Part shown: piece by piece, positions 1 to 64,000 of the stretch | Layout of the letters: every line of letters begins with the position of its first letter | How positions within the stretch are numbered: the stretch's first letter is position 1 | Source: Fulvivirga imtechensis AK7 | GTDB lineage: Bacteria > Bacteroidota > Bacteroidia > Cytophagales > Cyclobacteriaceae | Reading direction: 5' to 3' | Length of the DNA: 64,000 nucleotides | NCBI RefSeq assembly: GCF_000331535.1 | Contig: NZ_AMZN01000033.1 | Coordinates: 62,001 to 126,000, forward strand | Notes under the pieces: generated by a model | Database searches by the model: none | Told to the model about the DNA's origin: nothing | What the model saw: only the letters and a program-made list of their open reading frames with translations | Position numbers and translations under genes: made by a program

Positions 1-299
1 TTTAAATCAGTGCTGTAAATTAAAATTGAGTCTGAATACTCCTTTTCAAACATTTCAAGGGATACCTTATCACCTTTTAATGCGTCTATTGCAAAATTTT
101 CGCAGGTGTAAAGGTAATTATCATAAGTTGCTGGAACTGCATTATTGCACGTTACCTCTACCTCCCATTTCAACTTTAGAAATTCATCAATAGGTTTCGG
201 ACCTGTTTGATCCAAATAGAGCTTTGAGCCAGGTTCTACACTCATATTCGTTAATCCTGACCCCAAGATTAAGCTTGTTAAAATAAAAGCTAGTTTCAT
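1..299 (-). CDS. small exported protein, partial (possible immunity protein)
   Basis: An ATG at 299 opens a minus-strand frame that runs off the left edge, so only the first 99 codons are visible. The product starts MKLAFILTSLILGSGLTN, a signal peptide without a clear lipobox, followed by a soluble stretch with two cysteines (near VTCNN and YTCEN). It begins 12 bp after the stop of the large M15-tipped surface protein and reads in the same direction. That position and its export signal fit an immunity protein acting outside the cytoplasmic membrane against a peptidoglycan-directed toxin. This is inference from position only; I do not recognise the family. Confidence 0.6.
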   Translation of the reverse strand, partial: MKLAFILTSLILGSGLTNMSVEPGSKLYLDQTGPKPIDEFLKLKWEVEVTCNNAVPATYDNYLYTCENFAIDALKGDKVSLEMFEKEYSDSILIYSTDL

Positions 300-311
300 T
301 GTCGTTTATTT

Positions 312-3300
312 TTATTCAAAGTTTCTGTATCTTTTTAATGGCTGAAAATGCATCCAATCTCTTTTCCTGGTCCAGTTTCCGCCCCAGTCAATTTTGCCCG
401 AATTGAGGAAATATTCAACAAAACCATTATCCAAGTTAAAGAACCCATTCTCTCCAAGCGTTGAAATAGCAGTTTGCGTGCCATTCCTGTTTAACCATTC
501 AACATAATTCCCAAACGATAGCCGTCCCATTCCCGAGCTTCCCAATATTTCATCAACACGTTCTAAAAAAGAAATGAAATCATTAATTTGAGTAGAATCA
601 AAAGACTCAATCACTTCAAAATCTAAATCGATACCAAATGAAGCTGGAAGATATCCCGCAGTTTTCGTTTCTTCAACCTCACTTATAATCTTCTCAAATG
701 CCTCTTTATACACTTTTAGGATATCCATTGTATTCGTTATATAACCATTCCAGTAAATATACTCATCATGAAAATTGGATTTCATTAAATAAGCTTTTAC
801 GAATCCATTATTAAGTAAATCATGATATGTCTTTAACTCTTCAATAATTTGATCAACTTCTTCAATTTTACTAGTACATTTCTCAGGAATAATACTCCTC
901 AGTTCATTAAGCATTTCTTCACTTACCTTATTTTCAAACCATAGCTCATTTATCAAATATGAAGTTCTTTGGTAAATCTTTTGATACTCAGAATATACAG
1001 CATTTCCTTGATTCACAATACTACTCTTCCAAAAAGGCAAGGCATCCTTAAACTCACTATCATACTTTGTGAGGTAATTAAATCCTGAAATAATTTCGCT
1101 TAATGATTGAGAATTAATTCTTTGTTTAAAGTTATCGCTTGCATTTTTCATTTGTTCCAAGATCAAGTCTGTATACCAGAAATCAACATTGGTTATAACT
1201 TTTAAGAATAAATTCTGCTGTTCCGATATTTGGGGATTGCGTATTGCATCAATATCTATTGCAAAGCCAAATGAGTGGTCACTAATAATTCGAGAATGAT
1301 TCATAAATCGAATAGTATAATCATTGATGGAATACTTGTTTTTATACTTATTATAGTCACCTTGTTCAATAATTTTGTCTTCTATCTCCTTTAAAATTGG
1401 TTGGTAATTTTTGTGAGTGCTTATCTGCTTTCCTAGAAATGAAAATGTAGTATCATTTTTATCCATATAGCCTAAAGGACCAGACCCGTCTATATTTTCA
1501 ATAGAAATATTGTCTATCATTTGTTCTCGCAACATCATGTAGTATTCAAATTTGGTCGTCCCGTAAGGAGCATTGTTAACAACTACTCTTTTCTTAATTT
1601 CGTCAGATGCATCATTCCACTCGTCCGCGTACGGATGGACCTTACTTAAAGCTGACGCTGAAAAAGGCATAGTAAAATTCTTACTCTCACTTGAAAGTAT
1701 TTTGACTTCGAAAGGAGACTCATCGTATCTGATATACTCACCATTATTATCCCCCTGATTCATTTTCCCATCCCAATGAAATGCTGCATTTTCTGCAATC
1801 TTTATATCCTGATCGTTTATATAAGCTAAAGTTCCATCATTCTTATAGATTTCCAGCTTGGCATATTTTAGGGGATACTTATCAGTTGTTTTTATAGAGT
1901 ATGATATTTCTAGTTTGTCATCATCAATGCCAGCCGTAAATTCTTCATCAGTAATTGGTACAATGGTGACAAGCTCTGGCCGCTCTTCTTCCTCAACGAG
2001 ATATGGACATAATATCTGAATCAATTGATCCCACTGCTCCTCAGAAAGTTCACTGCTATACGGAGGCCTTTTTCCTTTGAGTTGATTAACCATCTGTTCA
2101 ACTTGGGGCCCATTTATATCATCTTCATTTATTAAGGTCAATAGACTGTCTGGATCGTTTATCAATTCATCAACCTTTTCCAATATAACCTGTAACCTTT
2201 CCTCGTCTTTTGGCAAACAATCAGGTAATGATTGTATTCTTCTGATCAAAACATCATCCAGAGGCCCTTTGCCACTGTTTTCAAGGTAATTGTTTATTTC
2301 CTGCTTGAAGTATTCCAAGGCCTCTTTGATTAACTCTTTTTCGATGCTAATAGCGTCATCCTCCGCAGTGTTGTCGTTTCCTTGCGTGACATTTCCGTCA
2401 CTATCAACGATCCACGTATCACCAGAGCTGTCAGTAAACCTGACATCTTCCTTCTCCCCGGTTTCGGGATCAACCGGCTGCTCGTAAGTATGCGCTGTCC
2501 CATCTTCATCAGTCACCGTAATTACGCCATCGTCACCCACGGTCACATCACCGATCTCACCATCATAGGTAATATCCTCTCCATCGAAATCATCCTCTGA
2601 ATCATCATCCTCACTGCCAGAACCATCTTCATCAGTACCGGTGCCATCGTCTTCATCTTCGTCTTCCCAATTGTCAATCAACCCATCTATTCCATCCGAA
2701 AGGGCGATCACTTCACCAGCCACAACCTGGTAGAGTTCATTCACCCGGATATTATCAAACTTCACAGCCATATTGAAGCCCAGGAACGGGGTTTCTATAG
2801 AGCCTAAACCAGAGAAAGCACCATTTCCACCTTTTACCTCGATCAACCTCATTTTGAAATCACCCACGGTAAACACCTCTCCGCGGATAGCTGAAATGAG
2901 TGGTGTAGTATTCAAAGGCTGTTGCAGGTCTTGTGCGTCTCCACAGGCAAATATCCGTGGCGGATAGGTGGTGAACCTTTTGGTTTCTGTCCATGAACTG
3001 ACGAAAGCCCCTCTTTTGCTCCCTATTCGTACTTCATATTGTGTTTGTGGCATCAGGTTATTCAGCACCACATACATACTGTCAGCCAGTTGGGCATTAA
3101 GGGGGAGCTGCAATTCTTCTACAAACCATTCTGCTCGCGGGTTGTTGGACAGCCTGTATTCCAGGGTATAGCCGTCAGGCTCCAGCGATGGTTTCCAACT
3201 GGCCATTCCCATCCTCTCGTTGAGAGCCCATGCTTTAAATTCATCTGGTTCCGGCAGCGGTGGTTCATCCTGGGCCACTTTAAAGGTGCATACCTTGCTG

Positions 3301-4178
3301 TAACCATTGTTTTTAAACCGGTCTCGCCCATCCAGGTCTATGGCCTGTACCTGCCATACGTACTCCATGCCAGGGATCAATGGCGGTTCGGCCACTCCAT
3401 AGAGCAGGTTGGTTTCCGGGGTTTGAATTTCATAGATCGGGTTGCTGCTTAATACTATGTCTGCCGGGTTCCTGCCTTCAGGCCTGATCTCGTACAACCT
3501 GAAAATATAATCCGTAGTAAAACTGGAGTTAGGCGATATAGCCATCGGAGTCCATTGGAAGATCACCGATTGCTGCATTTCGTTCAGCTTCAGCTCTGCT
3601 GCACAGGCGGGCTGGTTGAGCATAGGCGGGTCAGGGCGTACCAGCCACACACTTTGGCAACTCGACTGCGAAAGTTGTATCTCCGGGTGCCGGTAGTCAT
3701 AAACGGTAAAACAAAACTGGTAAAAACCTTCGGGCAGTCTTCCCGACCTTTCAAATTGCGCCTTGCTGTAGCCACTGAATATTAAATTTCTGCTGTCAAA
3801 CCATGGAGCCAGGTCATTGGCATCCAGCCAGGTGGAAACTCCTCCTTCTATGGTTACAGGTGGCGGGTTAAATGCAGGGGATGTTTCTATTCTTACTCCC
3901 TGTCCTTCTATCACCATCCTGATCCTGACATCGTACAATGGTTCTGTCAGATCCCTGAGAAAAAGGTTGAGTTTCAACTGCTCCGAACCGGGCGCTACAT
4001 AGTCACTAAGGAAAACCGAATAGGGCGGGGCTATCTGTGTGGTAGCATTTACAGGATACACCTGTGAAAAAGTGTTGTGTACCACGCCCAGGAACATGAT
4101 AACTGCTACCAGCAACGTCATGAGCAGGGATGGTTTATCTTCTGTATTTTGGTATCTCATCTTTTTCATTTGTATCAT
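312..4178 (-). CDS. TANFOR/fibronectin-type surface protein with C-terminal M15-like peptidase domain
   Basis: A 1288-residue exported protein. After a signal anchor, residues about 40 to 185 resemble, from memory, the TANFOR-type N-terminal domain of large Bacteroidota surface proteins (YPVNATTQIAPPYSVFLSDY). Fibronectin-III-like modules follow to about 405, then a very acidic Asp/Glu/Gly linker near 505 to 600. A module containing FHWDGKMNQG lies near 790 to 850. The C-terminus carries an M15 peptidase signature: SDHSFGFAIDID with H968 and D975, and DWMHFQ with H1277, the expected zinc ligands. Such enzymes cut peptidoglycan peptides. The DNA for the C-terminal part is visibly more AT-rich than that for the N-terminal part, as in polymorphic toxins with exchangeable tips. 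The start overlaps the upstream stop as ATGA. Catalysis and toxicity are inferred. Confidence 0.8.
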   Translation of the reverse strand: MIQMKKMRYQNTEDKPSLLMTLLVAVIMFLGVVHNTFSQVYPVNATTQIAPPYSVFLSDYVAPGSEQLKLNLFLRDLTEPLYDVRIRMVIEGQGVRIETSPAFNPPPVTIEGGVSTWLDANDLAPWFDSRNLIFSGYSKAQFERSGRLPEGFYQFCFTVYDYRHPEIQLSQSSCQSVWLVRPDPPMLNQPACAAELKLNEMQQSVIFQWTPMAISPNSSFTTDYIFRLYEIRPEGRNPADIVLSSNPIYEIQTPETNLLYGVAEPPLIPGMEYVWQVQAIDLDGRDRFKNNGYSKVCTFKVAQDEPPLPEPDEFKAWALNERMGMASWKPSLEPDGYTLEYRLSNNPRAEWFVEELQLPLNAQLADSMYVVLNNLMPQTQYEVRIGSKRGAFVSSWTETKRFTTYPPRIFACGDAQDLQQPLNTTPLISAIRGEVFTVGDFKMRLIEVKGGNGAFSGLGSIETPFLGFNMAVKFDNIRVNELYQVVAGEVIALSDGIDGLIDNWEDEDEDDGTGTDEDGSGSEDDDSEDDFDGEDITYDGEIGDVTVGDDGVITVTDEDGTAHTYEQPVDPETGEKEDVRFTDSSGDTWIVDSDGNVTQGNDNTAEDDAISIEKELIKEALEYFKQEINNYLENSGKGPLDDVLIRRIQSLPDCLPKDEERLQVILEKVDELINDPDSLLTLINEDDINGPQVEQMVNQLKGKRPPYSSELSEEQWDQLIQILCPYLVEEEERPELVTIVPITDEEFTAGIDDDKLEISYSIKTTDKYPLKYAKLEIYKNDGTLAYINDQDIKIAENAAFHWDGKMNQGDNNGEYIRYDESPFEVKILSSESKNFTMPFSASALSKVHPYADEWNDASDEIKKRVVVNNAPYGTTKFEYYMMLREQMIDNISIENIDGSGPLGYMDKNDTTFSFLGKQISTHKNYQPILKEIEDKIIEQGDYNKYKNKYSINDYTIRFMNHSRIISDHSFGFAIDIDAIRNPQISEQQNLFLKVITNVDFWYTDLILEQMKNASDNFKQRINSQSLSEIISGFNYLTKYDSEFKDALPFWKSSIVNQGNAVYSEYQKIYQRTSYLINELWFENKVSEEMLNELRSIIPEKCTSKIEEVDQIIEELKTYHDLLNNGFVKAYLMKSNFHDEYIYWNGYITNTMDILKVYKEAFEKIISEVEETKTAGYLPASFGIDLDFEVIESFDSTQINDFISFLERVDEILGSSGMGRLSFGNYVEWLNRNGTQTAISTLGENGFFNLDNGFVEYFLNSGKIDWGGNWTRKRDWMHFQPLKRYRNFE

Positions 4179-7100
4179 TTGTTCACCAGCACTTTTATCA
4201 CGGTTTCTGCCTCTCCTGTTACTGCCCTGAGCAGGTAAACACCACTTTGTCTGTCGGAAAGGTCGAACGAGGCCATGTAGAAGTCACGTCCTGAAAACTG
4301 TTGCTCTTGTACCTTTAATCCGAACATGTCGTATATTTCCAGCGCAAGGTCTGTGCGCTGATGCAATTCTATAGCCGCTTCAAATCTGCCCTGGTTGGGA
4401 TTGGGGTATACTTTGGCTGTTTTGATGCCTATTTCCCCAAAGAGGATGCGGCCATTATCCGGCTTTTCATTTTTATTGTAAACTTTGATCGCCTTGGTCT
4501 GATAATCCACACAACCTCCGAGGTAGGCAGTAAAGCCAATTTCATATTCGCCTGCCTGGCTGTATATTATCTGTGGGTGCGCTGCCGAGCCGTCAATAAC
4601 TGTTATATCTCCGCCAAAATGCCACTCCACACTATCTGGCCTGGGATCAGTCACATCTACCAGTATTACAGTGTCTCCGGCTTCCAGTTCCGTAGCCGTA
4701 AGGAAGTTGACCTCAAAGAGCACATCTCTTGTTCTTAATTCGAACTGTTCACTCATCAGGCAGCCGTTAGGCAGCGTTACTTCTGCGGTATATATACCTG
4801 CCTGATCAATGGTGATACGGGCCTCATGGCTGGTAAAACCGTTGGGGGATGACCAGGAATACTGAGCGCCTTCCGCATTGTAGGTAGCATCTACAGTGTA
4901 GGTCTGCCCCTGGCATAAGGTGGCCTCCCGGTCAATGGAAATGTTTTCCGGTTCTGTAATTTCATATTCGGCCTGTACTTTACAGCCTTCGGCATCTGTT
5001 ACTGTCAGTTGATAAACGCCTTGCTCCAGGCCTGAAATATCCTTTGTGTCTGCACCATTTGACCATTCATAAGTATAGGGCAGGGCGCCACCCTCCATAG
5101 TTGTTATGATCTGCCCGTCATCATAGGTGTAGCAGGAAATATCCGCCACGGTAGCATCCAGGGTCATCGGGTTGTTCAGCTCTATCACAGTTACCTCTGT
5201 ATGGGCTTCACAACCATTCAGGTCGATTACTCCCAAGGTATAGGCGCCGGAGGAGATGGATTCGAAAGCGGGTTCCGTACCATAATCTCCTCCGTTGATA
5301 TTATAGGTATAGCCACCCACACCGCCTGTTGCTTCCACTGTAATATGGCCGCTGTTATCGCCAAAGCATTTCACATCGGCTTTATCGGTCATCGCCAGCT
5401 CCAATACTTCCGGTTCTGGCAGGTTCAGTATCTTTTGTTCGATACAACCATTGGCATCTTTAATGTAAAAGGTATGGTCTCCTGCCGGGAGGCCGGTGAT
5501 TACAGGTTCCGTAGCGAATTCTCCATCATTCACGCTGTACAGGTATGACGCACCGGCATCAAAAGCAATACCACCGAAGCCTTCCAGATTTACCTCTCCG
5601 TCAGAGCCTCCAAAGCAGCTTATGCCATAGCCCGTTCGGGAGGTGATCGACATGTGCATATCCAATGGGGCGTCAGGGGCAAGGAATTCAATCACATCGG
5701 GATATATGGTCTCACACCCTTCGATATCCACCACCTTGATATAGTATGTGGAAGGGCCGAATTGCCTGGTCGCAACATAGGCTGTCCAGGTGGCCCGGTC
5801 ATCATCCGAATAATACCAGGTATAATCTCCCCAACCCCCTGAAATGTGCGGTATGATGCTACCATCTATTTCTCCAAAGCACTCCGGCCTCTCCACCTCT
5901 ACTGCGTCAATGGTTAATATCTCCGGTTCTACAAGGGTGACGCTTTCTGAGGTCACACTACAGCCGTTGCTATTGGTGATGGTCAGCTCATAAGTACCGG
6001 GAAAAAGACCGGTCAGAGACATAGACTGGTTCTGATTGCCACTTCTGTAGGAGGCTCCGTTCCATCTCCATTGAAAGGTATAGCTGGTAAGTAGCCCTTC
6101 GGCTGTCACGTTAATTTGTCCGTTATCGGCTTCAAAACATGTGATCTTCTCAGGGGCAAGCGCAACTGTCATTTGCTCTGGCTGGATGAGGGTCACAGGG
6201 TCCGGTAACTGGTATTCATCGCTGCATGTAGTGACATCATTTTTGATTGAGATTTGATAGTCCCCTGGTTCCAGCGATGAAAAATCTCCTGTCGCGTTGG
6301 TCAGCTCTTCGCCTGAACTTATATGTTTTATTGTATACAGGTAATTGCCATAACCCCCTGAACCGGATATAGTGATCTGTCCATCGGCAGCACCGTAACA
6401 TGAGATATTCCTTTCGTCTGTAACGGAGGCCGCAAGAGGTACTACTACGTCCACCTTTTGCGTCTTTTCATATGCTGCACAACCGGGTTGATCCACATCG
6501 GTGACTTTAAGGGTATAGGTATCTCCGGCAAGGCCTGTAAATGTAACACTGGTGAGGGTTGTATTAAGCCTTTCCCGCACCTTTGTACCTTTGCTGTTAT
6601 AAAGCCTGTAGTTAAACCTTCCTGAACTATTCTTTACATAACTGCCATAGGTTTTATCATAGCTGGCGCTAATGCTAATACTTCCATCCGGTTCGTTAGT
6701 GCATCTTGGAGTTGTAGGGTCTGTTGTTGCTTTAACTTTCGGGGGTTGGTAGATAATAATGTCTCCACTATCTTCCTTCGAACAGCCATCCTGTACAGTT
6801 ACTTTATATTCTCCTGCTTCCAACCCTGTAAAACTCCCTTCTCTGACCGTATTACCTGCATTAAAGGTGCCTGCACCGTCAGAGATGGTATAGGTAAAGT
6901 TCGTTTTGCCTCCGGTTACAGAGAAGGCAACGCTTCCATCACTGCCCTCCGGACATGAAGCATCATTTGGAGGGTCTGTATCCAGTACGGGAAGTGCTAT
7001 GGCGTCCACTGTTCTTACTGCGGAAGTAGCGCAATTTCCAACTTCACCTCCTATGTTGGCAATGTAAATGTACATTTTACCGGGAGGCACACCTGTAATG

Positions 7101-8431
7101 GTATAGTCAGTACCGCTGAATGTTCCATGCACAGCTCCTATACCCACACAGGAATCATCTTCCGGGTCAGTGCATTGCCCTGTCTGAACAAAATACTTGT
7201 AATCGCCAATCCCCTGCACATTGGTGAGTTGTATTGTACCCGTTTCTAATCCCTGACAAGAAGGAGTTATCGACCCTATGTTAAATGTAGGGGCTGCCGC
7301 TGATACCACTGTAGCGTCAGGGTCTGAATAATCACTGGTAGAAGTGCCGGTTTTTGCCCGTACCCGAAAGGACAAGGGTAAATTAGCACTTTCCTTAACC
7401 CAGGATGAGATTCCTGGAATATCACCTATTTTCACTGCAATCGAATCCATTGTAAGGACACTCTCGGGGAAAACTGAATAGCTGGATGTTGGTAGCGTTC
7501 TCCATTTGTCCCTTAACTTTGTTTCGCATATGGTTGGTGGTTCATCACAGCACGGGCTGCCATCCCCTGGGGGAGCAGCGTTTGTAACAACGCCAAATGG
7601 GTTGTCTGCCGAAAGTGGGGTACCACCACTGCAAGGACCACAATAATCCGGGTTTGGATAGCATTCAGTATACTCTTCATCTTCATTTTCAAAGCGATAT
7701 TGATAGTAGAAGATGGTAGACTTATCGAAAGAAGGAGGAATATTGGCCTTTAAATGTATATTATCATTAAAACACTTTTGAGCAGGGAAGCCTAAAATAG
7801 TCAGTGAAGGCACCGGTGTGGTATATTGTATAGTGATCTCGGCTCCCCATATCCAGTCGGCAACGGGTACGACACCGCCTACCATGCAGCTTATCTTGCT
7901 TCTTAGCGCTGTTACCTTGTTTTCGTATGCAGTCAGGGAAGTGAACGTCCCGACTTTGGAAATACAATCTTCCTTATACATGAGGATGTAGACCTTATTT
8001 GCCGCGCCTGGTGTGTAGTTTAAAGGGTCAAAGTAAAACGGTAAAGGCCCGAGTTTGGCATCATCGTTAGAGCTGCCACCTCCTTCATCATATTCATACG
8101 CTCTGTAGTCAATATTAAATTGCTCTGGAGCATTGGTGTATGTACCGCTGTGCAATAAAACACCTGCGGGATGCCATGTTGCCCGTGCCCCTCCGTTGAC
8201 TTCTTTTTCAGGCGTAGCGCCATTGAAGGAAAAACGATGCCTATATTCAGGGCTGCTGTTACTTCCGTCATTATCATGATAGTAGCCGATTGTCTTTGTT
8301 ACTCTTACGCTGATATTGCCTCTTCCCTCTCTTTGGGCCAACGTATTTTGAGTAAACAGCATCAGGTACAGACCAAGTATGACCACAGTATTGTTTGTCA
8401 ACATCTCTTTAATATTGAATTTCAATTTCAT
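4175..8431 (-). CDS. SprB-repeat adhesin-like protein with type IX secretion sorting domain
   Basis: A 1418-residue exported protein. The N-terminus has a signal peptide ending near NTLAQ. The middle is a long series of SprB-like repeats, each with patterns such as C(F/Y)G..DG.I and GG.G.Y.Y...G, which build surface adhesins and gliding filaments in Bacteroidota. A PKD-like module near 1270 to 1335 precedes a type A sorting domain that starts KVYPNPNQGRF and ends in a hydrophobic strand plus KVLVNK. Type IX secretion should carry it across the outer membrane. It overlaps the upstream fibronectin gene by 23 bp and the downstream TANFOR gene by 4 bp, so all are probably one transcript. It is the only member of the operon with an obvious sorting tail. 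Confidence 0.88.
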   Translation of the reverse strand: MKLKFNIKEMLTNNTVVILGLYLMLFTQNTLAQREGRGNISVRVTKTIGYYHDNDGSNSSPEYRHRFSFNGATPEKEVNGGARATWHPAGVLLHSGTYTNAPEQFNIDYRAYEYDEGGGSSNDDAKLGPLPFYFDPLNYTPGAANKVYILMYKEDCISKVGTFTSLTAYENKVTALRSKISCMVGGVVPVADWIWGAEITIQYTTPVPSLTILGFPAQKCFNDNIHLKANIPPSFDKSTIFYYQYRFENEDEEYTECYPNPDYCGPCSGGTPLSADNPFGVVTNAAPPGDGSPCCDEPPTICETKLRDKWRTLPTSSYSVFPESVLTMDSIAVKIGDIPGISSWVKESANLPLSFRVRAKTGTSTSDYSDPDATVVSAAAPTFNIGSITPSCQGLETGTIQLTNVQGIGDYKYFVQTGQCTDPEDDSCVGIGAVHGTFSGTDYTITGVPPGKMYIYIANIGGEVGNCATSAVRTVDAIALPVLDTDPPNDASCPEGSDGSVAFSVTGGKTNFTYTISDGAGTFNAGNTVREGSFTGLEAGEYKVTVQDGCSKEDSGDIIIYQPPKVKATTDPTTPRCTNEPDGSISISASYDKTYGSYVKNSSGRFNYRLYNSKGTKVRERLNTTLTSVTFTGLAGDTYTLKVTDVDQPGCAAYEKTQKVDVVVPLAASVTDERNISCYGAADGQITISGSGGYGNYLYTIKHISSGEELTNATGDFSSLEPGDYQISIKNDVTTCSDEYQLPDPVTLIQPEQMTVALAPEKITCFEADNGQINVTAEGLLTSYTFQWRWNGASYRSGNQNQSMSLTGLFPGTYELTITNSNGCSVTSESVTLVEPEILTIDAVEVERPECFGEIDGSIIPHISGGWGDYTWYYSDDDRATWTAYVATRQFGPSTYYIKVVDIEGCETIYPDVIEFLAPDAPLDMHMSITSRTGYGISCFGGSDGEVNLEGFGGIAFDAGASYLYSVNDGEFATEPVITGLPAGDHTFYIKDANGCIEQKILNLPEPEVLELAMTDKADVKCFGDNSGHITVEATGGVGGYTYNINGGDYGTEPAFESISSGAYTLGVIDLNGCEAHTEVTVIELNNPMTLDATVADISCYTYDDGQIITTMEGGALPYTYEWSNGADTKDISGLEQGVYQLTVTDAEGCKVQAEYEITEPENISIDREATLCQGQTYTVDATYNAEGAQYSWSSPNGFTSHEARITIDQAGIYTAEVTLPNGCLMSEQFELRTRDVLFEVNFLTATELEAGDTVILVDVTDPRPDSVEWHFGGDITVIDGSAAHPQIIYSQAGEYEIGFTAYLGGCVDYQTKAIKVYNKNEKPDNGRILFGEIGIKTAKVYPNPNQGRFEAAIELHQRTDLALEIYDMFGLKVQEQQFSGRDFYMASFDLSDRQSGVYLLRAVTGEAETVIKVLVNK

Positions 8432-10472
8432 CGCTTACAGGGCTTTCTTCGCCATTTTTATCAATTACCTTAAATCTGTATTTGTAGATACCACCTACTT
8501 TTAACTGGTGGTCTGTAAATGTCTTTTCTCCGCTGTCAATCCTGGCGTATTGTCTCAACGGGCCATTATTCTCGCTGCGGTATACGATCACTTCTTCATA
8601 AGCCACCGGGTATTTCCAGGTCAGGTCTATCTGCTTTTTCTCCCTGTCTACTTTATGACTGATTTTGGAGATAGCAGGCATCGGCCTGGCTAAGGGCTGC
8701 GCTGAAAATTGGGTAGCTTCGGAAGCAAGATTGTCATCATCTATCGCCATCAGGGAATAGTTGTACCGGAAACCTGTATCTGCCAACTCGTCCATAAAGG
8801 AGGTGGAATCTCCGGGGAGCAGAAATTCTTTCCAGATCGTTGAACCAGCTCTCTTTCTAAAGAGCTTGTAACCGGCAATATCGGTAGCAGAGGCAGGATA
8901 CCAATCTATAAATACGGTTCCTTCACCAGGCGTCACACTTTTCAGTACGGGCTGATCGGGTGGCACAATGTCAGGTCTTTTCAATACCAGGGGTTTTGCA
9001 TAGTCAGACTGGTTGTATCTTCTGTCCTGGGCGGTGATGGTATATATCACTTCTTCTGTCAGTGTTTCCAGGTTGACACTGTCTGTAAAGCCTGTTGTAG
9101 TAAGCGCTTCTTCGGTAACCTGTATGTACTCTTCCTTCAGGGCATTTGACCGGAATACCCTGTAGCCATATAGATCGGCTTCTTTGTTAGCATCCCATGT
9201 GATCTTTACAATGCCGTTGTTGTCAACCATACCTTTAAGCCCGGTAGGTACTGCCGGGGGTATGCTGTCTTCCAACTGTACCATTGCCGGGAATGACTGT
9301 CTTACTTCGCCATGTTTGCCATAAGCTTTGATCACGTAATAGTTGACACGCAGGGGCTTTGTGTCCTGAAATGTGCTGTTCGCAGGGGGTATCTCACCGC
9401 TGATCAACCGGTAAGGGCCACCCGCTTTTGGTCCGCGATCTACAGTAAAGTGTCTTACCTGACCTGTCAGCGCCTGGCTAAACTTCCAGGTGATGTTCAC
9501 CGTACCATCCTGCATCACTACGGTTTCCGCGATCACTGGTATGGCATCCCCCAGGCTCACATATCCCTGGCCGGTTACGGGTACTGATGGTGGGCCTGTC
9601 TCACCAAAAGGTGTAATTCCTTTTACCCTGTATTGATACGTGGTGGCATTGTCGGGAATAGAATCCATGTAGTACATCTTTTCCAAAGGGCCGGAACCTT
9701 CTTTTTTCAGGCTGAAGAATTGTAACTCATCGGGCAGGTGGAAGGTCTTGCCTCCATCGTCTGATCTTTCCACCACATAGGAAGAATATATGCCATCCAG
9801 GTAGAAGGTATTCCACGAAATGGAAACACTCTGGTCACCAAATGTGGCTTCTACTTCGGAAGGTTGTGGTAGCGGCCTGGGCCCGGTAAAAGTGACCTTG
9901 CTGCTTCCTCTCTCAACAGGGTATCCTTCCCGTTGCTTGTTAAGCTCTACCCGGTAGACGTAGGTGGCGCCTCGTATAGCAGTTTTATCCAGCCATCGGA
10001 GAGCCATTGCTTCTGCGGTAGGGGCCGATATGTCTGCGGCCAGCAGTGAAAAGCTGAACCTGTTTTCCTGTTCTGCGGCTGCATTCACCAAAGAGGTAGC
10101 TCCTTGACCGGGATCAGATAAAACAAAGTCTTCGCCATATATCGCCTGGGCTGCTATGGCTGCCCATTTGTCCTCATGGGCTATGGCTTCCCAATCATTT
10201 TCTGGAAGTACGTATAGACCGCCGGGGGTCAGGTTGATCTTTTCTGAAAAACCTAAAGTGTCCTTATCGCTGAGGGTGTACCGGGTCACCGTATAGCCAT
10301 ATTCATTAGCCAGTTGCCAGGCTACCGGTGTAGTGGGCGCCCAGCGAACGATCACTCCTTCTGCTGCCGGGGCGGTGATCACCTTGATGGAGGGTTTCTT
10401 GTCGTCTTGCCCGTTGGCCGCCAGCGCTGCTGTAAACGCCAATGCTGTGATATAGTATTGCAGTCTCCTCAT
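8409..10472 (-). CDS. fibronectin type III repeat protein, exported
   Basis: A 687-residue protein with signal peptide MRRLQYYITALAFTAALAAN. Most of the rest consists of about five fibronectin-III-like modules, recognisable from repeated ITWDAN, WYPASATDIAGYKLFRK and ITAQDRRYNQSD motifs and the usual W/Y/L spacing. An N-terminal region of about 190 residues (APTTPVAWQLANEYGYTVTR) is not a typical Fn3 domain. No enzymatic motif is visible. It sits between the 1447-residue protein (1 bp gap) and the SprB-repeat protein (23 bp overlap), so it likely acts with them at the cell surface as a spacer or scaffold. It lacks a recognisable type IX tail. Confidence 0.8.
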   Translation of the reverse strand: MRRLQYYITALAFTAALAANGQDDKKPSIKVITAPAAEGVIVRWAPTTPVAWQLANEYGYTVTRYTLSDKDTLGFSEKINLTPGGLYVLPENDWEAIAHEDKWAAIAAQAIYGEDFVLSDPGQGATSLVNAAAEQENRFSFSLLAADISAPTAEAMALRWLDKTAIRGATYVYRVELNKQREGYPVERGSSKVTFTGPRPLPQPSEVEATFGDQSVSISWNTFYLDGIYSSYVVERSDDGGKTFHLPDELQFFSLKKEGSGPLEKMYYMDSIPDNATTYQYRVKGITPFGETGPPSVPVTGQGYVSLGDAIPVIAETVVMQDGTVNITWKFSQALTGQVRHFTVDRGPKAGGPYRLISGEIPPANSTFQDTKPLRVNYYVIKAYGKHGEVRQSFPAMVQLEDSIPPAVPTGLKGMVDNNGIVKITWDANKEADLYGYRVFRSNALKEEYIQVTEEALTTTGFTDSVNLETLTEEVIYTITAQDRRYNQSDYAKPLVLKRPDIVPPDQPVLKSVTPGEGTVFIDWYPASATDIAGYKLFRKRAGSTIWKEFLLPGDSTSFMDELADTGFRYNYSLMAIDDDNLASEATQFSAQPLARPMPAISKISHKVDREKKQIDLTWKYPVAYEEVIVYRSENNGPLRQYARIDSGEKTFTDHQLKVGGIYKYRFKVIDKNGEESPVSDEIEIQY

Positions 10473-10473
10473 C

Positions 10474-13400
10474 CTAGAATTTGATATTGTAGTTTCTGGT
10501 TGTCGTTATTTTTCCACCCGGCAGCACATACATGATCATGAAGCCGTAGTTCTGATTGGACAGCAGGTTGGTGTACCGGTTGTCTAATAGGGTTTTGATA
10601 CCAATGGGCTGTGAACGACCGGCATCTAAATATTTGTTAATGGCTTTGTTGGTCAGTTCATGGTAATCTCTGTAGGTGTAGTATTCCAGATCGTAGGTGA
10701 AATACACGGTTCCCGGTATTGCAGCGCCTATTACTTCATTTTCTCCTACCTTCAGCTCACGGTTGTGCTGGTATATGTTCATAGCACGCAGCGGAGGTAT
10801 TCCCTGTGGCCTGTCGCTCCGCTTCCAGTCACTGATAATCACCTCGCTGTCTGGCGGGTAGTGCTGGTAGATGTGTGGGTAAATGTGGTTTTTGTACCAG
10901 TTGTTGTTAGTCAGGGCTTCCAACTGCACCAGTGGTTTCGCTCCTTTCCATCCGTATATCTCTGACTGGTCAAGAATCTCATCGCTGTCGAAAGAATAGC
11001 CAAGCTTGACAAGGTTCCATCCTTCTATGAATACTGCGATGGACTGTTCAGCAGTGGCGGCAGCCAGTTTTTCGGAAAATGTATTGTACTTACTGGTCCT
11101 GAAGTAGGTTTCATAGAGCACAAAGTCATCAGCCAGCGCCAGTGTACCTTCTATTTTGGCCTTAGCTACTTCTACGGAGGTATCATCGCCTTCGTAGATA
11201 TTATCTGCGCCAAAAGTAACATTGCTATCCAGGCTCTTGCCGTCAGCAGGCACTTTCAATATCCTGATGCTGTACACTGTTTCCGGCTGAAGTTGCTGTG
11301 GTACAGCCCAGGTTACCTCACCACCGGCACGGCCTGAGAAATTGGAATAGCTCACCGGCACATCTACCACATGGGAGGCATGTATGCTGTAGAGCCTGGC
11401 CTGGTATTTCCATTTCACTCCCTGTTCATCTGTTGACTTGAACAGGTATGCCTGGCCACTTTTCAGGGTGATATAGTTGCTGTTGTGTTCACTTTTATGG
11501 AAGTTATACTGTCCTTTGGCCGGATAGGTGTACAGTACGTTTTCTTCGGGAATATTTTTTGGGGCCTCTGAGGTTCTGAATTGCCGGGTCTCTGTTTCAT
11601 ACTCCTGCGAGTTGCTGCCGCCCAGAGGTTTCCAGGAGCCACTGATCTTTTCTTCCCACAGTACTTTTACTTCGGCTGTCACGGGTGCTTTAGGAGGCAG
11701 TATTTCGAATGATTTAAATATGGCTACATCTTTATTGTCATTCCACACGATCTCGCCTTCCAGCGCCTGACCATTGTGCTTCACTCTGAAATAATCAAGT
11801 TTCACACGATAGGATCTGAATTCATTTTCCTTATCCAGTATTTCATAGGCTTTGCCAATACTCATGGTAAAGGCTACCTGCGGTGTTGTGAATACGCTCA
11901 CTTCATTTTCTCCTTCAGTTGGTGAAACATCGGATATCACTTTAATGCCGGTGCTTTCGCTCACGCCCATGATCTCGCACTCTTCTCCAATGGTCAGCTT
12001 AAAGCGGCATTTCCCTTTGACCAGCCCTCCGAGTATAGAAAATTCACCTCCAACTACTCCCTGCATATATACTGGGTTGGGCAGCTTGGCTTGCAGTACT
12101 GCTGCCGCTCCGATGCGGAGGATGTCAAACTCGCCTTTGATGAATTTCAGCTTTACTTTTATACCTATACGCCCCATCACATATGCCCACGCCTGACCGG
12201 AGGCATACCAGCCATTGATACCGATTGGGCCGCTTCGCCCGGCACATTGGGCATTGCCATAATTTTTGAGCATAATATCAAAGCCCAGGCCTGCTTCGAA
12301 CTCTCCGTAGAACATGAGGAAGCGCAGCTTACCTGTACCTACCTGCATGGCGGTGCCAAAGGCAAATCCTGCTCCGCTACCCAGGGCGTTTTCATCCCGC
12401 ATGAAGTCAAGGTCCATGTCTCCCAGGATTTTGGATACCTGCGCTGGTGGTGCAGGCATACCGGGTATGTTGGTGCCTACCATAAAGTAGGAGCCTGCTC
12501 TGACCAGGCCAACAAATTCCAGCCCGATACGTTGATCTGGTGTTCCGATATGGATATACCATTCTTCAGGTGAGAAGTGGATCACCGCAGAACCGGCAAG
12601 GCCACGTTCGTGGATTCCCTTGATAAGGCCATAGGCATTGACGTAGGTATCCAGTGTAGCGTGGAAGGTTTTGTTGTCGAAATCGTAGAGCATCATCAGG
12701 TCTGCGAAAATGGGCGCTTCCATACTGCGTTTTTCCATATCGGTCATGAAGTATCCCTGACCGGTGAAGCCTACATAGCGTAATCCTCCTGAGCTGTTGA
12801 ATGCCATTTCAAAGGTGGCGTCTCCATTGAAAGGTTTTGGTGAAGGGATAGTACCTAAAATCACCGTAGCCCTGAATCCTAAACCTATGGCTGCATCAGG
12901 TACGAACACTACTCCACTTTGGGTTTTCCCTACCTGCAGTGTATGATTCCCGGAAGTGGATGCGTCACTCAGCTTCACCTGATCAAATTTCTGCATCTTC
13001 ATGTGGTAGTACATACCGCCACCAAAACCATATATGCCAAACCCGGTGCCTACGGGTGAAGGGAGTTTTACTTTGGCATCGGCATACCAGTAACGCATGC
13101 CATTGACCGAACCGAACTGCGCGGTAGCTTCCACCATCGGGCCGGGCTTAAAGGTGGCTTTTATCTGTCCACGGAAGCCTGAACCATACACCTGGTCGTT
13201 ATCAAAGAGGCTTAGTCTGCCTTCCAGCGCATAGCACCCTCCGTTAACCTTGATGTCAATATCGTCTATATTGGTGCCTCCGTATACCCACTTTTGCTCC
13301 GTTACTGTTTCTTCTCCTATAGTCACTACTTCTTCTTCTATCTCTCCGAATACGGCCACACGGGTGGTGGCCCCGAAACCTTTGTCAGACTTGTTCATCA

Positions 13401-14817
13401 GCGCCAGGCTCACATCTGCCGTAAGCTTCATGATCTGCTGGTTATGCTGGACAACTATATTCCGAATGCTTACGGGGAAGTCGGCCACCTCCTGCTTCTC
13501 ACCCACCAGCGACCAGACTCCGCTTCGCACATATGGTTTTACCGTGGCCAGGTGCAGGTCTCTGAACTGCAATTCTCTGAAATTAACGCCTCCTGATTTT
13601 ACACTGGCCTTGCCGTTGAGTATGGCTTCGGGTCTGAAGCGCCCTTCCACTTTTGATATCTTGATGAAAGAAGTAGGATCTAATGCTATATCTGCTCCAA
13701 GTATTGGCGCTCTGAAGCTTTTCCCGGTCTGAACGGAAAACATGTAATTGGTTTCGTTATTTTCTTCATAGATCAGGGCTTCATAGCCCATAGGCTGTTC
13801 AAATATGGGTAGGGTCAGCTCGCCTTTAAATCCGGCTCCGGCCAGTTTGCCTTTCAACAGGGTTACGCTCAGGTCGGTGACCGAAAGCGGCCAGCCGTCC
13901 AGTGTGCCGGTTTCGCTGTTAAAAATATTCGTTGCACTGAAGGTCCCCGAAACGCCAGCCTTGTCTATAATAAGATTTTCTGCCGCTATCTTCGCTCTGC
14001 CATTTTTGGTGAGTAGCTCTTCGGGAAGGGTAACGGATAGCTTCTTCAGATAAAAGCCCTGCCACAGCAATGACAGTTGAGGGTCATTTTCATAATCTTT
14101 GGGAAACCGGATATTAGCAGGGTTGGCAATATCACTGTAGTCAACAATGGCTTCCTGTACTTCAAAAGAGAAGCCTTTTAGGGTTTTTACCTGGAAAGGG
14201 GTGATGCTTACCGCTGTTATGATCGAACCGGGGTCTCCGGTATTTACTTCAAAGGTAGCAGTAACCTTCTCCTTTTGGGGATCATCTGAAATAAGCATAT
14301 CCCTGCTGAATTCAAATTCGCCTTTCAGGTTAACGGATTTAAAACCGTTGCAGTCCCATTCTATAAAGTTCCTTTCACCCTCGGCAGGCAGTACCAGTTT
14401 AATTTTGCTGGTGATGTCCCTTTCGTGCTTTGAGGCCAGGGTAAGGCGCATCATGCCGCTCTTGGCAAGTCCTCCGGGTGAAAACGCAACGTTCTGCGCT
14501 TTGAAAGCTAACGGTTTTTTGGAAAAGGGTACGGGTAGGGAAATGTAAGCGTCAAAGAAGGCTCCCTGCGGGGTGTATCTGGCCTGGTCAATGGCTATGA
14601 TGTATTGTTTCCCGCCTACTTCTTTTACTATACCTATGGGCAGGCTCGCCAGGTCGGTTTCACGGAATACGGTTGTTAACCTACCTTCACTCACCACCTT
14701 TTGATGAAGGGCGTGAATTTTGGCTTCCAGGTCGGTGGTGTCGCCGGGTGTATCTGCAAAGACACTGCTGTGGATCAGCAAAGGGAAGAATAATATAAAT
14801 GCCCGTAATCGGTTCAT
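10474..14817 (-). CDS. very large exported beta-rich protein of unknown function
   Basis: A 1447-residue protein with signal peptide MNRLRAFILFFPLLIHSSVFA. Residues about 60 to 470 alternate short amphipathic strands in a way that resembles long periplasmic beta-taco proteins such as AsmA/TamB, but I see no family-defining motif. Residues about 480 to 960 are Gly/Ala/aromatic rich with many alternating strands (GFGIYGFGGGMYYHMKMQ), which could be outer-membrane or large beta-sandwich structure. The C-terminal third resembles fibronectin-like or structural modules. It is the first gene of the four-gene surface operon, after a 250-bp leader, which suits a secretion, anchoring or assembly role. 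Function is not established from sequence. Confidence 0.78.
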   Translation of the reverse strand: MNRLRAFILFFPLLIHSSVFADTPGDTTDLEAKIHALHQKVVSEGRLTTVFRETDLASLPIGIVKEVGGKQYIIAIDQARYTPQGAFFDAYISLPVPFSKKPLAFKAQNVAFSPGGLAKSGMMRLTLASKHERDITSKIKLVLPAEGERNFIEWDCNGFKSVNLKGEFEFSRDMLISDDPQKEKVTATFEVNTGDPGSIITAVSITPFQVKTLKGFSFEVQEAIVDYSDIANPANIRFPKDYENDPQLSLLWQGFYLKKLSVTLPEELLTKNGRAKIAAENLIIDKAGVSGTFSATNIFNSETGTLDGWPLSVTDLSVTLLKGKLAGAGFKGELTLPIFEQPMGYEALIYEENNETNYMFSVQTGKSFRAPILGADIALDPTSFIKISKVEGRFRPEAILNGKASVKSGGVNFRELQFRDLHLATVKPYVRSGVWSLVGEKQEVADFPVSIRNIVVQHNQQIMKLTADVSLALMNKSDKGFGATTRVAVFGEIEEEVVTIGEETVTEQKWVYGGTNIDDIDIKVNGGCYALEGRLSLFDNDQVYGSGFRGQIKATFKPGPMVEATAQFGSVNGMRYWYADAKVKLPSPVGTGFGIYGFGGGMYYHMKMQKFDQVKLSDASTSGNHTLQVGKTQSGVVFVPDAAIGLGFRATVILGTIPSPKPFNGDATFEMAFNSSGGLRYVGFTGQGYFMTDMEKRSMEAPIFADLMMLYDFDNKTFHATLDTYVNAYGLIKGIHERGLAGSAVIHFSPEEWYIHIGTPDQRIGLEFVGLVRAGSYFMVGTNIPGMPAPPAQVSKILGDMDLDFMRDENALGSGAGFAFGTAMQVGTGKLRFLMFYGEFEAGLGFDIMLKNYGNAQCAGRSGPIGINGWYASGQAWAYVMGRIGIKVKLKFIKGEFDILRIGAAAVLQAKLPNPVYMQGVVGGEFSILGGLVKGKCRFKLTIGEECEIMGVSESTGIKVISDVSPTEGENEVSVFTTPQVAFTMSIGKAYEILDKENEFRSYRVKLDYFRVKHNGQALEGEIVWNDNKDVAIFKSFEILPPKAPVTAEVKVLWEEKISGSWKPLGGSNSQEYETETRQFRTSEAPKNIPEENVLYTYPAKGQYNFHKSEHNSNYITLKSGQAYLFKSTDEQGVKWKYQARLYSIHASHVVDVPVSYSNFSGRAGGEVTWAVPQQLQPETVYSIRILKVPADGKSLDSNVTFGADNIYEGDDTSVEVAKAKIEGTLALADDFVLYETYFRTSKYNTFSEKLAAATAEQSIAVFIEGWNLVKLGYSFDSDEILDQSEIYGWKGAKPLVQLEALTNNNWYKNHIYPHIYQHYPPDSEVIISDWKRSDRPQGIPPLRAMNIYQHNRELKVGENEVIGAAIPGTVYFTYDLEYYTYRDYHELTNKAINKYLDAGRSQPIGIKTLLDNRYTNLLSNQNYGFMIMYVLPGGKITTTRNYNIKF

Positions 14818-14843
14818 ATCAGGTTGATCATTTAAAGCAAAGC

Positions 14844-14886
14844 ATGGCCTGCCGGAACATAACTATTCCATAGCAGGTAAGGCCAT
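14844..14886 (-). promoter_or_regulatory. hairpin in the leader of the surface operon
   Basis: The arms ATGGCC (14844-14849) and GGCCAT (14881-14886), with inner CTGC/GCAG pairing, enclose a loop about 27 bp upstream of the 1447-residue gene. It could be a 5' leader structure or simply a chance fold. There is no gene between 14818 and 15064; apart from this hairpin I see only AT-rich sequence. Confidence 0.3.
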
Positions 14887-14964
14887 ACTCGGTTAATAAG
14901 TAAGTTTTTTGATGTTAGCTCTTGTGGTTGTAAACCTATGTCATATTCAAATACTTAAGCTCCT

Positions 14965-14972
14965 CAAATATA
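14965..14972 (-). promoter_or_regulatory. possible -7 box of the surface operon
   Basis: On the minus strand this reads TATATTTG, a match to the Bacteroidota TAnnTTTG box. It would give a leader of about 145 nt. No convincing -33 TTTG lies at the usual distance, so support is weak. Confidence 0.25.
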
Positions 14973-15064
14973 ATAACCAAACAAGTGGTTAATACTTCCG
15001 CCAACATTTCAGACAGATTTCAAATATAATTCTCAATTTTAATTAAAAAAAGATAATTTTTGTT

Positions 15065-15334
15065 TTATTCACTTTTGCCAGCCATTTCCTTCTCATATTT
15101 GGTGAAAAGATCCAGGGCTGTTTTTCTGGCTTCTGTTGCGCTTTTTCTTTCCATTTCAAGCCGTTCATGCACATTGGCCAGGGAATCTTCCAATAGCCGG
15201 ATCTTTTCATTGAGCGCTATTTCTTTTGTTGCTGCTTTGTGTTGGCAGCTTCTTGTCTTCGCGTTCTCGTATATCGCGTAGGCGATGCTGAGTGTTGACA
15301 GAAGTGTTAAAAGAATGATTACTGTTTTTTTCAT
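15065..15334 (-). CDS. small membrane-anchored coiled-coil protein
   Basis: An 89-residue protein with an N-terminal hydrophobic anchor (about residues 4 to 22), then a charged heptad-like helix (EKIRLLEDSLANVHERLEME). It is a paralogue of the 87-residue protein at 17752-18015: both start MKK, have one anchor, and share LLEDSLA/VLQDSLQ and the same ending pattern. It most likely sits in the inner membrane with the coiled coil in the periplasm. It closes the second cassette of KIYD protein, lipoprotein and coiled coil. Function unknown. Confidence 0.72.
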   Translation of the reverse strand: MKKTVIILLTLLSTLSIAYAIYENAKTRSCQHKAATKEIALNEKIRLLEDSLANVHERLEMERKSATEARKTALDLFTKYEKEMAGKSE

Positions 15335-15359
15335 AGTTGGTTATTTTGCTCTGATAAAG

Positions 15360-16028
15360 CTAGAATTGTATACCAATGCCCAACCCGAATCCAGACAGCA
15401 CCCTTGGAGGTGGCTGGTATTGGGCTTCTTTAAAACGTTTATAAACAGGTCTGATAAGTATGGAAAATTTGTTTAAATGAACCATATACTGAAGACCTAA
15501 TTGATAAAGGAACTGCATGCCAGCTTCTTCATTTTTAAAGTCATGGCTGCTTATAATCACATATTGGTTTTCCAGGTGCTGTTCATAGGTCAATATCGAA
15601 CGAACTGCGGAGCCTAAACCTATGCCTCCCAACACTGATAAATTATGCTTGCCCCTAAGAATGTCGAAATGACTGTTCAAAAGAAACTCAACAAACCTGT
15701 ATCGCTTATCTTCCTTAGAGTAAACAACATGCTGCGTGCTTTCGTAGTGGGACTCAACGATATAAGAGTAGCCATAATATCCTAACTGCGCTTCTCCTGA
15801 CAATCTTCCTTTAATTTGTCTTTTGACATAAATACTGAAAAACATATTGGTTTCACCCTGAAAGTCTTCGTTAATAAGCCCCGATATAGAATAGCTTTCG
15901 GATATTGGCCTCGTTATTAACGGGCCGGTGATAATGCCCCATTCCAGTTCTTGGGCCGGAACAGGGTTAGATAAAACAACGATAAAGCCAAATATCGCTA
16001 AGGACAAATAAAAGATCGGTCTTTTCAT
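15360..16028 (-). CDS. outer-membrane beta-barrel-like protein
   Basis: I chose the ATG at 16028 (MKRPIFYLSLAIFGFI), which gives a signal peptide ending near PVPAQ and starts 4 bp after the stop of the lipoprotein gene; a frame extending to 16115 lacks a sensible N-terminus. The mature part of about 200 residues alternates polar and hydrophobic residues and ends GFGLGIGIQF, with an aromatic last residue, as small outer-membrane barrels do. Length fits an OmpX/OmpW-type or PorT-like barrel, but no specific family is recognised. The neighbours are exported proteins of the same cassette. Confidence 0.7.
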   Translation of the reverse strand: MKRPIFYLSLAIFGFIVVLSNPVPAQELEWGIITGPLITRPISESYSISGLINEDFQGETNMFFSIYVKRQIKGRLSGEAQLGYYGYSYIVESHYESTQHVVYSKEDKRYRFVEFLLNSHFDILRGKHNLSVLGGIGLGSAVRSILTYEQHLENQYVIISSHDFKNEEAGMQFLYQLGLQYMVHLNKFSILIRPVYKRFKEAQYQPPPRVLSGFGLGIGIQF

Positions 16029-16032
16029 GTTA

Positions 16033-17034
16033 TTAAAGGCTACAGCCGGTCCCGTTTTTTCCAATTCCCGTATGATAAGTATAGTCAAACTTAATTTGAT
16101 AAGAAATACACTCATTATTTATTCCATACTTTAAAGGGTAATCCCTCACGAAATAATGATCCTCAGTATGATCGTATGGTAAATTATAAAAATAGTTATT
16201 CTCAAAGGTCATATACCTGATAAATTTTAATTCACCACTTGGATAGAGGATTTGATAATGTGCAATACGTACGCTGCCTCTTATTTTCAGGGCGGAGGTC
16301 TTATGGTTATGCCATGAGCCAAACACTTTTTTCAGGCTTCTGAGCAAAAGCCAGTGACTAAATTTGGAATCACCGCAAGGAACTCCATTTCCTGTACTCC
16401 ATATCAGGTTATTTTCATAGGTAATCAAACGGTACTTTCCCGATGTACTGGTGCATGATTTACCATTCTCCAAACCTGCTTTTCCACCTTCATGGCTTAT
16501 TCTCTCAACAGGATTTACGGCTAATTCTGTCCTGCTTTCAGGTTCTATTATCCTGATATTATCGTAGTCAAACTGATAGGTCTGATCGCCAATTTTCACT
16601 TCCCTTTCTTCATTAAGAAACAGGGCGAACGCGGGTATAGGGATATTGAGTTCAGGAATACCAAATTCATCCAACCGCAGTACCCCTTTCTCTAAATATT
16701 GTTTAGTGATTGCCGCATACTCTCTTTCACGGGGTATGTCAGGGTCATATTTCGCTTCCAGTTCGGCTAATAGTGCTTCCTCGGCTGCTTCCACTTCTTG
16801 CATGATCACTTTCAGAGATTTGAAGTCCAGTGAACTGGTGTAATCGGCTATTTCGGCAGAATCAGCCGTCATCACAAAATTCACCAGATCATCGAACTGC
16901 TCCTGGTTGTCCAGGGTGAGCATGTTTTCATCGCTATTGAATGAAATGTCATTCTCGCTACAGGAGAAGAAGGTAAGGATTAGCAGGGCGGCAATTAACT
17001 TACTGCCATACCAAAAGGTTGATAATTGTTTCAT
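16033..17034 (-). CDS. exported lipoprotein of unknown function
   Basis: A 333-residue protein. Its N-terminus has a hydrophobic segment and lipobox LTFFSC, so it should be lipidated at about residue 25. A helical region rich in Glu and Ala (about 70 to 120, EVEAAEEALLAELEAKY) precedes a beta-rich C-terminal half with several cysteines. No catalytic motif is recognised. The start context AACTAAAACCAATG is nearly identical to that of the lipoprotein gene at 18460, which suggests shared control. It lies between two KIYD-family genes and a barrel-like gene in one leftward operon. Confidence 0.72.
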   Translation of the reverse strand: MKQLSTFWYGSKLIAALLILTFFSCSENDISFNSDENMLTLDNQEQFDDLVNFVMTADSAEIADYTSSLDFKSLKVIMQEVEAAEEALLAELEAKYDPDIPREREYAAITKQYLEKGVLRLDEFGIPELNIPIPAFALFLNEEREVKIGDQTYQFDYDNIRIIEPESRTELAVNPVERISHEGGKAGLENGKSCTSTSGKYRLITYENNLIWSTGNGVPCGDSKFSHWLLLRSLKKVFGSWHNHKTSALKIRGSVRIAHYQILYPSGELKFIRYMTFENNYFYNLPYDHTEDHYFVRDYPLKYGINNECISYQIKFDYTYHTGIGKNGTGCSL

Positions 17035-17055
17035 TGGTTTTAGTTGGTTAAGTTA

Positions 17056-17334
17056 TTAGTTGTTGTTTATCGGTGTTGTCGTTAGTTCCCTTGCGGGATT
17101 GTCTGTTCCAGGCAGCTTTCCAAGTACAGCGTTATAAGCGCGTAATACTGTTTTGTAGAGCGATGACCATTCATTAATACTTCCAGTTTCATCTCTTGAA
17201 ATAATGTACTCTAACATTGTAGGCCGGGACGCCGACAGGGTTTTCAATTCCAGGTCAAACAAAACAAACCGTTTTTCGTCCTTTATAATAAAGGAGTTCC
17301 TGCGCGCGTGTCGGTAGTCATATATCTCAATCAT
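17056..17334 (-). CDS. KIYD-family small protein, copy 1
   Basis: A 92-residue soluble protein that begins MIEIYDYRHARRNSFIIKDE. The opening M(I/V)xIYD(Y/H), a following N/D-S-F/Y and a hydrophobic strand (FVLFDLELK) are shared with the proteins at 17327 and 18506, so these are paralogues. The second half (about 45 to 75) is helical and carries Y-x3-L pairs. It overlaps the stop of the upstream copy by 8 bp, so the two are translationally coupled. I do not recognise the family. Confidence 0.68.
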   Translation of the reverse strand: MIEIYDYRHARRNSFIIKDEKRFVLFDLELKTLSASRPTMLEYIISRDETGSINEWSSLYKTVLRAYNAVLGKLPGTDNPARELTTTPINNN

Positions 17335-17608
17335 TATTCCGGGCTTTTAAAGTGAAACTAAAGCCGTTAGCGTTTGGAATGACCAGGCAATCCAGAATGT
17401 TAAGATAACAGGACAGTACCTCGCTATATCGTTTGGTACCTTCGCTGAGGCGTACACACTGGATGCGGATAAATACAAAGTAAAGTCGTAAACCCCACCT
17501 CGAAACCCGAACCTCGTCTCTATCCAAATCCACAAGCGCCACTCTATAGCCTTCCCGAACGAAATAGCTGTTCTTCATTACCTTCGTATGATCATATATC
17601 TTGATCAT
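17327..17608 (-). CDS. KIYD-family small protein, copy 2
   Basis: A 93-residue protein that begins MIKIYDHTKVMKNSYFVREG, the best match to copy 3 at 18506. A beta strand (VALVDLDRDEV) is followed by a basic and aromatic stretch and a helical C-terminal half. It has no signal peptide, so it should be cytoplasmic. It follows a gap that holds a terminator-like hairpin, so it may start its own transcript together with copy 1, the lipoprotein, the barrel protein and the coiled-coil gene. Confidence 0.68.
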   Translation of the reverse strand: MIKIYDHTKVMKNSYFVREGYRVALVDLDRDEVRVSRWGLRLYFVFIRIQCVRLSEGTKRYSEVLSCYLNILDCLVIPNANGFSFTLKARNND

Positions 17609-17700
17609 TCTATTAGTTGATTGGACAATAGTTGGTTGTCATGAATAGTATTTTCCCACCCCACCTTTATAGTGAGGAATAACTTTATCTATGGGTTTCC

Positions 17701-17738
17701 TTTTGAAAATCCCTGCGACACTGATCTATGCCGCAGGG
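17701..17738 (-). terminator. terminator-like hairpin
   Basis: Read leftwards after the coiled-coil gene stop at 17752, the arms CCCTGCG (17738-17732) and CGCAGGG (17717-17711) form a 7-bp GC-rich stem with a 14-nt loop, followed by ATTTTC. The U-tract is short, so termination may be partial. It separates the two cassettes. Confidence 0.45.
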
Positions 17739-17751
17739 GTTAGACGGTAGC

Positions 17752-18015
17752 TTAAAGTTTATCGAAAGATTCTTTGAATCGCTTAGACATGGTTTCGGCT
17801 ATTTTTTTAGCCTCTTTTGTCTTTTCCTTTTCTCTCTCTAAATCTTTCTTTACCAATTGCAGCGAATCCTGTAGCACTGTTAGTTTCGTATTAAGCTCCT
17901 TTTCGGTGCGAATAGCTTCTCTTTTCCACTTATTCGCCTTTTGGTTTTGATAAAAAGCAAACAATAACGACAGGACAACTAATACAATACAAGCAATGAT
18001 AATTGGCTTTTTCAT
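17752..18015 (-). CDS. small membrane-anchored coiled-coil protein, paralogue
   Basis: An 87-residue protein with an N-terminal transmembrane helix (MKKPIIIACIVLVVLSLLFA) and a charged, Lys/Glu-rich coiled coil to the end. It is a paralogue of the 89-residue protein at 15065, and it ends the first cassette downstream of a lipoprotein gene, as its twin does. The topology is probably one inner-membrane pass with a periplasmic helix, like small phage spanins or Rz-type proteins, though I see no lysis partner to support that reading. Function unknown. Confidence 0.72.
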   Translation of the reverse strand: MKKPIIIACIVLVVLSLLFAFYQNQKANKWKREAIRTEKELNTKLTVLQDSLQLVKKDLEREKEKTKEAKKIAETMSKRFKESFDKL

Positions 18016-18037
18016 AATTTTAAGCTAGCTAAATATT

Positions 18038-18460
18038 TCAAGTTAGCCAAGTCCATTGGCATTGATATACTCCACCATTACAATCGCTACACACCATAAC
18101 CCCTGAGCCTCCCGTATTAAAATAGACAAACCACCAGCTTGCCTTGCATGTAGATGATTCGCTTGCGTAGGATCTCGCCCTGGCTTCTTTTTTTAATCCG
18201 CTGAGATCAATAGTTTCGTATCCGTTTTCACGGTACAGCCATTCAATATCTTTGATCACCTGAGCATAGTCATTGATAGTAGATTCATCAATTTCAATCC
18301 TGTCAGCGTGTCGGTTTACCGTAATACCTTTGGATTCAAAGTAACCGGTCAGGGAAGACAAGAGGTTCTTGTCTGGTTCAACTTGCTCCGGTTCAGTGGA
18401 GCAGGATGCAAGGCCGCCAAGGACGGCCATGAGCATCAGGCAATAGACATAGTTTTTCAT
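18038..18460 (-). CDS. small lipoprotein with Cys-rich C-terminus
   Basis: A 140-residue protein with signal peptide and lipobox GLASC, so it is lipidated at about residue 20. The mid region has a charged helix (about 60 to 90). The last 35 residues contain four cysteines and many aromatics (ASWWFVYFNTGGSGVMVCSD), suggesting a small disulfide-bonded domain. The start context ACTAAAACCAAATG is shared with the gene at 17034 and with one arm of the operator at 19914-19928. It lies between KIYD copy 3 and the coiled-coil gene. Confidence 0.7.
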   Translation of the reverse strand: MKNYVYCLMLMAVLGGLASCSTEPEQVEPDKNLLSSLTGYFESKGITVNRHADRIEIDESTINDYAQVIKDIEWLYRENGYETIDLSGLKKEARARSYASESSTCKASWWFVYFNTGGSGVMVCSDCNGGVYQCQWTWLT

Positions 18461-18505
18461 TTGGTTTTAGTTGTTTGTTTGTAAGTTGTTTTGAGTTGAA
18501 TATTT

Positions 18506-18835
18506 TTAGATCCACGCCTCTGGCAGTGAAATCTTTAGTTCTTTAAGTTGTTCCTCCATTTTACAGATCGTATCCGGTCGCAGGATGCGAAACTGATAGC
18601 GGTTGGGGAGAGGAAGAACAGAAAGCATCTTTTCGTATTGTTTCAGCACCTTTTCATATTCCTTCGTACCTGGTTTAAGTTCTGGAATTGAGTAGTACAA
18701 AAACATAAGCTGAAACCGCAAACCGGCACCTCTTTGTATGAGTTTTTCCTTAGTGTTAAATAGAACTGTAGTGGAGCCTTCCCTGATCAGATAGGAATCC
18801 TTGCAGTGAGTCGTATAGTCATAAATTTTAACCAT
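18506..18835 (-). CDS. KIYD-family small protein, copy 3
   Basis: A 109-residue protein that begins MVKIYDYTTHCKDSYLIREG, the longest of the three paralogues. It shares the opening IYD(Y/H), the S-Y/F-L/I-I/V-x-E/D pattern and the later helix PGTKEYEKVLKQYEKML. It has no signal peptide or membrane segment. It heads the first cassette with the small lipoprotein and the coiled-coil protein downstream, and it follows an unrelated helical protein by 7 bp. Function unknown. Confidence 0.68.
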   Translation of the reverse strand: MVKIYDYTTHCKDSYLIREGSTTVLFNTKEKLIQRGAGLRFQLMFLYYSIPELKPGTKEYEKVLKQYEKMLSVLPLPNRYQFRILRPDTICKMEEQLKELKISLPEAWI

Positions 18836-18842
18836 AATTTTT

Positions 18843-19154
18843 CTAATTATATGGGTAGTTAACTGGGTCTTTAATAGTGAGCAGGCGAATTCTCTCTCTA
18901 TAAATCTTTAGTCGTTCCGCATAACCTTTGAAGCTATAGTATAAAAGCCGGAACTCCCGCTCATAGTCCTTTAAGCTGCCATCCTTCGCCATGATCTTGT
19001 CCAGCTCATTCTCATATATAGATTGACCGAACTCCATATTGATGCCTTCAAAGGACTGTATCAGGCCATCTGTATTATTGATCAAATGGTTCATTTCCTG
19101 TATCAGCAACCTGTATTGCTCCTGAGAATTTTCCCATGTTGTTTTCATAAGCAA
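18843..19154 (-). CDS. small helical protein, unknown
   Basis: A 103-residue, almost entirely helical and charged protein (NSQEQYRLLIQEMNHLINNT) without signal peptide or transmembrane segment. I do not recognise it. It is 7 bp upstream of KIYD copy 3 and so is probably its partner. A strong 11-bp hairpin lies in its leader about 20 bp before the start. Confidence 0.6.
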   Translation of the reverse strand: MLMKTTWENSQEQYRLLIQEMNHLINNTDGLIQSFEGINMEFGQSIYENELDKIMAKDGSLKDYEREFRLLYYSFKGYAERLKIYRERIRLLTIKDPVNYPYN

Positions 19155-19173
19155 TTTATTTTATAGGGCCATC

Positions 19174-19197
19174 GGGGAAGGTAGGGCTACCTTCCCC
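19174..19197. promoter_or_regulatory. perfect 11-bp stem-loop
   Basis: GGGGAAGGTAG (19174-19184) pairs perfectly with CTACCTTCCCC (19187-19197) around a 2-base spacer. It lies between the stop of the 69-residue gene and the start of the 103-residue gene. There is no U-tract, so a leader element, mRNA stabiliser or protein site is as likely as a terminator. Confidence 0.5.
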
Positions 19198-19222
19198 TGA
19201 CGACCTCAACCTAAACCAATAC

Positions 19223-19432
19223 CTAACATGGGGTCTTAAATACGAAGCTTGAATACTCGGGGCTATAATCAATTTTACAATCTCTCAACTCCTCCAAAGA
19301 TTCTATATATGCCTTTGTTAATTCAATACTCATTTCCATTTTCTCGGCCAACTCTTCCAGTGGCCCTGTGCTTTTTTCCGCAATCAGGTCTTCCAACTGC
19401 AAAAGCCTTCCTATAATCATTGGTCTTCCCAA
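19223..19432 (-). CDS. small protein, possible DNA-binding helical bundle
   Basis: A 69-residue protein (MGRPMIIGRLLQLEDLIAEK). The pattern GPLEELAEKMEMSIELTKAYIESL looks like a winged-helix or HTH of the kind seen in small Bacteroidota regulators (LAEKL-x-(I/V)S-x(R/L)T-x-x-x-Y-(L/I)), and the tail FVFKTPC could form the wing. It lies 8 bp after the 127-residue gene in the same direction. The DNA-binding role is inferred. Confidence 0.6.
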   Translation of the reverse strand: MGRPMIIGRLLQLEDLIAEKSTGPLEELAEKMEMSIELTKAYIESLEELRDCKIDYSPEYSSFVFKTPC

Positions 19433-19440
19433 GGTTGCTA

Positions 19441-19824
19441 TCAGCTTAACTTAGCTCCTGTTAATTTTCGCTTAAAGTACTCAAAGGAGTATTTAATGGG
19501 TTGGCGATTGTGTCTTACACTCTCATTCTCCATGAGCGATTCTTCTTTGGTCTTTGGAGGGTCAAAGGCAACATATTGTTGATCGAAATGGATAGTAGCT
19601 ACGGGTTCTTCCTGTCTATCAGCAACAAAAACTATCCTTCCATCGGATACCTCGAAAGTAAGCCCATCACTTATTCTATTTCCATTAAATACTTCTTCTA
19701 AACCTTCGTTGGCAAGCCAACAAATAGGAGTTTGGTTAATGTGCTCAAATGCTTTTTTAACAGAAGAAGAATGGGCATTTATTTTCCCCATTTCCAGTGT
19801 TGGAGGTTTTAATGAACGGTACAT
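19441..19824 (-). CDS. small protein, unknown, first gene of leftward group
   Basis: A 127-residue protein without signal peptide. Its middle is beta-rich (LTFEVSDGRIVFVADRQEEP), and the C-terminus is basic and helical (KYSFEYFKRKLTGAKLS). I do not recognise it. It is divergent from the XRE-type regulator across a 109-bp gap that holds a perfect inverted repeat, so it is the likely target of that regulator. The start is the ATG at 19824, preceded by AATAAAACCAATT. Confidence 0.6.
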   Translation of the reverse strand: MYRSLKPPTLEMGKINAHSSSVKKAFEHINQTPICWLANEGLEEVFNGNRISDGLTFEVSDGRIVFVADRQEEPVATIHFDQQYVAFDPPKTKEESLMENESVRHNRQPIKYSFEYFKRKLTGAKLS

Positions 19825-19842
19825 GGCAATTGGTTTTATTTG

Positions 19843-19928
19843 TATATATTTGGTTTTGGCTACTGATTAAACACCACTAAAAATCGTTATAATCAGTTCT
19901 CATTTTTAATACTAAAACCAAATATATA
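19843..19928. promoter_or_regulatory. inverted-repeat operator between divergent genes
   Basis: TATATATTTGGTTTT at 19843-19857 and its exact reverse complement at 19914-19928 flank the divergent start region, 15 bp matching on each side with 56 bp between. The left arm lies 19 bp upstream of the leftward gene start and the right arm 6 bp upstream of the regulator start, so it fits an autoregulated operator pair. Confidence 0.55.
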
Positions 19929-19933
19929 TAATT

Positions 19934-20419
19934 GTGTCCAAAAAAGAAACAATTGCCGATAGAATTTTGTATTTCCGCAATCAACAGAATCTAACATTGG
20001 CAGAACTGGGCAACAAAATCGAAGAAATAACCGGCAAAGGTTATGACAGACATGTGGTATGGAGCTACGAAAAAGGGCAACGTAAAGTACCTGCTGAACT
20101 TATCCCGGTACTAGCTCGTATTTTTGGAGTTACCACTGATATGTTATTTTATACAGAAGCTGAGCTTCATGAATTGAAACATATAGATACACTTACCACC
20201 AATCTTGCTGACTACCGCAAAATGGCTGAAAACGATCCTGCCAAAGCCGTGGTAGAGGCACTCAACCGCTTGGAAGAGGCACAAAAAGAAATTCAAAACC
20301 TGAAAGATCAGATAAAGAATTACAAGAATGAAGCGGAAACTTATAAAGCAGAACTTGAAAAGGTAAAACCAACAATAAAGAAAATAAGCAAGTACATAGA
20401 CCTACTAGGGTACGATTGA
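19934..20419 (+). CDS. XRE-type HTH regulator with coiled-coil tail
   Basis: A 161-residue protein. Residues about 5 to 70 form a classic XRE helix-turn-helix (LTLAELGNKIEE, then YDRHVVWSYEKGQRKVPAEL and LARIFGVTTDMLF). Residues 90 to 155 form a charged coiled coil (EAQKEIQNLKDQIKNYK), probably for dimerisation. The start is a GTG at 19934, with no ATG nearby in frame. It sits opposite the small-protein cassette genes across a perfect inverted repeat and is likely their repressor and its own. The stop is 4 bp from the convergent TPR gene stop. Confidence 0.85.
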   Translation: MSKKETIADRILYFRNQQNLTLAELGNKIEEITGKGYDRHVVWSYEKGQRKVPAELIPVLARIFGVTTDMLFYTEAELHELKHIDTLTTNLADYRKMAENDPAKAVVEALNRLEEAQKEIQNLKDQIKNYKNEAETYKAELEKVKPTIKKISKYIDLLGYD

Positions 20420-20423
20420 AGTT

Positions 20424-21815
20424 TTAGTTGAGGCCGCTTTCAGCAATAGCCTCCTTAATAGCCCTTGTGCATTTCTCTAATTTATCAATAGTATGTTTTT
20501 GCACGCTGTTTTCATTTCTATATTCTTCCTGCTCTTTTCGTATTCTCTCACGCTCTTCCCACATTCTTTTTAACCTTTTCCTGTAGTAGACAGCACTTCC
20601 GATTATTAGAACTATACTCAGGGTTATCGCCCCGCCATATAGCATATGTGTTATAGCTTTCTCCCGTGCAATTTGTTTTTGTTTTTTAATCTCCGCAAAA
20701 TCGGCTTCACCTTTTTTCACCAAGCTTTGACTGTATAGTATATTCAGTTGCTCTTGTAGCTCCATTAGCAAAGCATTGCTCCTACGTAAAATGTCAGAAT
20801 AGTGTAGAGTTTGTTTAAAAGAATCATCTGTTCGGAGGCTACTTTGAGTATTGTATATATTATTGCTATTTTCCATAGCTACACCAAGTTCCTTTTCCAA
20901 TAAGTCCTCTTCTGAAAGCCTTACTACCTGATCAAATAGATTGAGAGCTTTCTCATAGTTGCCCTTTTGTGCATGATAGATGCCCAGGTAGTTGAGATTT
21001 GGTCGGATGTCGGCATTCTCGATATTCTCTTTTACTTGCATGGCTTTAGTAATCCATTCTTCGGCAGCATCTGGATTTTTCTCCAAAAGATAAGTTTCTC
21101 CTATATTTCCATAGATAAACGCTTTTTGAAGCTCGCTTTTTACAAAATCCAAGGCTTTTAGATACCTTTTTCTTGCTTCCTCATACTGGCCCTGCTTAAA
21201 ATGAAGCTTTCCAAATATGTTATTAAACACAGTAATTTTTTCATTATTATCATACTCTTCGCTGAAATACAATCCCTTTTGCAGATAGCTTTCCGCAGCT
21301 TCATAATTTGAGTGATCTAAAAAAGTCAAACCAATATTTTCGTAAAGCCCAGTAAGTTTGTCTTGCCTTCCTATTTCTTCATAAAGTGTTTCGGCCCGAT
21401 TGAAAAAAGAAAGAGCTTGTTCAGGCATATAAGTAACACGGTAGATGTCGCCCAAATTATTAAGTACCCAGCCTTGACGAAGAGAATCCCCTAACAGGTT
21501 ATAAATTATAAGCGCATGTTGATAAGCTAAAACCGCTTCGTTGTATTGTTTATCAATATGCTGAAGATATCCAAATCCGGCATAGTACTTGGCAAGGTAC
21601 TCCTGGTTACCTTCTTCCTCTGCCAGAGTTTTAACCCGAGTTATTAATTCATAAGCTTCGGAATGATTATTGTACTTTTTTTGAAACTCATCAAAAACAG
21701 CTTTCAATTCCTCACTCGCAACGTTTTTTGGTGCAGGTGACGTGCCTTTGTCAGTGCATGAAGCAAATATTAAAAGCAGTATGGGTAGTACTATAGTAGG
21801 TTTAGGGACTAACAT
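20424..21815 (-). CDS. TPR lipoprotein with C-terminal membrane helix and coiled coil
   Basis: A 463-residue protein with lipobox IFASC at about residue 20. Residues 40 to 310 hold about six tetratricopeptide repeats (AFIYGNIGETYLLEKNPDAA, YLGIYHAQKGNYEKALNLFD). A transmembrane helix near 392 to 412 (AITLSIVLIIGSAVYY) is followed by a charged cytoplasmic helix of about 50 residues. Bacteroidota commonly join such a TPR sensor and membrane helix to a histidine kinase or LuxR domain; here no output domain follows, so it may work through a partner. It is convergent with the XRE regulator. Confidence 0.8.
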   Translation of the reverse strand: MLVPKPTIVLPILLLIFASCTDKGTSPAPKNVASEELKAVFDEFQKKYNNHSEAYELITRVKTLAEEEGNQEYLAKYYAGFGYLQHIDKQYNEAVLAYQHALIIYNLLGDSLRQGWVLNNLGDIYRVTYMPEQALSFFNRAETLYEEIGRQDKLTGLYENIGLTFLDHSNYEAAESYLQKGLYFSEEYDNNEKITVFNNIFGKLHFKQGQYEEARKRYLKALDFVKSELQKAFIYGNIGETYLLEKNPDAAEEWITKAMQVKENIENADIRPNLNYLGIYHAQKGNYEKALNLFDQVVRLSEEDLLEKELGVAMENSNNIYNTQSSLRTDDSFKQTLHYSDILRRSNALLMELQEQLNILYSQSLVKKGEADFAEIKKQKQIAREKAITHMLYGGAITLSIVLIIGSAVYYRKRLKRMWEERERIRKEQEEYRNENSVQKHTIDKLEKCTRAIKEAIAESGLN

Positions 21816-21950
21816 AAATATTCAATGATCAGATTAGAATAATTCACATTAACAAAAGTGAGAATATTCTTTTACTTCCAACCCATATTTTTGCCCCTAA
21901 ACCTTACATAAGTGCCATAAAAATAATCACCTGCTTTTTAAATTTGAATT

Positions 21951-22109
21951 TCATAGACCATCAGGCGTTTCAACATGTCCCTTGTCACCTTCCGTAGCCA
22001 GTTCTTTAGGAAATTTCATTGTTGGCTCAACCTCTTCTTCATTACAAGACATTAAAAGGGTTCCGAACGTTGCAAATAATACGATCATTAATAGTTTTTT
22101 AGCATTCAT
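21951..22109 (-). CDS. very small lipoprotein (52 residues)
   Basis: A 52-codon frame from ATG at 22109 to TGA at 21951. The product starts MNAKKLLMIVLFATFGTLL and has a good lipobox LLMSC at about residue 22, followed by an acidic segment CNEEEVEP and a soluble end. The leader-peptide pattern is too good for chance, although the mature part is only about 30 residues. It lies upstream of the TPR lipoprotein in the same direction, 135 bp apart. Function unknown. Confidence 0.6.
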   Translation of the reverse strand: MNAKKLLMIVLFATFGTLLMSCNEEEVEPTMKFPKELATEGDKGHVETPDGL

Positions 22110-22510
22110 AGTTTTTTGGATTTTGATTTTCAGTTACAAACCTAGGGGTTTCCGAAGAATTATATACGGTGACTTGGAGGTGTTAATTACGTTGGTAATT
22201 AAGCTCTTACAATTATTCCACCTTTGCGGAACTTCAATGTATTCTCAGTTCATAACTGCTTTTGAAATATGGGTATTAGATAAATTTTATTTTATTCTTA
22301 TCCGGGTAAAACGATGTACCACTATTGCATCGAAGCGGTAAATTGCAGGATAGATTTGCACAAAACATGCTGAAAAGTCACATACAAGAATGATAAACTG
22401 GGAGATTTCTTTTATTAGACTTATTTACCAAATCCCGTATAAGGATTGTGACATACCTCCTTATTTTCGAAGAAAATACAAAGAATGAAGAAATAAAAAT
22501 ACATTTTTTG
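22110..22510. other. intergenic region, possible left flank of the mobile element
   Basis: An AT-rich stretch of 400 bp with no supportable gene. I searched it for the missing 3' half of the tRNA-Arg gene (a T-arm followed by an acceptor ending in CGGGGCC) and did not find it. It separates the small-lipoprotein gene from the MerR-like gene. Confidence 0.4.
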
Positions 22511-22518
22511 TATTTTTG
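22511..22518 (+). promoter_or_regulatory. possible -7 box with near-leaderless start
   Basis: TATTTTTG matches the Bacteroidota TAnnTTTG box and ends 4 bp before the ATG at 22523. If used, the transcript would begin at or next to the start codon. No clear -33 box is seen. Confidence 0.3.
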
Positions 22519-22522
22519 ACTT

Positions 22523-23413
22523 ATGCTACAAAAACTGGAAAATGTTTTTTCAATCGCAGGAACTGTAAAGGCCATTCAGTTCAACCGGCTTTTCAATTCA
22601 GATCCTATTCTGTCAGTTACCGATACAGGGGTTCATAACCGCACCATTGACACCTGGGACGGCAAAAAGTTAATTATTACTCCCCGGAAAAACAAAGGTA
22701 TTCATCGCAGGTTCAACTTTCTTGAATATGTGTGGATCAAAGTTTTGGCTGACATTCAAAATATAGGGGTAAAAGGCAAGGCGCTCAGACGTACCAAAAA
22801 AGAGCTTTTCTACCATGTGGATTATAAAATTATGAAGCGCCTTATCCGAATGGATCAGGAGTTGGTGGACAGTTGGCCTGATGGTTCACATAAAGTGGAA
22901 TTGCTTGAAATAATAAAGAATGGCGTAAAAAGGAAGCGCGCCAGCAAGCAGTTCAACATATTTCAACTCCTGGTTAGTGAGGCTATTTTTAATAAGACCC
23001 CTGTTAACCTGCTTATATTTGCAGACGGAGGTTGGCTTCCTTTATTTAATAATGACGCTAGCATTTTTCCAATCGAACATAGGGAAAAGGTACTATATGA
23101 AAGCCATGTTACTATTTCATTGACAAGAATTATCAGGGGATTTTTCTCCCATCCAAAGGCAGGACTCATTATTCATGAACTGAACTTGTTTACTCCGGTA
23201 GAGCTAAAAGTTTTGCAGATAATTAGCTCTGGAGAGTATAATACGATTGAGATCACTCTTCTTGATGAAAACGTGCGAAAACTAGAGAAATCGGATTATG
23301 CCGGGCTAAAACTTGTTGATTACCTGATAGAAGGCGATTACAAAACTATCCGACTAAATGCCCCTGGGGGAATGATGGTGATTATTGAGAATACAAAAAG
23401 TGGAATAGATTAG
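22523..23413 (+). CDS. MerR-like DNA-binding protein of the element's left flank
   Basis: A 296-residue protein. Residues about 60 to 95 (RRFNFLEYVWIKVLADIQNI, then GVKGKALRRTKKEL) resemble the MerR-type winged helix in which an F-x-x-(L/V)-(E/D)-(Y/V)-(V/I)-W core binds DNA. The C-terminal 150 residues are beta-rich without known motifs. It converges on the end of the leftward virion-like cluster, 51 bp away, so it is a candidate regulator of that cluster or the last gene of the element. The HTH assignment is moderately confident. Confidence 0.68.
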   Translation: MLQKLENVFSIAGTVKAIQFNRLFNSDPILSVTDTGVHNRTIDTWDGKKLIITPRKNKGIHRRFNFLEYVWIKVLADIQNIGVKGKALRRTKKELFYHVDYKIMKRLIRMDQELVDSWPDGSHKVELLEIIKNGVKRKRASKQFNIFQLLVSEAIFNKTPVNLLIFADGGWLPLFNNDASIFPIEHREKVLYESHVTISLTRIIRGFFSHPKAGLIIHELNLFTPVELKVLQIISSGEYNTIEITLLDENVRKLEKSDYAGLKLVDYLIEGDYKTIRLNAPGGMMVIIENTKSGID

Positions 23414-23464
23414 CTCAAGGAAAATGGCCGATAATTTGGTCTCTCTGTGTTAGTGGGAAATATC

Positions 23465-23713
23465 TCACGGCTCCCCCAAATGATCAATAATACACCTCAC
23501 CATCTTAGGTGTCAGCTTCTTCATGTGCTTATGGTAGCCCAATCTCTCCAGCTTTTCAATAAAGAGATCCATCCAGGCGACCATCGTTTTAATATCCACA
23601 TTGTAGAGTTTTGCCAACTCGTATTTATACAAGGTATGCCTTTCCAGGTTGAGGCACTCCTCTAATTCAATAGCTTCAATTTTTTTATATGTAGTTTTAG
23701 TTGTTGCTTCCAT
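23465..23713 (-). CDS. small HTH-like protein, last gene of the virion-like cluster
   Basis: An 82-residue helical protein. KYELAKLYNVDIKTMVAWMD looks like the helix-turn-helix of a small phage-type DNA-binding protein, followed by a basic helix (RLGYHKHMKKLTPKMVRCII). It has no signal peptide. It ends the leftward cluster, 9 bp after the 62-residue membrane protein. It could control replication or late transcription; this is inference. Confidence 0.6.
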   Translation of the reverse strand: MEATTKTTYKKIEAIELEECLNLERHTLYKYELAKLYNVDIKTMVAWMDLFIEKLERLGYHKHMKKLTPKMVRCIIDHLGEP

Positions 23714-23722
23714 CGTTCTTTT

Positions 23723-23911
23723 TCACCGGTCAATCCTGTGTAGAGGATTATCCTCCAGCAGGTATTCTTCTCCAATAAAATTACCAATGAAGCCACCGAT
23801 CAGGATGTAGGGATAGGTGTCCTCACACTTCCGCCATTTGCCTATAGCCAATCCTGCCAGGCTTCCGGCTACGGCCAATGCCGCCTTTTTGGTATTTTTC
23901 GATAGCTTCAT
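23723..23911 (-). CDS. small glycine-rich membrane protein
   Basis: A 62-residue protein with two short Gly-rich hydrophobic segments (AALAVAGSLAGLAIG and YILIGGFIGNFIGEEYLL) around a charged turn, like small membrane proteins of virions and lysis modules. It overlaps the 3' end of the L,D-transpeptidase-like gene by 89 bp in another frame; both look real because each has its own protein-like composition. Function unknown. Confidence 0.55.
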   Translation of the reverse strand: MKLSKNTKKAALAVAGSLAGLAIGKWRKCEDTYPYILIGGFIGNFIGEEYLLEDNPLHRIDR

Positions 23912-24581
23912 AGTTGTTATAAAGTTGGTAGCCCATAAATGCGGTAGAAGCTAATGCTGCTCCCCAGGCTACTGTTGATAACATTCTTTTTCTTCTGTCC
24001 CTGTAGTCGATCAGGGTAAGGGTAAAGCGGTTTCCATAAAGGCTTTTATGTACCCTGGCCAGCTTCATTAAAATGGCAAAATCGGTAGAGTTGGCTAGTA
24101 CAATACAACCTGCGGAGTAACTGTCTACCTGTACGCTCGTGCCATTGGCAGTAGCCCGATGCACATTGATACCGAACAGCCCGGTGTCAGGATAGCCGGA
24201 AGAAAACCAGTTGAACAGGCCGCCTCGATCATAGTCCCGGATTACTGTAACCGGCTTCACCTGGACAAGTGCTTCATAGCTTGCTTTGTGAAACCCGATG
24301 GCATAACTGTCCACGTATTGGTTTGCTTTAAGAAATGCTGTCCCTTTCGGGTGCATAGGGTTATCAAGCCAGTACTGCCCCGGATCTGTAGTGCAGGGGA
24401 AGTGGTGGTAAACCCACTTGCCCCCGTCATTCCGGTAGAAGACAATCAGCCAGTCGTCAAAGGCATTGCTGCGCAAGAACCTGCTCCGGAAGGCAACAAT
24501 ATTTAATTGCCACGGCCTCTGATATACCAGATAGCCCTTTGCTTTTAATATTTGCTTCGCATTATTCAGCACTGCTAACAA
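23823..24581 (-). CDS. L,D-transpeptidase-like protein with C-terminal membrane helix
   Basis: A 252-residue protein. The catalytic pattern of a YkuD-like fold is visible: FGINVHRAT with H141 and SAGCIVLAN with C159, in the H-x(n)-S-x-G-C order. The substrate would be peptidoglycan stem peptides. A hydrophobic segment near 206 to 222 (TVAWGAALASTAFMGYQLY) and a basic tail follow, so it is probably membrane-bound. Some phage endolysin-related domains share this fold. It overlaps the CHAP gene by 20 bp. Whether it cuts or links peptidoglycan is not known. Confidence 0.72.
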   Translation of the reverse strand: MLAVLNNAKQILKAKGYLVYQRPWQLNIVAFRSRFLRSNAFDDWLIVFYRNDGGKWVYHHFPCTTDPGQYWLDNPMHPKGTAFLKANQYVDSYAIGFHKASYEALVQVKPVTVIRDYDRGGLFNWFSSGYPDTGLFGINVHRATANGTSVQVDSYSAGCIVLANSTDFAILMKLARVHKSLYGNRFTLTLIDYRDRRKRMLSTVAWGAALASTAFMGYQLYNNYEAIEKYQKGGIGRSRKPGRIGYRQMAEV

Positions 24582-25200
24582 AGTCGCTTACCGCCCATAC
24601 CTGCCGTTTCAATCTCTTTTTCCGATACACACCATCACCCTCGCGGGAGCCATTGTCGTTAGTATTACCTTCTACCGTTATGACATACTCGTTTCCCCAT
24701 GTATCTACAAAGCCGATATGCGCCGGTCTGTTGAGCCGGTCATACCAGATCATGAACACATCACCTGTCTGTGGGATCTTCTTTGTTGGCTTCCCCCGCT
24801 TATAGATAATGTTTCGCTGAATGGCAAAGGAAGGAACCCACGCGCTTACCGGAGCATCCACACCGGCATGTATATAGCACCAGGAAACAAAAGCAGCGCA
24901 CCAGGGAAAAGAGGGTCCAAGCCCGGTAACAGCTAAATACTGCTCCACCATTTTGCCCCGGTTTGCTCCCCCTTCCTCCCGGACACCTACCTGGCTGCTA
25001 TAGATTTGCTTTAGCTTTGCCCGAAGCTGCTTTTCTTTTGCTTCCGGGCTAGCTTCACTTGCTACATAGCAAACCTCTTTGCCCGGTGTGCTGCTATAAT
25101 CAGCTTCATCGCAACCCTGAGCTACAGCACCCGTGCTAGAAGCACTGCTGCAAACAAGAAAGCAAAGAAGATAGAGGTAGTTAGCTTTAGCTTTTGCCAT
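24562..25200 (-). CDS. CHAP/NlpC-type peptidoglycan amidase
   Basis: A 212-residue protein with an N-terminal signal peptide (cleavage near AVAQG), a helical linker (about 50 to 75) and a CHAP-type papain-like domain. Active-site residues are visible: C101 in PWCAAFVSW, H161 in AHIGFV, and E177/N179 in ITVEGNTN. Such enzymes cleave cell-wall amide bonds and are common endolysins. Neighbours are a holin-like membrane protein and an L,D-transpeptidase-like protein, so a lysis role is likely. It overlaps the holin-like gene by 79 bp. Confidence 0.85.
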   Translation of the reverse strand: MAKAKANYLYLLCFLVCSSASSTGAVAQGCDEADYSSTPGKEVCYVASEASPEAKEKQLRAKLKQIYSSQVGVREEGGANRGKMVEQYLAVTGLGPSFPWCAAFVSWCYIHAGVDAPVSAWVPSFAIQRNIIYKRGKPTKKIPQTGDVFMIWYDRLNRPAHIGFVDTWGNEYVITVEGNTNDNGSREGDGVYRKKRLKRQVWAVSDFVSSAE

Positions 25201-25493
25201 GATTCCAAAGTTTTAAAGTCGTTAGCAAATTGATTATCCAGGTAAGCATCTGTAGTCGGCCAAATCAGCTTCATTAAGATCCTAATTACGCCATGTAGCA
25301 CGAAAAGCGCTATGACTGCAAAAAGGATGATCTGAAAAATGCCCGCGTCATAAGTGGCACTGGTAGGATCTATCCACCTGAGCAAGATGTGGCTCTTCAT
25401 CCACAGGATGATGCCCACAGCTATACTGGAAAGCTCACGCCATATCTTGACGTAGTTCCAGAGGTCTTTAATGAATGACTTAAAGTGTTTCAT
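25122..25493 (-). CDS. holin-like small membrane protein
   Basis: A 123-residue protein from the ATG at 25493 (MKHFKSFIKDLWNYVKIWRE); an in-frame start at 25523 would overlap the preceding gene and is less likely. Three hydrophobic segments lie near 22 to 40, 52 to 78 and 107 to 123, with a basic N-terminus. Size and position directly upstream of a CHAP amidase fit a holin, the pore that lets the amidase reach the cell wall. No specific holin family is recognised. Confidence 0.65.
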   Translation of the reverse strand: MKHFKSFIKDLWNYVKIWRELSSIAVGIILWMKSHILLRWIDPTSATYDAGIFQIILFAVIALFVLHGVIRILMKLIWPTTDAYLDNQFANDFKTLESWQKLKLTTSIFFAFLFAAVLLARVL

Positions 25494-25519
25494 GTTGTTA
25501 TTATTTAATTGAGTTGATA

Positions 25520-26485
25520 TCAAATGAGTGTGAGGTTCTTTTCAGGGGCATAGACGATCTGCCCCTGCGGTGTATATACCTGGACAACTCCGGATTTGCC
25601 ACCGGTGACATAACCCACCACCTTTTTAGACTTTACCACAGGGGGTAAAAATCTGCCGTCTCCTTCCTTCAATAGTGTTGGTTTCCTGGTTACAGCCAGC
25701 TTAAACAGTTCCCGGCTATAATTGGCAGGCATACCAAAGCCCGACAATGACCATACGCCATTTCTATTTACCAGCCCCATGCGGCTGAATTCTGCCCTGA
25801 TCTTCACTTTTGCTGCTTCGTTGGAAGCAAAGGCAACGCTGAGCAGAGCATTCACCAGGGTTGTTACCTTTGTGCCTCGTATCCGCGCCCCATTAAAATG
25901 GCTGCTCACTTCCCGGTAGCCTGCTACATCCTTGATTTTTGCCAGCTCATTGAGTACGGTAAAGATGTTTTGCTTTTCTGCACCCGCTTTTATCCCGTCT
26001 GCTATAGCCTTGCTATCAAGTGAGCCTTGGCTTTTGTTTTTTGCTATCAGTTGGGTGAAGGTGCTTTCCGAAACCATAGCAGGGAGACCGGCGGCTAACA
26101 GTGCTTTGACCGTGCCACTGCCAAAAATACCGTCCGGCTCCCCGTTGGGTTTGATGGAAGTTGCTTTTATAGCTTCGGCAGCTTCACCACCCATAGCAAG
26201 CAGGGCAGATTGCAGCATTTTCACAAGTGTCCCTTTTGCCCCGGTGGTCAAAGGAAAGTTGCTTTTGTTTTGCTCCACTACTTGCTTCACCTGGTTGATG
26301 GCGGGAAGGTGGTTAATGATCACATCACCGCGCCCGGTAGCTGCTTTATTCCTGATAAAGGTATATGCCAGGTATCCACCGCCAAGCAATGCTCCTATGC
26401 CTAAACCGTAAACGATGGCCTTTCTCTGCTTCTTCCTTTTCTCAGAGGGCTGCCGGTTGCGTTTCCTGTTTTGAGTTTTTTTCAT
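25520..26485 (-). CDS. membrane-anchored peptidoglycan-binding protein
   Basis: A 321-residue protein. A strongly basic N-terminus (MKKTQNRKRNRQPSEKRKKQ) precedes one transmembrane helix (about 24 to 44). Residues 79 to 133 resemble a peptidoglycan-binding repeat: KGTLVKMLQSALLAMGG then EPDGIFGSGTVKALLAAGL, the DG-x-F/Y-G-x-x-T motif. The C-terminal 180 residues are unrecognised. A virion or lysis component that holds the particle or enzymes at the cell wall is plausible. Confidence 0.72.
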   Translation of the reverse strand: MKKTQNRKRNRQPSEKRKKQRKAIVYGLGIGALLGGGYLAYTFIRNKAATGRGDVIINHLPAINQVKQVVEQNKSNFPLTTGAKGTLVKMLQSALLAMGGEAAEAIKATSIKPNGEPDGIFGSGTVKALLAAGLPAMVSESTFTQLIAKNKSQGSLDSKAIADGIKAGAEKQNIFTVLNELAKIKDVAGYREVSSHFNGARIRGTKVTTLVNALLSVAFASNEAAKVKIRAEFSRMGLVNRNGVWSLSGFGMPANYSRELFKLAVTRKPTLLKEGDGRFLPPVVKSKKVVGYVTGGKSGVVQVYTPQGQIVYAPEKNLTLI

Positions 26486-26490
26486 TGTTG

Positions 26491-26928
26491 TTAAGGTTTT
26501 GAGTTAATGATGGCAAGGGCTTTGGCAAATTCTTTGGTGTCCAGTTCAGACTGCATATCAGCGACAAGCTCTGTGTTATAGAGGTTCCTGTAAGCCTTTT
26601 GTACCTTGCGCATAAAGCTGCTGTCCGGTATGCTCTCCAATACATTGAAAACCAATTCTTCATTGGTTCCCCACCCAAAGTAATTGTCGTTCTCAAAAGC
26701 CATTTTTAGCTGTATGGCATCACTGGCAGGATCTCCGGGATTAAGCGCATTTTTTTGCTGCTTTCTTTGCTTCATATTCCGAACAACCTTACGGATAAGG
26801 AGAAAACTGCCCAAGCCAATAGCACCTGCCAATAGCCCATTCAATACCTTATCGGTGAACTCGCTGTTCTGATCCTCATTACCATCCTGACCTCTTGCCA
26901 TATTTACCGCTTTGAGTAAGGGGAGCAT
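26491..26928 (-). CDS. membrane protein with annexin-like repeat
   Basis: A 145-residue protein. A transmembrane helix lies near 30 to 47, followed by a basic patch (KVVRNMKQRKQQKN). Residues 72 to 140 resemble one annexin-type repeat: AIQLKMAFEN, GWGTNEELVFNVLES, a middle helix VQKAYRNLYNTELVADMQSE and FAKALAII. In annexins the GxGT(D/N)E loop binds calcium and phospholipid. Here the repeat is single and bacterial, so calcium binding is only a suggestion. It lies in the virion-like cluster. An alternative start is M10. Confidence 0.62.
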   Translation of the reverse strand: MLPLLKAVNMARGQDGNEDQNSEFTDKVLNGLLAGAIGLGSFLLIRKVVRNMKQRKQQKNALNPGDPASDAIQLKMAFENDNYFGWGTNEELVFNVLESIPDSSFMRKVQKAYRNLYNTELVADMQSELDTKEFAKALAIINSKP

Positions 26929-26930
26929 TA

Positions 26931-27116
26931 TTATTTTACTTTAAGCTTCATCTTTACCATGTTTCGTATGAAGGCATCGGTCTTGAAGATTTTTTCCATT
27001 TTGATGATGCCTTCGGCTTTGAAGTTTTTGATCATGGTTTCAAAAGCTCCTTTGACCTGCCTGGCCTCCTGCTCGTCATTTGCAGTCAGGGTGATGTTGA
27101 GTTTAAATTCCTTCAT
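26931..27116 (-). CDS. small basic protein of the virion-like cluster
   Basis: A 61-residue soluble protein (MKEFKLNITLTANDEQEARQ). A ferredoxin-like alternation of strand, helix and strand is suggested, with a basic end KMKLKVK. It overlaps the coiled-coil gene by 14 bp and starts the 3' half of the cluster. I do not recognise it. Confidence 0.55.
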   Translation of the reverse strand: MKEFKLNITLTANDEQEARQVKGAFETMIKNFKAEGIIKMEKIFKTDAFIRNMVKMKLKVK

Positions 27117-27957
27117 GGTTAATTTCCTTGTTTTCGTTTTCTTCGTTCAGTTCTGATTGATTGGCATTTGCTTTTCTCACCTTTCCCAAATGATTCAGGT
27201 AGTAAGTCATCTTTTGAATGGTGGTATCATCAGCTTTCAGGGCTTCGCTGATCTGCCCTAATAGCAGCACTATTTCCTGTAACTGGTCTTCTTCAAAAAG
27301 GCTCTGGAAGTATTCTGCAAATTCTATTAGCTCCTGCTGTTCTTCTGTCAGGCTTTGCGAGGATTCCGGCAAAGCCGCCATTTGGCCGCCCAGCTCGCCC
27401 AAAGTTTCAGCAAGTCCTTGAAGCTGCTTCGGGTATCGTTTGGCAAGTCCGCTCACTGCTCCGGGTATCAGGGCTTTGCCTAACTCAATGATCCCAAGCT
27501 TGCGCACCAGTTCAGCGATTTCTGAATCCTTTTCATCTACCTGGTCTTCGGCTCTTTTCAACTTACTTTCCAGCTTCTCTATTTGCCTGGTTTGCTGAGC
27601 GCTCTCCTTTTTCAGAGCTTCAAAGTCACGTTTCATCAGCTCCTCCTGCAGGAGTTGGGAAACATGGTTGTTTACCCCGCTCAGGGCTTCTTCCTGGTTC
27701 CTGCTTAACTCGCTGAGCTTCTCCCTGAGCCGTTCGTTCTCCAACTCCGCCCTTTGCAGCGCCAGCTTATCGGAGATGTTGTCAGTCTGGTGGTTATTAT
27801 CATAGCTCCGTGATACATGCATGGGTGTAGCTTCATTGAGCTTATACCGGAGGTACTGGCTTTCATTCTCCAAACCCAATAGCTCCATTTCCTCATACTG
27901 CTCATCGTTAAGCCTTACCGAACCGGGCTTTCTTTCTCTGTAAGTGTCCATAATCAT
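27103..27957 (-). CDS. coiled-coil protein with ribbon-helix-helix-like N-terminus
   Basis: A 284-residue protein. Residues about 8 to 45 (RKPGSVRLNDEQYEEMELLG) resemble the strand and two helices of a ribbon-helix-helix domain. Residues 65 to 150 form a long charged coiled coil (LQRAELENERLREKLSELSR). A helical region rich in Ala/Leu/Gly follows (150 to 200), then an acidic end. Phage scaffolding or packaging-related proteins often have this composition. No enzyme motif is seen. The translational start may be M3. Confidence 0.6.
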   Translation of the reverse strand: MIMDTYRERKPGSVRLNDEQYEEMELLGLENESQYLRYKLNEATPMHVSRSYDNNHQTDNISDKLALQRAELENERLREKLSELSRNQEEALSGVNNHVSQLLQEELMKRDFEALKKESAQQTRQIEKLESKLKRAEDQVDEKDSEIAELVRKLGIIELGKALIPGAVSGLAKRYPKQLQGLAETLGELGGQMAALPESSQSLTEEQQELIEFAEYFQSLFEEDQLQEIVLLLGQISEALKADDTTIQKMTYYLNHLGKVRKANANQSELNEENENKEINHEGI

Positions 27958-28265
27958 TCTTCCAGTGTTACTACTATCAATTTTACCTGGCTAATTGCCT
28001 GGCTTGTATTTTCGATCACTATCCAATCTCCATGTTCGTGCGCGTTTTCCTGAAGCAAAGGATTATCCGCATCAAACTCTCCGTAATCGCTGCTTATCTG
28101 AATCCCTTCCCCTGTTTCCACCACAAACCATATCTGGTTGTAGGCGGGGATCTCTTTCCTTTCTCCGGGTGACACATTAATATCCCGGTAGTCCAGCCGG
28201 TATTTGTCAAAGCCTCTTTCCTTTGCCCGTTGTGGTGCATAGCTGATTACAAACTGTTCAGTCAT
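27954..28265 (-). CDS. small beta-rich structural-type protein 1
   Basis: A 103-residue protein with alternating hydrophobic strands and no helix-rich part. It contains IWFVVETGEGIQISSDYGEF and ends QVKLIVVTLEE. The start and the upstream stop overlap by 4 bp. It belongs to a row of five such proteins at 27954-30067 and could be a spike, penton or minor capsid protein. No family recognised. Confidence 0.58.
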   Translation of the reverse strand: MTEQFVISYAPQRAKERGFDKYRLDYRDINVSPGERKEIPAYNQIWFVVETGEGIQISSDYGEFDADNPLLQENAHEHGDWIVIENTSQAISQVKLIVVTLEE

Positions 28266-28522
28266 AGCTTTTCAGGTTCGTATTCTGCCAATAGCCATAC
28301 CCTTATTTTGTAAGGTGTTTCCTCATTATCCAAATCCTTCACTGTTCCCCGGATCACACCGGTATCGTTGGCCACGTCTACCGGCATGAACTGCGGGGTT
28401 TCCAGGTGCTCGCCCACTGCTTTTTGCAGCTCGGAAAATTCACCGGACTTTATGCCTTCTGTAGGATTGCAGGCGTAAAAAAGGCTTCTGCCGTTGTATA
28501 GCTTTACTTCACACGTACTCAT
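28262..28522 (-). CDS. small beta-rich structural-type protein 2
   Basis: An 86-residue protein that begins MSTCEVKLYNGRSLFYACNP. A central helix (about 27 to 40) is followed by strands, and the C-terminus YKIRVWLLAEYEPEKL repeats the (Y/L)-x-I-x-V-x-L pattern seen in its neighbours. It overlaps both flanking genes by 4 bp. Function unknown; virion component by context. Confidence 0.55.
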   Translation of the reverse strand: MSTCEVKLYNGRSLFYACNPTEGIKSGEFSELQKAVGEHLETPQFMPVDVANDTGVIRGTVKDLDNEETPYKIRVWLLAEYEPEKL

Positions 28523-29031
28523 TCTTCTATCTCTACTGTTATGTGCATTTGTCCTGGTCCTTCCTCACTCACCCATATGTCATAGTCTTCTGTAAACCCG
28601 GTGTCAGGATCTGTAATGGGGACTGTCGCCCGCTTTCGAAATTCCGCCCCTCCCCATACAAAAAAGAAGTTCATGCTGACAGGCTGGGCGTAATACAGCC
28701 ACTGTCCTTTGTCAAGGGTATGGCGGAAGCTGAAAAAAGACCTGTTGAATGCTCCTGATCTAAGCCTGGTAATGAAGGCGCTGTTAAACAGGTTGGGCGC
28801 ATTTCCCGGACCGAAATACCAGACCGGATCTCCCTGCACTGCCGGCACCATTGTATCCATTGTTGTCATTACCCCGGTTATTCTCATGATACCTGGTGAA
28901 AGCTTTACCCGGAAGGTTTTTACCTGTCCTGACTTGTCTATAATGACTTCAACAGGTAAAAGCTTTCTTCTGATAAGGTACTTTTCATCTTCTCCGTTTA
29001 ACCCTTCACTCCTCCGGATCTCCCGCATCAT
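28519..29031 (-). CDS. beta-rich structural-type protein 3 (capsid candidate)
   Basis: A 170-residue protein. It is rich in beta strands with many aromatics (FNRSFFSFRHTLDKGQWLYY) and a Gly/Pro-rich loop region. C-terminal pattern: FTEDYDIWVSEE. Length and composition fit a single-jelly-roll capsid or decoration protein. Compared by eye with the 132-residue neighbour, both share a KGI/PGI strand, a central SR/TR-L-x-S-G segment and the Y-D-I-(H/W)-V ending. It overlaps both neighbours by 4 bp. The assignment is inferred. Confidence 0.6.
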   Translation of the reverse strand: MMREIRRSEGLNGEDEKYLIRRKLLPVEVIIDKSGQVKTFRVKLSPGIMRITGVMTTMDTMVPAVQGDPVWYFGPGNAPNLFNSAFITRLRSGAFNRSFFSFRHTLDKGQWLYYAQPVSMNFFFVWGGAEFRKRATVPITDPDTGFTEDYDIWVSEEGPGQMHITVEIEE

Positions 29032-29426
29032 GCCTTCTCATCTGTTATAAGTAATACATGAATATCATAGCCATTTTCAAAGGGCGCCCTTGGGTGATCA
29101 TTGTCCTGAAACCTGAGCTTGAAAGACAGGTCTCCGGGCTGTACGGCTTTAAATGGAAAGAAGCGTTTAAAAGGACTCACATTACCTGTTGAAAGGAGCG
29201 CCCGGCTTACAAAACCTTCGGAAATGATCTCTTCACCTCCGATCTCTATCTTTTGTGTGCCTCTTAGAAACAACTTTTCGTAATAGCTGCTCGAAAGCTG
29301 GATGCCTTTTACCAGTACTGTCCGTTTGGACAGCTCCCAATCCTTTGTGATAAGCTTACCCGCTTCTTCCACCCGAAAGGAGAAGAAGGGGTATCTCTCG
29401 ACCGTTTTTTGGTTATCCATTTCCAA
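29028..29426 (-). CDS. beta-rich structural-type protein 4
   Basis: A 132-residue protein, mostly strands (RTVLVKGIQLSSSYYEKLFL), with a segment SRALLSTGNVSPFKRFFPFK and the ending ENGYDIHVLLI. The ending resembles those of the neighbouring small proteins, which suggests a shared fold or ancestral duplication. It starts 5 bp after the 211-residue gene and overlaps the 170-residue gene by 4 bp. Start at M1 or M3. Confidence 0.58.
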   Translation of the reverse strand: MEMDNQKTVERYPFFSFRVEEAGKLITKDWELSKRTVLVKGIQLSSSYYEKLFLRGTQKIEIGGEEIISEGFVSRALLSTGNVSPFKRFFPFKAVQPGDLSFKLRFQDNDHPRAPFENGYDIHVLLITDEKA

Positions 29427-29431
29427 AATGA

Positions 29432-30067
29432 TTAAGCGGGTACGGTTGAGGTTCCGGCAAGCATCACCTTGATGAGGGTCTTTTCGGGCGCATCATCTCC
29501 TAATTCGATCATAAACTCGAATTCTTCATCGTCCCTGATGAACCTTGGGTTTTCCAGGTAGTAGGTACCCAGGTTGACGGTCAGGTCATTGTCTGTAACA
29601 AAGTCTGTCAGTGACCTTTCGTCCACAATGATCTTCTTGTTTGCCATGAAAGTGAAGTCACCGTTTTGAAGTCCGGCCACCTTTTTGATGGAATCAAAAT
29701 CAGCGGTAAGTTTCAGCTTCTTCCAGGCAAAGTCACTTTGTGGCAGATCCCCTGCAAACTCTGTAGCCAGGAGGATGATCCTGTTACAAAGGAACAGCCT
29801 GTCTTTGGGTAGCTTCGCCTGCGTAACATTGGTAATACCCCTTTCTTTCGCGTCCTGGGTTTCGAACATGTGGATCGTGGCCTTGTCCCCGCCATACTTG
29901 ATACTGTAGTATGCAGTATCGGCCAATTGTAGCCTCCCGTCTTTGATCTTTTCAGCTACACGTACCATTTCAGGGTCGTGTTTTTTACCTTCTTTGGCCA
30001 ACTGAACGTGCGCATTAACAATTTCTAAAAATTGCTCTCTGGATGATTTTCTCATTGCTCCTCTCAT
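29432..30067 (-). CDS. major structural protein candidate (211 residues)
   Basis: A 211-residue protein. A basic helical N-terminus (about 1 to 50, REQFLEIVNAHVQLAKEGKK) is followed by strands throughout (about 60 to 205), including FLCNRIILLATEF and FVTDNDLTVNLGTYYLENPR, and the ending TLIKVMLAGT. It is the largest of the beta-rich row and follows two membrane-type genes, which suits a major capsid protein. It is small for a double-jelly-roll protein and lacks the length of HK97-type capsids. Assignment by context only. Confidence 0.58.
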   Translation of the reverse strand: MRGAMRKSSREQFLEIVNAHVQLAKEGKKHDPEMVRVAEKIKDGRLQLADTAYYSIKYGGDKATIHMFETQDAKERGITNVTQAKLPKDRLFLCNRIILLATEFAGDLPQSDFAWKKLKLTADFDSIKKVAGLQNGDFTFMANKKIIVDERSLTDFVTDNDLTVNLGTYYLENPRFIRDDEEFEFMIELGDDAPEKTLIKVMLAGTSTVPA

Positions 30068-30114
30068 AGTTGTTGTTATTGGATGATTAAGTTTTTATGT
30101 ATGTTGTTATTGTT

Positions 30115-30133
30115 AGGGTTTTGACCGAACCCT
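30115..30133 (-). promoter_or_regulatory. short hairpin after the 192-residue gene
   Basis: Immediately after the stop at 30134 the sequence AGGGTT (30115-30120) pairs with AACCCT (30128-30133) around a 7-nt loop. There is no U-tract. It sits between the membrane-type gene and the presumed major structural gene and may affect expression balance. Confidence 0.3.
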
Positions 30134-30712
30134 CTATGCCGTGGCCGCCAGTGAAATGGCATCGAGGCCATTGATTTCCGCACTGTCCACACCATCAAAG
30201 CCCTCGATAAGTCCATTGGTATAGCTGCTTTCTTCGATAAGCTGGTCCGCATTTCCTTCTTCCAACTGGCGAATGATCTCATCTACTTCGGAGGTATCAA
30301 AGTCGCCCATCTCACCTCCCGCCAGGAGAATGCCGTCCTCGGCACCACTCAATTCCATATTTCTGGCCATTTCGGGTGAGACTTTGTGTAGCATGATCTT
30401 TCTGCCGAGCATTTTCAAGGTGTTGAACACTCTGTCTTTAGCTTCATTCACTTCATCTTTGAAGCCGTCAACGCTATCCCCACGTTTTTTTAAATTCGGG
30501 GCTATGCTGGTCATCATGGCTACTCCGCCTGTCATCGCCCAGGGCTTTTCATAATATGCACCGGCCAGAGTTGCGGCCAGTCCGGCAAGGAGGCTGGGCC
30601 AGGTGCCTAGTGCGCTTCCCACTACGACACCGCCCAAGCCACTGGCGATATTAAGGCCGGATGCTGTTAATACTTTTTTGGTATCCTTTTTTTTGGTTTT
30701 TGACTTTTCCAT
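30134..30712 (-). CDS. membrane-associated protein with Gly/Ala-rich anchor
   Basis: A 192-residue protein. A basic start (MEKSKTKKKDTKKVLTASG) is followed by a Gly/Ala/Val-rich hydrophobic region (about 17 to 75: LGGVVVGSALGTWPSLLAGL) that looks like membrane hairpins. The rest is acidic, with GDFDTSEVDEIIRQLEEGNA. Such proteins line the inner membrane of membrane-containing phages. It precedes the presumed structural gene. No family recognised. Confidence 0.6.
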   Translation of the reverse strand: MEKSKTKKKDTKKVLTASGLNIASGLGGVVVGSALGTWPSLLAGLAATLAGAYYEKPWAMTGGVAMMTSIAPNLKKRGDSVDGFKDEVNEAKDRVFNTLKMLGRKIMLHKVSPEMARNMELSGAEDGILLAGGEMGDFDTSEVDEIIRQLEEGNADQLIEESSYTNGLIEGFDGVDSAEINGLDAISLAATA

Positions 30713-30755
30713 TGTATTGATGTTTACTTGATCTTACTTACTGTTTACATTACTG

Positions 30756-32198
30756 TCAAAGCAGTACTTTTGGGGCTACCACCTTTTTTTTGACAGTCTT
30801 TTTCTTTCTGCTTTTGAACTTGCCGTTTTTACCTCTTGGTAATCCGGCCAATGCTTTTGCAGCCGGCTTTTTCTTTTTCGATTTCACCACCGCATAGGCT
30901 ACTCCACCACCGGCAAGCAGGATACCTGTGCCTATCAGGAGTATCTTGTTTTTTGATGCCCAGCTTTCTTTTTTTGCCACCTCTTTTGTCGTGCTTTGAC
31001 TATCGAGCATCTTTTGTGATGTTGCCGGTTTCGGGGCGGGTACAGGCGCTGGTTTTGGGGCCGGTTTTGGAGCCGGTGTTACTGTTCGCTCTGCTATCGT
31101 CTTGACAGTAGCAGGAAGGGCAGGCTTTGGCGTTGATAACGCTACGATCTTTGGGGGTGCCGGTAGCTGGTATGGTGTAACAGGACTGGAAGGCTTGGTA
31201 CTCACCAGGTTTTTAGCGGTACTCACCAGGCTCTTGCCGGTGTTCACTACATTGGTTACATCTTCTTTGGTCTTTTTCGCCTTATCAAAAACTCCGGTAA
31301 TCTTGTTGAGCACAGTGGCAACTGCCGCCACTGCACTACTCGCTGCGGCAAGGGCTGATCCTGTAGCCACTTCTCCAAGGCCTTCAACGCTCATTACTCC
31401 CTGCAAGAGGGCTTCTACTTCCTCATTGTCAGCTTCCGCAATAAATCTTTCAAATTCATCCACATATTCCCCTTCATCGGCCAGTCCCAAACCTGCCAAC
31501 TGAGAACCTGACGTAGGCACGGCCTTGTCACTATTCCCTTTACCGGAAAGTATGGTTTTACGAAGGTTTTCCTTCTTTCCCCCGGCAGTCTCGTACACTT
31601 TTTCAGCGCTGGAAATAGCTTTTTTAAGCTTCGAGAACTCACCCATGTTTACACCGCGTTTCCGGGCTTCGGCATCGGACAGGTAGCCAAACCGTAGCTT
31701 CTCAGCCACTTTCATAAAATTGACTTTCATGGCAAGCAAAAACCCATTTCGTAGCAATATGGTAGCGGGGTTCAAATAGCGATTGGTGAATTCTACTACT
31801 GGCTTTACTACCTTTTTTACAGTGAACTTTGCGGCATTCTTGACACCGGTACCTACCTTCTTGAGCACAGGATTTGCCTTTTTGGTCATGAACTTGGAGG
31901 CATTTTTCAGGCCTTTGCCTATTTTTTTCAGGAAACCAAGCTCTCCAAGACCGTCTATGGCATAGATGTTCTCATCTTCATCGGCATACATGATCACGTT
32001 GCCATTCTCATCGAGGATCTCATAAGCGATAACGGGGTCTTTTACATAGCCTAAACCGGAAAAGTCCAGTTCCTGGTAGTCATCATCGAGTTCCTCAAAG
32101 TCGATTTCTTCGCTGTCGTAGCCGTCCAGGTCAATGTCCTGAATGTCTACGTTGTCAAGCCCTGATATTGGTAATCCGTCTAATCTGTGTAATTCCAT
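30756..32198 (-). CDS. large membrane-associated protein with basic and Pro/Ala-rich regions
   Basis: A 480-residue protein. The acidic N-terminus (Asp/Glu-rich, about 10 to 70) is followed by amphipathic basic repeats (FLKKIGKGLKNASKFMTKK and VLKKVGTGVKNAAKFTVKK) that look membrane-seeking, an Ala-rich region (about 280 to 300), a Pro/Ala/Lys-rich linker (about 350 to 400) and a C-terminal transmembrane helix near 425 to 442 followed by a Lys-rich tail. The internal basic repeat is striking. It resembles membrane-interacting proteins of lipid-containing phages. Function is inferred from context. Confidence 0.65.
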   Translation of the reverse strand: MELHRLDGLPISGLDNVDIQDIDLDGYDSEEIDFEELDDDYQELDFSGLGYVKDPVIAYEILDENGNVIMYADEDENIYAIDGLGELGFLKKIGKGLKNASKFMTKKANPVLKKVGTGVKNAAKFTVKKVVKPVVEFTNRYLNPATILLRNGFLLAMKVNFMKVAEKLRFGYLSDAEARKRGVNMGEFSKLKKAISSAEKVYETAGGKKENLRKTILSGKGNSDKAVPTSGSQLAGLGLADEGEYVDEFERFIAEADNEEVEALLQGVMSVEGLGEVATGSALAAASSAVAAVATVLNKITGVFDKAKKTKEDVTNVVNTGKSLVSTAKNLVSTKPSSPVTPYQLPAPPKIVALSTPKPALPATVKTIAERTVTPAPKPAPKPAPVPAPKPATSQKMLDSQSTTKEVAKKESWASKNKILLIGTGILLAGGGVAYAVVKSKKKKPAAKALAGLPRGKNGKFKSRKKKTVKKKVVAPKVLL

Positions 32199-32209
32199 AT
32201 TCCTGTTGA

Positions 32210-33208
32210 TTAAGTAAGCATTTTGATTAACTGATAAGTCCCGATCCCCACGGCTCCGGCAATGAGTATCTTCTTCAAAACCCCGCCTTTTTTTACCGTT
32301 GTGTTAGGCCGTGACTGAATAAGCGTTGGGCTGGTCGTGTTTACCTGCGGTGTGTCCTCCGGCAGTATGCTCCGGCTGGTTGTCATAGTCTGGGGAGCGG
32401 AAGACGGCAACTGCTGCATTTCCTTTAGCGGGCTTGGGGTTTTAGGCACTACCTGCTTTGGTTGGTGGGGCTTATTTTGGCCTACCAGGATATTGATGTT
32501 TACTGCCGGGCTGATGGGTCTTATGCGGTATGCGGGGCGGTTCCTTTCTTTTGCTTTTTGGTGTTTCAGCTTTGCACCGATTACCTCCCTGAGCGCCAAT
32601 GAATCTACCCCACTGAAACCTGACGGAATGCCTTCTATTGTTCCGACAAGTACCCCGTCATTCATGGTGAAGTCCTTCTTTTCCAGGTAGGGCACTTCAT
32701 AGTCGAACCAATCGGTTACACAATCCATTGTGATATATTTTCCGTTACCTGTGGGCACAATAGGATAAATGTGCTGGTAACGAGGCAACAGCCAGGGATT
32801 GTTCTTGGCATATTTGGTGATCCTGACCTTATGACCAATATTCAAATTGGTCAGGATACTACAGATCATGACAGTCATGCAGTCGCAATCGCCAAGACGG
32901 TCTTTCCACATTCTTGACGGTCGTCTGACCTGCTCAACTCCCTTTTTATCAAGTTGATACTGAAAATGGTCGTAAACAAATTGCCAGACATTGCAGCAGG
33001 TCTCCCGAAGGGTTGAGGCTTTCAGGGTAGGGGCTACTTTTTCAGTGTCCTTTAAGGTAGTTGCCACCACCTCTTTAATGAGGTTGATCGTGTGGTGAAG
33101 CTTCGCCTTGCCTTCCGGCTGAACAACGGTGTCCACGCCACGGCTTTTAGGAAAAAGCCGGTCGTACTTGTAACCGGGTTTGATCTTTCTTTTTTTGAGG
33201 GCTTGCAT
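32210..33208 (-). CDS. transglutaminase-like (papain-fold) protein with C-terminal anchor
   Basis: A 332-residue protein. Residues about 65 to 170 match the transglutaminase-like core: GDCDCMTVMICSIL with C108 (C110 is also possible), H146 in RYQHIYPI and D162 in ITMDCVTDW, the Cys-His-Asp order. Such enzymes cleave or transfer amide bonds. Residues 240 to 300 are a Pro/Gln/Thr linker, and a hydrophobic helix (ILIAGAVGIGTYQLIKML) ends the protein. It could process capsid or membrane proteins or the host wall. It overlaps the upstream gene at position 33208. Confidence 0.72.
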   Translation of the reverse strand: MQALKKRKIKPGYKYDRLFPKSRGVDTVVQPEGKAKLHHTINLIKEVVATTLKDTEKVAPTLKASTLRETCCNVWQFVYDHFQYQLDKKGVEQVRRPSRMWKDRLGDCDCMTVMICSILTNLNIGHKVRITKYAKNNPWLLPRYQHIYPIVPTGNGKYITMDCVTDWFDYEVPYLEKKDFTMNDGVLVGTIEGIPSGFSGVDSLALREVIGAKLKHQKAKERNRPAYRIRPISPAVNINILVGQNKPHQPKQVVPKTPSPLKEMQQLPSSAPQTMTTSRSILPEDTPQVNTTSPTLIQSRPNTTVKKGGVLKKILIAGAVGIGTYQLIKMLT

Positions 33209-33666
33209 CAGAAAGTAAGGGTTGTGGTTTGCGTATCGGTATAGGGGATGCCGTTAACGGTGGTGGTCACCACCACATCAACATCAATGCTTGATTTGTC
33301 CTTGTTTCGGATGGCATCGACAACCGATAGGCCAAGTGTTTGCGTCAATGCAAGCCACCCGAAATTCATGTCGATTTCAAAAGTCGTTTGGCCGAACTGT
33401 GGAACGGTGATCTTTTCGTCTTCGAGTTGCGAAGTGCCCAGGCTTTTGCCACCGTAACTAATGGTCACCAGCGGTTTTTGCAAGGTGATGGTAAGCTTAT
33501 TGGGGTTTTTGATGGTCGCAAAGATTTTGACCGCCAGACCTGACAGGCTTACCTTATGCACTTTGGCGTTGACTTCCGTTTGTACTGTTTGTGATGCCCG
33601 GTTGAGCTTGAGCAGATAGCTAAATGCAAAAATTCCCGCACCCGCACCTATGATCCATTTCAGCAT
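33208..33666 (-). CDS. membrane-anchored LEA/WHy-like protein
   Basis: A 152-residue protein from the ATG at 33666 (MLKWIIGAGAGIFAFSYLLK); a longer frame to 33702 would place a charged tail before the membrane helix. After one transmembrane helix, the soluble part (about 35 to 150) has a WHy/LEA2-like pattern: VKIFATIKNPNKLTITLQKP, then VPQFGQTTFEID and TTTVNGIPYTDT. The NPN motif after a strand is typical. Its role in the element is unknown. It is the first gene of the leftward virion-like cluster. Confidence 0.65.
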   Translation of the reverse strand: MLKWIIGAGAGIFAFSYLLKLNRASQTVQTEVNAKVHKVSLSGLAVKIFATIKNPNKLTITLQKPLVTISYGGKSLGTSQLEDEKITVPQFGQTTFEIDMNFGWLALTQTLGLSVVDAIRNKDKSSIDVDVVVTTTVNGIPYTDTQTTTLTF

Positions 33667-33686
33667 AATACCTGGTGTTTTTTCTC

Positions 33687-33717
33687 CAAATATTAGCCTC
33701 AAAAAGAGGGGATCAAA
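33687..33717 (-). promoter_or_regulatory. possible promoter of the virion-like cluster
   Basis: On the minus strand a TTTG (33717-33714) lies 18 nt upstream of TAATATTTG (33695-33687), an imperfect version of the Bacteroidota -33 and -7 boxes. The leader to the ATG at 33666 would be about 15 nt. The match is imperfect, so support is weak. Confidence 0.3.
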
Positions 33718-33871
33718 GCACCCTTGGCAAGTGCTGGAAAGGGATGGTGTTTATTGTAAACAGAAGTTTTTTTATGGCCTTAAATCTTACCCAAAGGCAC
33801 TTTTTGTTACTTTTTGGCTCTTGTGTAGATTCTCATAGATCGTTCTGAACTATTGGACTTATATTAGGGGT

Positions 33872-34039
33872 ATGGAATGTTTAAGGTTCAAAAGCAAGGC
33901 AGAATTAGCAAGGGACTTCGGGATAAGCAGAGAAACTTTGAGATTAAAGTTAAAGCAGATTGAAGGGCTGGATACCGGTAGGAGACAGTTACTTTATCCG
34001 TGGGAGTTGATGGTGATTTATAGGGAGTTTGGTGGATAA
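33872..34039 (+). CDS. very small helix-turn-helix protein (55 residues)
   Basis: A 55-codon frame from ATG at 33872 to TAA at 34037-34039. KAELARDFGISRETLRLKLK is a clear helix-turn-helix, with A-G-S spacing typical of small phage and plasmid regulators. It is divergent from the virion-like cluster and 23 bp upstream of the 205-residue membrane protein. It may switch the virion promoter. The short length lowers certainty slightly. Confidence 0.55.
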   Translation: MECLRFKSKAELARDFGISRETLRLKLKQIEGLDTGRRQLLYPWELMVIYREFGG

Positions 34040-34062
34040 GTCTGGATAATTTAAATTGCTAT

Positions 34063-34680
34063 ATGAAGTGGATAAAAAGCCTTCTTTCAAAACTTAGAAA
34101 AAAATGTTTTGAACACTTGGTTGAACTGGAAGTTTCCAAAAGGGTCAAAGAGGCTTTAAAGAAATGTACTGATAAACAACCAATTTATACTGATTTAATT
34201 AATGAAAGGAATCACATTGAAAACTTACTGAATAGCCGATTCAATTTTTTTATCGTTTTGTTTGGATCAATGGTAGCAGCAATCCTTGTAGTAAAAAACA
34301 TCCAACAGCTTCGGTTGGTATTGCTTTCAGGTGCAATAATTCTAGTCTCACTTACTCTTGTTATAATGAGAGCACAGAAAAAGCTCTCTATTCATTTGAA
34401 AAGAATTCGAGATGAGCATAAATGTTCCGCTGAAGCAATTGCACATGGTGAAGCCAATACCAAGGGTTGCTATCTTACCAGACGTAGTGTAAACTGGATA
34501 ATAGGTTATCTTCTACCTCTTATGATAGCTATAACTACTTTTCTAACTATGATTACATCATTTTGTCGCCCAGAAATGTTGAAGTTTTTTTGGGACCAGG
34601 ACACTTCTGAAACATCTACAAAGAATGTCAATTATCATGAAAACCATTTTCACGAAATAAAATGTGACGTAACTAATTAA
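34063..34680 (+). CDS. membrane protein of the cargo region
   Basis: A 205-residue protein. A charged helical N-terminus (about 1 to 55) precedes two hydrophobic helices near 60 to 77 and 83 to 100. A basic linker, then a third helix near 143 to 165 (WIIGYLLPLMIAITTFLTMI) and a polar tail follow. Hydrophobic pairs with helical linkers occur in small effector membrane proteins of defence loci, but I cannot assign a family. The DNA is more AT-rich than the virion-like cluster. It is flanked by divergent small genes. Confidence 0.6.
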   Translation: MKWIKSLLSKLRKKCFEHLVELEVSKRVKEALKKCTDKQPIYTDLINERNHIENLLNSRFNFFIVLFGSMVAAILVVKNIQQLRLVLLSGAIILVSLTLVIMRAQKKLSIHLKRIRDEHKCSAEAIAHGEANTKGCYLTRRSVNWIIGYLLPLMIAITTFLTMITSFCRPEMLKFFWDQDTSETSTKNVNYHENHFHEIKCDVTN

Positions 34681-34704
34681 TTAGTTACTACTAAAAGAGA
34701 TCAA

Positions 34705-35472
34705 CTAAAATGGCAAATCATCATCGTCATCGTCGAAAATTTTTGGCTTAGATTTTGGAGTTTCAAGAAATTCTTCGAGTATGTCTGAGGCAATATCGTC
34801 TATTAGTTTCATATACTCGCTTTGGCTCAGCCTAAAATCGTGCCCTAAATCCCGCAACTCTACCTTGAAATGATGATAATTGTTTTTCATTTCAAGGCAA
34901 AATTCACCGACGGTATTCATCACTATCACACCGAGCAAGTTATCAGGAAGAGTTGAATCGCTCAGAGATTTCAGTATGTCTTCTCTTAACCTATCAGCCA
35001 AACTCTTCTTTAATATTTCGTTATAAGTGACTTCTACATCAGTAAAGAGTTCGGGAACATCCGCCAAAACATTGGCTTGATGCTCCAATACCTTTCTTTT
35101 CATTTCCTCTATCATAATTCTTCCAAGTTTCTGCTGTTCGAAAAGGCTAATATTTCTCACATCATTAAACTGGTGCTCATGAACAATCTCCTTTTGAAAA
35201 TATTTATATTTCCAGGTCAAAGTCAAGTGACCTGTTCCGTACATGAAGTGAATAATCTGGTTTTGACCTTCTTGATAAAGGTTAAAACTTCTCTTATCTA
35301 ATCGAGTAACTGTTCCGTTACCATCAAAAGCATGCTCGTTAACAAGGTTTACAATTACAGCAAATTTTTGATCCAAAGTCTGATTTTCTAAATCATAATT
35401 ATCTTTATTGTAGGCCGAAAAGAACCTAATTAATAAAATAGAAGCTCCTAAAATTAGGATAAACCAGAACAT
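34705..35472 (-). CDS. single-pass membrane protein, unknown
   Basis: A 255-residue protein. N-terminal transmembrane helix (MFWFILILGASILLIRFF) followed by a soluble alpha/beta region, with an acidic tail KIFDDDDDDLPF. No catalytic motif is recognised. It is 24 bp after the 126-residue gene in the same direction, so the two may work together. AT-rich DNA, typical of recently acquired cargo. Confidence 0.6.
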   Translation of the reverse strand: MFWFILILGASILLIRFFSAYNKDNYDLENQTLDQKFAVIVNLVNEHAFDGNGTVTRLDKRSFNLYQEGQNQIIHFMYGTGHLTLTWKYKYFQKEIVHEHQFNDVRNISLFEQQKLGRIMIEEMKRKVLEHQANVLADVPELFTDVEVTYNEILKKSLADRLREDILKSLSDSTLPDNLLGVIVMNTVGEFCLEMKNNYHHFKVELRDLGHDFRLSQSEYMKLIDDIASDILEEFLETPKSKPKIFDDDDDDLPF

Positions 35473-35496
35473 GTGCTTGATGTTAAGTTAGGGAAA

Positions 35497-35877
35497 TCAG
35501 GCATAGTCATCTTTGTATTTATTAAAGTTGCTTTCATCATTCCAAAACTCGTAGACTTTATCTCTTTGTAATTTCTCAAATCGCCTATCAGCTTTTAGTT
35601 CATAAGCATTACCAAACCCTAATCTTTCACATAGTTTATAGAACCCGTCACCTTGATCCAGGTCTTTGGATTTATGCAATACCATCGCACTCAAAAGAGG
35701 TCTACCTTTTGAATGTTCATATTCTGAAATCTCACCTAACAATTCACCTATGTAATCTCGATCCTGACCTAATTCAAAATTCAACCCTAACTCACATTTT
35801 TGATTTAAATCGGAATACGTGATCGTGCTATTTACCCTAGCATGTTTTAGCAATACTCTTCTAATTCTTTCGGTCAT
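35497..35877 (-). CDS. small soluble protein, accessory-type
   Basis: A 126-residue soluble protein. Its centre, YEHSKGRPLLSAMVLHKSKD, followed by DQGDGFYKLCERLG, is a pattern I have seen in small accessory-region proteins (GRPLLSA, then a D-x-G-x-GFY motif), but I cannot name the family. The N-terminus resembles a winged helix (TERIRRVLLKHARVNSTITY). It lies upstream of the 255-residue membrane protein. Confidence 0.6.
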   Translation of the reverse strand: MTERIRRVLLKHARVNSTITYSDLNQKCELGLNFELGQDRDYIGELLGEISEYEHSKGRPLLSAMVLHKSKDLDQGDGFYKLCERLGFGNAYELKADRRFEKLQRDKVYEFWNDESNFNKYKDDYA

Positions 35878-35914
35878 AAAATATGCAATTTTGTCATTAA
35901 GTCCTCTCTTTTAA

Positions 35915-36183
35915 TTAACGTAATTCTGGTACCGGTCCATGTCTATATAATTCAAAGTCACCGGATTTAGTCCAAAACAAAATAACCTCATAATCTTCCG
36001 GTCTTCTGGTTCCATCATTATAATAATCAAAGGTAATATCAATTCTTAGCCGATCATTCTGTAAGTCGCGTAAGGCCATTCGGTGTATGTATTTTTATCT
36101 CTGCTTTTTAAATTACGGGAAATCTGTTCGTTATCAAATGCAAAATTAATTGCGTCGCGAAGTAATGTATGACTAACTTTCAA
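35915..36183 (-). pseudogene. possible broken small gene in two frames
   Basis: Two overlapping minus-strand frames could be parts of one gene. The first, 36183 to 36046, ends KNTYTEWPYATYRMIG. The second, 36079 to 35915, starts at ATG and reads MALRDLQNDRLRIDITFDYY. They overlap around 36046-36079, where one frame slip would join them. The second has good protein-like composition (54 residues). No family recognised. The rest of the gap 35878-36430 is AT-rich with one palindrome. Confidence 0.35.
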
Positions 36184-36230
36184 TTTATTGAGGTTTTAAA
36201 ATCAAGGTATTAACAATCCAGGACCTTGTC

Positions 36231-36250
36231 AATACCCAAGGTTGGGTATT
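36231..36250. promoter_or_regulatory. palindromic site upstream of the kinase gene
   Basis: AATACCCAA and its reverse complement TTGGGTATT flank a GG centre, a 9-bp perfect inverted repeat. It is followed by TTTTT, so a weak terminator is possible, but the two-base spacer suits a protein-binding operator better. It lies 181 bp before the preferred kinase start. Confidence 0.4.
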
Positions 36251-36430
36251 TTTAAGTGAAATCAGTAAAAAAATTTATTATTGCTGTTTTTGGCGTACAC
36301 CAGATTTATAATTGCAAGGTGGCACCATTCTCATTCCCTATTCCGCCTAAAATGGGAAATGGAGTTTGTTTATAACATGTATTTCGATGTAACTTATTAC
36401 ATTCCTTTTAACGCTAAATTGTTCCCGTAT

Positions 36431-37936
36431 ATGGATTTATACCAGAGATTAAAGTCATTATCGAAAGATGAAAAGCCTAATGGTAAAAAAATTATTCAAG
36501 ATTTCCTCAACACGAAAAATATGGATAAATGGATTGTAGGAAATGTTGATAATCCTTCTGGCCAGAGTATTACGTGCGACGTTTATTATGAGGAGAATAA
36601 GTTGCATGGCAAACTAAAAATTTTTAATCTCTATAAAAATTTAAATTCCAGAGAACGGTTTTTACGGGAAGTCGAAATATTGGAGGAATTTAAAAATGAA
36701 CCTGGGATAGTTAAACTACTTTATTATGACAAGGATAGTGGAATTATAATCACTCAAAAGGGAAAATCTTTTGAAAAGTGGTGGAAAGGTCAAAAAGAAG
36801 AAAATGATATTGACAATATTTATGGGAAAGCTGTTTCAGTAATTCACTCGCTTGCCTATCCCCTAGTCAGACTTCACGATGCTGGAAAAATGCACCGGGA
36901 TATTAAGCCGTCAAATATTATTATCATTGATGACCAACCACAGTTTATAGATTTTGGTATTGCCTTCAATGATGAGGACAGTCGGTTAACCGAAGAGGGA
37001 GAAGCAGTAGGGAATCAATTTACTAGTCCATTTCCGATATTTAGAGAAGATGAGATAAATTCCAAATGGTACGACATTTTTCAAATGGCTCAGCTACTGC
37101 TTTGGATGATAGCAGAAAAACCGGGAAAAACATGGAGTAGACCGATAGATTATAGGTTTGTTAAACTCCCCAAGGATTTGGGACAAGACAGAGTCATAAA
37201 AATTTTAGCATTGGCTGGTTTGTGTAGCGATTATTTAAGTTGTCCTACAGACGGCAAAGAGTTGATTAAATTACTAGAAAATTTATTTATGAAAAAAAAC
37301 GAAAGATCTGATTCAAGGATAAACCTAGAAGAAATAAAGAAAATCCAACAAGCAGGATATGCCTCCATATCCATCAAAAACACAGATGAAATGAGGGAAT
37401 TTACATGCTTCAAAGATTTGTTTTCAAAAATATGTAGTGATATATCTGATCAGATCAATGGGGTTTTGGCCAATGAAGATAAAGCATTTATCAAGTCATT
37501 CTCCTCCTCCTTCAATCTGGAAAAATTTTATACCAAGATAATGGAAAAATTAACATCTCCTGCAGGTTCCTTTGCTTGTAATGAAAAGTCATTCAGAATA
37601 ATTTGTGGAGATGATCCGCATTCACTTATTGTTGATATTCAACTCCTCTATTATAAAACTTCTACTTTAAGAAATTACACGCGATGGGACCAAACTCTTT
37701 GTCCCATGTTTCTAAACATTGTACGTCACAATGAGCATATAAACAAAATGCGGTTAAAAATGGGTGAGGGTTACCTGATAGGGTTTAATAAACTAGGTGA
37801 GCTTTTTTTGTTTGATAACACTCACCCTGATTCTATCCACAATAAACGGAGCATAACATTAGAAAATATTTCAAACTTGATAATGGAATTAATTTCGGAT
37901 AAGGAATATTGGAAAAAACTTTACAAAGATCAATGA
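36431..37936 (+). CDS. Ser/Thr protein kinase-like protein of the cargo region
   Basis: A 501-residue protein from the ATG at 36431; the frame is open back to a TTG at 36281 but that part looks noncoding. A kinase domain is clear: a glycine-poor loop, catalytic MHRDIKPSNIIII with the HRD aspartate (36899-36901), and FIDFGIAF with the DFG aspartate (36950-36952). A C-terminal region of about 210 residues is unknown. Such kinases occur in phage defence and superinfection exclusion, and this one lies in AT-rich element cargo between integrase and virion modules. The substrate is unknown. Confidence 0.82.
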   Translation: MDLYQRLKSLSKDEKPNGKKIIQDFLNTKNMDKWIVGNVDNPSGQSITCDVYYEENKLHGKLKIFNLYKNLNSRERFLREVEILEEFKNEPGIVKLLYYDKDSGIIITQKGKSFEKWWKGQKEENDIDNIYGKAVSVIHSLAYPLVRLHDAGKMHRDIKPSNIIIIDDQPQFIDFGIAFNDEDSRLTEEGEAVGNQFTSPFPIFREDEINSKWYDIFQMAQLLLWMIAEKPGKTWSRPIDYRFVKLPKDLGQDRVIKILALAGLCSDYLSCPTDGKELIKLLENLFMKKNERSDSRINLEEIKKIQQAGYASISIKNTDEMREFTCFKDLFSKICSDISDQINGVLANEDKAFIKSFSSSFNLEKFYTKIMEKLTSPAGSFACNEKSFRIICGDDPHSLIVDIQLLYYKTSTLRNYTRWDQTLCPMFLNIVRHNEHINKMRLKMGEGYLIGFNKLGELFLFDNTHPDSIHNKRSITLENISNLIMELISDKEYWKKLYKDQ

Positions 37937-38641
37937 CTAATTCACCAAAAGCATTTTTTCAAAAATATGCTCATTTAAGTGCTCTGTTGAAACCTTATAC
38001 GTGCCATTAAGATTATCATAATAAAGATTCCCTTGGGCTAAATCTAATTCTTCACTACCATATTCATCAATATCAAAAAACTTGATTTTATAAGCATCAT
38101 TTAAGTAATCCTTATACCGGACCTTCACTACATATTTCATTTTACTCGCATACAATTCATCGTCTTTATACAGGTGTTGAATGTTGACATGTGTGTTATC
38201 TTTGATTTTCTCAACAAAATCAAATACGTTCTTTACTGTATAAGTCCCTATTAGCCCTGTTGTTACTTTCTTCTCGTTAACACATATCATTTGTCCTAGT
38301 GGAATATACTTAGTCGTATCCATGTGATAAATATCTATAAAAGGAATAACCCGAACATAGTCAACGTTCACCTTGTATCCTTCATTGATCAATGACATAA
38401 TAAACCATGTTCCGGTTTCACCTCTAAAACAATTGGTTGAATCCACATGCCCAACAGTCATTTTAAGATCCGGTTCATATTGAACTTGAGTTAAACGAGT
38501 AATAGCTTTCTGCTGAACATGATTGTCAATAATAGCATATACAGTTGCTGTGGTTAAAACGAGCGTTGTAAGTATATCGAAAAAAACTTTATTCTCTTTG
38601 ATCCAGTGTTTTCCTTTTTGGCTTTTCTTCCTTGCTTTCAT
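37937..38641 (-). CDS. single-pass membrane protein, unknown
   Basis: A 234-residue protein with a basic N-terminus (MKARKKSQKGKHWIKENK) and one transmembrane helix near 20 to 42. The rest is a soluble, beta-rich region. It is convergent with the kinase gene, with stops adjacent (37936/37937). No motif recognised. AT-rich cargo gene. Confidence 0.6.
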   Translation of the reverse strand: MKARKKSQKGKHWIKENKVFFDILTTLVLTTATVYAIIDNHVQQKAITRLTQVQYEPDLKMTVGHVDSTNCFRGETGTWFIMSLINEGYKVNVDYVRVIPFIDIYHMDTTKYIPLGQMICVNEKKVTTGLIGTYTVKNVFDFVEKIKDNTHVNIQHLYKDDELYASKMKYVVKVRYKDYLNDAYKIKFFDIDEYGSEELDLAQGNLYYDNLNGTYKVSTEHLNEHIFEKMLLVN

Positions 38642-38653
38642 TTTGAGTATTTT

Positions 38654-38995
38654 TCAGTATTTATTCTTTAATCTTTCTAATAACTGCGGATATTCATCAA
38701 AAACATTCCGGAGATGTTTAGTGGTAGTGGATACAATCTCAAAATGATCAAGATTCTGATCCTGCCACTTTACCAAGACTTTTACATTAATAAGAGGATG
38801 GTGTTCAGCCACCTTGTTAATGATTTCAACTGGGTGCGAAAAGTACTTGTCCAGTTCACTTATCGGCAACTCGGGGCCAGCTCCCATTGAGTAGTGCAGC
38901 CTTCCTTCTTGTTTCATTACTTTCATCAAGCAATAAACTCCGTATTGCCTAACCTTATAAATTCCTTCTTCCAACTCAAACTTGCCGTATTTCAT
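38654..38995 (-). CDS. small soluble protein, unknown
   Basis: A 113-residue protein from the ATG at 38995 (MKYGKFELEEGIYKVRQYGV). Alpha/beta composition, no signal peptide. No recognised motif. It is 12 bp upstream of the 234-residue membrane protein, reads the same way and so is probably co-transcribed. Confidence 0.58.
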   Translation of the reverse strand: MKYGKFELEEGIYKVRQYGVYCLMKVMKQEGRLHYSMGAGPELPISELDKYFSHPVEIINKVAEHHPLINVKVLVKWQDQNLDHFEIVSTTTKHLRNVFDEYPQLLERLKNKY

Positions 38996-39111
38996 ACTTA
39001 CAATTTTAGTAAATACTAAAATAATTAGCAATTTGCAGAGCTTAATTTTTTAACTTGAAAGGAAGCAGAAATGTAAACAGTGTAAACGAAGAATTTTATA
39101 GCTTTGAAGCT

Positions 39112-39591
39112 TCAAGACCCACGGATGTTTTCAGCTTTGTTTACGGCTGTGTAAACAGCTTCGTTTACTTCCTTTTTCCTCGATTCAGCCGCCTTTTTAG
39201 CGTATAACTCCGCATAGCTATATCCAGTATATGAACCGAAAACACAGAGAAATATTTTAGTCAGTCGTATTAAATAATTTTCTGAGGGATCAAAAGGGTC
39301 AAAAAACAGGATCTCCACGATGAGAATGAATATGGCGAAGATGACAGGCTTATGCCGGATATAGTGGAAGGTAAACACCAGAACAGCTATGGCAAAGGCA
39401 AAGGCGTAAGCGAATGCATAGATGTGCTTAAAATGGTTACCCTCAACCGGGGATATGTTGTAATACAACTGATAAAGGTTGACCGTCAGGGGCAAAGTAA
39501 TGGATAGCACCCCTATGAAAATGAACTTGCGTGAGAACATAAAGTTCTCTATTCTCTCAAAAAAGCTGGTTTTCTTCTTTTCTAATTGCAT
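39112..39591 (-). CDS. small multi-pass membrane protein
   Basis: A 159-residue protein from the ATG at 39591 (MQLEKKKTSFFERIENFMFS). Four hydrophobic helices are visible, near 22 to 42, 56 to 80 (very Ala/Phe-rich), 83 to 97 and 107 to 124, with a charged tail. A longer frame would need a TTG or GTG start. It follows the replication-type operon. Function unknown. Confidence 0.6.
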   Translation of the reverse strand: MQLEKKKTSFFERIENFMFSRKFIFIGVLSITLPLTVNLYQLYYNISPVEGNHFKHIYAFAYAFAFAIAVLVFTFHYIRHKPVIFAIFILIVEILFFDPFDPSENYLIRLTKIFLCVFGSYTGYSYAELYAKKAAESRKKEVNEAVYTAVNKAENIRGS

Positions 39592-39637
39592 AAGTGATGT
39601 TTTTACTTGAGGGGTCACCAATTTCCACGCCGCGGCC

Positions 39638-39895
39638 TTATCCCTGATACTTGTCTGTAGGGTTTACCCGTTCTATTTCCGTGCCTCCCGGCTTGTTCTC
39701 ATAAATAATTGCTTTCGACCAATCATCTTTTAAGGCACCCACAAGCAACATCTTTCTTAGCCTTTTGATACCCAAGGCCATATCCGGCCTGCTTTTTCTA
39801 CTGCGCTTGTCCCTGGAATAGAACACTCTTTTAGTACCATCCTTTTTTACCACCCAACACCGGGTAAGCGAAGTGTTCTTGAGATTTTCAGGCAT
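39638..39895 (-). CDS. small basic protein of the replication operon
   Basis: An 85-residue basic protein (about 20 Lys/Arg). It begins MPENLKNTSLTRCWVVKKDG and has a KRVFYSRDKRSRKSRPD patch that could bind nucleic acid. It overlaps the replication-type gene by 8 bp. No family recognised. Confidence 0.55.
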   Translation of the reverse strand: MPENLKNTSLTRCWVVKKDGTKRVFYSRDKRSRKSRPDMALGIKRLRKMLLVGALKDDWSKAIIYENKPGGTEIERVNPTDKYQG

Positions 39896-41207
39896 GTGGT
39901 TTCATTTTTAAGTTCAGACTTTTGCGAAAAGCAATTTCATAAGCCACCCGTATACCAGCATCATTGATTTTATCCAGCCTTCTCTTATGGGCTACGAACA
40001 ATTGATAGCGGCTCATTTGACCATAAACCCCTTTGCCCTGGTTATGAAGATCCAGTTCCTTTTTCATCTTCTGCAGGGCCAGCTCATTCCTGACCTGCAG
40101 CTTTAAAGTTTCCTGCCTCTCATACCATATCCGGTTTTTGTCGAATCCATTTTTGTGGTTATCGGGTGAAAAGTAAAAATCGGCAGAGGGTATCCACCTG
40201 TCCGGTGACCGATCCAGCCATTTCCTAACAATATTCACCCGCTCTAAAAGCGTTTCCTGGTATACTTGCCATTCCTCCTGAGTCTTTTGCGAATTAAACC
40301 TACCATACACCGAGACGTAAATCATGTTCAGGATCGAAGATTCCTCATACGGCTTGTAATCCGTGTCCGGGTATAATACTGCTTTTGCGTATGCCCAGAA
40401 CTCCTGCACCAGTGCAAGTAAAAAAATGCGCGCCGCCCCCCCGGCCTGCTGCTCTTGTTTCCTCTCTGGTAAGCACGGCTGCGGCATTTTTTCTGGTTCT
40501 CTAGCAGGAGCTGCTTCATTTTTTTTCAAAAAACAGGCATTCAAGGCGGTGGCTACAGCTTCTTTCGCTTGCTTTTCATCCAGGTCATGGGCATTTTTTC
40601 TGGTGCTCTTGTCATATGCTCCTGTTTCGGCTTCGCCTTTAGGCAAGCCACACATGTCCGTTAGGACACCTTTGTTATCCACATTGCTATTAATATTGTC
40701 TTGCTCCTGTAGCACATGTGCTAAAGGCTGAATTATTTTCCGATCCTTTGTAATCAAAGGGTAAACAGGGGTCCTTTGAAGGCCGCCTTCGGGCAAATAA
40801 GTGATCATATAAGCCCCTTTCCACATGATTTCTGGATTTATCCACAAGTCCAATCCTTCGCCACCGTGATGGTTTTCTGCGGTAATCAGGTTAGCTTTCA
40901 TCAACCGTTCCTTGTGGTTGTATATAGTGCGTGTAGTGCAGTCCTTGCAGCTTGCCAGGCTTGATACATACGTTCTGAAAGCTGGCATTTCGGAAAGGCT
41001 ATAAGGTGCAACACTTGTTAAGTCGTTCAACTGCTTCATGTAAAGTCGAACAATGAGTTCCGCGGTACCCCGGTGGCTTGCATTGATCTTTTCTTTTAAG
41101 TCCGGGTGCTGCTTGTTATAGCTGTCAACGTACTCTTTAAGGGCTTTGAATACTACACCGAAATCGAAACTTAGGTGAAGCGGAGTTGTTGGGGTAACTG
41201 CTGTCAT
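39888..41207 (-). CDS. winged-helix replication-initiation-type protein
   Basis: A 439-residue protein. N-terminal residues about 55 to 130 read like a winged helix (AFRTYVSSLASCKDCTTRTI, then HKERLMKANLITAE), as in replication or primase-type proteins of Bacteroidota mobile elements. The middle is a low-complexity Gln/Glu/Ala/Lys linker, and the C-terminus is helical and basic (about 290 to 430). No helicase or HUH motif is visible. It is probably the element's replication or excision-replication factor. It overlaps both neighbours and is 370 bp from the excisionase-like genes. Confidence 0.65.
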   Translation of the reverse strand: MTAVTPTTPLHLSFDFGVVFKALKEYVDSYNKQHPDLKEKINASHRGTAELIVRLYMKQLNDLTSVAPYSLSEMPAFRTYVSSLASCKDCTTRTIYNHKERLMKANLITAENHHGGEGLDLWINPEIMWKGAYMITYLPEGGLQRTPVYPLITKDRKIIQPLAHVLQEQDNINSNVDNKGVLTDMCGLPKGEAETGAYDKSTRKNAHDLDEKQAKEAVATALNACFLKKNEAAPAREPEKMPQPCLPERKQEQQAGGAARIFLLALVQEFWAYAKAVLYPDTDYKPYEESSILNMIYVSVYGRFNSQKTQEEWQVYQETLLERVNIVRKWLDRSPDRWIPSADFYFSPDNHKNGFDKNRIWYERQETLKLQVRNELALQKMKKELDLHNQGKGVYGQMSRYQLFVAHKRRLDKINDAGIRVAYEIAFRKSLNLKMKPHA

Positions 41208-41401
41208 TAGTCAATGTTCTTTAAGGTTTCCAATGATATTTTAATACTTTGGAGGTTATCAATAGTGTTTTGGATAAGGACGATGACAGGGAGCATACCT
41301 TTATTGCCGTCTATCAGACTGTTCAGCGATATATCATAGGCTGTCCTATACTTTTCAAGCTCTTGGTTTATATAGTCTATCTGGTGATGTATATTGATCA
41401 T
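41207..41401 (-). CDS. small helical protein of the replication operon
   Basis: A 64-residue helical protein (MINIHHQIDYINQELEKYRT). Starts at ATG 41401; its stop overlaps the replication-type gene start by 1 bp. No motif recognised. The 175 bp upstream, to 41576, holds only a T-arm-like decoy sequence and no gene. Confidence 0.5.
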   Translation of the reverse strand: MINIHHQIDYINQELEKYRTAYDISLNSLIDGNKGMLPVIVLIQNTIDNLQSIKISLETLKNID

Positions 41402-41576
41402 GTTTACAAATGTTTACACGTCACAAACTCATTGGTATAATGTCACTTGTTGCTTCCCCGCGCGAAGGGAAATAATTCGTTCACAAAAATTTTTGGACAA
41501 TATTTTCCCCTGACACCATTTTTAAGTGCCTCTTAAGTTGGGTTCAAAACCCGTAATACCTGAAAGCTCTAGTGAA

Positions 41577-41798
41577 TTAGACTTTGATCAGTCTCGATTC
41601 TATTACAGAATTAGTAAAGCGTACAGCGTTTAAAAAGGACTGTTCGTCAATAATTGTTTTACCTTTTACTCGTTCTCCATATATCACACCTGTACGAACC
41701 AGGTGACCCAAATCATTTCTACTCCAACGTAGCTTATCAGCTACCTGGGGATACTTTTTCAACAGTTCTGTCGGGGTGTAAAATCTCTTTTCGGACAT
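41577..41798 (-). CDS. small excisionase/MerR-like helix-turn-helix protein
   Basis: A 73-residue protein. FYTPTELLKKYPQVADKLRW, then RNDLGHLVRTGVIYGERVKG and DEQSFLNAV, follow the helix-turn-helix, wing and helix order of excisionase and MerR-type domains. It lies next to a second such gene and near the integrase, and probably controls excision or the replication operon. Confidence 0.68.
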   Translation of the reverse strand: MSEKRFYTPTELLKKYPQVADKLRWSRNDLGHLVRTGVIYGERVKGKTIIDEQSFLNAVRFTNSVIESRLIKV

Positions 41799-41865
41799 AG
41801 GTTAGGGGGCAAAAAAGTAACAAAGGTTTAACTAATACATAAAAATAACTTCGTTAGGACGCAAA

Positions 41866-41899
41866 ATTAACACGAAATGTTGCAATTTATTGTGTTAAT
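41866..41899. promoter_or_regulatory. inverted repeat between the two HTH genes
   Basis: ATTAACAC (41866-41873) and GTGTTAAT (41892-41899) are exact reverse complements separated by 18 bp. They lie in the 119-bp gap between the two small HTH genes, so this is a candidate operator for one of them. Confidence 0.42.
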
Positions 41900-41917
41900 C
41901 ATCATGAATGCAGTGAT

Positions 41918-42205
41918 TTAAGATACATTCTGTGCTGATTCATCCGTATATCTATCTAATTCACTGCTGTCTATTTGCCACGAAGATCCCGGCCTGTCCT
42001 GCCTCGCCTTTAAAAGGCCATAGTTGCAATGTTGAACCACGGTACTATAAGCCATACCGGTTAATTCTGAAAATTTTCTTGGAGTCAGAAATTTCTCTTT
42101 TCGTTGATTCTCTTTAAGTATTTTTCGTAGGCTTTCCTCTAAGCTATACTGTAGTTCCAGTAGATCCTTTTTGGTTACTAGTGTTGCTAATTCATCTGCT
42201 CTCAT
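41918..42205 (-). CDS. helix-turn-helix protein, excisionase-like
   Basis: A 95-residue protein. A charged N-terminal helix (LLELQYSLEESLRKILKENQ) precedes an HTH_17-type domain: FLTPRKFSELTGMAYSTVVQ, then GLLKARQDRPGSSWQIDSSE. The tail SELDRYTDE fits the last helix of excisionases. It lies between the integrase and the other HTH gene; two long direct repeats sit just upstream of its start. Confidence 0.72.
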   Translation of the reverse strand: MRADELATLVTKKDLLELQYSLEESLRKILKENQRKEKFLTPRKFSELTGMAYSTVVQHCNYGLLKARQDRPGSSWQIDSSELDRYTDESAQNVS

Positions 42206-42265
42206 TTGTCAAATATTTTAACTTATGAAAACAAATAAAATACAATTTTTTCATATATAAAACAT

Positions 42266-42317
42266 GTATATAGGGGGTATATTATGGTAGAAGGAGGGTA
42301 TATAGGGGGGATATTAT
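42266..42317. repeat. two helically phased direct repeats
   Basis: GTATATAGGGGGTATATTAT (42266-42285) recurs at 42298-42317 as GTATATAGGGGGGATATTAT. The starts are 32 bp apart, close to three turns of DNA. They lie in the 202-bp gap between the integrase stop and the HTH gene start, so they could be accessory sites for the integrase or excisionase or an operator. Confidence 0.6.
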
Positions 42318-42407
42318 CATCACGTAAACAATTGGTTTACAGAAAATTAAGACAGAAAAAAAAATTCAAAAAAAATCAAACTTTTTTTCCTCACTTGGCC
42401 AAGAAAC

Positions 42408-43799
42408 TTAAATTTCAGCAGATTGCATGCTTTCGGTTGGTATTTCATGCGTAAACTCGTTGTTACAGCGAAAACACTTTAGCTTAAGTTCATTCATCAA
42501 AAACAACTTTGGCCTGTACTCTAATAAAAAGGCTTTACAATTCGGACAATGAATACCATGCTGAGATTCTTCTTCTAACATTTGATCCCATTTGTCCATT
42601 TCCTTATCTCTTAATCGATCCACAACTCTTGCATACCGCTGAGTGGTTTCAAGAGAAGAGTGACCGAGAATATCCCTAATAACCTCTATTTTGATTCCTA
42701 GCAATAAAGAATTGATGGCAAACGTATGGCGACAGCAGTGAAAAGTTATTTTCTTTTTTATTCCTGCTATCTCCATAATTTCTTTCAAGTAGTTGTTCGT
42801 GGTACCATTCTCTTGTACGGCTTGTGAAAACAACAGCCCTTGTGGATTGCTCATATCCAATAATGAGTAAAGTCTCTTCCTTATGGGAACCCGCACAGTT
42901 TTAACCTTCCCTAGCCTTCCCTTTTGCAACTGTTTTACGATATAGCCATTTTTTAAGTGACTTTTATGCAGGGTCTTGATATCGGAATGTCTAAAGCCAC
43001 AATAACAAGCAGTCAGCGCTTGCTGCAATGTACTTTGATAGCGAGCGCCAATGTGAAAGTCCTTAGCGTATTTGCTCTTGGCTTTCTTCACTTGTTTTAA
43101 TAATTCACCACTATCGTATAAATCGTGCAATAAAGCAATCTCTTCTGGCTCCAGATACTCTGCCTCATTAGTCTCGGGCACACCAATGACGTAGTCATCG
43201 AAAGGATACTTTTTAATTTGGCCAGCTTTGTAAAGCCGTAAAGTATATTTCCTGAGAAAGCTCAACACGTGAAACCTGGTAGTTTCAGATTTACCCTTCC
43301 TTTTTAAGTCGGCAACCAACCCTTCAATGAATTCCTTATCAACTTCATGGATACTTAATGAACTTCTATATGCCTTGACCCTATCCCTTTGCTTCTCCCA
43401 ATATCCTACGGTTGAAGATTTAATTTCTGTCTCCTCAACCTCCTTTTGCAATTCCTGGCTAACATAGGTATAGAAATCAGTGTCGTGCTTCTTATCCGTT
43501 TCTGAATTGTAATGACTTTTGATCTTTTTGAAGGTAATAACATCTCCCTGTCTTTCAAGATCAGATATAATTTTGTCAACCTTAACTTCTTGTCTTTTTA
43601 TAAATGATGTAACCTGAGAGTAGCCCTTAATTCCCCTGCGTATTTTTTTATTTTCAGCATCATAGTGCTCAAGCTTAATCTTTCTTCCCAGCGGCAGATA
43701 GTTATTCTTTCTATTGATTGTAACCCTAAGAGTTAATGGAATCTCTCCGGCTTTTGAAACATATCCAGTTTTACAGTCCAAGTGAACAGTTATTTTCAT
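42408..43799 (-). CDS. tyrosine recombinase (integrase) with C-terminal zinc ribbon
   Basis: A 463-residue tyrosine recombinase of Bacteroidota type: an N-terminal arm-binding domain (1 to 110), a SAM-like core-binding domain (about 110 to 200) and the catalytic domain. Active-site residues visible: R270 (CGFRHSD), H354 and R357 (HCCRHTF), H380 (LGHSS) and nucleophile Y389 (TTQRYA). A C-terminal zinc-ribbon motif follows (C418, C421, C442, C445), which is not part of the usual integrase. It directs integration into the tRNA-Arg gene next to it. Confidence 0.9.
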   Translation of the reverse strand: MKITVHLDCKTGYVSKAGEIPLTLRVTINRKNNYLPLGRKIKLEHYDAENKKIRRGIKGYSQVTSFIKRQEVKVDKIISDLERQGDVITFKKIKSHYNSETDKKHDTDFYTYVSQELQKEVEETEIKSSTVGYWEKQRDRVKAYRSSLSIHEVDKEFIEGLVADLKRKGKSETTRFHVLSFLRKYTLRLYKAGQIKKYPFDDYVIGVPETNEAEYLEPEEIALLHDLYDSGELLKQVKKAKSKYAKDFHIGARYQSTLQQALTACYCGFRHSDIKTLHKSHLKNGYIVKQLQKGRLGKVKTVRVPIRKRLYSLLDMSNPQGLLFSQAVQENGTTNNYLKEIMEIAGIKKKITFHCCRHTFAINSLLLGIKIEVIRDILGHSSLETTQRYARVVDRLRDKEMDKWDQMLEEESQHGIHCPNCKAFLLEYRPKLFLMNELKLKCFRCNNEFTHEIPTESMQSAEI

Positions 43800-43850
43800 A
43801 AGAAACCTCCCTTATATTGCTCGATAATCAGGCTTTAAAATCCGACAAAA

Positions 43851-43871
43851 ATTAGTGAACTATTAGTGAAC
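43851..43871. repeat. tandem direct repeat near the integrase
   Basis: ATTAGTGAAC occurs at 43851-43860 and again at 43862-43871, an 11-bp period. It lies between the integrase start (43799) and the attachment site, where arm-type sites are expected. Confidence 0.35.
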
Positions 43872-43975
43872 AAAAACCATAAATACTGGATTTCGCACTC
43901 TGTTTTGTACGGGAACCTGATTAAAAAAGTTGGATTTAAAGCGAAATAAGAGAGATTTCTATATTATCTATATCA

Positions 43976-44023
43976 GCTTAGGAGTTTAGGAAACTTCTAT
44001 TCTATCCATTGAACTACGGGGCC
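43976..44023 (-). tRNA. tRNA-Arg(CCU), 5' half only, interrupted by the element
   Basis: Minus strand from 44023: acceptor strand GGCCCCG, then TA, D-arm GTTCAATGGATAGAAT, anticodon arm GAAGT-TTCCTAA-ACTCC with anticodon CCU at 43990-43988. The D-arm and anticodon loop are convincing. Beyond the anticodon stem no variable loop, T-arm or 3' acceptor strand (expected CGGGGCC) follows; the sequence continues into the element towards the integrase. One anticodon stem pair is mismatched. The gene is therefore split and probably not functional here. Confidence 0.7.
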
Positions 44024-44107
44024 ATAGTCTTTGGGGATGCAAATATAGGTAAAAATGAATTTAATCAGACAAATTTCAGTCGATGTTAATTTTTGGTGGC
44101 AAATGAA

Positions 44108-45262
44108 TTAGCCGCTGTAATACTCATCCTTCAAATAATTCGGATAGATCTGGTTGTGTCTCTTTTTTATCTTTTTAAAGAGCATCTCTTTCAGCCCTCC
44201 AATATTAATCCCCTTCTCTGCTGATATAAACACCTTCTCGTCACCTTGCTCTATATGTACCGAATGCATTTTTTCGACCGGTTCACCATCTTCTTCGGGC
44301 TCCAGAAGATCGATTTTGTTAAATACATAAATAATCGGCTTATCAGTAGCGTCAATGTCACGCAATGTTTCTTTCACCACCCTGATGTGATCTTCATAAG
44401 CCGGGTGCGAAATATCCACTACATGTAGTAAAATATCAGCTTCCCTCACTTCCGCCAGGGTAGATTTAAACGATTCTATCAGGTGGTGCGGAAGCTTTCG
44501 TATAAATCCAACGGTATCAGAAAGCAAAAACGGAATATGATTGAGCATCACCTTCCTTACAGTGGCATCTACTGTGGCAAATAGCTTATCCTCCGCCTTT
44601 ACATCGCTCTTCGATAGCACACGCATCAGCGTAGACTTACCTACGTTGGTATATCCTACCAGCGCCACCCGCACAATATTAGACCGGGATTTTCGCTGTA
44701 CGGCATTTTGCTTTTCGATCTTCTCCAGCTTCTTCTTCAGCACAGATATCTGGTTTCGAATGTTCCGCCTATCTGTTTCTATTTCTTTCTCACCCGCACC
44801 ACCACGTGTCCCTGTTCCTCCGCGCTGCCTTTCCAGGTGAGTCCACATACGGGTTAGCCTGGGCATCAGATACTGATACCTGGCCAGCTCCACCTGGGTT
44901 TTGGCTTGTGCTGTTTGCGCTCTGTTCAGGAAAATATCAAGGATCAACAAACTCCTATCATAGATCTGGCATTTCAGCTCCCGCTCAAGGTTGCGCAATT
45001 GCGATGGAGACAGGTCATCATCAAAGATCACCATGTCTATTTCTCTGGCTACAACATAAGCTTTAACATCCTCCAGCTTACCTTTACCGATAAAAGTCCG
45101 GGTGTCCGGCTGCTCCAGCTTCTGAATAAATACTTTTTCGGTAGTTATATCAGCAGTTAGGGCAAGAAATGCCAGCTCATCCAGGTGTTCCTCTACAACA
45201 TTGTCGTTCTCCCCTTTCTTGGCCACCGCCACGAGTACTCCTTTGTTACTTTTTTCTTTCAT
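44108..45262 (-). CDS. hflX: GTPase HflX
   Basis: A 384-residue GTPase from the ATG at 45262. The N-terminal HflX domain has the signature FIGKGKLEDVKAY and the Gly-rich segment RQRGGTGTRGGAGEKEIETD. G motifs are visible: G1 GYTNVGKST, G3 DTVGFIRKLPHHL and G4 NKID. HflX binds the 50S ribosomal subunit and rescues stalled 70S ribosomes. It starts the ordinary chromosome right of the element, and its 3' side faces the tRNA remnant. Confidence 0.93.
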   Translation of the reverse strand: MKEKSNKGVLVAVAKKGENDNVVEEHLDELAFLALTADITTEKVFIQKLEQPDTRTFIGKGKLEDVKAYVVAREIDMVIFDDDLSPSQLRNLERELKCQIYDRSLLILDIFLNRAQTAQAKTQVELARYQYLMPRLTRMWTHLERQRGGTGTRGGAGEKEIETDRRNIRNQISVLKKKLEKIEKQNAVQRKSRSNIVRVALVGYTNVGKSTLMRVLSKSDVKAEDKLFATVDATVRKVMLNHIPFLLSDTVGFIRKLPHHLIESFKSTLAEVREADILLHVVDISHPAYEDHIRVVKETLRDIDATDKPIIYVFNKIDLLEPEEDGEPVEKMHSVHIEQGDEKVFISAEKGINIGGLKEMLFKKIKKRHNQIYPNYLKDEYYSG

Positions 45263-45426
45263 ATACAATAAATATATAACTATCGAAAATTTTATTTGTT
45301 TATCTTAAAAAGCTGGCATATTAAACTAACTTAATTCATATTGGAACCTGAAATAGAATTACGTACTTACTTCCAAACATGTAATAAAATTGGTTACTTT
45401 GTTTACTTTTTCAGAATAAAAAATAA

Positions 45427-45510
45427 ATGAAATACGATCTTAAGCAAAGCTATGAAATCCCCCTAGCATTATTTAATATCAGTAGAAAGAATAATAGTTG
45501 GCGAATATGA
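45427..45510 (+). CDS. possible leader ORF (27 codons) before the glycosyltransferase
   Basis: A 27-codon frame from ATG at 45427 (MKYDLKQSYEIPLALFN) ends in a TGA that overlaps the ATG at 45507 of the glycosyltransferase (ATGA). That overlap could allow translational coupling. The frame is short and may be chance. Confidence 0.25.
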   Translation: MKYDLKQSYEIPLALFNISRKNNSWRI

Positions 45511-46631
45511 GAGTTGCAATTGTTTTAAACACTTCCTGGAATGTTTACAACTTCCGTATGGGGTTGATCCGGGCTTTGCAGGAAAATGGGCATGATGTGC
45601 TGGTAGTAGCACCTGAAGATGACTACACCCAAAAAATTAAAGAAGCAGGCTGTGAATTTCACCCGGTAAGAATGGATAGCAGAGGGGCCAATCCTATCAA
45701 GGATTTTGCGCTCACCATGGAGCTTCGTGGGATATACAAAAGAATAAATCCTGATATTATCCTCCATTACACCATAAAGCCTAATATCTACGGTACCATT
45801 GCGGCAAGTACGCTTAGGCTACCGGTAATCAACAATGTTTGCGGATTGGGAACCGTATTTCTGCAAAAGGGTCTGGTTTCCAAAATAGCCCTTTTTATGT
45901 ACAAAGTGGCTTTCCGGTTCCCCAAAAAAGTATTTTTCCAGAATCACCATGATTTTGATCTTTTTCTAAAGGAAAAGCTCGTCAAAGAAAACATAAGTGA
46001 TGTACTGCCTGGTTCGGGGATCGACCTTGACCATTTTCCGCCATCGCAGTTTAAAAGGAATAAGAAATTTACCTTCCTGTTAATATCCCGCCTCATACAT
46101 GACAAGGGGATCATTGAGTATATTGATGCAGTAAAAAAACTCCGGTCGCAAGGTGTGGATGCCAGATTTCAGATACTGGGGGCCAAAGACCCTGAGCATC
46201 GAAGGGGTATAAAAACTGAGATTATTGATGAATGGATCGATAACAATATCATCGAGTACCTGGGAACAACAGATGATGTCAGATCATTTATCCATGATGC
46301 TGATTGTGTAGTACTGCCCTCATACCGGGAAGGCACACCCAGAACACTGCTCGAAGCAGCAAGCTCTGCAAAACCCATAGTAGCTACAGATGTACCGGGC
46401 TGCAATAATATTGTTGAAAATAACTACAACGGCTATTTGTGCGAGCTAAAAAATGCCGATGACCTTGCGGATAAGATGTATACCATGATGAGCCTGGAAG
46501 ACGAAAAAATAGAACTTTTTGGCAAAAATAGCAGGACGAAAGTGGAAAGAGAGTTTAGCGAAAAAATTGTGATCTCACGCTACTTGCAGTCCATTAGTGA
46601 ATTTAAAAGTTTAAAAGCTTTAAATCATTAA
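45507..46631 (+). CDS. glycosyltransferase family 4
   Basis: A 374-residue protein from the ATG at 45507 (a TTG at 45498 is also possible). A Rossmann-like N-terminal domain (RVAIVLNTSWNVYNFRMGLI) precedes the GT4 C-terminal core with FLLISRLIHDKGI (donor-binding K and R) and the E-x7-E-type motif around YREGTPRTLLEAASSAKPIV. It transfers a sugar from a nucleotide donor to a lipid-linked acceptor, probably in the capsule or exopolysaccharide pathway encoded downstream. No signal peptide; cytoplasmic. Confidence 0.85.
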   Translation: MRVAIVLNTSWNVYNFRMGLIRALQENGHDVLVVAPEDDYTQKIKEAGCEFHPVRMDSRGANPIKDFALTMELRGIYKRINPDIILHYTIKPNIYGTIAASTLRLPVINNVCGLGTVFLQKGLVSKIALFMYKVAFRFPKKVFFQNHHDFDLFLKEKLVKENISDVLPGSGIDLDHFPPSQFKRNKKFTFLLISRLIHDKGIIEYIDAVKKLRSQGVDARFQILGAKDPEHRRGIKTEIIDEWIDNNIIEYLGTTDDVRSFIHDADCVVLPSYREGTPRTLLEAASSAKPIVATDVPGCNNIVENNYNGYLCELKNADDLADKMYTMMSLEDEKIELFGKNSRTKVEREFSEKIVISRYLQSISEFKSLKALNH

Positions 46632-46642
46632 TGGATTCGTAG

Positions 46643-46650
46643 TAATTTTG
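46643..46650 (+). promoter_or_regulatory. possible -7 box before rfbC
   Basis: TAATTTTG matches the TAnnTTTG box and lies 20 bp before the rfbC start. No good -33 box is visible. It may give rfbC its own promoter within the cluster. Confidence 0.3.
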
Positions 46651-46669
46651 AGCTATTAAACTGAGCGCT

Positions 46670-47221
46670 ATGATAATAAAAGAAACCGGCTTTGAAGGGC
46701 TTGTTGAAATGTACCCGAAAATCATTGAGGATGAAAGAGGCTTTTTCTTTGAAGCGTACAATGAGGAGGCTTTCAGAAAGGCCGGTATACAATACGATTT
46801 CGTACAGGATAATCAATCCTTCTCCATTAAAGGTGTGGTGCGCGGCCTGCACATGCAATTGGCGCCATTCTCACAAGCAAAGTTTGTAAAAGTAATGACA
46901 GGAAAAGTTTGTGATGTAGCCGTGGATATGCGTCCTGCATCCAAAACTTTCGGAAAAGTATATAAATGTATTCTTGACAGTAAGATAAATAATGCGCTTC
47001 TTGTACCGGAAGGTTTCGCTCATGGGTTTTCAGCATTAGAAGACGCCGTTTTTTATTATAAGTGTAGCAATTTTTATCACAAACCTTCGGAAACCGGCAT
47101 CATATGGAACGATAAGACTCTGAATATCGATTGGGAAGTAGAAAATCCGATAGTTTCGGAAAAGGACGCAATACTTCCTACCTTTGAGGAGTTTCTAGAA
47201 AAGTATGAAATCGCATATTAA
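46670..47221 (+). CDS. rfbC: dTDP-4-dehydrorhamnose 3,5-epimerase
   Basis: A 183-residue RmlC-type cupin. Typical segments are visible: DERGFFFEAYNEEAFRKAGI, DNQSFSIKGVVRGLHMQL with the catalytic histidine, VAVDMRPASKTFGK, and PEGFAHGFSALED followed by YKCSNFYHKPSE. It makes dTDP-4-keto-L-rhamnose for polysaccharide synthesis. The other three dTDP-rhamnose genes are not in this window. The next gene starts inside its 3' end (17-bp overlap). Confidence 0.93.
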   Translation: MIIKETGFEGLVEMYPKIIEDERGFFFEAYNEEAFRKAGIQYDFVQDNQSFSIKGVVRGLHMQLAPFSQAKFVKVMTGKVCDVAVDMRPASKTFGKVYKCILDSKINNALLVPEGFAHGFSALEDAVFYYKCSNFYHKPSETGIIWNDKTLNIDWEVENPIVSEKDAILPTFEEFLEKYEIAY

Positions 47222-47993
47222 CCCGTTCTCTTTGAAAAAATCCTGCTTAATCCTGCTACTGGCAGCCATGCTGTTATCAGCCTGTGGATCCTATAAGCAG
47301 AACATAATGTTCAAAAAGGGTGAAAACAGCACAATTGCCGATATCGACCTTGCATTACAGGAGGCTGAGAATAATTATATCATTAAAGAGAACGATTTTT
47401 TAGAATTACAGGTATATACAAAAAGTGGCGAGCGACTGGTTGACCCTGAGTTTGAACTAATTGGTGAAAGCAGAATTAATCAACAAAATGCAAGGCCGCA
47501 ACTGCAATACCTGGTAAGACGCGATGGGTTTGTTAAACTTCCGATGATCGGAGAAGTGAAGTTGACAGGCATGACCATTATAGAAGCTGAAGAGGTACTG
47601 CAAAAGAAATATGAAGTCTATTATAAAGACCCGTTCGTAAACCTGAAATATATCAACAAAAGAGTGATCGTATTAGGCGCTCTGGGTGGACATGTAATAC
47701 CTCTGCAGAACGAAAACATTAAGGTCACCGAAGTATTGGCACTCTCAGAAGGCATAGACAATAATGCAAAAGTGCAAAACATCAGGTTACTCAGGGGTGA
47801 AGAGGCGTATATTATAGACCTCAGCACTATTGAAGGATACAAAGCTTCCAATATGATCGTAAGGCCGGGAGATATCGTATATGTGGAACCCATCCGTAGA
47901 CCGTTTACGGAGTTTATGCGCGAAAATGGCCCTGTAATATCGGCTTTAAGTAGTGTGGCATCATTAATAGCCGTACTGATAAGCATTAAGTAA
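47205..47993 (+). CDS. polysaccharide export lipoprotein (Wza-like)
   Basis: A 262-residue lipoprotein with lipobox LLSAC at about residue 27. It then has the polysaccharide export domain (ENDFLELQVYTKSGERLVDP, then RRDGFVKLPMIGEVKLTGMT) and an SLBB-like region (VIVLGALGGHVIPLQNENIK). A C-terminal hydrophobic helix lies near 242 to 258. It forms part of the outer-membrane or periplasmic capsule export channel with the tyrosine kinase encoded next. It overlaps rfbC by 17 bp. Confidence 0.88.
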   Translation: MKSHINPFSLKKSCLILLLAAMLLSACGSYKQNIMFKKGENSTIADIDLALQEAENNYIIKENDFLELQVYTKSGERLVDPEFELIGESRINQQNARPQLQYLVRRDGFVKLPMIGEVKLTGMTIIEAEEVLQKKYEVYYKDPFVNLKYINKRVIVLGALGGHVIPLQNENIKVTEVLALSEGIDNNAKVQNIRLLRGEEAYIIDLSTIEGYKASNMIVRPGDIVYVEPIRRPFTEFMRENGPVISALSSVASLIAVLISIK

Positions 47994-47994
47994 T

Positions 47995-50343
47995 TTGGAA
48001 AACAAAAACATATATTCTGACACAGAAAAACCCACGGAAGGGATAGACCTTGACAAGGCGCTGACAGTGCTCAGAAAAAGTATTCCCTGGATCTTACTTA
48101 TTTTTATTGTTACCAACCTCTCGGCTTACCTCTACATCAGGTGGACCAAACCCTTGTATGAATCCGAATCGGAGCTGAAGCTGGATGTAAAATCCGATGC
48201 TTCTGAACTGGGGCTTTTGGGCCTTTCAGAGAATAAAAATCTGAATATTATTTCCGGAGAAATTGAGTTGATCAAGTCAAAACTTTTCTTCAGCAAAGTT
48301 ATAGAAACAGTTGACCTGGATCTTAGCTATTATACGGCCGGCCAGGTGCTGAACGATGAAAAATTCAAAACCTCTCCCTTTATTGTTGATTATAACCTGA
48401 AAAATCCGCAACTACTTGATAGAAGGATTTTTGTCAATATAGTTGATGAAAAGACATATACGATCAATTTCTCAGGTGACGAGCAGGAAAAAGCAATGAA
48501 GTATAACTTTGGCGAGCATGCAAACCTCCCTGATATCGAATTTATCATATATCTAACCAACTATTTCGATCCAAAGGGTGATAAAAACTTCTTTTTTATA
48601 ATCAATAGCAAAGCCGCACAGATAAAATACCTCGGTAGCAACCTGACAGTAGAGCCTCTTAACCTGAATGCCAACACCATCCGCATCGCCTTCAAAGACT
48701 ACAACCCGCTTAAGGCAAGAGATCTGGTAAATGCCATAGACACACTCTACCTGAAATATTCTGAAGAAGAAAAGAACCTGGAAAATAAACAGAAAATAGA
48801 ATGGCTTAATAGTGAACTCCGGCAAATTGAAACACAACTCGAAGGGTATGAGCACTACTTTGAAAACTTCACTATCAAAAACAGGACCAGCGACCTGAAC
48901 GAAGATCTGAAAAGAACCATTGAAACCATCAATGCCCTGGATTCTCAAAGGTTTCAGTTGACAAAAAGAATTCAGGCTTTCGATCAGCTATTAGCAGATC
49001 TTGAAAATAATAAAACAGAATTTCTTGGCATCAGTCAGGAAACCTACCCAAAACACATTGCTGACGCTTATAATGAGCTTTCGGTTCAGATCAGCGAAAG
49101 AGATAAGTTAAGGCTCTCCTATAACGAAACTACTTTTGCGCTGACAAGAAAGGAGGAAGAAATAAAAAACTCAAAAACAGCGCTAAAGGCCCAGCTTGAA
49201 AAACTAAAAACACGTGATGAATCAGAGGTCCGAGATCTACTGGTAAGAAGAAGAAGGTTAGAGGACAACTTCGTTGAGCTACCCGGAAAAGGCACAGAAT
49301 ACAATAAGAATCAGCGGTTCTTTAAACTTTATGAAGAATTTTACCTGTCATTGATGCAGAGTAAGGCCCAGTTTCAGATAGCCGAGGCGGGTACAACTAC
49401 TGAATTTAAAATATTATCCTCCGCAACACTTCCGCAGCGGCCTATATCACCCAATGTGATCATTATTTATGGTATAGGACTTGTGGCTGGCTTTATATTC
49501 AGCTTTATATTTGTTAGTGTCAGATACCTGCTGCACAACAAGATCAGCGCCTTAAAAGAAATCGAAAGGCTTACTACAGCGCCAATATTGGGTACCGTGC
49601 CTACTGCTTTGGAAAAAATCGAAGCAACCCAACTGATCATTGACAAAAAACCGAAGTCTGCAGTAAGCGAAGCATTGCGGTCAATCCGGACCAATATAGA
49701 GTTTATGGTGACCGGGGGAAAAAACCAGGTGATCTCTGTAACATCAACGATCGGCGGTGAAGGAAAAACATTTGTGGCTGTAAATCTCGGAGCAATAATG
49801 GCCCTCTCTAAGAAGAAGGTACTGCTCCTGGATCTCGATATGAGAAAACCCCGGGTACACATGGCCTTTCAGGATGCATCGCATGCCAAGGGGGTAAGCA
49901 CTATTCTTATCAATAAGCATGGCGTTGATGAATGCATACAAAAGACAGTAATAGAAAACCTGGATTATATTCCGGCCGGCCCCACCCCTCCTAATCCTTC
50001 CGAACTTTTGCTTAATGGTGAGTTTGATAGCCTTTTGAGACGGCTTCGTTTGGATTACGATGTTATTCTATTAGACACTCCACCTGTCGGACTGGTAACT
50101 GACGGTATTCTGGCTATGAAAAAAGCTGATCTTGCGATATACATCGTCAGGGCACATTATTCCAGAAAAATATTTATGAATACACTGAATAGATTGATCC
50201 ACATCAACCATTTTAAGAAACTTGCCGTAGTATTAAATGCTACCTCCAATACAGGAGCTGACAGCTATGGTTATGGTTACTATGAAGAGAAGCCGGAAAA
50301 ATCCGGCAATTTCATCAAGAGAATGATCAATAAAGGTGTTTAA
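47995..50343 (+). CDS. Wzc-like capsule polymerase co-polymerase and tyrosine kinase
   Basis: A 782-residue protein, TTG start at 47995, 1 bp after the upstream stop. Wzz domain with two transmembrane helices (near 33 to 52 and 487 to 510) flanking a periplasmic coiled coil. The cytoplasmic BY-kinase has Walker A GGEGKTFVAVNLG, A' LLLDLDMRKPRVH and Walker B VILLDTPPVG. A Tyr-rich tail (SYGYGYYEEK) is the autophosphorylation cluster. It regulates polysaccharide chain length and export, probably with the PHP phosphatase downstream. Confidence 0.9.
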   Translation: MENKNIYSDTEKPTEGIDLDKALTVLRKSIPWILLIFIVTNLSAYLYIRWTKPLYESESELKLDVKSDASELGLLGLSENKNLNIISGEIELIKSKLFFSKVIETVDLDLSYYTAGQVLNDEKFKTSPFIVDYNLKNPQLLDRRIFVNIVDEKTYTINFSGDEQEKAMKYNFGEHANLPDIEFIIYLTNYFDPKGDKNFFFIINSKAAQIKYLGSNLTVEPLNLNANTIRIAFKDYNPLKARDLVNAIDTLYLKYSEEEKNLENKQKIEWLNSELRQIETQLEGYEHYFENFTIKNRTSDLNEDLKRTIETINALDSQRFQLTKRIQAFDQLLADLENNKTEFLGISQETYPKHIADAYNELSVQISERDKLRLSYNETTFALTRKEEEIKNSKTALKAQLEKLKTRDESEVRDLLVRRRRLEDNFVELPGKGTEYNKNQRFFKLYEEFYLSLMQSKAQFQIAEAGTTTEFKILSSATLPQRPISPNVIIIYGIGLVAGFIFSFIFVSVRYLLHNKISALKEIERLTTAPILGTVPTALEKIEATQLIIDKKPKSAVSEALRSIRTNIEFMVTGGKNQVISVTSTIGGEGKTFVAVNLGAIMALSKKKVLLLDLDMRKPRVHMAFQDASHAKGVSTILINKHGVDECIQKTVIENLDYIPAGPTPPNPSELLLNGEFDSLLRRLRLDYDVILLDTPPVGLVTDGILAMKKADLAIYIVRAHYSRKIFMNTLNRLIHINHFKKLAVVLNATSNTGADSYGYGYYEEKPEKSGNFIKRMINKGV

Positions 50344-51067
50344 TTTTTTTAGAAAAAAACAATCGGGATCAGCCAGGTCTATTCAGGTTGATATACATTC
50401 ACACCTGCTGCCGGACCTTGATGACGGGGTTGAGGATTATGAAGAATCTCTGGTCATTATTAACGGCTTTCATGAAATGGGGTACAGAAAACTAATCACC
50501 ACCCCTCATATCATGCAGGATTTTTACAATAATTCCGAAGCCAGCATCACACAAAAGGTAAAGGAGCTTAATGCCAAAGTCGCGGAAGCAGGCATCCCTG
50601 TAGAGGTATTGGCCGGGGCAGAATATTACCTGGATGATCACCTCCTGCACAAAGTAAAAAATCGATCCGGTGATCTTTTAACCTTCGGAAATAACTACCT
50701 TCTTTTTGAAACCTCTTTCATGAATGAGCCCATGTACCTGAAAGAGTTTATTTTTGAGGTGCGGTCAAGAGGCATAACCCCTGTAATGGCACACCCGGAG
50801 CGATACGCATTCATTTATAATGATTTTGATATGGTATCTGACCTCATAGACCGGGAGGTATTACTACAGGTGAATATCAATTCATTTACAGGTTATTACT
50901 CCAAACAAGTAAAGAAAACTGCCGAAAAGTTGGTTGACAAAGGATTAGTTCATTTATTAGGCAGCGATTGTCATAACTTACGGCATTTTGAGGTTTTGAA
51001 AAAGGCCAGACAAGAGAAATACTATATTAAAGCATTAGAATTACCTCTGATTAATTACAACTTATGA
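50336..51067 (+). CDS. PHP-type tyrosine phosphatase (YwqE/CpsB-like)
   Basis: A 243-residue protein, GTG start at 50336 overlapping the kinase stop by 8 bp. Metal-binding motifs of the PHP superfamily are visible: DIHSHLLPDLDDGV, TTPHIMQDFY, AHPERYAF and LGSDCHNLRHF. YwqE-type phosphatases dephosphorylate the partner BY-kinase. The gene pairing supports this role. Confidence 0.9.
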   Translation: MFNFFRKKQSGSARSIQVDIHSHLLPDLDDGVEDYEESLVIINGFHEMGYRKLITTPHIMQDFYNNSEASITQKVKELNAKVAEAGIPVEVLAGAEYYLDDHLLHKVKNRSGDLLTFGNNYLLFETSFMNEPMYLKEFIFEVRSRGITPVMAHPERYAFIYNDFDMVSDLIDREVLLQVNINSFTGYYSKQVKKTAEKLVDKGLVHLLGSDCHNLRHFEVLKKARQEKYYIKALELPLINYNL

Positions 51068-52041
51068 TTCTGGTTACTGGTGCAAATGGTTTTTTAGGGA
51101 GCTATATATGCAAAAAGCTTCTCAGTGAAAAGGAGCCATTTATAGCTTTGGTACGCCCTTCCAGCGATATTAGCATGCTGCAAGACATTCAGGATGATAT
51201 AAGAATACACCACGGCGATGTACTCGATCCTGACAGTATTGTAGGCATAATAGAGGAAATAGACACGATCATTCATTGCGCGGCCGTGGTGTCTTATCAC
51301 AGGGGTGACAGAAAGCAAATGAATGAGGTAAATGTCACCGGCACAAAGTATATGGTAGACCTGGCATTGGCCCACAACATCAAATATTTTGTTCACATCA
51401 GTTCGGTAGCGGCACTGGGAAGGAATCAGCCTTCAGGCACTATATCTGAAAACAATAAATGGCAACATTCCAAATGGAATACCAGCTATGGCGAATCCAA
51501 ATACCTGGCTGAGCTAGAGGTTTGGCGGGGAATAATGGAGGGACTGAATGCCGTTATCCTCAACCCTTCAGTGATACTGGGACCCGGCGACTGGTCACGG
51601 AGCAGCGCCAGGCTTTTTAAATATGTTTGGGATGAGAAAAAATTTTACACCGAAGGGTTGCTCAATTATGTTGACGTTCGTGATGTAGCTGATATTGTAT
51701 TCACATTTCTAAAAAAAAGGACCACCGGCCAGCGATACATTATAAATGCAGATGGAGTAACCTATAAAAACTTTTTTGATGAAGTAGCAAACAAGTCCGG
51801 GAAAAAAGCACCTGGTACCAGGGCCACTCCCTCGCTGGTCAGGCTCGCCATGGTATTGGAAGGCATTAAGTCAATATTTACAGGTCAGAAGCCATTAATT
51901 ACCCGGGAAACAACCAAAATAGGCGACAATAAAATATACTTCGATAATAGTAAGATAAGGAAGGAATTAAATTATAACTTTGTGCCGCTTTCACAAACAA
52001 TTGATTGGACCTGCGAGGTTTATAAAAAAGATCCTGATTAA
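51064..52041 (+). CDS. NAD-dependent epimerase/dehydratase
   Basis: A 325-residue extended SDR protein. Nucleotide-binding GANGFLG at the N-terminus, catalytic YGESKYLAE with the Y-x3-K motif, and SSVAALG before it. The family includes dihydroflavonol-4-reductase-like and sugar epimerase enzymes; the substrate cannot be read from sequence. ATG overlaps the phosphatase stop (ATGA), so it is translationally coupled to the capsule genes. Confidence 0.85.
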   Translation: MILVTGANGFLGSYICKKLLSEKEPFIALVRPSSDISMLQDIQDDIRIHHGDVLDPDSIVGIIEEIDTIIHCAAVVSYHRGDRKQMNEVNVTGTKYMVDLALAHNIKYFVHISSVAALGRNQPSGTISENNKWQHSKWNTSYGESKYLAELEVWRGIMEGLNAVILNPSVILGPGDWSRSSARLFKYVWDEKKFYTEGLLNYVDVRDVADIVFTFLKKRTTGQRYIINADGVTYKNFFDEVANKSGKKAPGTRATPSLVRLAMVLEGIKSIFTGQKPLITRETTKIGDNKIYFDNSKIRKELNYNFVPLSQTIDWTCEVYKKDPD

Positions 52042-52111
52042 AATTTAAGCAACTTTCTTATTTATTTTAGGGTTTAATTAGTTAAATTGTTTAAACTTTT
52101 GAGGTGATTGA

Positions 52112-53515
52112 ATGGCTGAGAATTTTAAGAGAAAAGAAGAGAACGAACTGATAAAAAGGTTTGAGGATCACGTTAAAAATAGAGCCACATATTTCTTTGA
52201 GCTTGACAGCTTCGAGCAGATCATAGGTTTATATATTGAGCGTGGTCAATACAAAAAGGCACTTAGCGCCATCAACCTGGCAGCCGAGCAATACCCCTTC
52301 TCCACAGAATTAATTATTACCAAAGCACAGGTTTTAACCAACCTCGAGGAATATGAGGAGGCTCTTGACCTGCTAGACAAAGCTGAATCTTTCCAACCTA
52401 ATGACTCTGAAATATATTTTCTGAAAGGATCGATCTATTCCCTGCAAGCACAATATGAGGCTGCTATTGAAACGTATTTTCAGGCCTTGCCCTTTGCTGA
52501 AGACACAGACGAGGTATACTATAGTATAGGCCTTGCTTACCAAAGCATGGAAAAGTACCAGGAAGCTATCGATGCCTATAAAAACGCTATCGAAGAAAAT
52601 ATTTTCCATGATGGCGCCCTGTATGAGCTGGCATACTGTCTGGATATTTGTGGTGAGTTGGAAAGCAGTATCTCGTACTATAAAAAGTTCATAGATGCCG
52701 ATCCTTATTCCCAGGCGGCCTGGTACAACCTGGGCATCGTTTATAATAAACTGGGTAGGTTTGACGAGGCCATCCATGCTTATGACTATGCCATTGTCAT
52801 TGAAGAGAATTTTTCTTCAGCATATTTTAACATGGGCAATACTTATGCTCAAATGGAAAAATATCCTCAGGCGCTGGATGCCTATAAAAAAACTATAGAC
52901 ATAGAAGGTCCAAGCCCCGAAGTATACTGCCAGATGGCTACCGTTTACGAAAAAATGGAGCAGTATGAGTTAGGCCTGAAATATTTTCAAAAAGCTACCA
53001 AGCTCGACAACCTGTATGACGAAGCCTGGTTCGGAGCAGGTAAGTGCCTCAACAAACAGCAAAAATGGTATCAATCACTGCACTTTTACAATAAAGCGCT
53101 AAAGCTGGACCACGAAAATCCTGAATATTGGAAAGCAGTAGCGCAAACAGAATATCAGATCGGAAATATTGTATCCAGCATTGATGCGTATGAAGAGGCC
53201 AGCATGCTTACCCCTGAGGACAAAGAGATCTGGCTCAACTGGTCCTACATCTATTACGAGCAAGGCGAATACGATAAAGCTATCGATCTGGTTATCAGTG
53301 GATTAGAAGACAATCCTGATGATGCCGACTTCTTCTATCGTATTACTGCCTACCTAATTACTGCCGGCAAATACAAAGAAGCCTTTAATTATTTAGAAAA
53401 TGCATTAATTTTGGACTTTGATAAACATGAAGCTCTCTTTGAGTTTTTCCCACAACTAGAAACTCAAAAAGCTTTGTACAAAATCATTGATCAATTTAGA
53501 AAAGAAAATTCCTGA
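52112..53515 (+). CDS. TPR-repeat protein
   Basis: A 467-residue protein with about 11 tetratricopeptide repeats (for example AWYNLGIVYNKLGRFDEAIH, AYFNMGNTYAQMEKYPQALD), no signal peptide and no enzyme domain. TPR arrays bind partner proteins. It begins a new group 70 bp after the epimerase and overlaps the ComA-like gene start by 1 bp (TGATG). Function unknown. Confidence 0.88.
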   Translation: MAENFKRKEENELIKRFEDHVKNRATYFFELDSFEQIIGLYIERGQYKKALSAINLAAEQYPFSTELIITKAQVLTNLEEYEEALDLLDKAESFQPNDSEIYFLKGSIYSLQAQYEAAIETYFQALPFAEDTDEVYYSIGLAYQSMEKYQEAIDAYKNAIEENIFHDGALYELAYCLDICGELESSISYYKKFIDADPYSQAAWYNLGIVYNKLGRFDEAIHAYDYAIVIEENFSSAYFNMGNTYAQMEKYPQALDAYKKTIDIEGPSPEVYCQMATVYEKMEQYELGLKYFQKATKLDNLYDEAWFGAGKCLNKQQKWYQSLHFYNKALKLDHENPEYWKAVAQTEYQIGNIVSSIDAYEEASMLTPEDKEIWLNWSYIYYEQGEYDKAIDLVISGLEDNPDDADFFYRITAYLITAGKYKEAFNYLENALILDFDKHEALFEFFPQLETQKALYKIIDQFRKENS

Positions 53516-54288
53516 TGAATTATACCTTAAACAACATTCCTGAGCGCACCACCAAGCCCAGGCAATATGGTTTTACTATGGCCATGGACAAAGGCCTGAG
53601 CATTCGAGAAGTTGAAGATTTTATAAGCATCTGCGGAGAGTATGTGGATATAGTTAAATTCGGTTGGGCTACTTCGTATGTTACGCCTAACCTGAAGGAG
53701 AAGATAAGAGTATACCAGGATGCGGGCATACCTGTCTATTTCGGAGGTACGCTTTTCGAATCATTCATCATCAGGGATCAATTCGATGACTATAGAAAAA
53801 TACTCGACAAGTATAAACTGGAATATGCCGAAGTCTCTGATGGCTCCATAGAGCTCGATCACGATAAGAAATGTCAACTGATCAGCCAGTTGTCCGAACA
53901 GGTCACAGTGCTTTCAGAGGTAGGCTCTAAAGATGAGGAAAAGATCATTCCTCCCTATCAGTGGATAAAATTAATGCAGGCGGAACTGGATGCCGGAGCC
54001 TGGAAGGTGATAGGAGAAGCCAGGGAAAGCGGAAATGTCGGACTTTTCCGTTCTACAGGTGAAGTACGATCAGGGTTGGTACAGGAGATCCTGACCAAAA
54101 TTCCCTTTGAGAAAATTATTTGGGAAGCCCCCCAAAAGGCGCAACAGGTATGGTTCATCAAATTATTGGGTTCCAATGTCAACTTAGGAAACATTGCCCC
54201 TAATGAAGTAATTCCCCTCGAAACCATCCGTCTGGGTCTGCGAGGAGATACTTTCAATCATTTTCTCTCGTTAAACGGTAAAAGCTAA
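53515..54288 (+). CDS. comA: phosphosulfolactate synthase (ComA-like)
   Basis: A 257-residue TIM-barrel protein with the family patterns: RQYGFTMAMDKGLSIREVED, YVDIVKFGWATSYV, GIPVYFGGTLFE, YAEVSDGSIELDHD and VIGEARESGNVGLF. ComA joins sulfite to phosphoenolpyruvate, forming (2R)-phosphosulfolactate. In Archaea it feeds coenzyme M; in Bacteroidota, which make sulfonolipids, the product might enter sulfolactate or sulfonolipid metabolism (inference). Coupled to the TPR gene by a 1-bp overlap. Confidence 0.85.
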   Translation: MNYTLNNIPERTTKPRQYGFTMAMDKGLSIREVEDFISICGEYVDIVKFGWATSYVTPNLKEKIRVYQDAGIPVYFGGTLFESFIIRDQFDDYRKILDKYKLEYAEVSDGSIELDHDKKCQLISQLSEQVTVLSEVGSKDEEKIIPPYQWIKLMQAELDAGAWKVIGEARESGNVGLFRSTGEVRSGLVQEILTKIPFEKIIWEAPQKAQQVWFIKLLGSNVNLGNIAPNEVIPLETIRLGLRGDTFNHFLSLNGKS

Positions 54289-54301
54289 ACTTTCCGTGCC
54301 G

Positions 54302-55243
54302 ATGCATAGATTCAAAGACACCCTGCTCGTATACTTTAAGGGATTGGGAATGGGCGGGGCTGATGTAGTGCCTGGCGTATCCGGTGGAACAATTGCATTT
54401 ATTACAGGTATATACGAAAAACTATTGGACTCCATAAAAGCAGTTGATGTAGAAGCCATTAAGCTGCTGTTTACCCTCCAGTTACCGCTTTTCTGGAAGA
54501 AGATCAACGGAAGTTTTCTTCTGCCCCTGGTGTTGGGCATTGCCACAAGCTTTCTGACACTGGCAAAACTGATCGTTTTTTTAATGGAAAACTATCCTAT
54601 CCCACTGTGGTCATTTTTTTTCGGCCTGATCATTATTTCCGCTATCCTGGTATTAAGGGTGATCAACAGATGGAGTATTGGCGTAGTATTGGCAACCCTT
54701 ACAGGCATACTGGCGGCCTATTTGATTACCGAAGCTACTCCTTCAGAGACACCTGAGGCCCCTTGGTTTATCTTTATTTCAGGCGCTATTGCTATTTGTG
54801 CTATGATACTACCCGGTATATCAGGTTCATTTATCCTGCTGATCCTGGGTAAGTATGAGTATATGATGACAGCCCTGAGTAATTTTGATGTAATGACGGT
54901 AGCCATATTTATAGTAGGTTGTGTTTTCGGTCTGCTATCATTTTCCAGGCTGATCTCATGGTTGTTAAAAAACTACCATAACATCACTATAGGACTTCTT
55001 TCGGGATTTATGATTGGATCACTCAATAAAGTATGGCCATGGAAAATTCCGGTCGCTTTCCGTATCAACAGCCATGGTGAGCAGGTTCCGTACCTCACGA
55101 AAAATGTTTTGCCCGGAGAATACATGCGCGAACTCGGAGAATATCCACATGTACTGACAGCCATTTTATTCATGGCTCTAGGTATTTTTGTAGTGGTATT
55201 GATTGAAAAAGTGGCTAATTACAAATCCAAAAGAGCAAACTGA
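54302..55243 (+). CDS. DUF368 membrane protein, polyprenyl-phosphate transporter family
   Basis: A 313-residue membrane protein. The signature LGMGGADVVPGVSGGTIAFI near the start and ILPGISGSFILLILGKYEYM in the second half mark the DUF368 family, with about eight hydrophobic helices. Published work on this family supports recycling of undecaprenyl phosphate across the cytoplasmic membrane, which would serve both peptidoglycan and capsule synthesis. A GTG at 54296 is an alternative start. It overlaps aroE by 1 bp. Confidence 0.85.
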   Translation: MHRFKDTLLVYFKGLGMGGADVVPGVSGGTIAFITGIYEKLLDSIKAVDVEAIKLLFTLQLPLFWKKINGSFLLPLVLGIATSFLTLAKLIVFLMENYPIPLWSFFFGLIIISAILVLRVINRWSIGVVLATLTGILAAYLITEATPSETPEAPWFIFISGAIAICAMILPGISGSFILLILGKYEYMMTALSNFDVMTVAIFIVGCVFGLLSFSRLISWLLKNYHNITIGLLSGFMIGSLNKVWPWKIPVAFRINSHGEQVPYLTKNVLPGEYMRELGEYPHVLTAILFMALGIFVVVLIEKVANYKSKRAN

Positions 55244-55980
55244 TGCCAGAGCTTTATGGCTTGATCGGGAAAAAGCTCTCACACTCCTTTTCAAAAAAAT
55301 TCTTTACTGAAAAGTTTGAGAGAGAAGGACTTGATCAATGTCGTTACGAGTTATTTGAACTCCGGGAAATAGATGAATTACCCGCACTCATCAGCGCCAA
55401 TCCTTACCTGAAGGGGCTCAATGTTACCATCCCCTACAAGGAAGCTGTTCAACCCTTCCTTTATAAAGTCGATGATGCCGCCCTTAAAATCGGCGCCGTA
55501 AATGTAATAAAAGTAGAAGCCGGAAAGTTATATGGCTATAATTCCGATTTCTATGGTTTCAAAAACTCCTTAATGGCCTGGCTGGAGGGCAATTACAAAC
55601 ATCGGGCCCTGGTATTGGGTACGGGCGGAGCTTCGAGAGCAGTTGTTGCAACGCTCGAAAGCCTTCAGATCCCCTACAGACTCGTATCGCGTCAGTCGGT
55701 ATCGAATGTACTTACCTACGAAGAAATTACTCCGGAGATCATCTCTACACATCACCTGCTTATTAATACTACGCCATTGGGCATGTATCCCAACACTTCT
55801 ACTATTCCCCAACTGCCATATGAAGCGGTAACTCCCCGTCATTATTTGTACGACCTCGTTTATAATCCACTCGAAACAGCATTCCTTCTTCAAGGAAAAG
55901 CACATGGCGCCAGCACCAAAAACGGTCTGGAAATGCTTCATTTACAGGCAGAAGAATCGTGGAGACTGTGGCATCATTAA
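55243..55980 (+). CDS. aroE: shikimate dehydrogenase
   Basis: A 245-residue protein. Substrate-binding LIGKKLSHSFSKKFF and the conserved NVTIPYKEAV, then GAVNVIK and YNSDFYGFKNSL. The NADP-binding Gly-rich segment VLGTGGASRAVV follows, and the C-terminal KNGLEMLHLQAEESWRLW is the usual ending. It makes shikimate in aromatic amino acid synthesis. It starts at the stop of the DUF368 gene (TGATG). Confidence 0.93.
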   Translation: MPELYGLIGKKLSHSFSKKFFTEKFEREGLDQCRYELFELREIDELPALISANPYLKGLNVTIPYKEAVQPFLYKVDDAALKIGAVNVIKVEAGKLYGYNSDFYGFKNSLMAWLEGNYKHRALVLGTGGASRAVVATLESLQIPYRLVSRQSVSNVLTYEEITPEIISTHHLLINTTPLGMYPNTSTIPQLPYEAVTPRHYLYDLVYNPLETAFLLQGKAHGASTKNGLEMLHLQAEESWRLWHH

Positions 55981-56284
55981 TCGGCCCGTCTGTAAGTTCG
56001 GTTTTTTTTTATGCATTCTCGATTCATTGTATGGCCTTACATCATAAAAATCACATTATCAAAATCATCGGCAATCGCTTTATATTTAAGGGGTAAAACA
56101 GGTAATCATTTAATGATCAGTATGTTAAGCAACAAAGTCAACCGCCATCAAAATAATAACTATTCAGATAATAACATTTAAATATGTGATGTAATATTTA
56201 AATCAAACCGCAATAGATAGTTGGCTCAGCATCTTCTAACTTTAAAATTTCATTTATAGCTTTTTAAACTAAATTCATTGTACA
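55981..56284. other. intergenic region after aroE
   Basis: 304 bp, AT-rich. A T-run (about 56004-56011) after a weak GC-rich stretch may terminate the aroE transcript. I see no small gene here and no clear promoter for the next gene. Confidence 0.3.
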
Positions 56285-56719
56285 ATGAAAGAATTATTAA
56301 AACTAACTAAGGCTGGGTCCAAATCTCCTTATCTGGTGTTTCATCTTATTGATAATGACACCCTCCTATTTAACTGGAACGGCTTTCTGGATGTAGATAA
56401 TATCATAAAAGTTCATGAGCAGTCTCTTGAACTTATCAAGAAACATAAGATCGTCAACCTGATTGAAGATGTAAGAAAATTTTCCGGCCCCTTTTCAAAG
56501 GCCAATGATTGGTTTATCAATACCTATACTCCTTCAATTATTAAGCTCGGAGTTAAAAAAACAGCCGTTATCCTCAACGATAATGTATTCACTGAATTAT
56601 CTGTAACTGACCTTAAAGAGAATCCTGAATTCAAAAAAATGGGACTACTTTACCGTGTCTTCGGTTCTATGGAAGATGCCACCGAATGGATACGGGAAGA
56701 TTCTAAGCAGACTGTTTGA
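56285..56719 (+). CDS. STAS-like small protein
   Basis: A 144-residue alpha/beta protein that resembles SpoIIAA/STAS-type domains common in Bacteroidota: NDTLLFNWNGFLDVDNIIKV, then IVNLIEDVRKFSGPF and TAVILNDNVFTELSV. It lacks membrane segments. The role cannot be named. It stands alone, followed by a 9-bp hairpin. Confidence 0.65.
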   Translation: MKELLKLTKAGSKSPYLVFHLIDNDTLLFNWNGFLDVDNIIKVHEQSLELIKKHKIVNLIEDVRKFSGPFSKANDWFINTYTPSIIKLGVKKTAVILNDNVFTELSVTDLKENPEFKKMGLLYRVFGSMEDATEWIREDSKQTV

Positions 56720-56738
56720 CGATTGCCCATTTTTCATC

Positions 56739-56777
56739 TCCCTGTGCTATAGTTGGTTAAAAGTCCAGGCACAGGGA
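56739..56777 (+). terminator. terminator-like hairpin after the STAS-like gene
   Basis: TCCCTGTGC (56739-56747) pairs perfectly with GCACAGGGA (56769-56777) around a 21-nt loop, followed by TATTTCCCCACTTTTTTC. The stem is strong, the loop long and the T-run weakly placed. Confidence 0.5.
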
Positions 56778-56989
56778 TATTTCCCCACTTTTTTCACAAA
56801 TCTTACACCTTTTGTGACCGATAACTATATGATATTAATCATCTATTAAATCATATAATATCATATATATTCAAAACAACACCTAATTAAATCTCTTAAT
56901 ACATAAATTATTACCTGCGCAACTGAACTATGATTAATGAATTTAACTTCTTCTTCTGACTATCTATATTCAAAGAAAAAAATTAAGCT

Positions 56990-58036
56990 ATGATAGGTGC
57001 AAATGTAAATGGCATTAGGGTGGAAGACTTATTTCAATGCTATGACAAGTACAATTTTTTATATCAGGAGAAGAAGGAGAAAATGCAATATCTCTTTCCA
57101 ATGATCAAGGCCAATTGGGATATGGCATTATCAATGCCATGGGAAAATTTTTTATTGTTGACCTATAGCCGTCCGGAAAAGGACCTTTTTGCATCGGTGT
57201 CTGCATGGAGGAGTACGCTCCGTAGCTATTGCATTCAGCACATGGTATCTAATCAGGCTGAAAATACCAGGTTGATATTACTTCATTTTCTAAATATTCT
57301 TGAAAATGACATTACGGAAAAAAATGCCATCCAGGTTTATTATCAGCCGAAGACGAGGTTTGCTAACAATATGTTTTCACATCTCCACAAGGCAGCAGGC
57401 ACTGAACATAGCCATTTGAGCCCCTATAGCTACCTCAGCTACCCTGTTAAGCCTGTTCCGCTACATTGGGACCGGGTCTTCGCTGAAGAGTTGAACAAAA
57501 CCAACCAAAAAGGCATTATAGATTTTATAAAGCGGGAAAAAGGTGACTTCTATTCCTGGGTTCAGGATTTTGACAGCGATGATTTCACACTTTCCACTCT
57601 TGATAAGGAATACAGTAAATATGGTTTGACACGAACCAGGCAAGTTGTGGCGTATAAAGATGAAAGCCATAAGATCCTCGGTGTTTCTGTTATTAACAGA
57701 GCATCCACCGGCCTGAATTTCAGCCTGCTGGAAAATTCTTGTGAAATAATTCTCGACTCTCAGCATCCCATCTGGCTGCTCAATGAAGTTATAAAATCGA
57801 TTCTTTATCATATCAGCAATCTTTATCGCCAGTCAGACCTGGATAGTGTGCCGCTCCTGGTTGCCCCGGAATATGAAGGCCTGATCCAGGCTTATGGAGG
57901 CAAATCTATGAGAACCTACAATTATTTCACCTGCGACAATAGTGTATTTGAAGAATGGCGTAGCTACCTCAAATCAGAATTAAAAGAGGTTACTGAACAT
58001 CTCAAAATAAAGAACCTCGAATCCAAAGCGTCTTAA
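56990..58036 (+). CDS. soluble protein of unknown function
   Basis: A 348-residue protein that I do not recognise. Helical N-terminal half (about 1 to 130), then a mixed region with VVAYKDESHKILGVSVINRA and NFSLLENSCEII, which recall the strand pattern of an acetyltransferase (GNAT) fold without its acetyl-CoA motif. It ends in a charged helix. It is 22 bp before the methyltransferase gene, so the two probably form an operon. The upstream 213 bp hold no clear promoter. Confidence 0.6.
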   Translation: MIGANVNGIRVEDLFQCYDKYNFLYQEKKEKMQYLFPMIKANWDMALSMPWENFLLLTYSRPEKDLFASVSAWRSTLRSYCIQHMVSNQAENTRLILLHFLNILENDITEKNAIQVYYQPKTRFANNMFSHLHKAAGTEHSHLSPYSYLSYPVKPVPLHWDRVFAEELNKTNQKGIIDFIKREKGDFYSWVQDFDSDDFTLSTLDKEYSKYGLTRTRQVVAYKDESHKILGVSVINRASTGLNFSLLENSCEIILDSQHPIWLLNEVIKSILYHISNLYRQSDLDSVPLLVAPEYEGLIQAYGGKSMRTYNYFTCDNSVFEEWRSYLKSELKEVTEHLKIKNLESKAS

Positions 58037-58058
58037 AAAATCTTAAAAAACCAACGAT

Positions 58059-58865
58059 ATGAATACACCTGATTTAAAGCAATCAAAATATTTTATGGAT
58101 GACCCCCGTGAAGCCGGCAGACTGGATGCTAAAGTAAATACGGATGAATTCATTGAAAATTTTCTTACCAGCCGGATCCCGGAAGAGACCAACACATATA
58201 TAGTAGATATCGGTTGTGGCGCAGGCGCCATTGCTTCAGCGATTGCTAAAAAGTACCCATACACCACCGTGAAAGGAGTTGATCTGAGCAATGAACGACT
58301 GGAAGAGGCAAGGAACAAATGTAAACATCTGAATAATGCTGAGTTTAAGCAAGGTTCGATCTATGAATTACCACTTGAAGATAACTCGGCTGATTTTCTC
58401 TACACAAGGTTTCTATTAGAATACCTACAGGAACCGGTAAGAGGAATAAAAGAAATGTACCGTGTTTGCAAAAATGGTGGCACGGTAATGCTACAGGACC
58501 TTGACGGCCAATTACTGTTTCATTATCCTGAAACCATCGAAAATTTAGATAAGGTACTTTCCGGGTTAGCCGAAACAGGTTTTGACCCTTTAATTGGAAG
58601 AAAACTCATGCACTATGGCCTGCTGGCTGGGTTTAAACTTGATCATATCGACATCAGGCCCTACCATTTCATAGCAGGAAAGGTAGATGCTCACAATGAT
58701 TACTTATGGGATCTGAAAATGGAAATTGCTATGACCAAATTCTCAGACATACTAGGAAGCACGGAGCTGGCTCAAAAATTCAAAGATGATTTCATGAATT
58801 TTCTGAGAGATGAAAATACCATTATGTACTCCAATCTCTTCACCGTATACCTGAAAAAGGTATAG
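58059..58865 (+). CDS. SAM-dependent methyltransferase
   Basis: A 268-residue class I methyltransferase. Motif I VDIGCGAGAIASAI binds SAM; VKGVDLSNERLEEARNKC and FLLEYLQEPVRGIKEMYRVC are motifs II to IV. The C-terminal third is a helical substrate domain. Its relatives act on small molecules or quinones, so the substrate cannot be read. It lies in a two-gene operon with the unknown 348-residue protein. Confidence 0.85.
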   Translation: MNTPDLKQSKYFMDDPREAGRLDAKVNTDEFIENFLTSRIPEETNTYIVDIGCGAGAIASAIAKKYPYTTVKGVDLSNERLEEARNKCKHLNNAEFKQGSIYELPLEDNSADFLYTRFLLEYLQEPVRGIKEMYRVCKNGGTVMLQDLDGQLLFHYPETIENLDKVLSGLAETGFDPLIGRKLMHYGLLAGFKLDHIDIRPYHFIAGKVDAHNDYLWDLKMEIAMTKFSDILGSTELAQKFKDDFMNFLRDENTIMYSNLFTVYLKKV

Positions 58866-59101
58866 GAGCATATAGCGCTTGTAAAGAACTTCCTAAGCGG
58901 CTTGAAAACGCCAAGATCAAGCTCGCCTTCGCGTAGCCGCCTGGGCAGAGCAAGGGCTTGTGCCTGCGTACCGAAGTGCTATGGCACACAGGTGTGAGAT
59001 TCCAAAAAACAGAGCATACTTGGGTACGCGAACATTTTTGATATGAGCGTAACGCAGACATTGGTATTTTCTCAGGGACACTATGTAATTCTATTGAACT
59101 C
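58866..59101. other. structured intergenic region before uvrB
   Basis: No supportable gene. The sequence is GC-richer than its surroundings and has short self-complementary pieces (GTGCTATGGCAC near 58977-58989). It could be a structured RNA or an interspersed repeat, but I cannot show either from one copy. Confidence 0.3.
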
Positions 59102-59132
59102 TTGGTGCAATTCACTCGTTAAACTAGATTTG
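59102..59132 (+). promoter_or_regulatory. uvrB promoter (Bacteroidota type)
   Basis: TTG at 59102-59104 and TAGATTTG at 59125-59132, with 20 bp between, match the -33 and -7 boxes used by the Bacteroidota primary sigma factor. The ATG is at 59156, giving a leader of about 18 nt. This is the clearest promoter in the window. Confidence 0.6.
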
Positions 59133-59155
59133 AACAAGAGCAGAAACGGAATAAT

Positions 59156-61183
59156 ATGAGTTTTAAAATTACCAGCGAATATGTACCCACCGGAGATCAA
59201 CCCAAAGCTATTGAGCAGTTGACCCAGGGACTTGAATCTGGAGAACCTTTTCAAACCCTATTAGGTGCTACCGGAACAGGCAAAACTTTTACCGTGGCCA
59301 ATGTAATAGCCAATGTAGACCGACCCACACTGGTACTTTGTCATAATAAGACCCTTGCCGCACAGCTCTATGGGGAATTCAAACGCTTTTTCCCTGAAAA
59401 TGCTATTGAATATTTTATCTCATATTACGACTACTACCAACCGGAAGCATTCATACCTTCTTCGAACCTGTATATCGAAAAGGATCTTTCTATCAATGAA
59501 GAAATTGAGAAACTACGCCTGAGCGCCACCTCTTCACTTCTCACCGGCAGGCGTGATATCATAGTAGTAGCATCAGTATCATGCATCTATGGCATCGGAA
59601 ACCCTGAAGAGTTTGGTAAAAATGTGATCAAGCTTAAGGTGGGTGAAACCATTGCACGTAACAGACTGCTTTTTGCACTTGTTGACATTCTTTATAGTAG
59701 GACAGAAGGTGAGTTTAAACGAGGGAATTTCAGAGTAAAAGGAGATACCGTGGATATTTTTATTGCCTATGGAGACTTTGCCTACCGCATTATATTCTGG
59801 GGTGATGAAATAGAAGCCATACAACGGATTGATCCCGTAACGGGAAGGACAATCGCTGATGAGAAGGTAATTACCATATTCCCTGCAAACCTGTTTGTGA
59901 CCGGTAAAGACCTCCTGCACGAGGCCATCAGGGAGATCCAGGATGATCTTGTCGCACAGGTCAACCATTTTGAAATTGAACAAAGACACCTCGAAGCCAA
60001 GCGTGTAAAGGAAAGAACCGAATTTGACCTGGAAATGATGCGCGAACTCGGCTACTGCTCAGGCATAGAGAACTATTCGCGGTACTTTGACCGCAGAAGT
60101 CCGGGCGCCAGACCATTCTGTCTGCTAGATTATTTTCCGGATGATTACCTTATGATCATTGATGAAAGCCATGTCACCGTTCCCCAGGTGAGAGCTATGT
60201 GGGGTGGTGATCGTTCGCGAAAGGTAAACCTCGTGGATTTTGGTTTTAGACTGCCTGCTGCCCTGGATAACAGGCCTCTGACATTTAATGAATTTGAAGG
60301 AATGCTCAACCAGGTGGTGTACGTCAGTGCCACACCCTCTGAATATGAGCTGAGAAAATCTGAAGGCATTGTAGTTGAGCAGATCATACGCCCCACTGGC
60401 TTGCTCGACCCCGAAATCGATGTGAGGCCAAGCCTGAACCAGATCGATGACCTGCTGGAAGAAGTAGATGAAAGAGTAAAGAAAGAAGAGCGCGTGCTGG
60501 TGACCACCCTTACCAAGAGGATGGCTGAAGAGCTAACCAAGTTCTTAGAACGGGCCGGGGTAAAATGCCGGTACATACACAGTGAAGTGGACACCCTGGA
60601 GCGAGTTGAAATTTTGAGGGAACTACGCCTGGGAGTCTTTGACGTTTTGGTGGGTGTTAACCTTTTACGGGAAGGCCTTGACCTCCCGGAAGTATCGCTG
60701 GTGGCTATACTTGATGCTGACAAAGAAGGCTTTCTGCGAAACCAGAGATCGCTGATACAAACTATTGGCCGTGCCGCAAGGAATGCGAATGGCAGAGTGA
60801 TCATGTATGCTGACACTGTCACTGAGTCTATGCGAACTGCCATAGATGAAACAAACCGAAGAAGGAGCATCCAAATGGACTATAATGAAAAGCATGGAAT
60901 TACCCCAACAACCATCCTAAGGTCTAAGGAATCGATACTACAACAGACTGGTGTTGCAGATAAAAAGAAGGGTGTCAAAAAGTACTATACCGGTGAGGAG
61001 GCTCCATCTGTGGCTGCCGATCCTGTAGTAGCATATATGGGCAAAAATGATCTCGAAAAATTAATAGCTAAAACCCAAAAGGCTATGGAAAAGGCAGCCA
61101 AAGAACTTAACTTTATTGAAGCTGCAAAATTGCGGGATGAAATGCTGGAGCTTAAAAAATTGCAGGAAGAAAAGCAGTCATAA
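59156..61183 (+). CDS. uvrB: excinuclease ABC subunit B
   Basis: A 675-residue UvrB. Walker [15 protein letters not shown], the beta-hairpin region [19 protein letters not shown], the [13 protein letters not shown] motif, the helicase motifs [14 protein letters not shown] and [13 protein letters not shown], and the C-terminal UVR domain ([20 protein letters not shown]). UvrB loads on damaged DNA with UvrA and recruits UvrC. Full length. It has its own promoter. Confidence 0.96.
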
Positions 61184-61189
61184 TCAGAT

Positions 61190-61213
61190 AAATCCAAACT
61201 GAAAAGTGGATTT
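61190..61213 (+). terminator. weak terminator-like hairpin after uvrB
   Basis: AAATCCA (61190-61196) pairs with TGGATTT (61207-61213) around a 10-nt loop. The stem is AT-rich and no T-run follows, so termination would be weak. Confidence 0.25.
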
Positions 61214-61250
61214 GAACGTTAAGTATATTATTTCAGTTATATAGAATCAT

Positions 61251-62690
61251 ATGAGCAGACGGCAATTCTTTTTTGGTATATTTCTTTCATCCGTACTGGC
61301 AGCGCTGTTTTCCAGTACCATCATTTTTTACTACCTCAACAACAATCCTTCAAATAACTACAACTCCATAACAGAACGACAGCGACAGGTAGCATTCACC
61401 AACTATCCGGACAGCAATAATGTTGTAGTACCTAAGGGGCTGAATTTTATTTACGCAGCCAATGAAGTGATTTCAGGCGTAGTGCATATAAGAGCCCTGT
61501 ACTCCTCAGGCCAATATAGCATTAACCCTTTGGAAGGGGCTTTCAGAGGGCCATCACAATCTTCCGGCTCAGGGGTAATTGTATCTGATGATGGTTATAT
61601 TGTCACCAATAATCATGTAATAGAAAATGCCAGCCAAATAGAAGTGATCCTTAATGATAACAGGACATACGCTGCTAAAATAATCGGCACAGACCCAACA
61701 ACTGATCTGGCATTGTTAAAAGTGGAGGAAGTAAACCTCGATTTCGTAAGGTATGGCAATTCTGATAAGGTAATGCCTGGCGAATGGGTACTGGCCATAG
61801 GCAACCCTTTTGACCTTAATTCAACAGTTACAGCAGGTATAATCAGCGCAAAAGCAAGAAATATTGGTATCCTCAGGGATAAAAATAACCTTCAAATTGA
61901 GTCTTTCATCCAAACAGATGCTGCAGTTAACCCCGGCAACAGCGGAGGGGCGCTGGTAAATTTAAATGGCGAACTTATTGGGATCAACACTGCCATAGCC
62001 ACACCCAGCGGAAGTTATGCAGGCTATTCATTCGCAGTGCCTGTCTCTTTGGTTAAGAAGGTTGTAGACGATCTATTGGAATTTGGAACCGTACAGAGAG
62101 GACTGCTGGGGATAAGGATCGGAGATGTAAACTCCAATCTGGCTCAGGCTCAGGGACTCAGCGTAGTGTCGGGTGTTTTTGTCAGTTATGTCAATAAGAA
62201 TAGTTCGGCCGAAGAAGCCGGCATACTGCCAGGCGATGTTATAGTTGCGATCAATCAGGCTAAAGTAACGAATGTGTCGGAATTGCAGGAGCAGGTAGCG
62301 CGTAACAGACCGGGAGACAAGATACAGGTGACCTATCTTCGAAATGGGAACAAAAACGTGGTGGACGCCATCTTGAGAAACACTGAAGGAACAACTGAAA
62401 TAGTATCTAAGGAGTATCGTTTTGAAATTGAAGGAGCTGAATTTGACAATCTCAATGTAGAAGAGCTAAGCCATCTGGAGCTACAGGGCGGGGTGAAGAT
62501 AATCTCCGTAACCGAAGGTAAATGGTTGGAAGCTGGCATCAAGGAAGGCTTTATAATTACTAAAATAGACAAGGTTACCGTGACCAGCATAAAAGACCTT
62601 AACAATATCCTCACCAATAAAAATGGTGGCATGTTGGTAGAAGGAATATATCCTAATGGAGAATCGGGTGTTTTTGGCATAAACTGGTAG
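61251..62690 (+). CDS. trypsin-like serine protease with PDZ domains (DegP/HtrA family)
   Basis: A 479-residue periplasmic protease, anchored by an N-terminal membrane helix (about 5 to 27). Catalytic triad: H in VTNNHVIENA, D in TTDLALLKVE, S in NPGNSGGALVN. Two PDZ domains follow (about 270 to 385 and 390 to 475). HtrA proteases degrade misfolded envelope proteins. It starts 67 bp after uvrB. Confidence 0.93.
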   Translation: MSRRQFFFGIFLSSVLAALFSSTIIFYYLNNNPSNNYNSITERQRQVAFTNYPDSNNVVVPKGLNFIYAANEVISGVVHIRALYSSGQYSINPLEGAFRGPSQSSGSGVIVSDDGYIVTNNHVIENASQIEVILNDNRTYAAKIIGTDPTTDLALLKVEEVNLDFVRYGNSDKVMPGEWVLAIGNPFDLNSTVTAGIISAKARNIGILRDKNNLQIESFIQTDAAVNPGNSGGALVNLNGELIGINTAIATPSGSYAGYSFAVPVSLVKKVVDDLLEFGTVQRGLLGIRIGDVNSNLAQAQGLSVVSGVFVSYVNKNSSAEEAGILPGDVIVAINQAKVTNVSELQEQVARNRPGDKIQVTYLRNGNKNVVDAILRNTEGTTEIVSKEYRFEIEGAEFDNLNVEELSHLELQGGVKIISVTEGKWLEAGIKEGFIITKIDKVTVTSIKDLNNILTNKNGGMLVEGIYPNGESGVFGINW

Positions 62691-62697
62691 ACGACTT

Positions 62698-62794
62698 TGT
62701 TAATGGTTAATGGTTAATTGTTTAAGCGTTAGGCGTTAATCAATTTTAAAGCCAAACCGGAACCAGTGACCAGCAGCCAATGACCAGTAACCAG
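62698..62794. repeat. short tandem and imperfect repeats between genes
   Basis: GTTAATG-type heptamers at 62698-62720 and a CCAGTGACCAGCAGCCAATG-like stretch at 62762-62794 give this gap a repetitive look. No gene is visible. Origin unknown; possibly slippage-prone spacer DNA. Confidence 0.3.
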
Positions 62795-62835
62795 ATTATT
62801 TTAATGTGCCGGGTCAATCCTTAATGACAATTCTT

Positions 62836-62843
62836 TAGCTTTG
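62836..62843 (+). promoter_or_regulatory. -7 box of the aldehyde dehydrogenase gene
   Basis: TAGCTTTG matches TAnnTTTG exactly and lies 21 bp before the ATG at 62865. A -33 box at the expected distance is poor. Confidence 0.4.
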
Positions 62844-62864
62844 CAGCAAATAAAAAATTAAATC

Positions 62865-64000
62865 ATGAGTAACGATAACTTTGGTATAAGTGAAGCGCTC
62901 AAAGCGTTAGGTGTAAAAGCCGAAAATTCAGGTTCTTCAACTGGTACAAAGTGGTTGGGTTCAGAAGGAGATCTAATAGAATCCTATTCACCCGTAGATG
63001 GCAAATTGATAGGAAAAGTATCAGCCACTACAGAAGATCAATACGAGGAAATAGTAAAAACTGCCACTGAAGCTTTCAGATCCTGGAGGCTGGTACCCGC
63101 TCCTAAAAGAGGTGAGGTAGTAAGACAAATTGGCGATGAACTAAGAAAGTATAAAGAACCACTTGGCAAGCTGGTATCTTATGAAATGGGCAAGTCATAC
63201 CAGGAAGGGCTAGGCGAAGTGCAGGAAATGATAGATATCTGCGATTTCGCTGTTGGTCTCTCCAGACAGTTGCATGGCCTTACCATGCATTCTGAAAGGC
63301 CTAACCACAGAATGTACGAACAATACCACCCCCTTGGCATTGTAGGGATCATTTCTGCTTTTAATTTTCCCGTTGCTGTTTGGTCGTGGAATACTATGCT
63401 GGCATGGGTTTGTGGTGATGTATGCATTTGGAAACCATCTGAAAAGACCCCGCTCTGTAGCGTTGCCTGTCAGAATATCGTTGCAAAAATATTTAAAGAA
63501 AATAATGTACCGGAGGGTGTCTCATGTATTGTCAATGGGGACTACCGTATCGGACAGTTGATCTCAAATGACAAAAGAATACCCCTTGTGTCAGCCACTG
63601 GCTCCACACGCATGGGGAAAAAGGTTGGAGAAGCAGTGGGTGCGAGGCTTGGAAAATCGCTACTGGAATTAGGAGGCAACAACGCCATCATTATCACCGA
63701 AAATGCAGACCTGGACATATCTATAGTGGGCGCGCTGTTTGGGGCAGTAGGTACCTGTGGACAGAGGTGTACCTCTACAAGAAGATTGATCATTCACGAA
63801 AGTGTCTACGAGGAAGTGAAGAATAAACTGGTCAATGCTTACAAACAACTACGCATTGGCAATCCACTGGACGAAAAAAACCATGTAGGACCTCTTATCG
63901 ACAGGGATGCCGTGAAAATGTATCAAAATGCCATCGAAGAAGTAAACAAACAAGGCGGTAAAATTGTAGTTGAAGGCGGTATACTCGAAGGCGCAGGGTA
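62865..64000 (+). CDS. ALDH7-type aldehyde dehydrogenase, partial
   Basis: Visible part: 378 codons from ATG at 62865; no stop before the window edge. Sequence patterns fit the ALDH7 (antiquitin/piperideine-6-carboxylate dehydrogenase) branch: YSPVDGKLIGKVS, ISAFNFPVAVWSWN, SATGSTRMGKKVG, LLELGGNNAIIITENADL and GTCGQRCTSTRRL with the catalytic Cys. In this family the enzyme oxidises alpha-aminoadipate semialdehyde in lysine breakdown. The C-terminal part is outside the window. Confidence 0.9.
   Translation, partial: MSNDNFGISEALKALGVKAENSGSSTGTKWLGSEGDLIESYSPVDGKLIGKVSATTEDQYEEIVKTATEAFRSWRLVPAPKRGEVVRQIGDELRKYKEPLGKLVSYEMGKSYQEGLGEVQEMIDICDFAVGLSRQLHGLTMHSERPNHRMYEQYHPLGIVGIISAFNFPVAVWSWNTMLAWVCGDVCIWKPSEKTPLCSVACQNIVAKIFKENNVPEGVSCIVNGDYRIGQLISNDKRIPLVSATGSTRMGKKVGEAVGARLGKSLLELGGNNAIIITENADLDISIVGALFGAVGTCGQRCTSTRRLIIHESVYEEVKNKLVNAYKQLRIGNPLDEKNHVGPLIDRDAVKMYQNAIEEVNKQGGKIVVEGGILEGAG

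Follow-up and report, generated by a model that had tools for sequence, protein, structure and literature searches.

A structural and lysis gene block of an integrated, probably tailless phage in a Fulvivirga-like chromosome

The leftward gene block at 23465-33702 carries the structural and lysis genes of an integrated phage (unprefixed coordinates are positions in the window, the 64,000-nt stretch of NZ_AMZN01000033.1 from 62,001 to 126,000). We consider it likely that this module encodes, as one operon, the virion and lysis proteins of an icosahedral dsDNA phage that is temperate and tailless, resides in a Fulvivirga-like chromosome and is distantly related to SSIP-1 (Salisaeta icosahedral phage 1, from a salt lake). 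This reading is directly supported by gene order, conservation, the predicted folds of two proteins, homology to SSIP-1 gp34, a linked ATPase and a split tRNA gene; from it we infer particles, lipid, a membrane, assembly roles, excision and activity of the element.

Composition and conservation of the block

The virion-like cluster of a preliminary description is partly confirmed, in that the gene block is real: it comprises 18 ORFs, all on the minus strand and all with open reading frames (Table 1). Eight core families keep the same order on one strand in 82/82 loci, and the complete set of eight is present in 71 of them. This locus set, which underlies all counts of order and family presence, includes two IMG/VR viral contigs; the related stretches total 184, of which 80 were retrieved for comparison. 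Relatives of the 211-aa protein occur in 13/58 genomes (own genome counted) and in 5/395 phylum-wide. The block is therefore more than a chance assembly, given its 211-aa relatives in 13/58 genomes and its colinearity in all loci. Its G+C content is ∼0.45-0.48, versus ∼0.33-0.40 in the immediate flanks. Genes farther left of the block (∼2-14 kb) have an equally high G+C content.

Table 1. Features of the block and of the element beside it (window positions)
Feature	Coordinates	Strand	Remarks
82-aa g82, last ORF of block	23465..23713	-	probably small regulator, not virion protein
62-aa Gly-rich protein	23723..23911	-	present in 53/82 loci
252-aa protein, endolysin-related phage families	23823..24581	-	phrog_3000 5e-29; phrog_33083 endolysin 1e-7
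212-aa CHAP-domain endolysin	24562..25200	-	Pfam, PHROG matches
133-aa holin-like protein	25122..25523	-	two hydrophobic helices
321-aa protein, weak peptidoglycan-binding similarity	25520..26485	-	present in 73/82 loci
145-aa conserved protein	26491..26928	-	one hydrophobic helix; present in 76/82 loci
61-aa conserved protein	26931..27116	-	present in 39/82 loci
284-aa protein	27103..27957	-	coiled-coil by reading
103-aa conserved protein, presumed virion protein	27954..28265	-	present in 80/82 loci
86-aa protein	28262..28522	-	present in 38/82 loci
170-aa protein, presumed virion protein	28519..29031	-	present in 42/82 loci
132-aa second candidate capsid protein, predicted all-beta	29028..29426	-	present in 82/82 loci
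211-aa candidate major capsid protein, predicted jelly-roll	29432..30067	-	AF2, Foldseek, weak profile match to SSIP-1 gp45/gp46 family
192-aa Gly/Ala-rich protein, adjoins capsid gene	30134..30712	-	perhaps membrane-associated (by reading); present in 81/82 loci
480-aa protein	30756..32198	-	C-terminal hydrophobic helix
332-aa transglutaminase-like protein	32210..33208	-	homologue of SSIP-1 structural protein gp34
164-aa LEA_2-domain protein	33208..33702	-	Pfam 4e-8
55-aa divergent small regulator, head of block	33872..34039	+	present in 39/82 loci
439-aa element protein (replication or regulation?)	39888..41207	-	common to L017, L019
95-aa HTH excisionase-like protein	41918..42205	-	Pfam/PHROG scans
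Tyrosine recombinase (integrase)	42408..43799	-	Pfam 1e-13, PHROG 8e-33
Right attachment site, first 41 nt of tRNA-Arg(CCT)	43983..44023	-	coordinates by counting

The 480-aa and transglutaminase-like proteins form one ORF in many distant relatives, and in several relatives the profiles of g82 and the 55-aa regulator match one same ORF. The 439-aa protein is matched (2e-57) by a family present in 35/82 loci.

Measured against the F. marina copy, the pooled dN/dS is 0.106 (16 genes, 15 of them from the block), with dS near saturation and 3/16 of the per-gene ratios not computable. Such purifying selection between two species would also suit a domesticated particle, namely a gene-transfer agent or another device of the host in which the phage capsid and lysis module was retained but mobility was lost, and the element's activity is itself something that we infer. 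We nevertheless regard domestication as very unlikely, since (i) presence is patchy at both sampling levels, (ii) single assemblies carry several loci (four scaffolds in Aquimarina algiphila M91, for example) and the F. marina site differs, and (iii) integrase and excisionase-like genes lie nearby. Domesticated devices usually occupy one conserved locus.

Both peptidoglycan enzymes proposed in the preliminary description are borne out, the CHAP enzyme by Pfam (7e-7) and PHROG (endolysin, 2e-22), and the 252-aa protein by its endolysin-related families; its strongest family, phrog_3000, is of unknown function, and its best Pfam match reaches just 0.16. The latter protein matches 29 phage records, many of them Bacteroides or crAss-like phages. 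The two-helix, 133-aa holin-like protein likewise stands. For the 321-aa protein, similarity to peptidoglycan-binding domains lies below cut-off (Pfam 0.086, PHROG 0.009), and the claim of many membrane proteins survives in weaker form, as a strict hydrophobicity test is passed by 4/18, in one case probably owing to a signal peptide.

As that description had also held, no terminase, portal or HK97-type capsid was recognised among the 18 block proteins (PHROG at E<=1 for all 18; Pfam for nine), and 29 further proteins yielded no large terminase at E<=1e-7. The profile phrog_2, which we take to be the large terminase, has a single genomic match, on a different contig (C4). The asserted absence of tail genes holds insofar as none was recognised, but weak tail matches do occur: tape measure for the 284-aa protein (7e-4), which has zero matches to phage records at E<=0.1; baseplate hub for the 480-aa protein (1.5e-4); and baseplate/tail lysozyme for the CHAP enzyme (3.5e-5). 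These tape-measure and baseplate matches would fit a tailed-phage module whose capsid, portal and terminase genes go unrecognised, as would the Bacteroides and crAss-like relatives of the 252-aa lysis protein, a match of one further element protein to 'central tail fiber J' (1.7e-10), and the tailed jumbo phage AR9 of Bacillus, one protein of which is a structural neighbour of both the 211-aa and 132-aa models. A tailed module is highly improbable, however, given the single phrog_2 match on a different contig and two independent proteins, the 332-aa protein and the ATPase described below, for which the tailless SSIP-1 is the sole phage match or the best among named phages. A tailless, lysis-bearing phage with a jelly-roll protein is supported.

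Candidate capsid proteins and kinship with SSIP-1

The jelly-roll check suggested earlier, by structure prediction and Foldseek, was applied to two of the block proteins, of which the 211-aa protein is the candidate major capsid protein. Its AF2 model (pLDDT 86, pTM 0.83) is a one-domain jelly-roll; of the 50 PDB rows ranked highest for it, 40 are virus coat proteins, and TM-scores are low (∼0.13-0.44). Three PDB matches fall below 1e-3, two PBCV-1 capsid proteins and the FLiP penton protein, the latter being the second PDB neighbour. The other 10 rows are non-viral (MiXBM, BcsB, Ena3A and Cbln1 among them), P23-77 chains are absent from these 50 rows, and the 211-aa profile gave zero matches to PDB chains at E<=1. 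The 132-aa protein, modelled as one beta domain (pLDDT 92, pTM 0.83) with BFVD neighbours at TM up to 0.65, is the second candidate capsid protein.

The 211-aa family also shows a weak likeness to SSIP-1 gp45/gp46. The profile pair is colinear over 136 columns with P 6.9e-4, which is the best of 32 profile comparisons and carries an hhalign probability of only 27%. When the capsid profile was compared with individual SSIP-1 proteins, P was 0.013 for gp45 and 0.69 for gp46, and a larger capsid profile placed gp45 third of 57 (P 0.033). Further, the second-ranked BFVD neighbour of the 211-aa model is an unnamed 211-aa entry of the same length as gp46. SSIP-1 carries gp45 and gp46 side by side as two related genes, whereas one homologue was found in the element: no second 211-aa-like capsid gene was seen in the window block, and elsewhere only the best homologue per locus was recorded. 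Among gp46 relatives, a single gene matches both gp45 and gp46 in 10/10 short (3.5-kb) loci. No profile match below P 0.05 linked SSIP-1 gp44, gp47 or gp48 to eight window families, no gp43 homologue was detectable, and the block lysis proteins had no SSIP-1 match in the profile scan.

The transglutaminase-like protein also links the element to SSIP-1. Its only phage match at E<=1 in 50,697 phage records is SSIP-1, at gp34, which is annotated as structural (tblastn 3e-4), and its family profile scores gp34 at 57.5 bits (3.7e-18), versus 29.6 bits for Pfam Transglut_core. The motif DC[DE] is present in 76/82 rows of this family, six rows without 'DC' having been dropped beforehand.

The ATPase and integration of the element

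The preliminary description reported no packaging ATPase, a statement that fails for the whole element. The element extends beyond the window's left edge, and the ATPase only appeared to be absent because this edge cuts the element; the gene lies outside the window at C33:45015-46469, on the same contig and ∼39 kb left of the block. Its product matches AAA_24, ABC and AAA_25 domains, and SSIP-1 gp40 (7e-10) ranks second among 25 listed of 31 phage records and first among named phages, a match that is partly due to the generic AAA_25 domain (Pfam AAA_25 versus gp40, 5e-11). Relatives of this ATPase, some matching only partially, occur in 12/13 genomes with the capsid gene versus 7/45 without it (Fisher 6e-7, genome kinship ignored); the two genes share one contig in 8/12 genomes, 9-46 kb apart, and lie on different contigs in 4/12. 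An FtsK/HerA-like packaging ATPase was not seen in the Pfam/PHROG scans made, all of them right of C33:43.9 kb, and a P-loop pattern scan of the window revealed no plausible ATPase candidate in the element. The ATPase gene neighbours that of a giant methyltransferase/helicase.

The element measures ∼62-75 kb, and its right end, inside the window, splits a tRNA-Arg(CCT) gene, the 41-nt tRNA piece ending in a 14-bp core (AAGTTTCCTAAACT). In 4/4 relatives examined, the tRNA-Arg beside hflX is intact; the F. marina copy sits at a different site, with its own tRNA-Arg beside hflX intact on another contig. The integrase gene adjoins the attachment site within the tRNA gene, and together with the nearby excisionase-like gene and the split tRNA-Arg it supports the temperate form that had been suggested.

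A decayed prophage of this phage lineage that can no longer make particles would agree with the proposed origin, though not with activity. The window copy could hold silent defects, a tRNA gene was interrupted on integration, and left of the element there are further copies of tRNA-Arg. We judge decay rather unlikely, because 18/18 frames are open and dN/dS is low for the 15 of them that were compared, and because the ATPase, giant methyltransferase and integrase genes are all full-length open frames. The earlier interpretation is partly supported: its tailless, lytic and temperate aspects hold, whereas its FLiP comparison and missing ATPase fail.

Proposed cycle and comparison with known phages

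For a temperate tailless phage, we propose that the integrase would recombine the 14-bp core, which lies in the tRNA-Arg(CCT) anticodon arm, and that induction would lead to expression of the leftward operon. The shell may be built from the 211-aa jelly-roll protein, the 132-aa protein and neighbouring small proteins, and would enclose a membrane with the 480-, 332-, 192-, 164- and 145-aa proteins anchored. As a putative virion part, the transglutaminase-like enzyme may cross-link or trim proteins or peptidoglycan, while the CHAP enzyme, 252-aa protein and holin would open the cell. The ATPase may power DNA packaging or replication, and the giant methyltransferase/helicase beside it may protect DNA from restriction.

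There is, in our estimate, an even chance that these elements constitute a lineage of family or order rank, made up of large tailless dsDNA phages (∼60 kb, one case measured) that are temperate, contain a membrane and are widespread as Bacteroidota prophages. In such a lineage the shell would consist of a jelly-roll capsid protein of 211 aa and a second protein of 132 aa, DNA would be packaged by an ATPase of KaiC/RecA-like rather than FtsK/HerA type, the virion would include a transglutaminase-like enzyme, a giant methyltransferase would serve antirestriction, and SSIP-1 would be a distant isolated cousin. The open literature searched yielded no report of this lineage as prophages. SSIP-1 has so far stood almost alone; such prophages in Fulvivirga, Aquimarina, Marivirga and many uncultured Bacteroidota would form a reservoir that offers culturable hosts, makes the related stretches usable for evolutionary analysis and the candidate capsid and packaging genes testable, and adds to the tailless side of the temperate virosphere. 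Software that recognises prophages by their terminases, portals and tails would presumably overlook such elements.

FLiP and PhiCjT23 (Finnlakeviridae and kin) resemble the element in their Bacteroidota hosts, the tailless lipid-containing form proposed for it, temperate forms and the penton fold neighbour noted above, and PMC9719478 describes related prophages in Flavobacterium. A FLiP-type prophage (ssDNA, double jelly-roll), already disfavoured, is nonetheless barely credible. According to the same source, the Flavobacterium prophages measure ∼6.0-8.4 kb, carry a Rep gene and integrate at dif-type sites; FLiP and PhiCjT23 are ssDNA phages of 7.6-9 kb with double jelly-roll capsids and dif-site integration, and FLiP-group contigs reach 17 kb. 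The element, in contrast, is several times larger, sits in a tRNA gene and encodes a tyrosine recombinase; its two capsid models have one beta domain each, and no Rep gene is among the listed matches of the element protein scans. Moreover, ten protein searches of the 50,697 phage records returned no FLiP-group phage and SSIP-1 twice. For marine Vibrio, PMC11630473 describes tailless prophages as common in marine bacteria, with genomes of <16 kb. Viruses of the Sphaerolipovirus type (P23-77, SH1, HCIV-1) would share the same general plan, being tailless, membrane-containing and dsDNA with small single-barrel capsid proteins; their packaging ATPases are modelled on FtsK, HerA and STIV2 in PMC5332951, unlike that of the element.

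SSIP-1, whose particle is icosahedral (T=49 in PMC6260650) with an internal membrane, shares with the element (i) the transglutaminase-like structural protein gp34, (ii) the ATPase gp40, (iii) a protein of capsid size whose profile match is colinear but weak, (iv) an integrase annotated in its record and (v) a giant methyltransferase gene near the ATPase and capsid genes. Its genome is 43.8 kb, well below the size of the element, which, on these sequence comparisons, would be filed as a distant relative of SSIP-1 rather than as a member of its group.

Composition and conservation of the virion-like block

Filled by 18 leftward ORFs (named here by protein length) and richer in G+C than its immediate flanks, the block most probably represents the virion and lysis operon of an integrated temperate tailless icosahedral dsDNA phage, distantly related to Salisaeta icosahedral phage 1 (SSIP-1). 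The block is under purifying selection: compared with the F. marina copy, pooled dN/dS is 0.106 across 16 genes (15 from the block, leaving out three small ones, and one from further right), with dS near saturation and three of the 16 individual ratios undefined. For the 211-aa protein, the candidate capsid protein, relatives turned up in 13 of the 58 related genomes and in five of 395 genomes sampled across the phylum, its own genome counted in both. A collection of 84,980 species held 270 stretches matching its patterns, 184 of which are relatives; the best 80 of these, together with two IMG/VR contigs, make up the 82 loci compared. These two came from an alignment scan of the IMG/VR viral contigs for the 211-aa family (2/129 stretches carry a relative); scanning viral contigs with just the 211-aa sequence gave five pattern matches and no relatives.

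In all 82 loci, the eight core families keep a colinear order on a single strand, and 71 loci have the full set; some loci share genomes with the profiles (e.g., L033 and L017) and several end at contig ends. Among individual families, the 211-aa and 132-aa families occur in every locus, the 480-aa and 192-aa families in 81 each, the transglutaminase-like (332-aa) and 103-aa families in 80 each, and the 145-aa, LEA-like, and 321-aa families in 76, 75, and 73, respectively. The lysis genes and some small proteins were detected in fewer loci than the core families, and more distant relatives (loci L026-L031) have fewer block families in common. Among open-licence PMC papers, judged by title and opening of the abstract, we found no description of these prophages, and the passages available from PMC6356626, PMC6260650, PMC9719478, PMC5894146, and PMC5332951 make no mention of the lineage as prophages.

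Consistent with the preliminary description, neither the PHROG scan (all 18 proteins, E<=1) nor the Pfam scan (nine proteins) matched a terminase, portal, or HK97-type capsid protein. Its further claim that tail genes are absent needs qualification: no firm one was found, but weak matches occur, namely (i) the 284-aa protein to a tape measure protein (7e-4), (ii) the 480-aa protein to a baseplate hub (1.5e-4), and (iii) the CHAP domain to baseplate or tail families. Of the two peptidoglycan enzymes proposed there, one is a CHAP endolysin, and the second is an endolysin-related protein. These scans also identified an LEA_2 domain (4e-8) and a DUF553 match in the transglutaminase-like protein (3e-4). 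When ten proteins, nine of them from the block, were searched against 50,697 phage records, the 480-, 164-, 132-, 321-, 284-, and 145-aa proteins had no match at the limits used; the 211-aa protein matched only Pseudomonas phage PaBG (E 8), and the 252-aa protein matched 29 records, Bacteroides and crAss-like phages among them.

Extent of the element and its integration site

Coordinates of the block, the element ends, and neighboring features
Feature	Window	Contig C33	Remark
Block of 18 ORFs	23465-33702		leftward
211-aa protein	29432-30067		in block
Large proteins	312-14817		within element span
8xMP-like membrane protein	34063-34680		between block and integrase
Protein kinase-like gene	36281-37936		between block and integrase
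Split tRNA-Arg(CCT), first 41 of 73 nt	43983-44023		adjoins integrase
3' tRNA part sharing the 14-bp core of the split copy		30695-30740	core coordinates by counting
Island		32222-41151	between tRNA-Arg copies
Complete variant tRNA-Arg(CCT)		43919-43991	left end of phage
484-aa ATPase		45015-46469	left of window
1872-aa C5-methyltransferase/helicase		48120-53738	left of window
RadC protein			left of window

The window covers bases 62001-126000 of contig C33, which is 129.8 kb long. The integrase noted earlier is present and adjoins the split tRNA-Arg(CCT), which is intact after hflX in all four relatives examined; the complete variant tRNA-Arg(CCT) may substitute for the split host gene. Because conserved gene order stops near C33:44.35 kb, we read the insertion as a phage of ~62 kb (C33 ~44-106 kb) beside a second island of ~13 kb that shares its integration site; alternatively, the whole may be one 75-kb element. 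By reading, the genes of the island resemble what is presumably a defence set combining a cysteine desulfurase, a PAPS reductase, and DUF4007. The F. marina element occupies a different site, since it lies on contig C10 and an intact tRNA-Arg next to hflX is present on contig C12; its left attachment site was not found in the pieces compared.

The preliminary description had seen no packaging ATPase; the element does contain an ATPase, of 484 aa, left of the window, with a putative role in packaging or replication. Among 25 of its 31 phage records listed, SSIP-1 gp40 (7e-10), also a generic AAA_25 protein, is the best named phage match, ranking second after an uncultured huge phage. Of the 13 genomes that carry the 211-aa gene, 12 have a relative of this ATPase, versus seven of the 45 that lack the gene; at E<1e-10 the counts are 11/13 versus 2/45, both comparisons being uncorrected for kinship among genomes. 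The two genes share a contig in eight of the 12 genomes, 9-46 kb apart, and lie on separate contigs in the other four (draft assemblies). F. marina also has this ATPase, the methyltransferase, and a neighbor of 220 aa in the same order.

A scan of 29 further proteins, the island left of C33:43.9 kb lying outside it, gave 36 PHROG families below 1e-4 (25 listed, including all 24 below 1e-7), and no terminase, portal, or capsid is among the matches listed. These include DNA methyltransferases, DarB-like antirestriction families (matched by the giant methyltransferase region), helicases, a DNA primase, an ATPase, and 'central tail fiber J'. Profile phrog_2, presumably the large terminase, matched in the genome on contig C4 only, and was positive in 11 of 14 control genomes. 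Giant RadC/methyltransferase/helicase genes lie downstream of the block in many distant relatives (L070-L114), the cluster being present in 33 of the 82 loci.

The large proteins at the left of the window carry SprB repeats and fn3, D-Ala-D-Ala carboxypeptidase-like, and secretion-tail domains, and similarly sized genes are found to the left of the F. marina block; they are possibly cargo or surface proteins. The protein kinase-like and 8xMP-like genes, for which no relatives were found in 15 loci compared, are possibly accessory or defence genes.

Predicted folds and probable kinship with SSIP-1

Structure prediction, which the preliminary description had proposed as a check, was run on the 211-aa and 132-aa proteins. 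The AlphaFold2 model of the former (14 sequences; pLDDT 85.8, pTM 0.83) has two helices at its N-terminus, and we read its strands as a jelly-roll; its TM-scores are low, and we therefore limit this claim to the fold class. Its PDB matches below 1e-3 are three, namely two PBCV-1 capsid proteins and the FLiP penton, and the first 50 PDB rows comprise 40 virus coat or capsid proteins, MiXBM (five), BcsB (three), Ena3A, and Cbln1. Among 32 BFVD matches below 1e-3, several are named giant- and ssDNA-virus capsid proteins, several are without names, and some are non-capsid proteins. The 132-aa model (52 sequences; pLDDT 92.3, pTM 0.83) consists largely of strands with short helices. Its top two BFVD neighbors, A0A141HS22 and HS21 (TM 0.64-0.65), directly precede in accession the top neighbor of the 211-aa model, A0A141HS23, and one Bacillus phage AR9 protein neighbors both models. 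Another BFVD neighbor, I1ZBH9, may be SSIP-1 gp46, a guess from its length; like A0A141HS21-23 it is listed without a name, and a literature search for its accession gave no result. A PDB sequence search with the profiles of both candidate capsid proteins and with the transglutaminase-like protein gave no relevant match.

For SSIP-1, we used features from its GenBank record and from passages of reviews. The only phage matched by the 332-aa protein at E<=1 is SSIP-1 (two records of this one phage), through gp34, annotated as structural; gp34 scores 57.5 bits with the family profile, against 29.6 bits with Pfam Transglut_core. After removal of six of the 82 rows, which lacked 'DC', a DC[DE] motif was present in all 76 rows tested, and 62 of these also fit an extended pattern that includes a His further downstream. 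Relatives of SSIP-1 gp46 occur in 15 of the 395 phylum genomes, 14 of which belong to one family. In each of ten short fetched loci (L144-L153), a single gene matches both gp45 and gp46 and adjoins a gp47 relative; we read these loci as SSIP-1-type prophages with one capsid gene each. Relatives of gp43, gp44, and gp47 flank the gp46 relatives in most of them. When eight window families were compared with four SSIP-1 families, the best of the 32 pairs was the gp45/gp46 profile with the 211-aa family (P 6.9e-4, at a probability of only 26.6%, over 136 columns), and all others had P > 0.05. Against single SSIP-1 sequences, the 211-aa family matched more weakly (gp45, P 0.013; gp46, P 0.69), and hhalign of the eight families with each of the 57 SSIP-1 proteins taken singly gave no convincing pair, gp45 being third of 57 for the 211-aa profile (P 0.033).

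The likeness to the FLiP group proposed in the preliminary description is contradicted by element size, capsid protein size, and the absence of matches in the phage-record searches, on which grounds we reject membership. Between the giant methyltransferase and SSIP-1 gp43, no homology was detected; gp43 enters the virion according to its GenBank annotation. We infer the assembly roles, a membrane, packaging, and excision. Small jelly-roll proteins would make up the shell, with anchored proteins lying beneath it, in likeness to SSIP-1 and the sphaerolipoviruses, whose shells, according to passages of PMC6356626 and PMC5332951, are made by small jelly-roll proteins.
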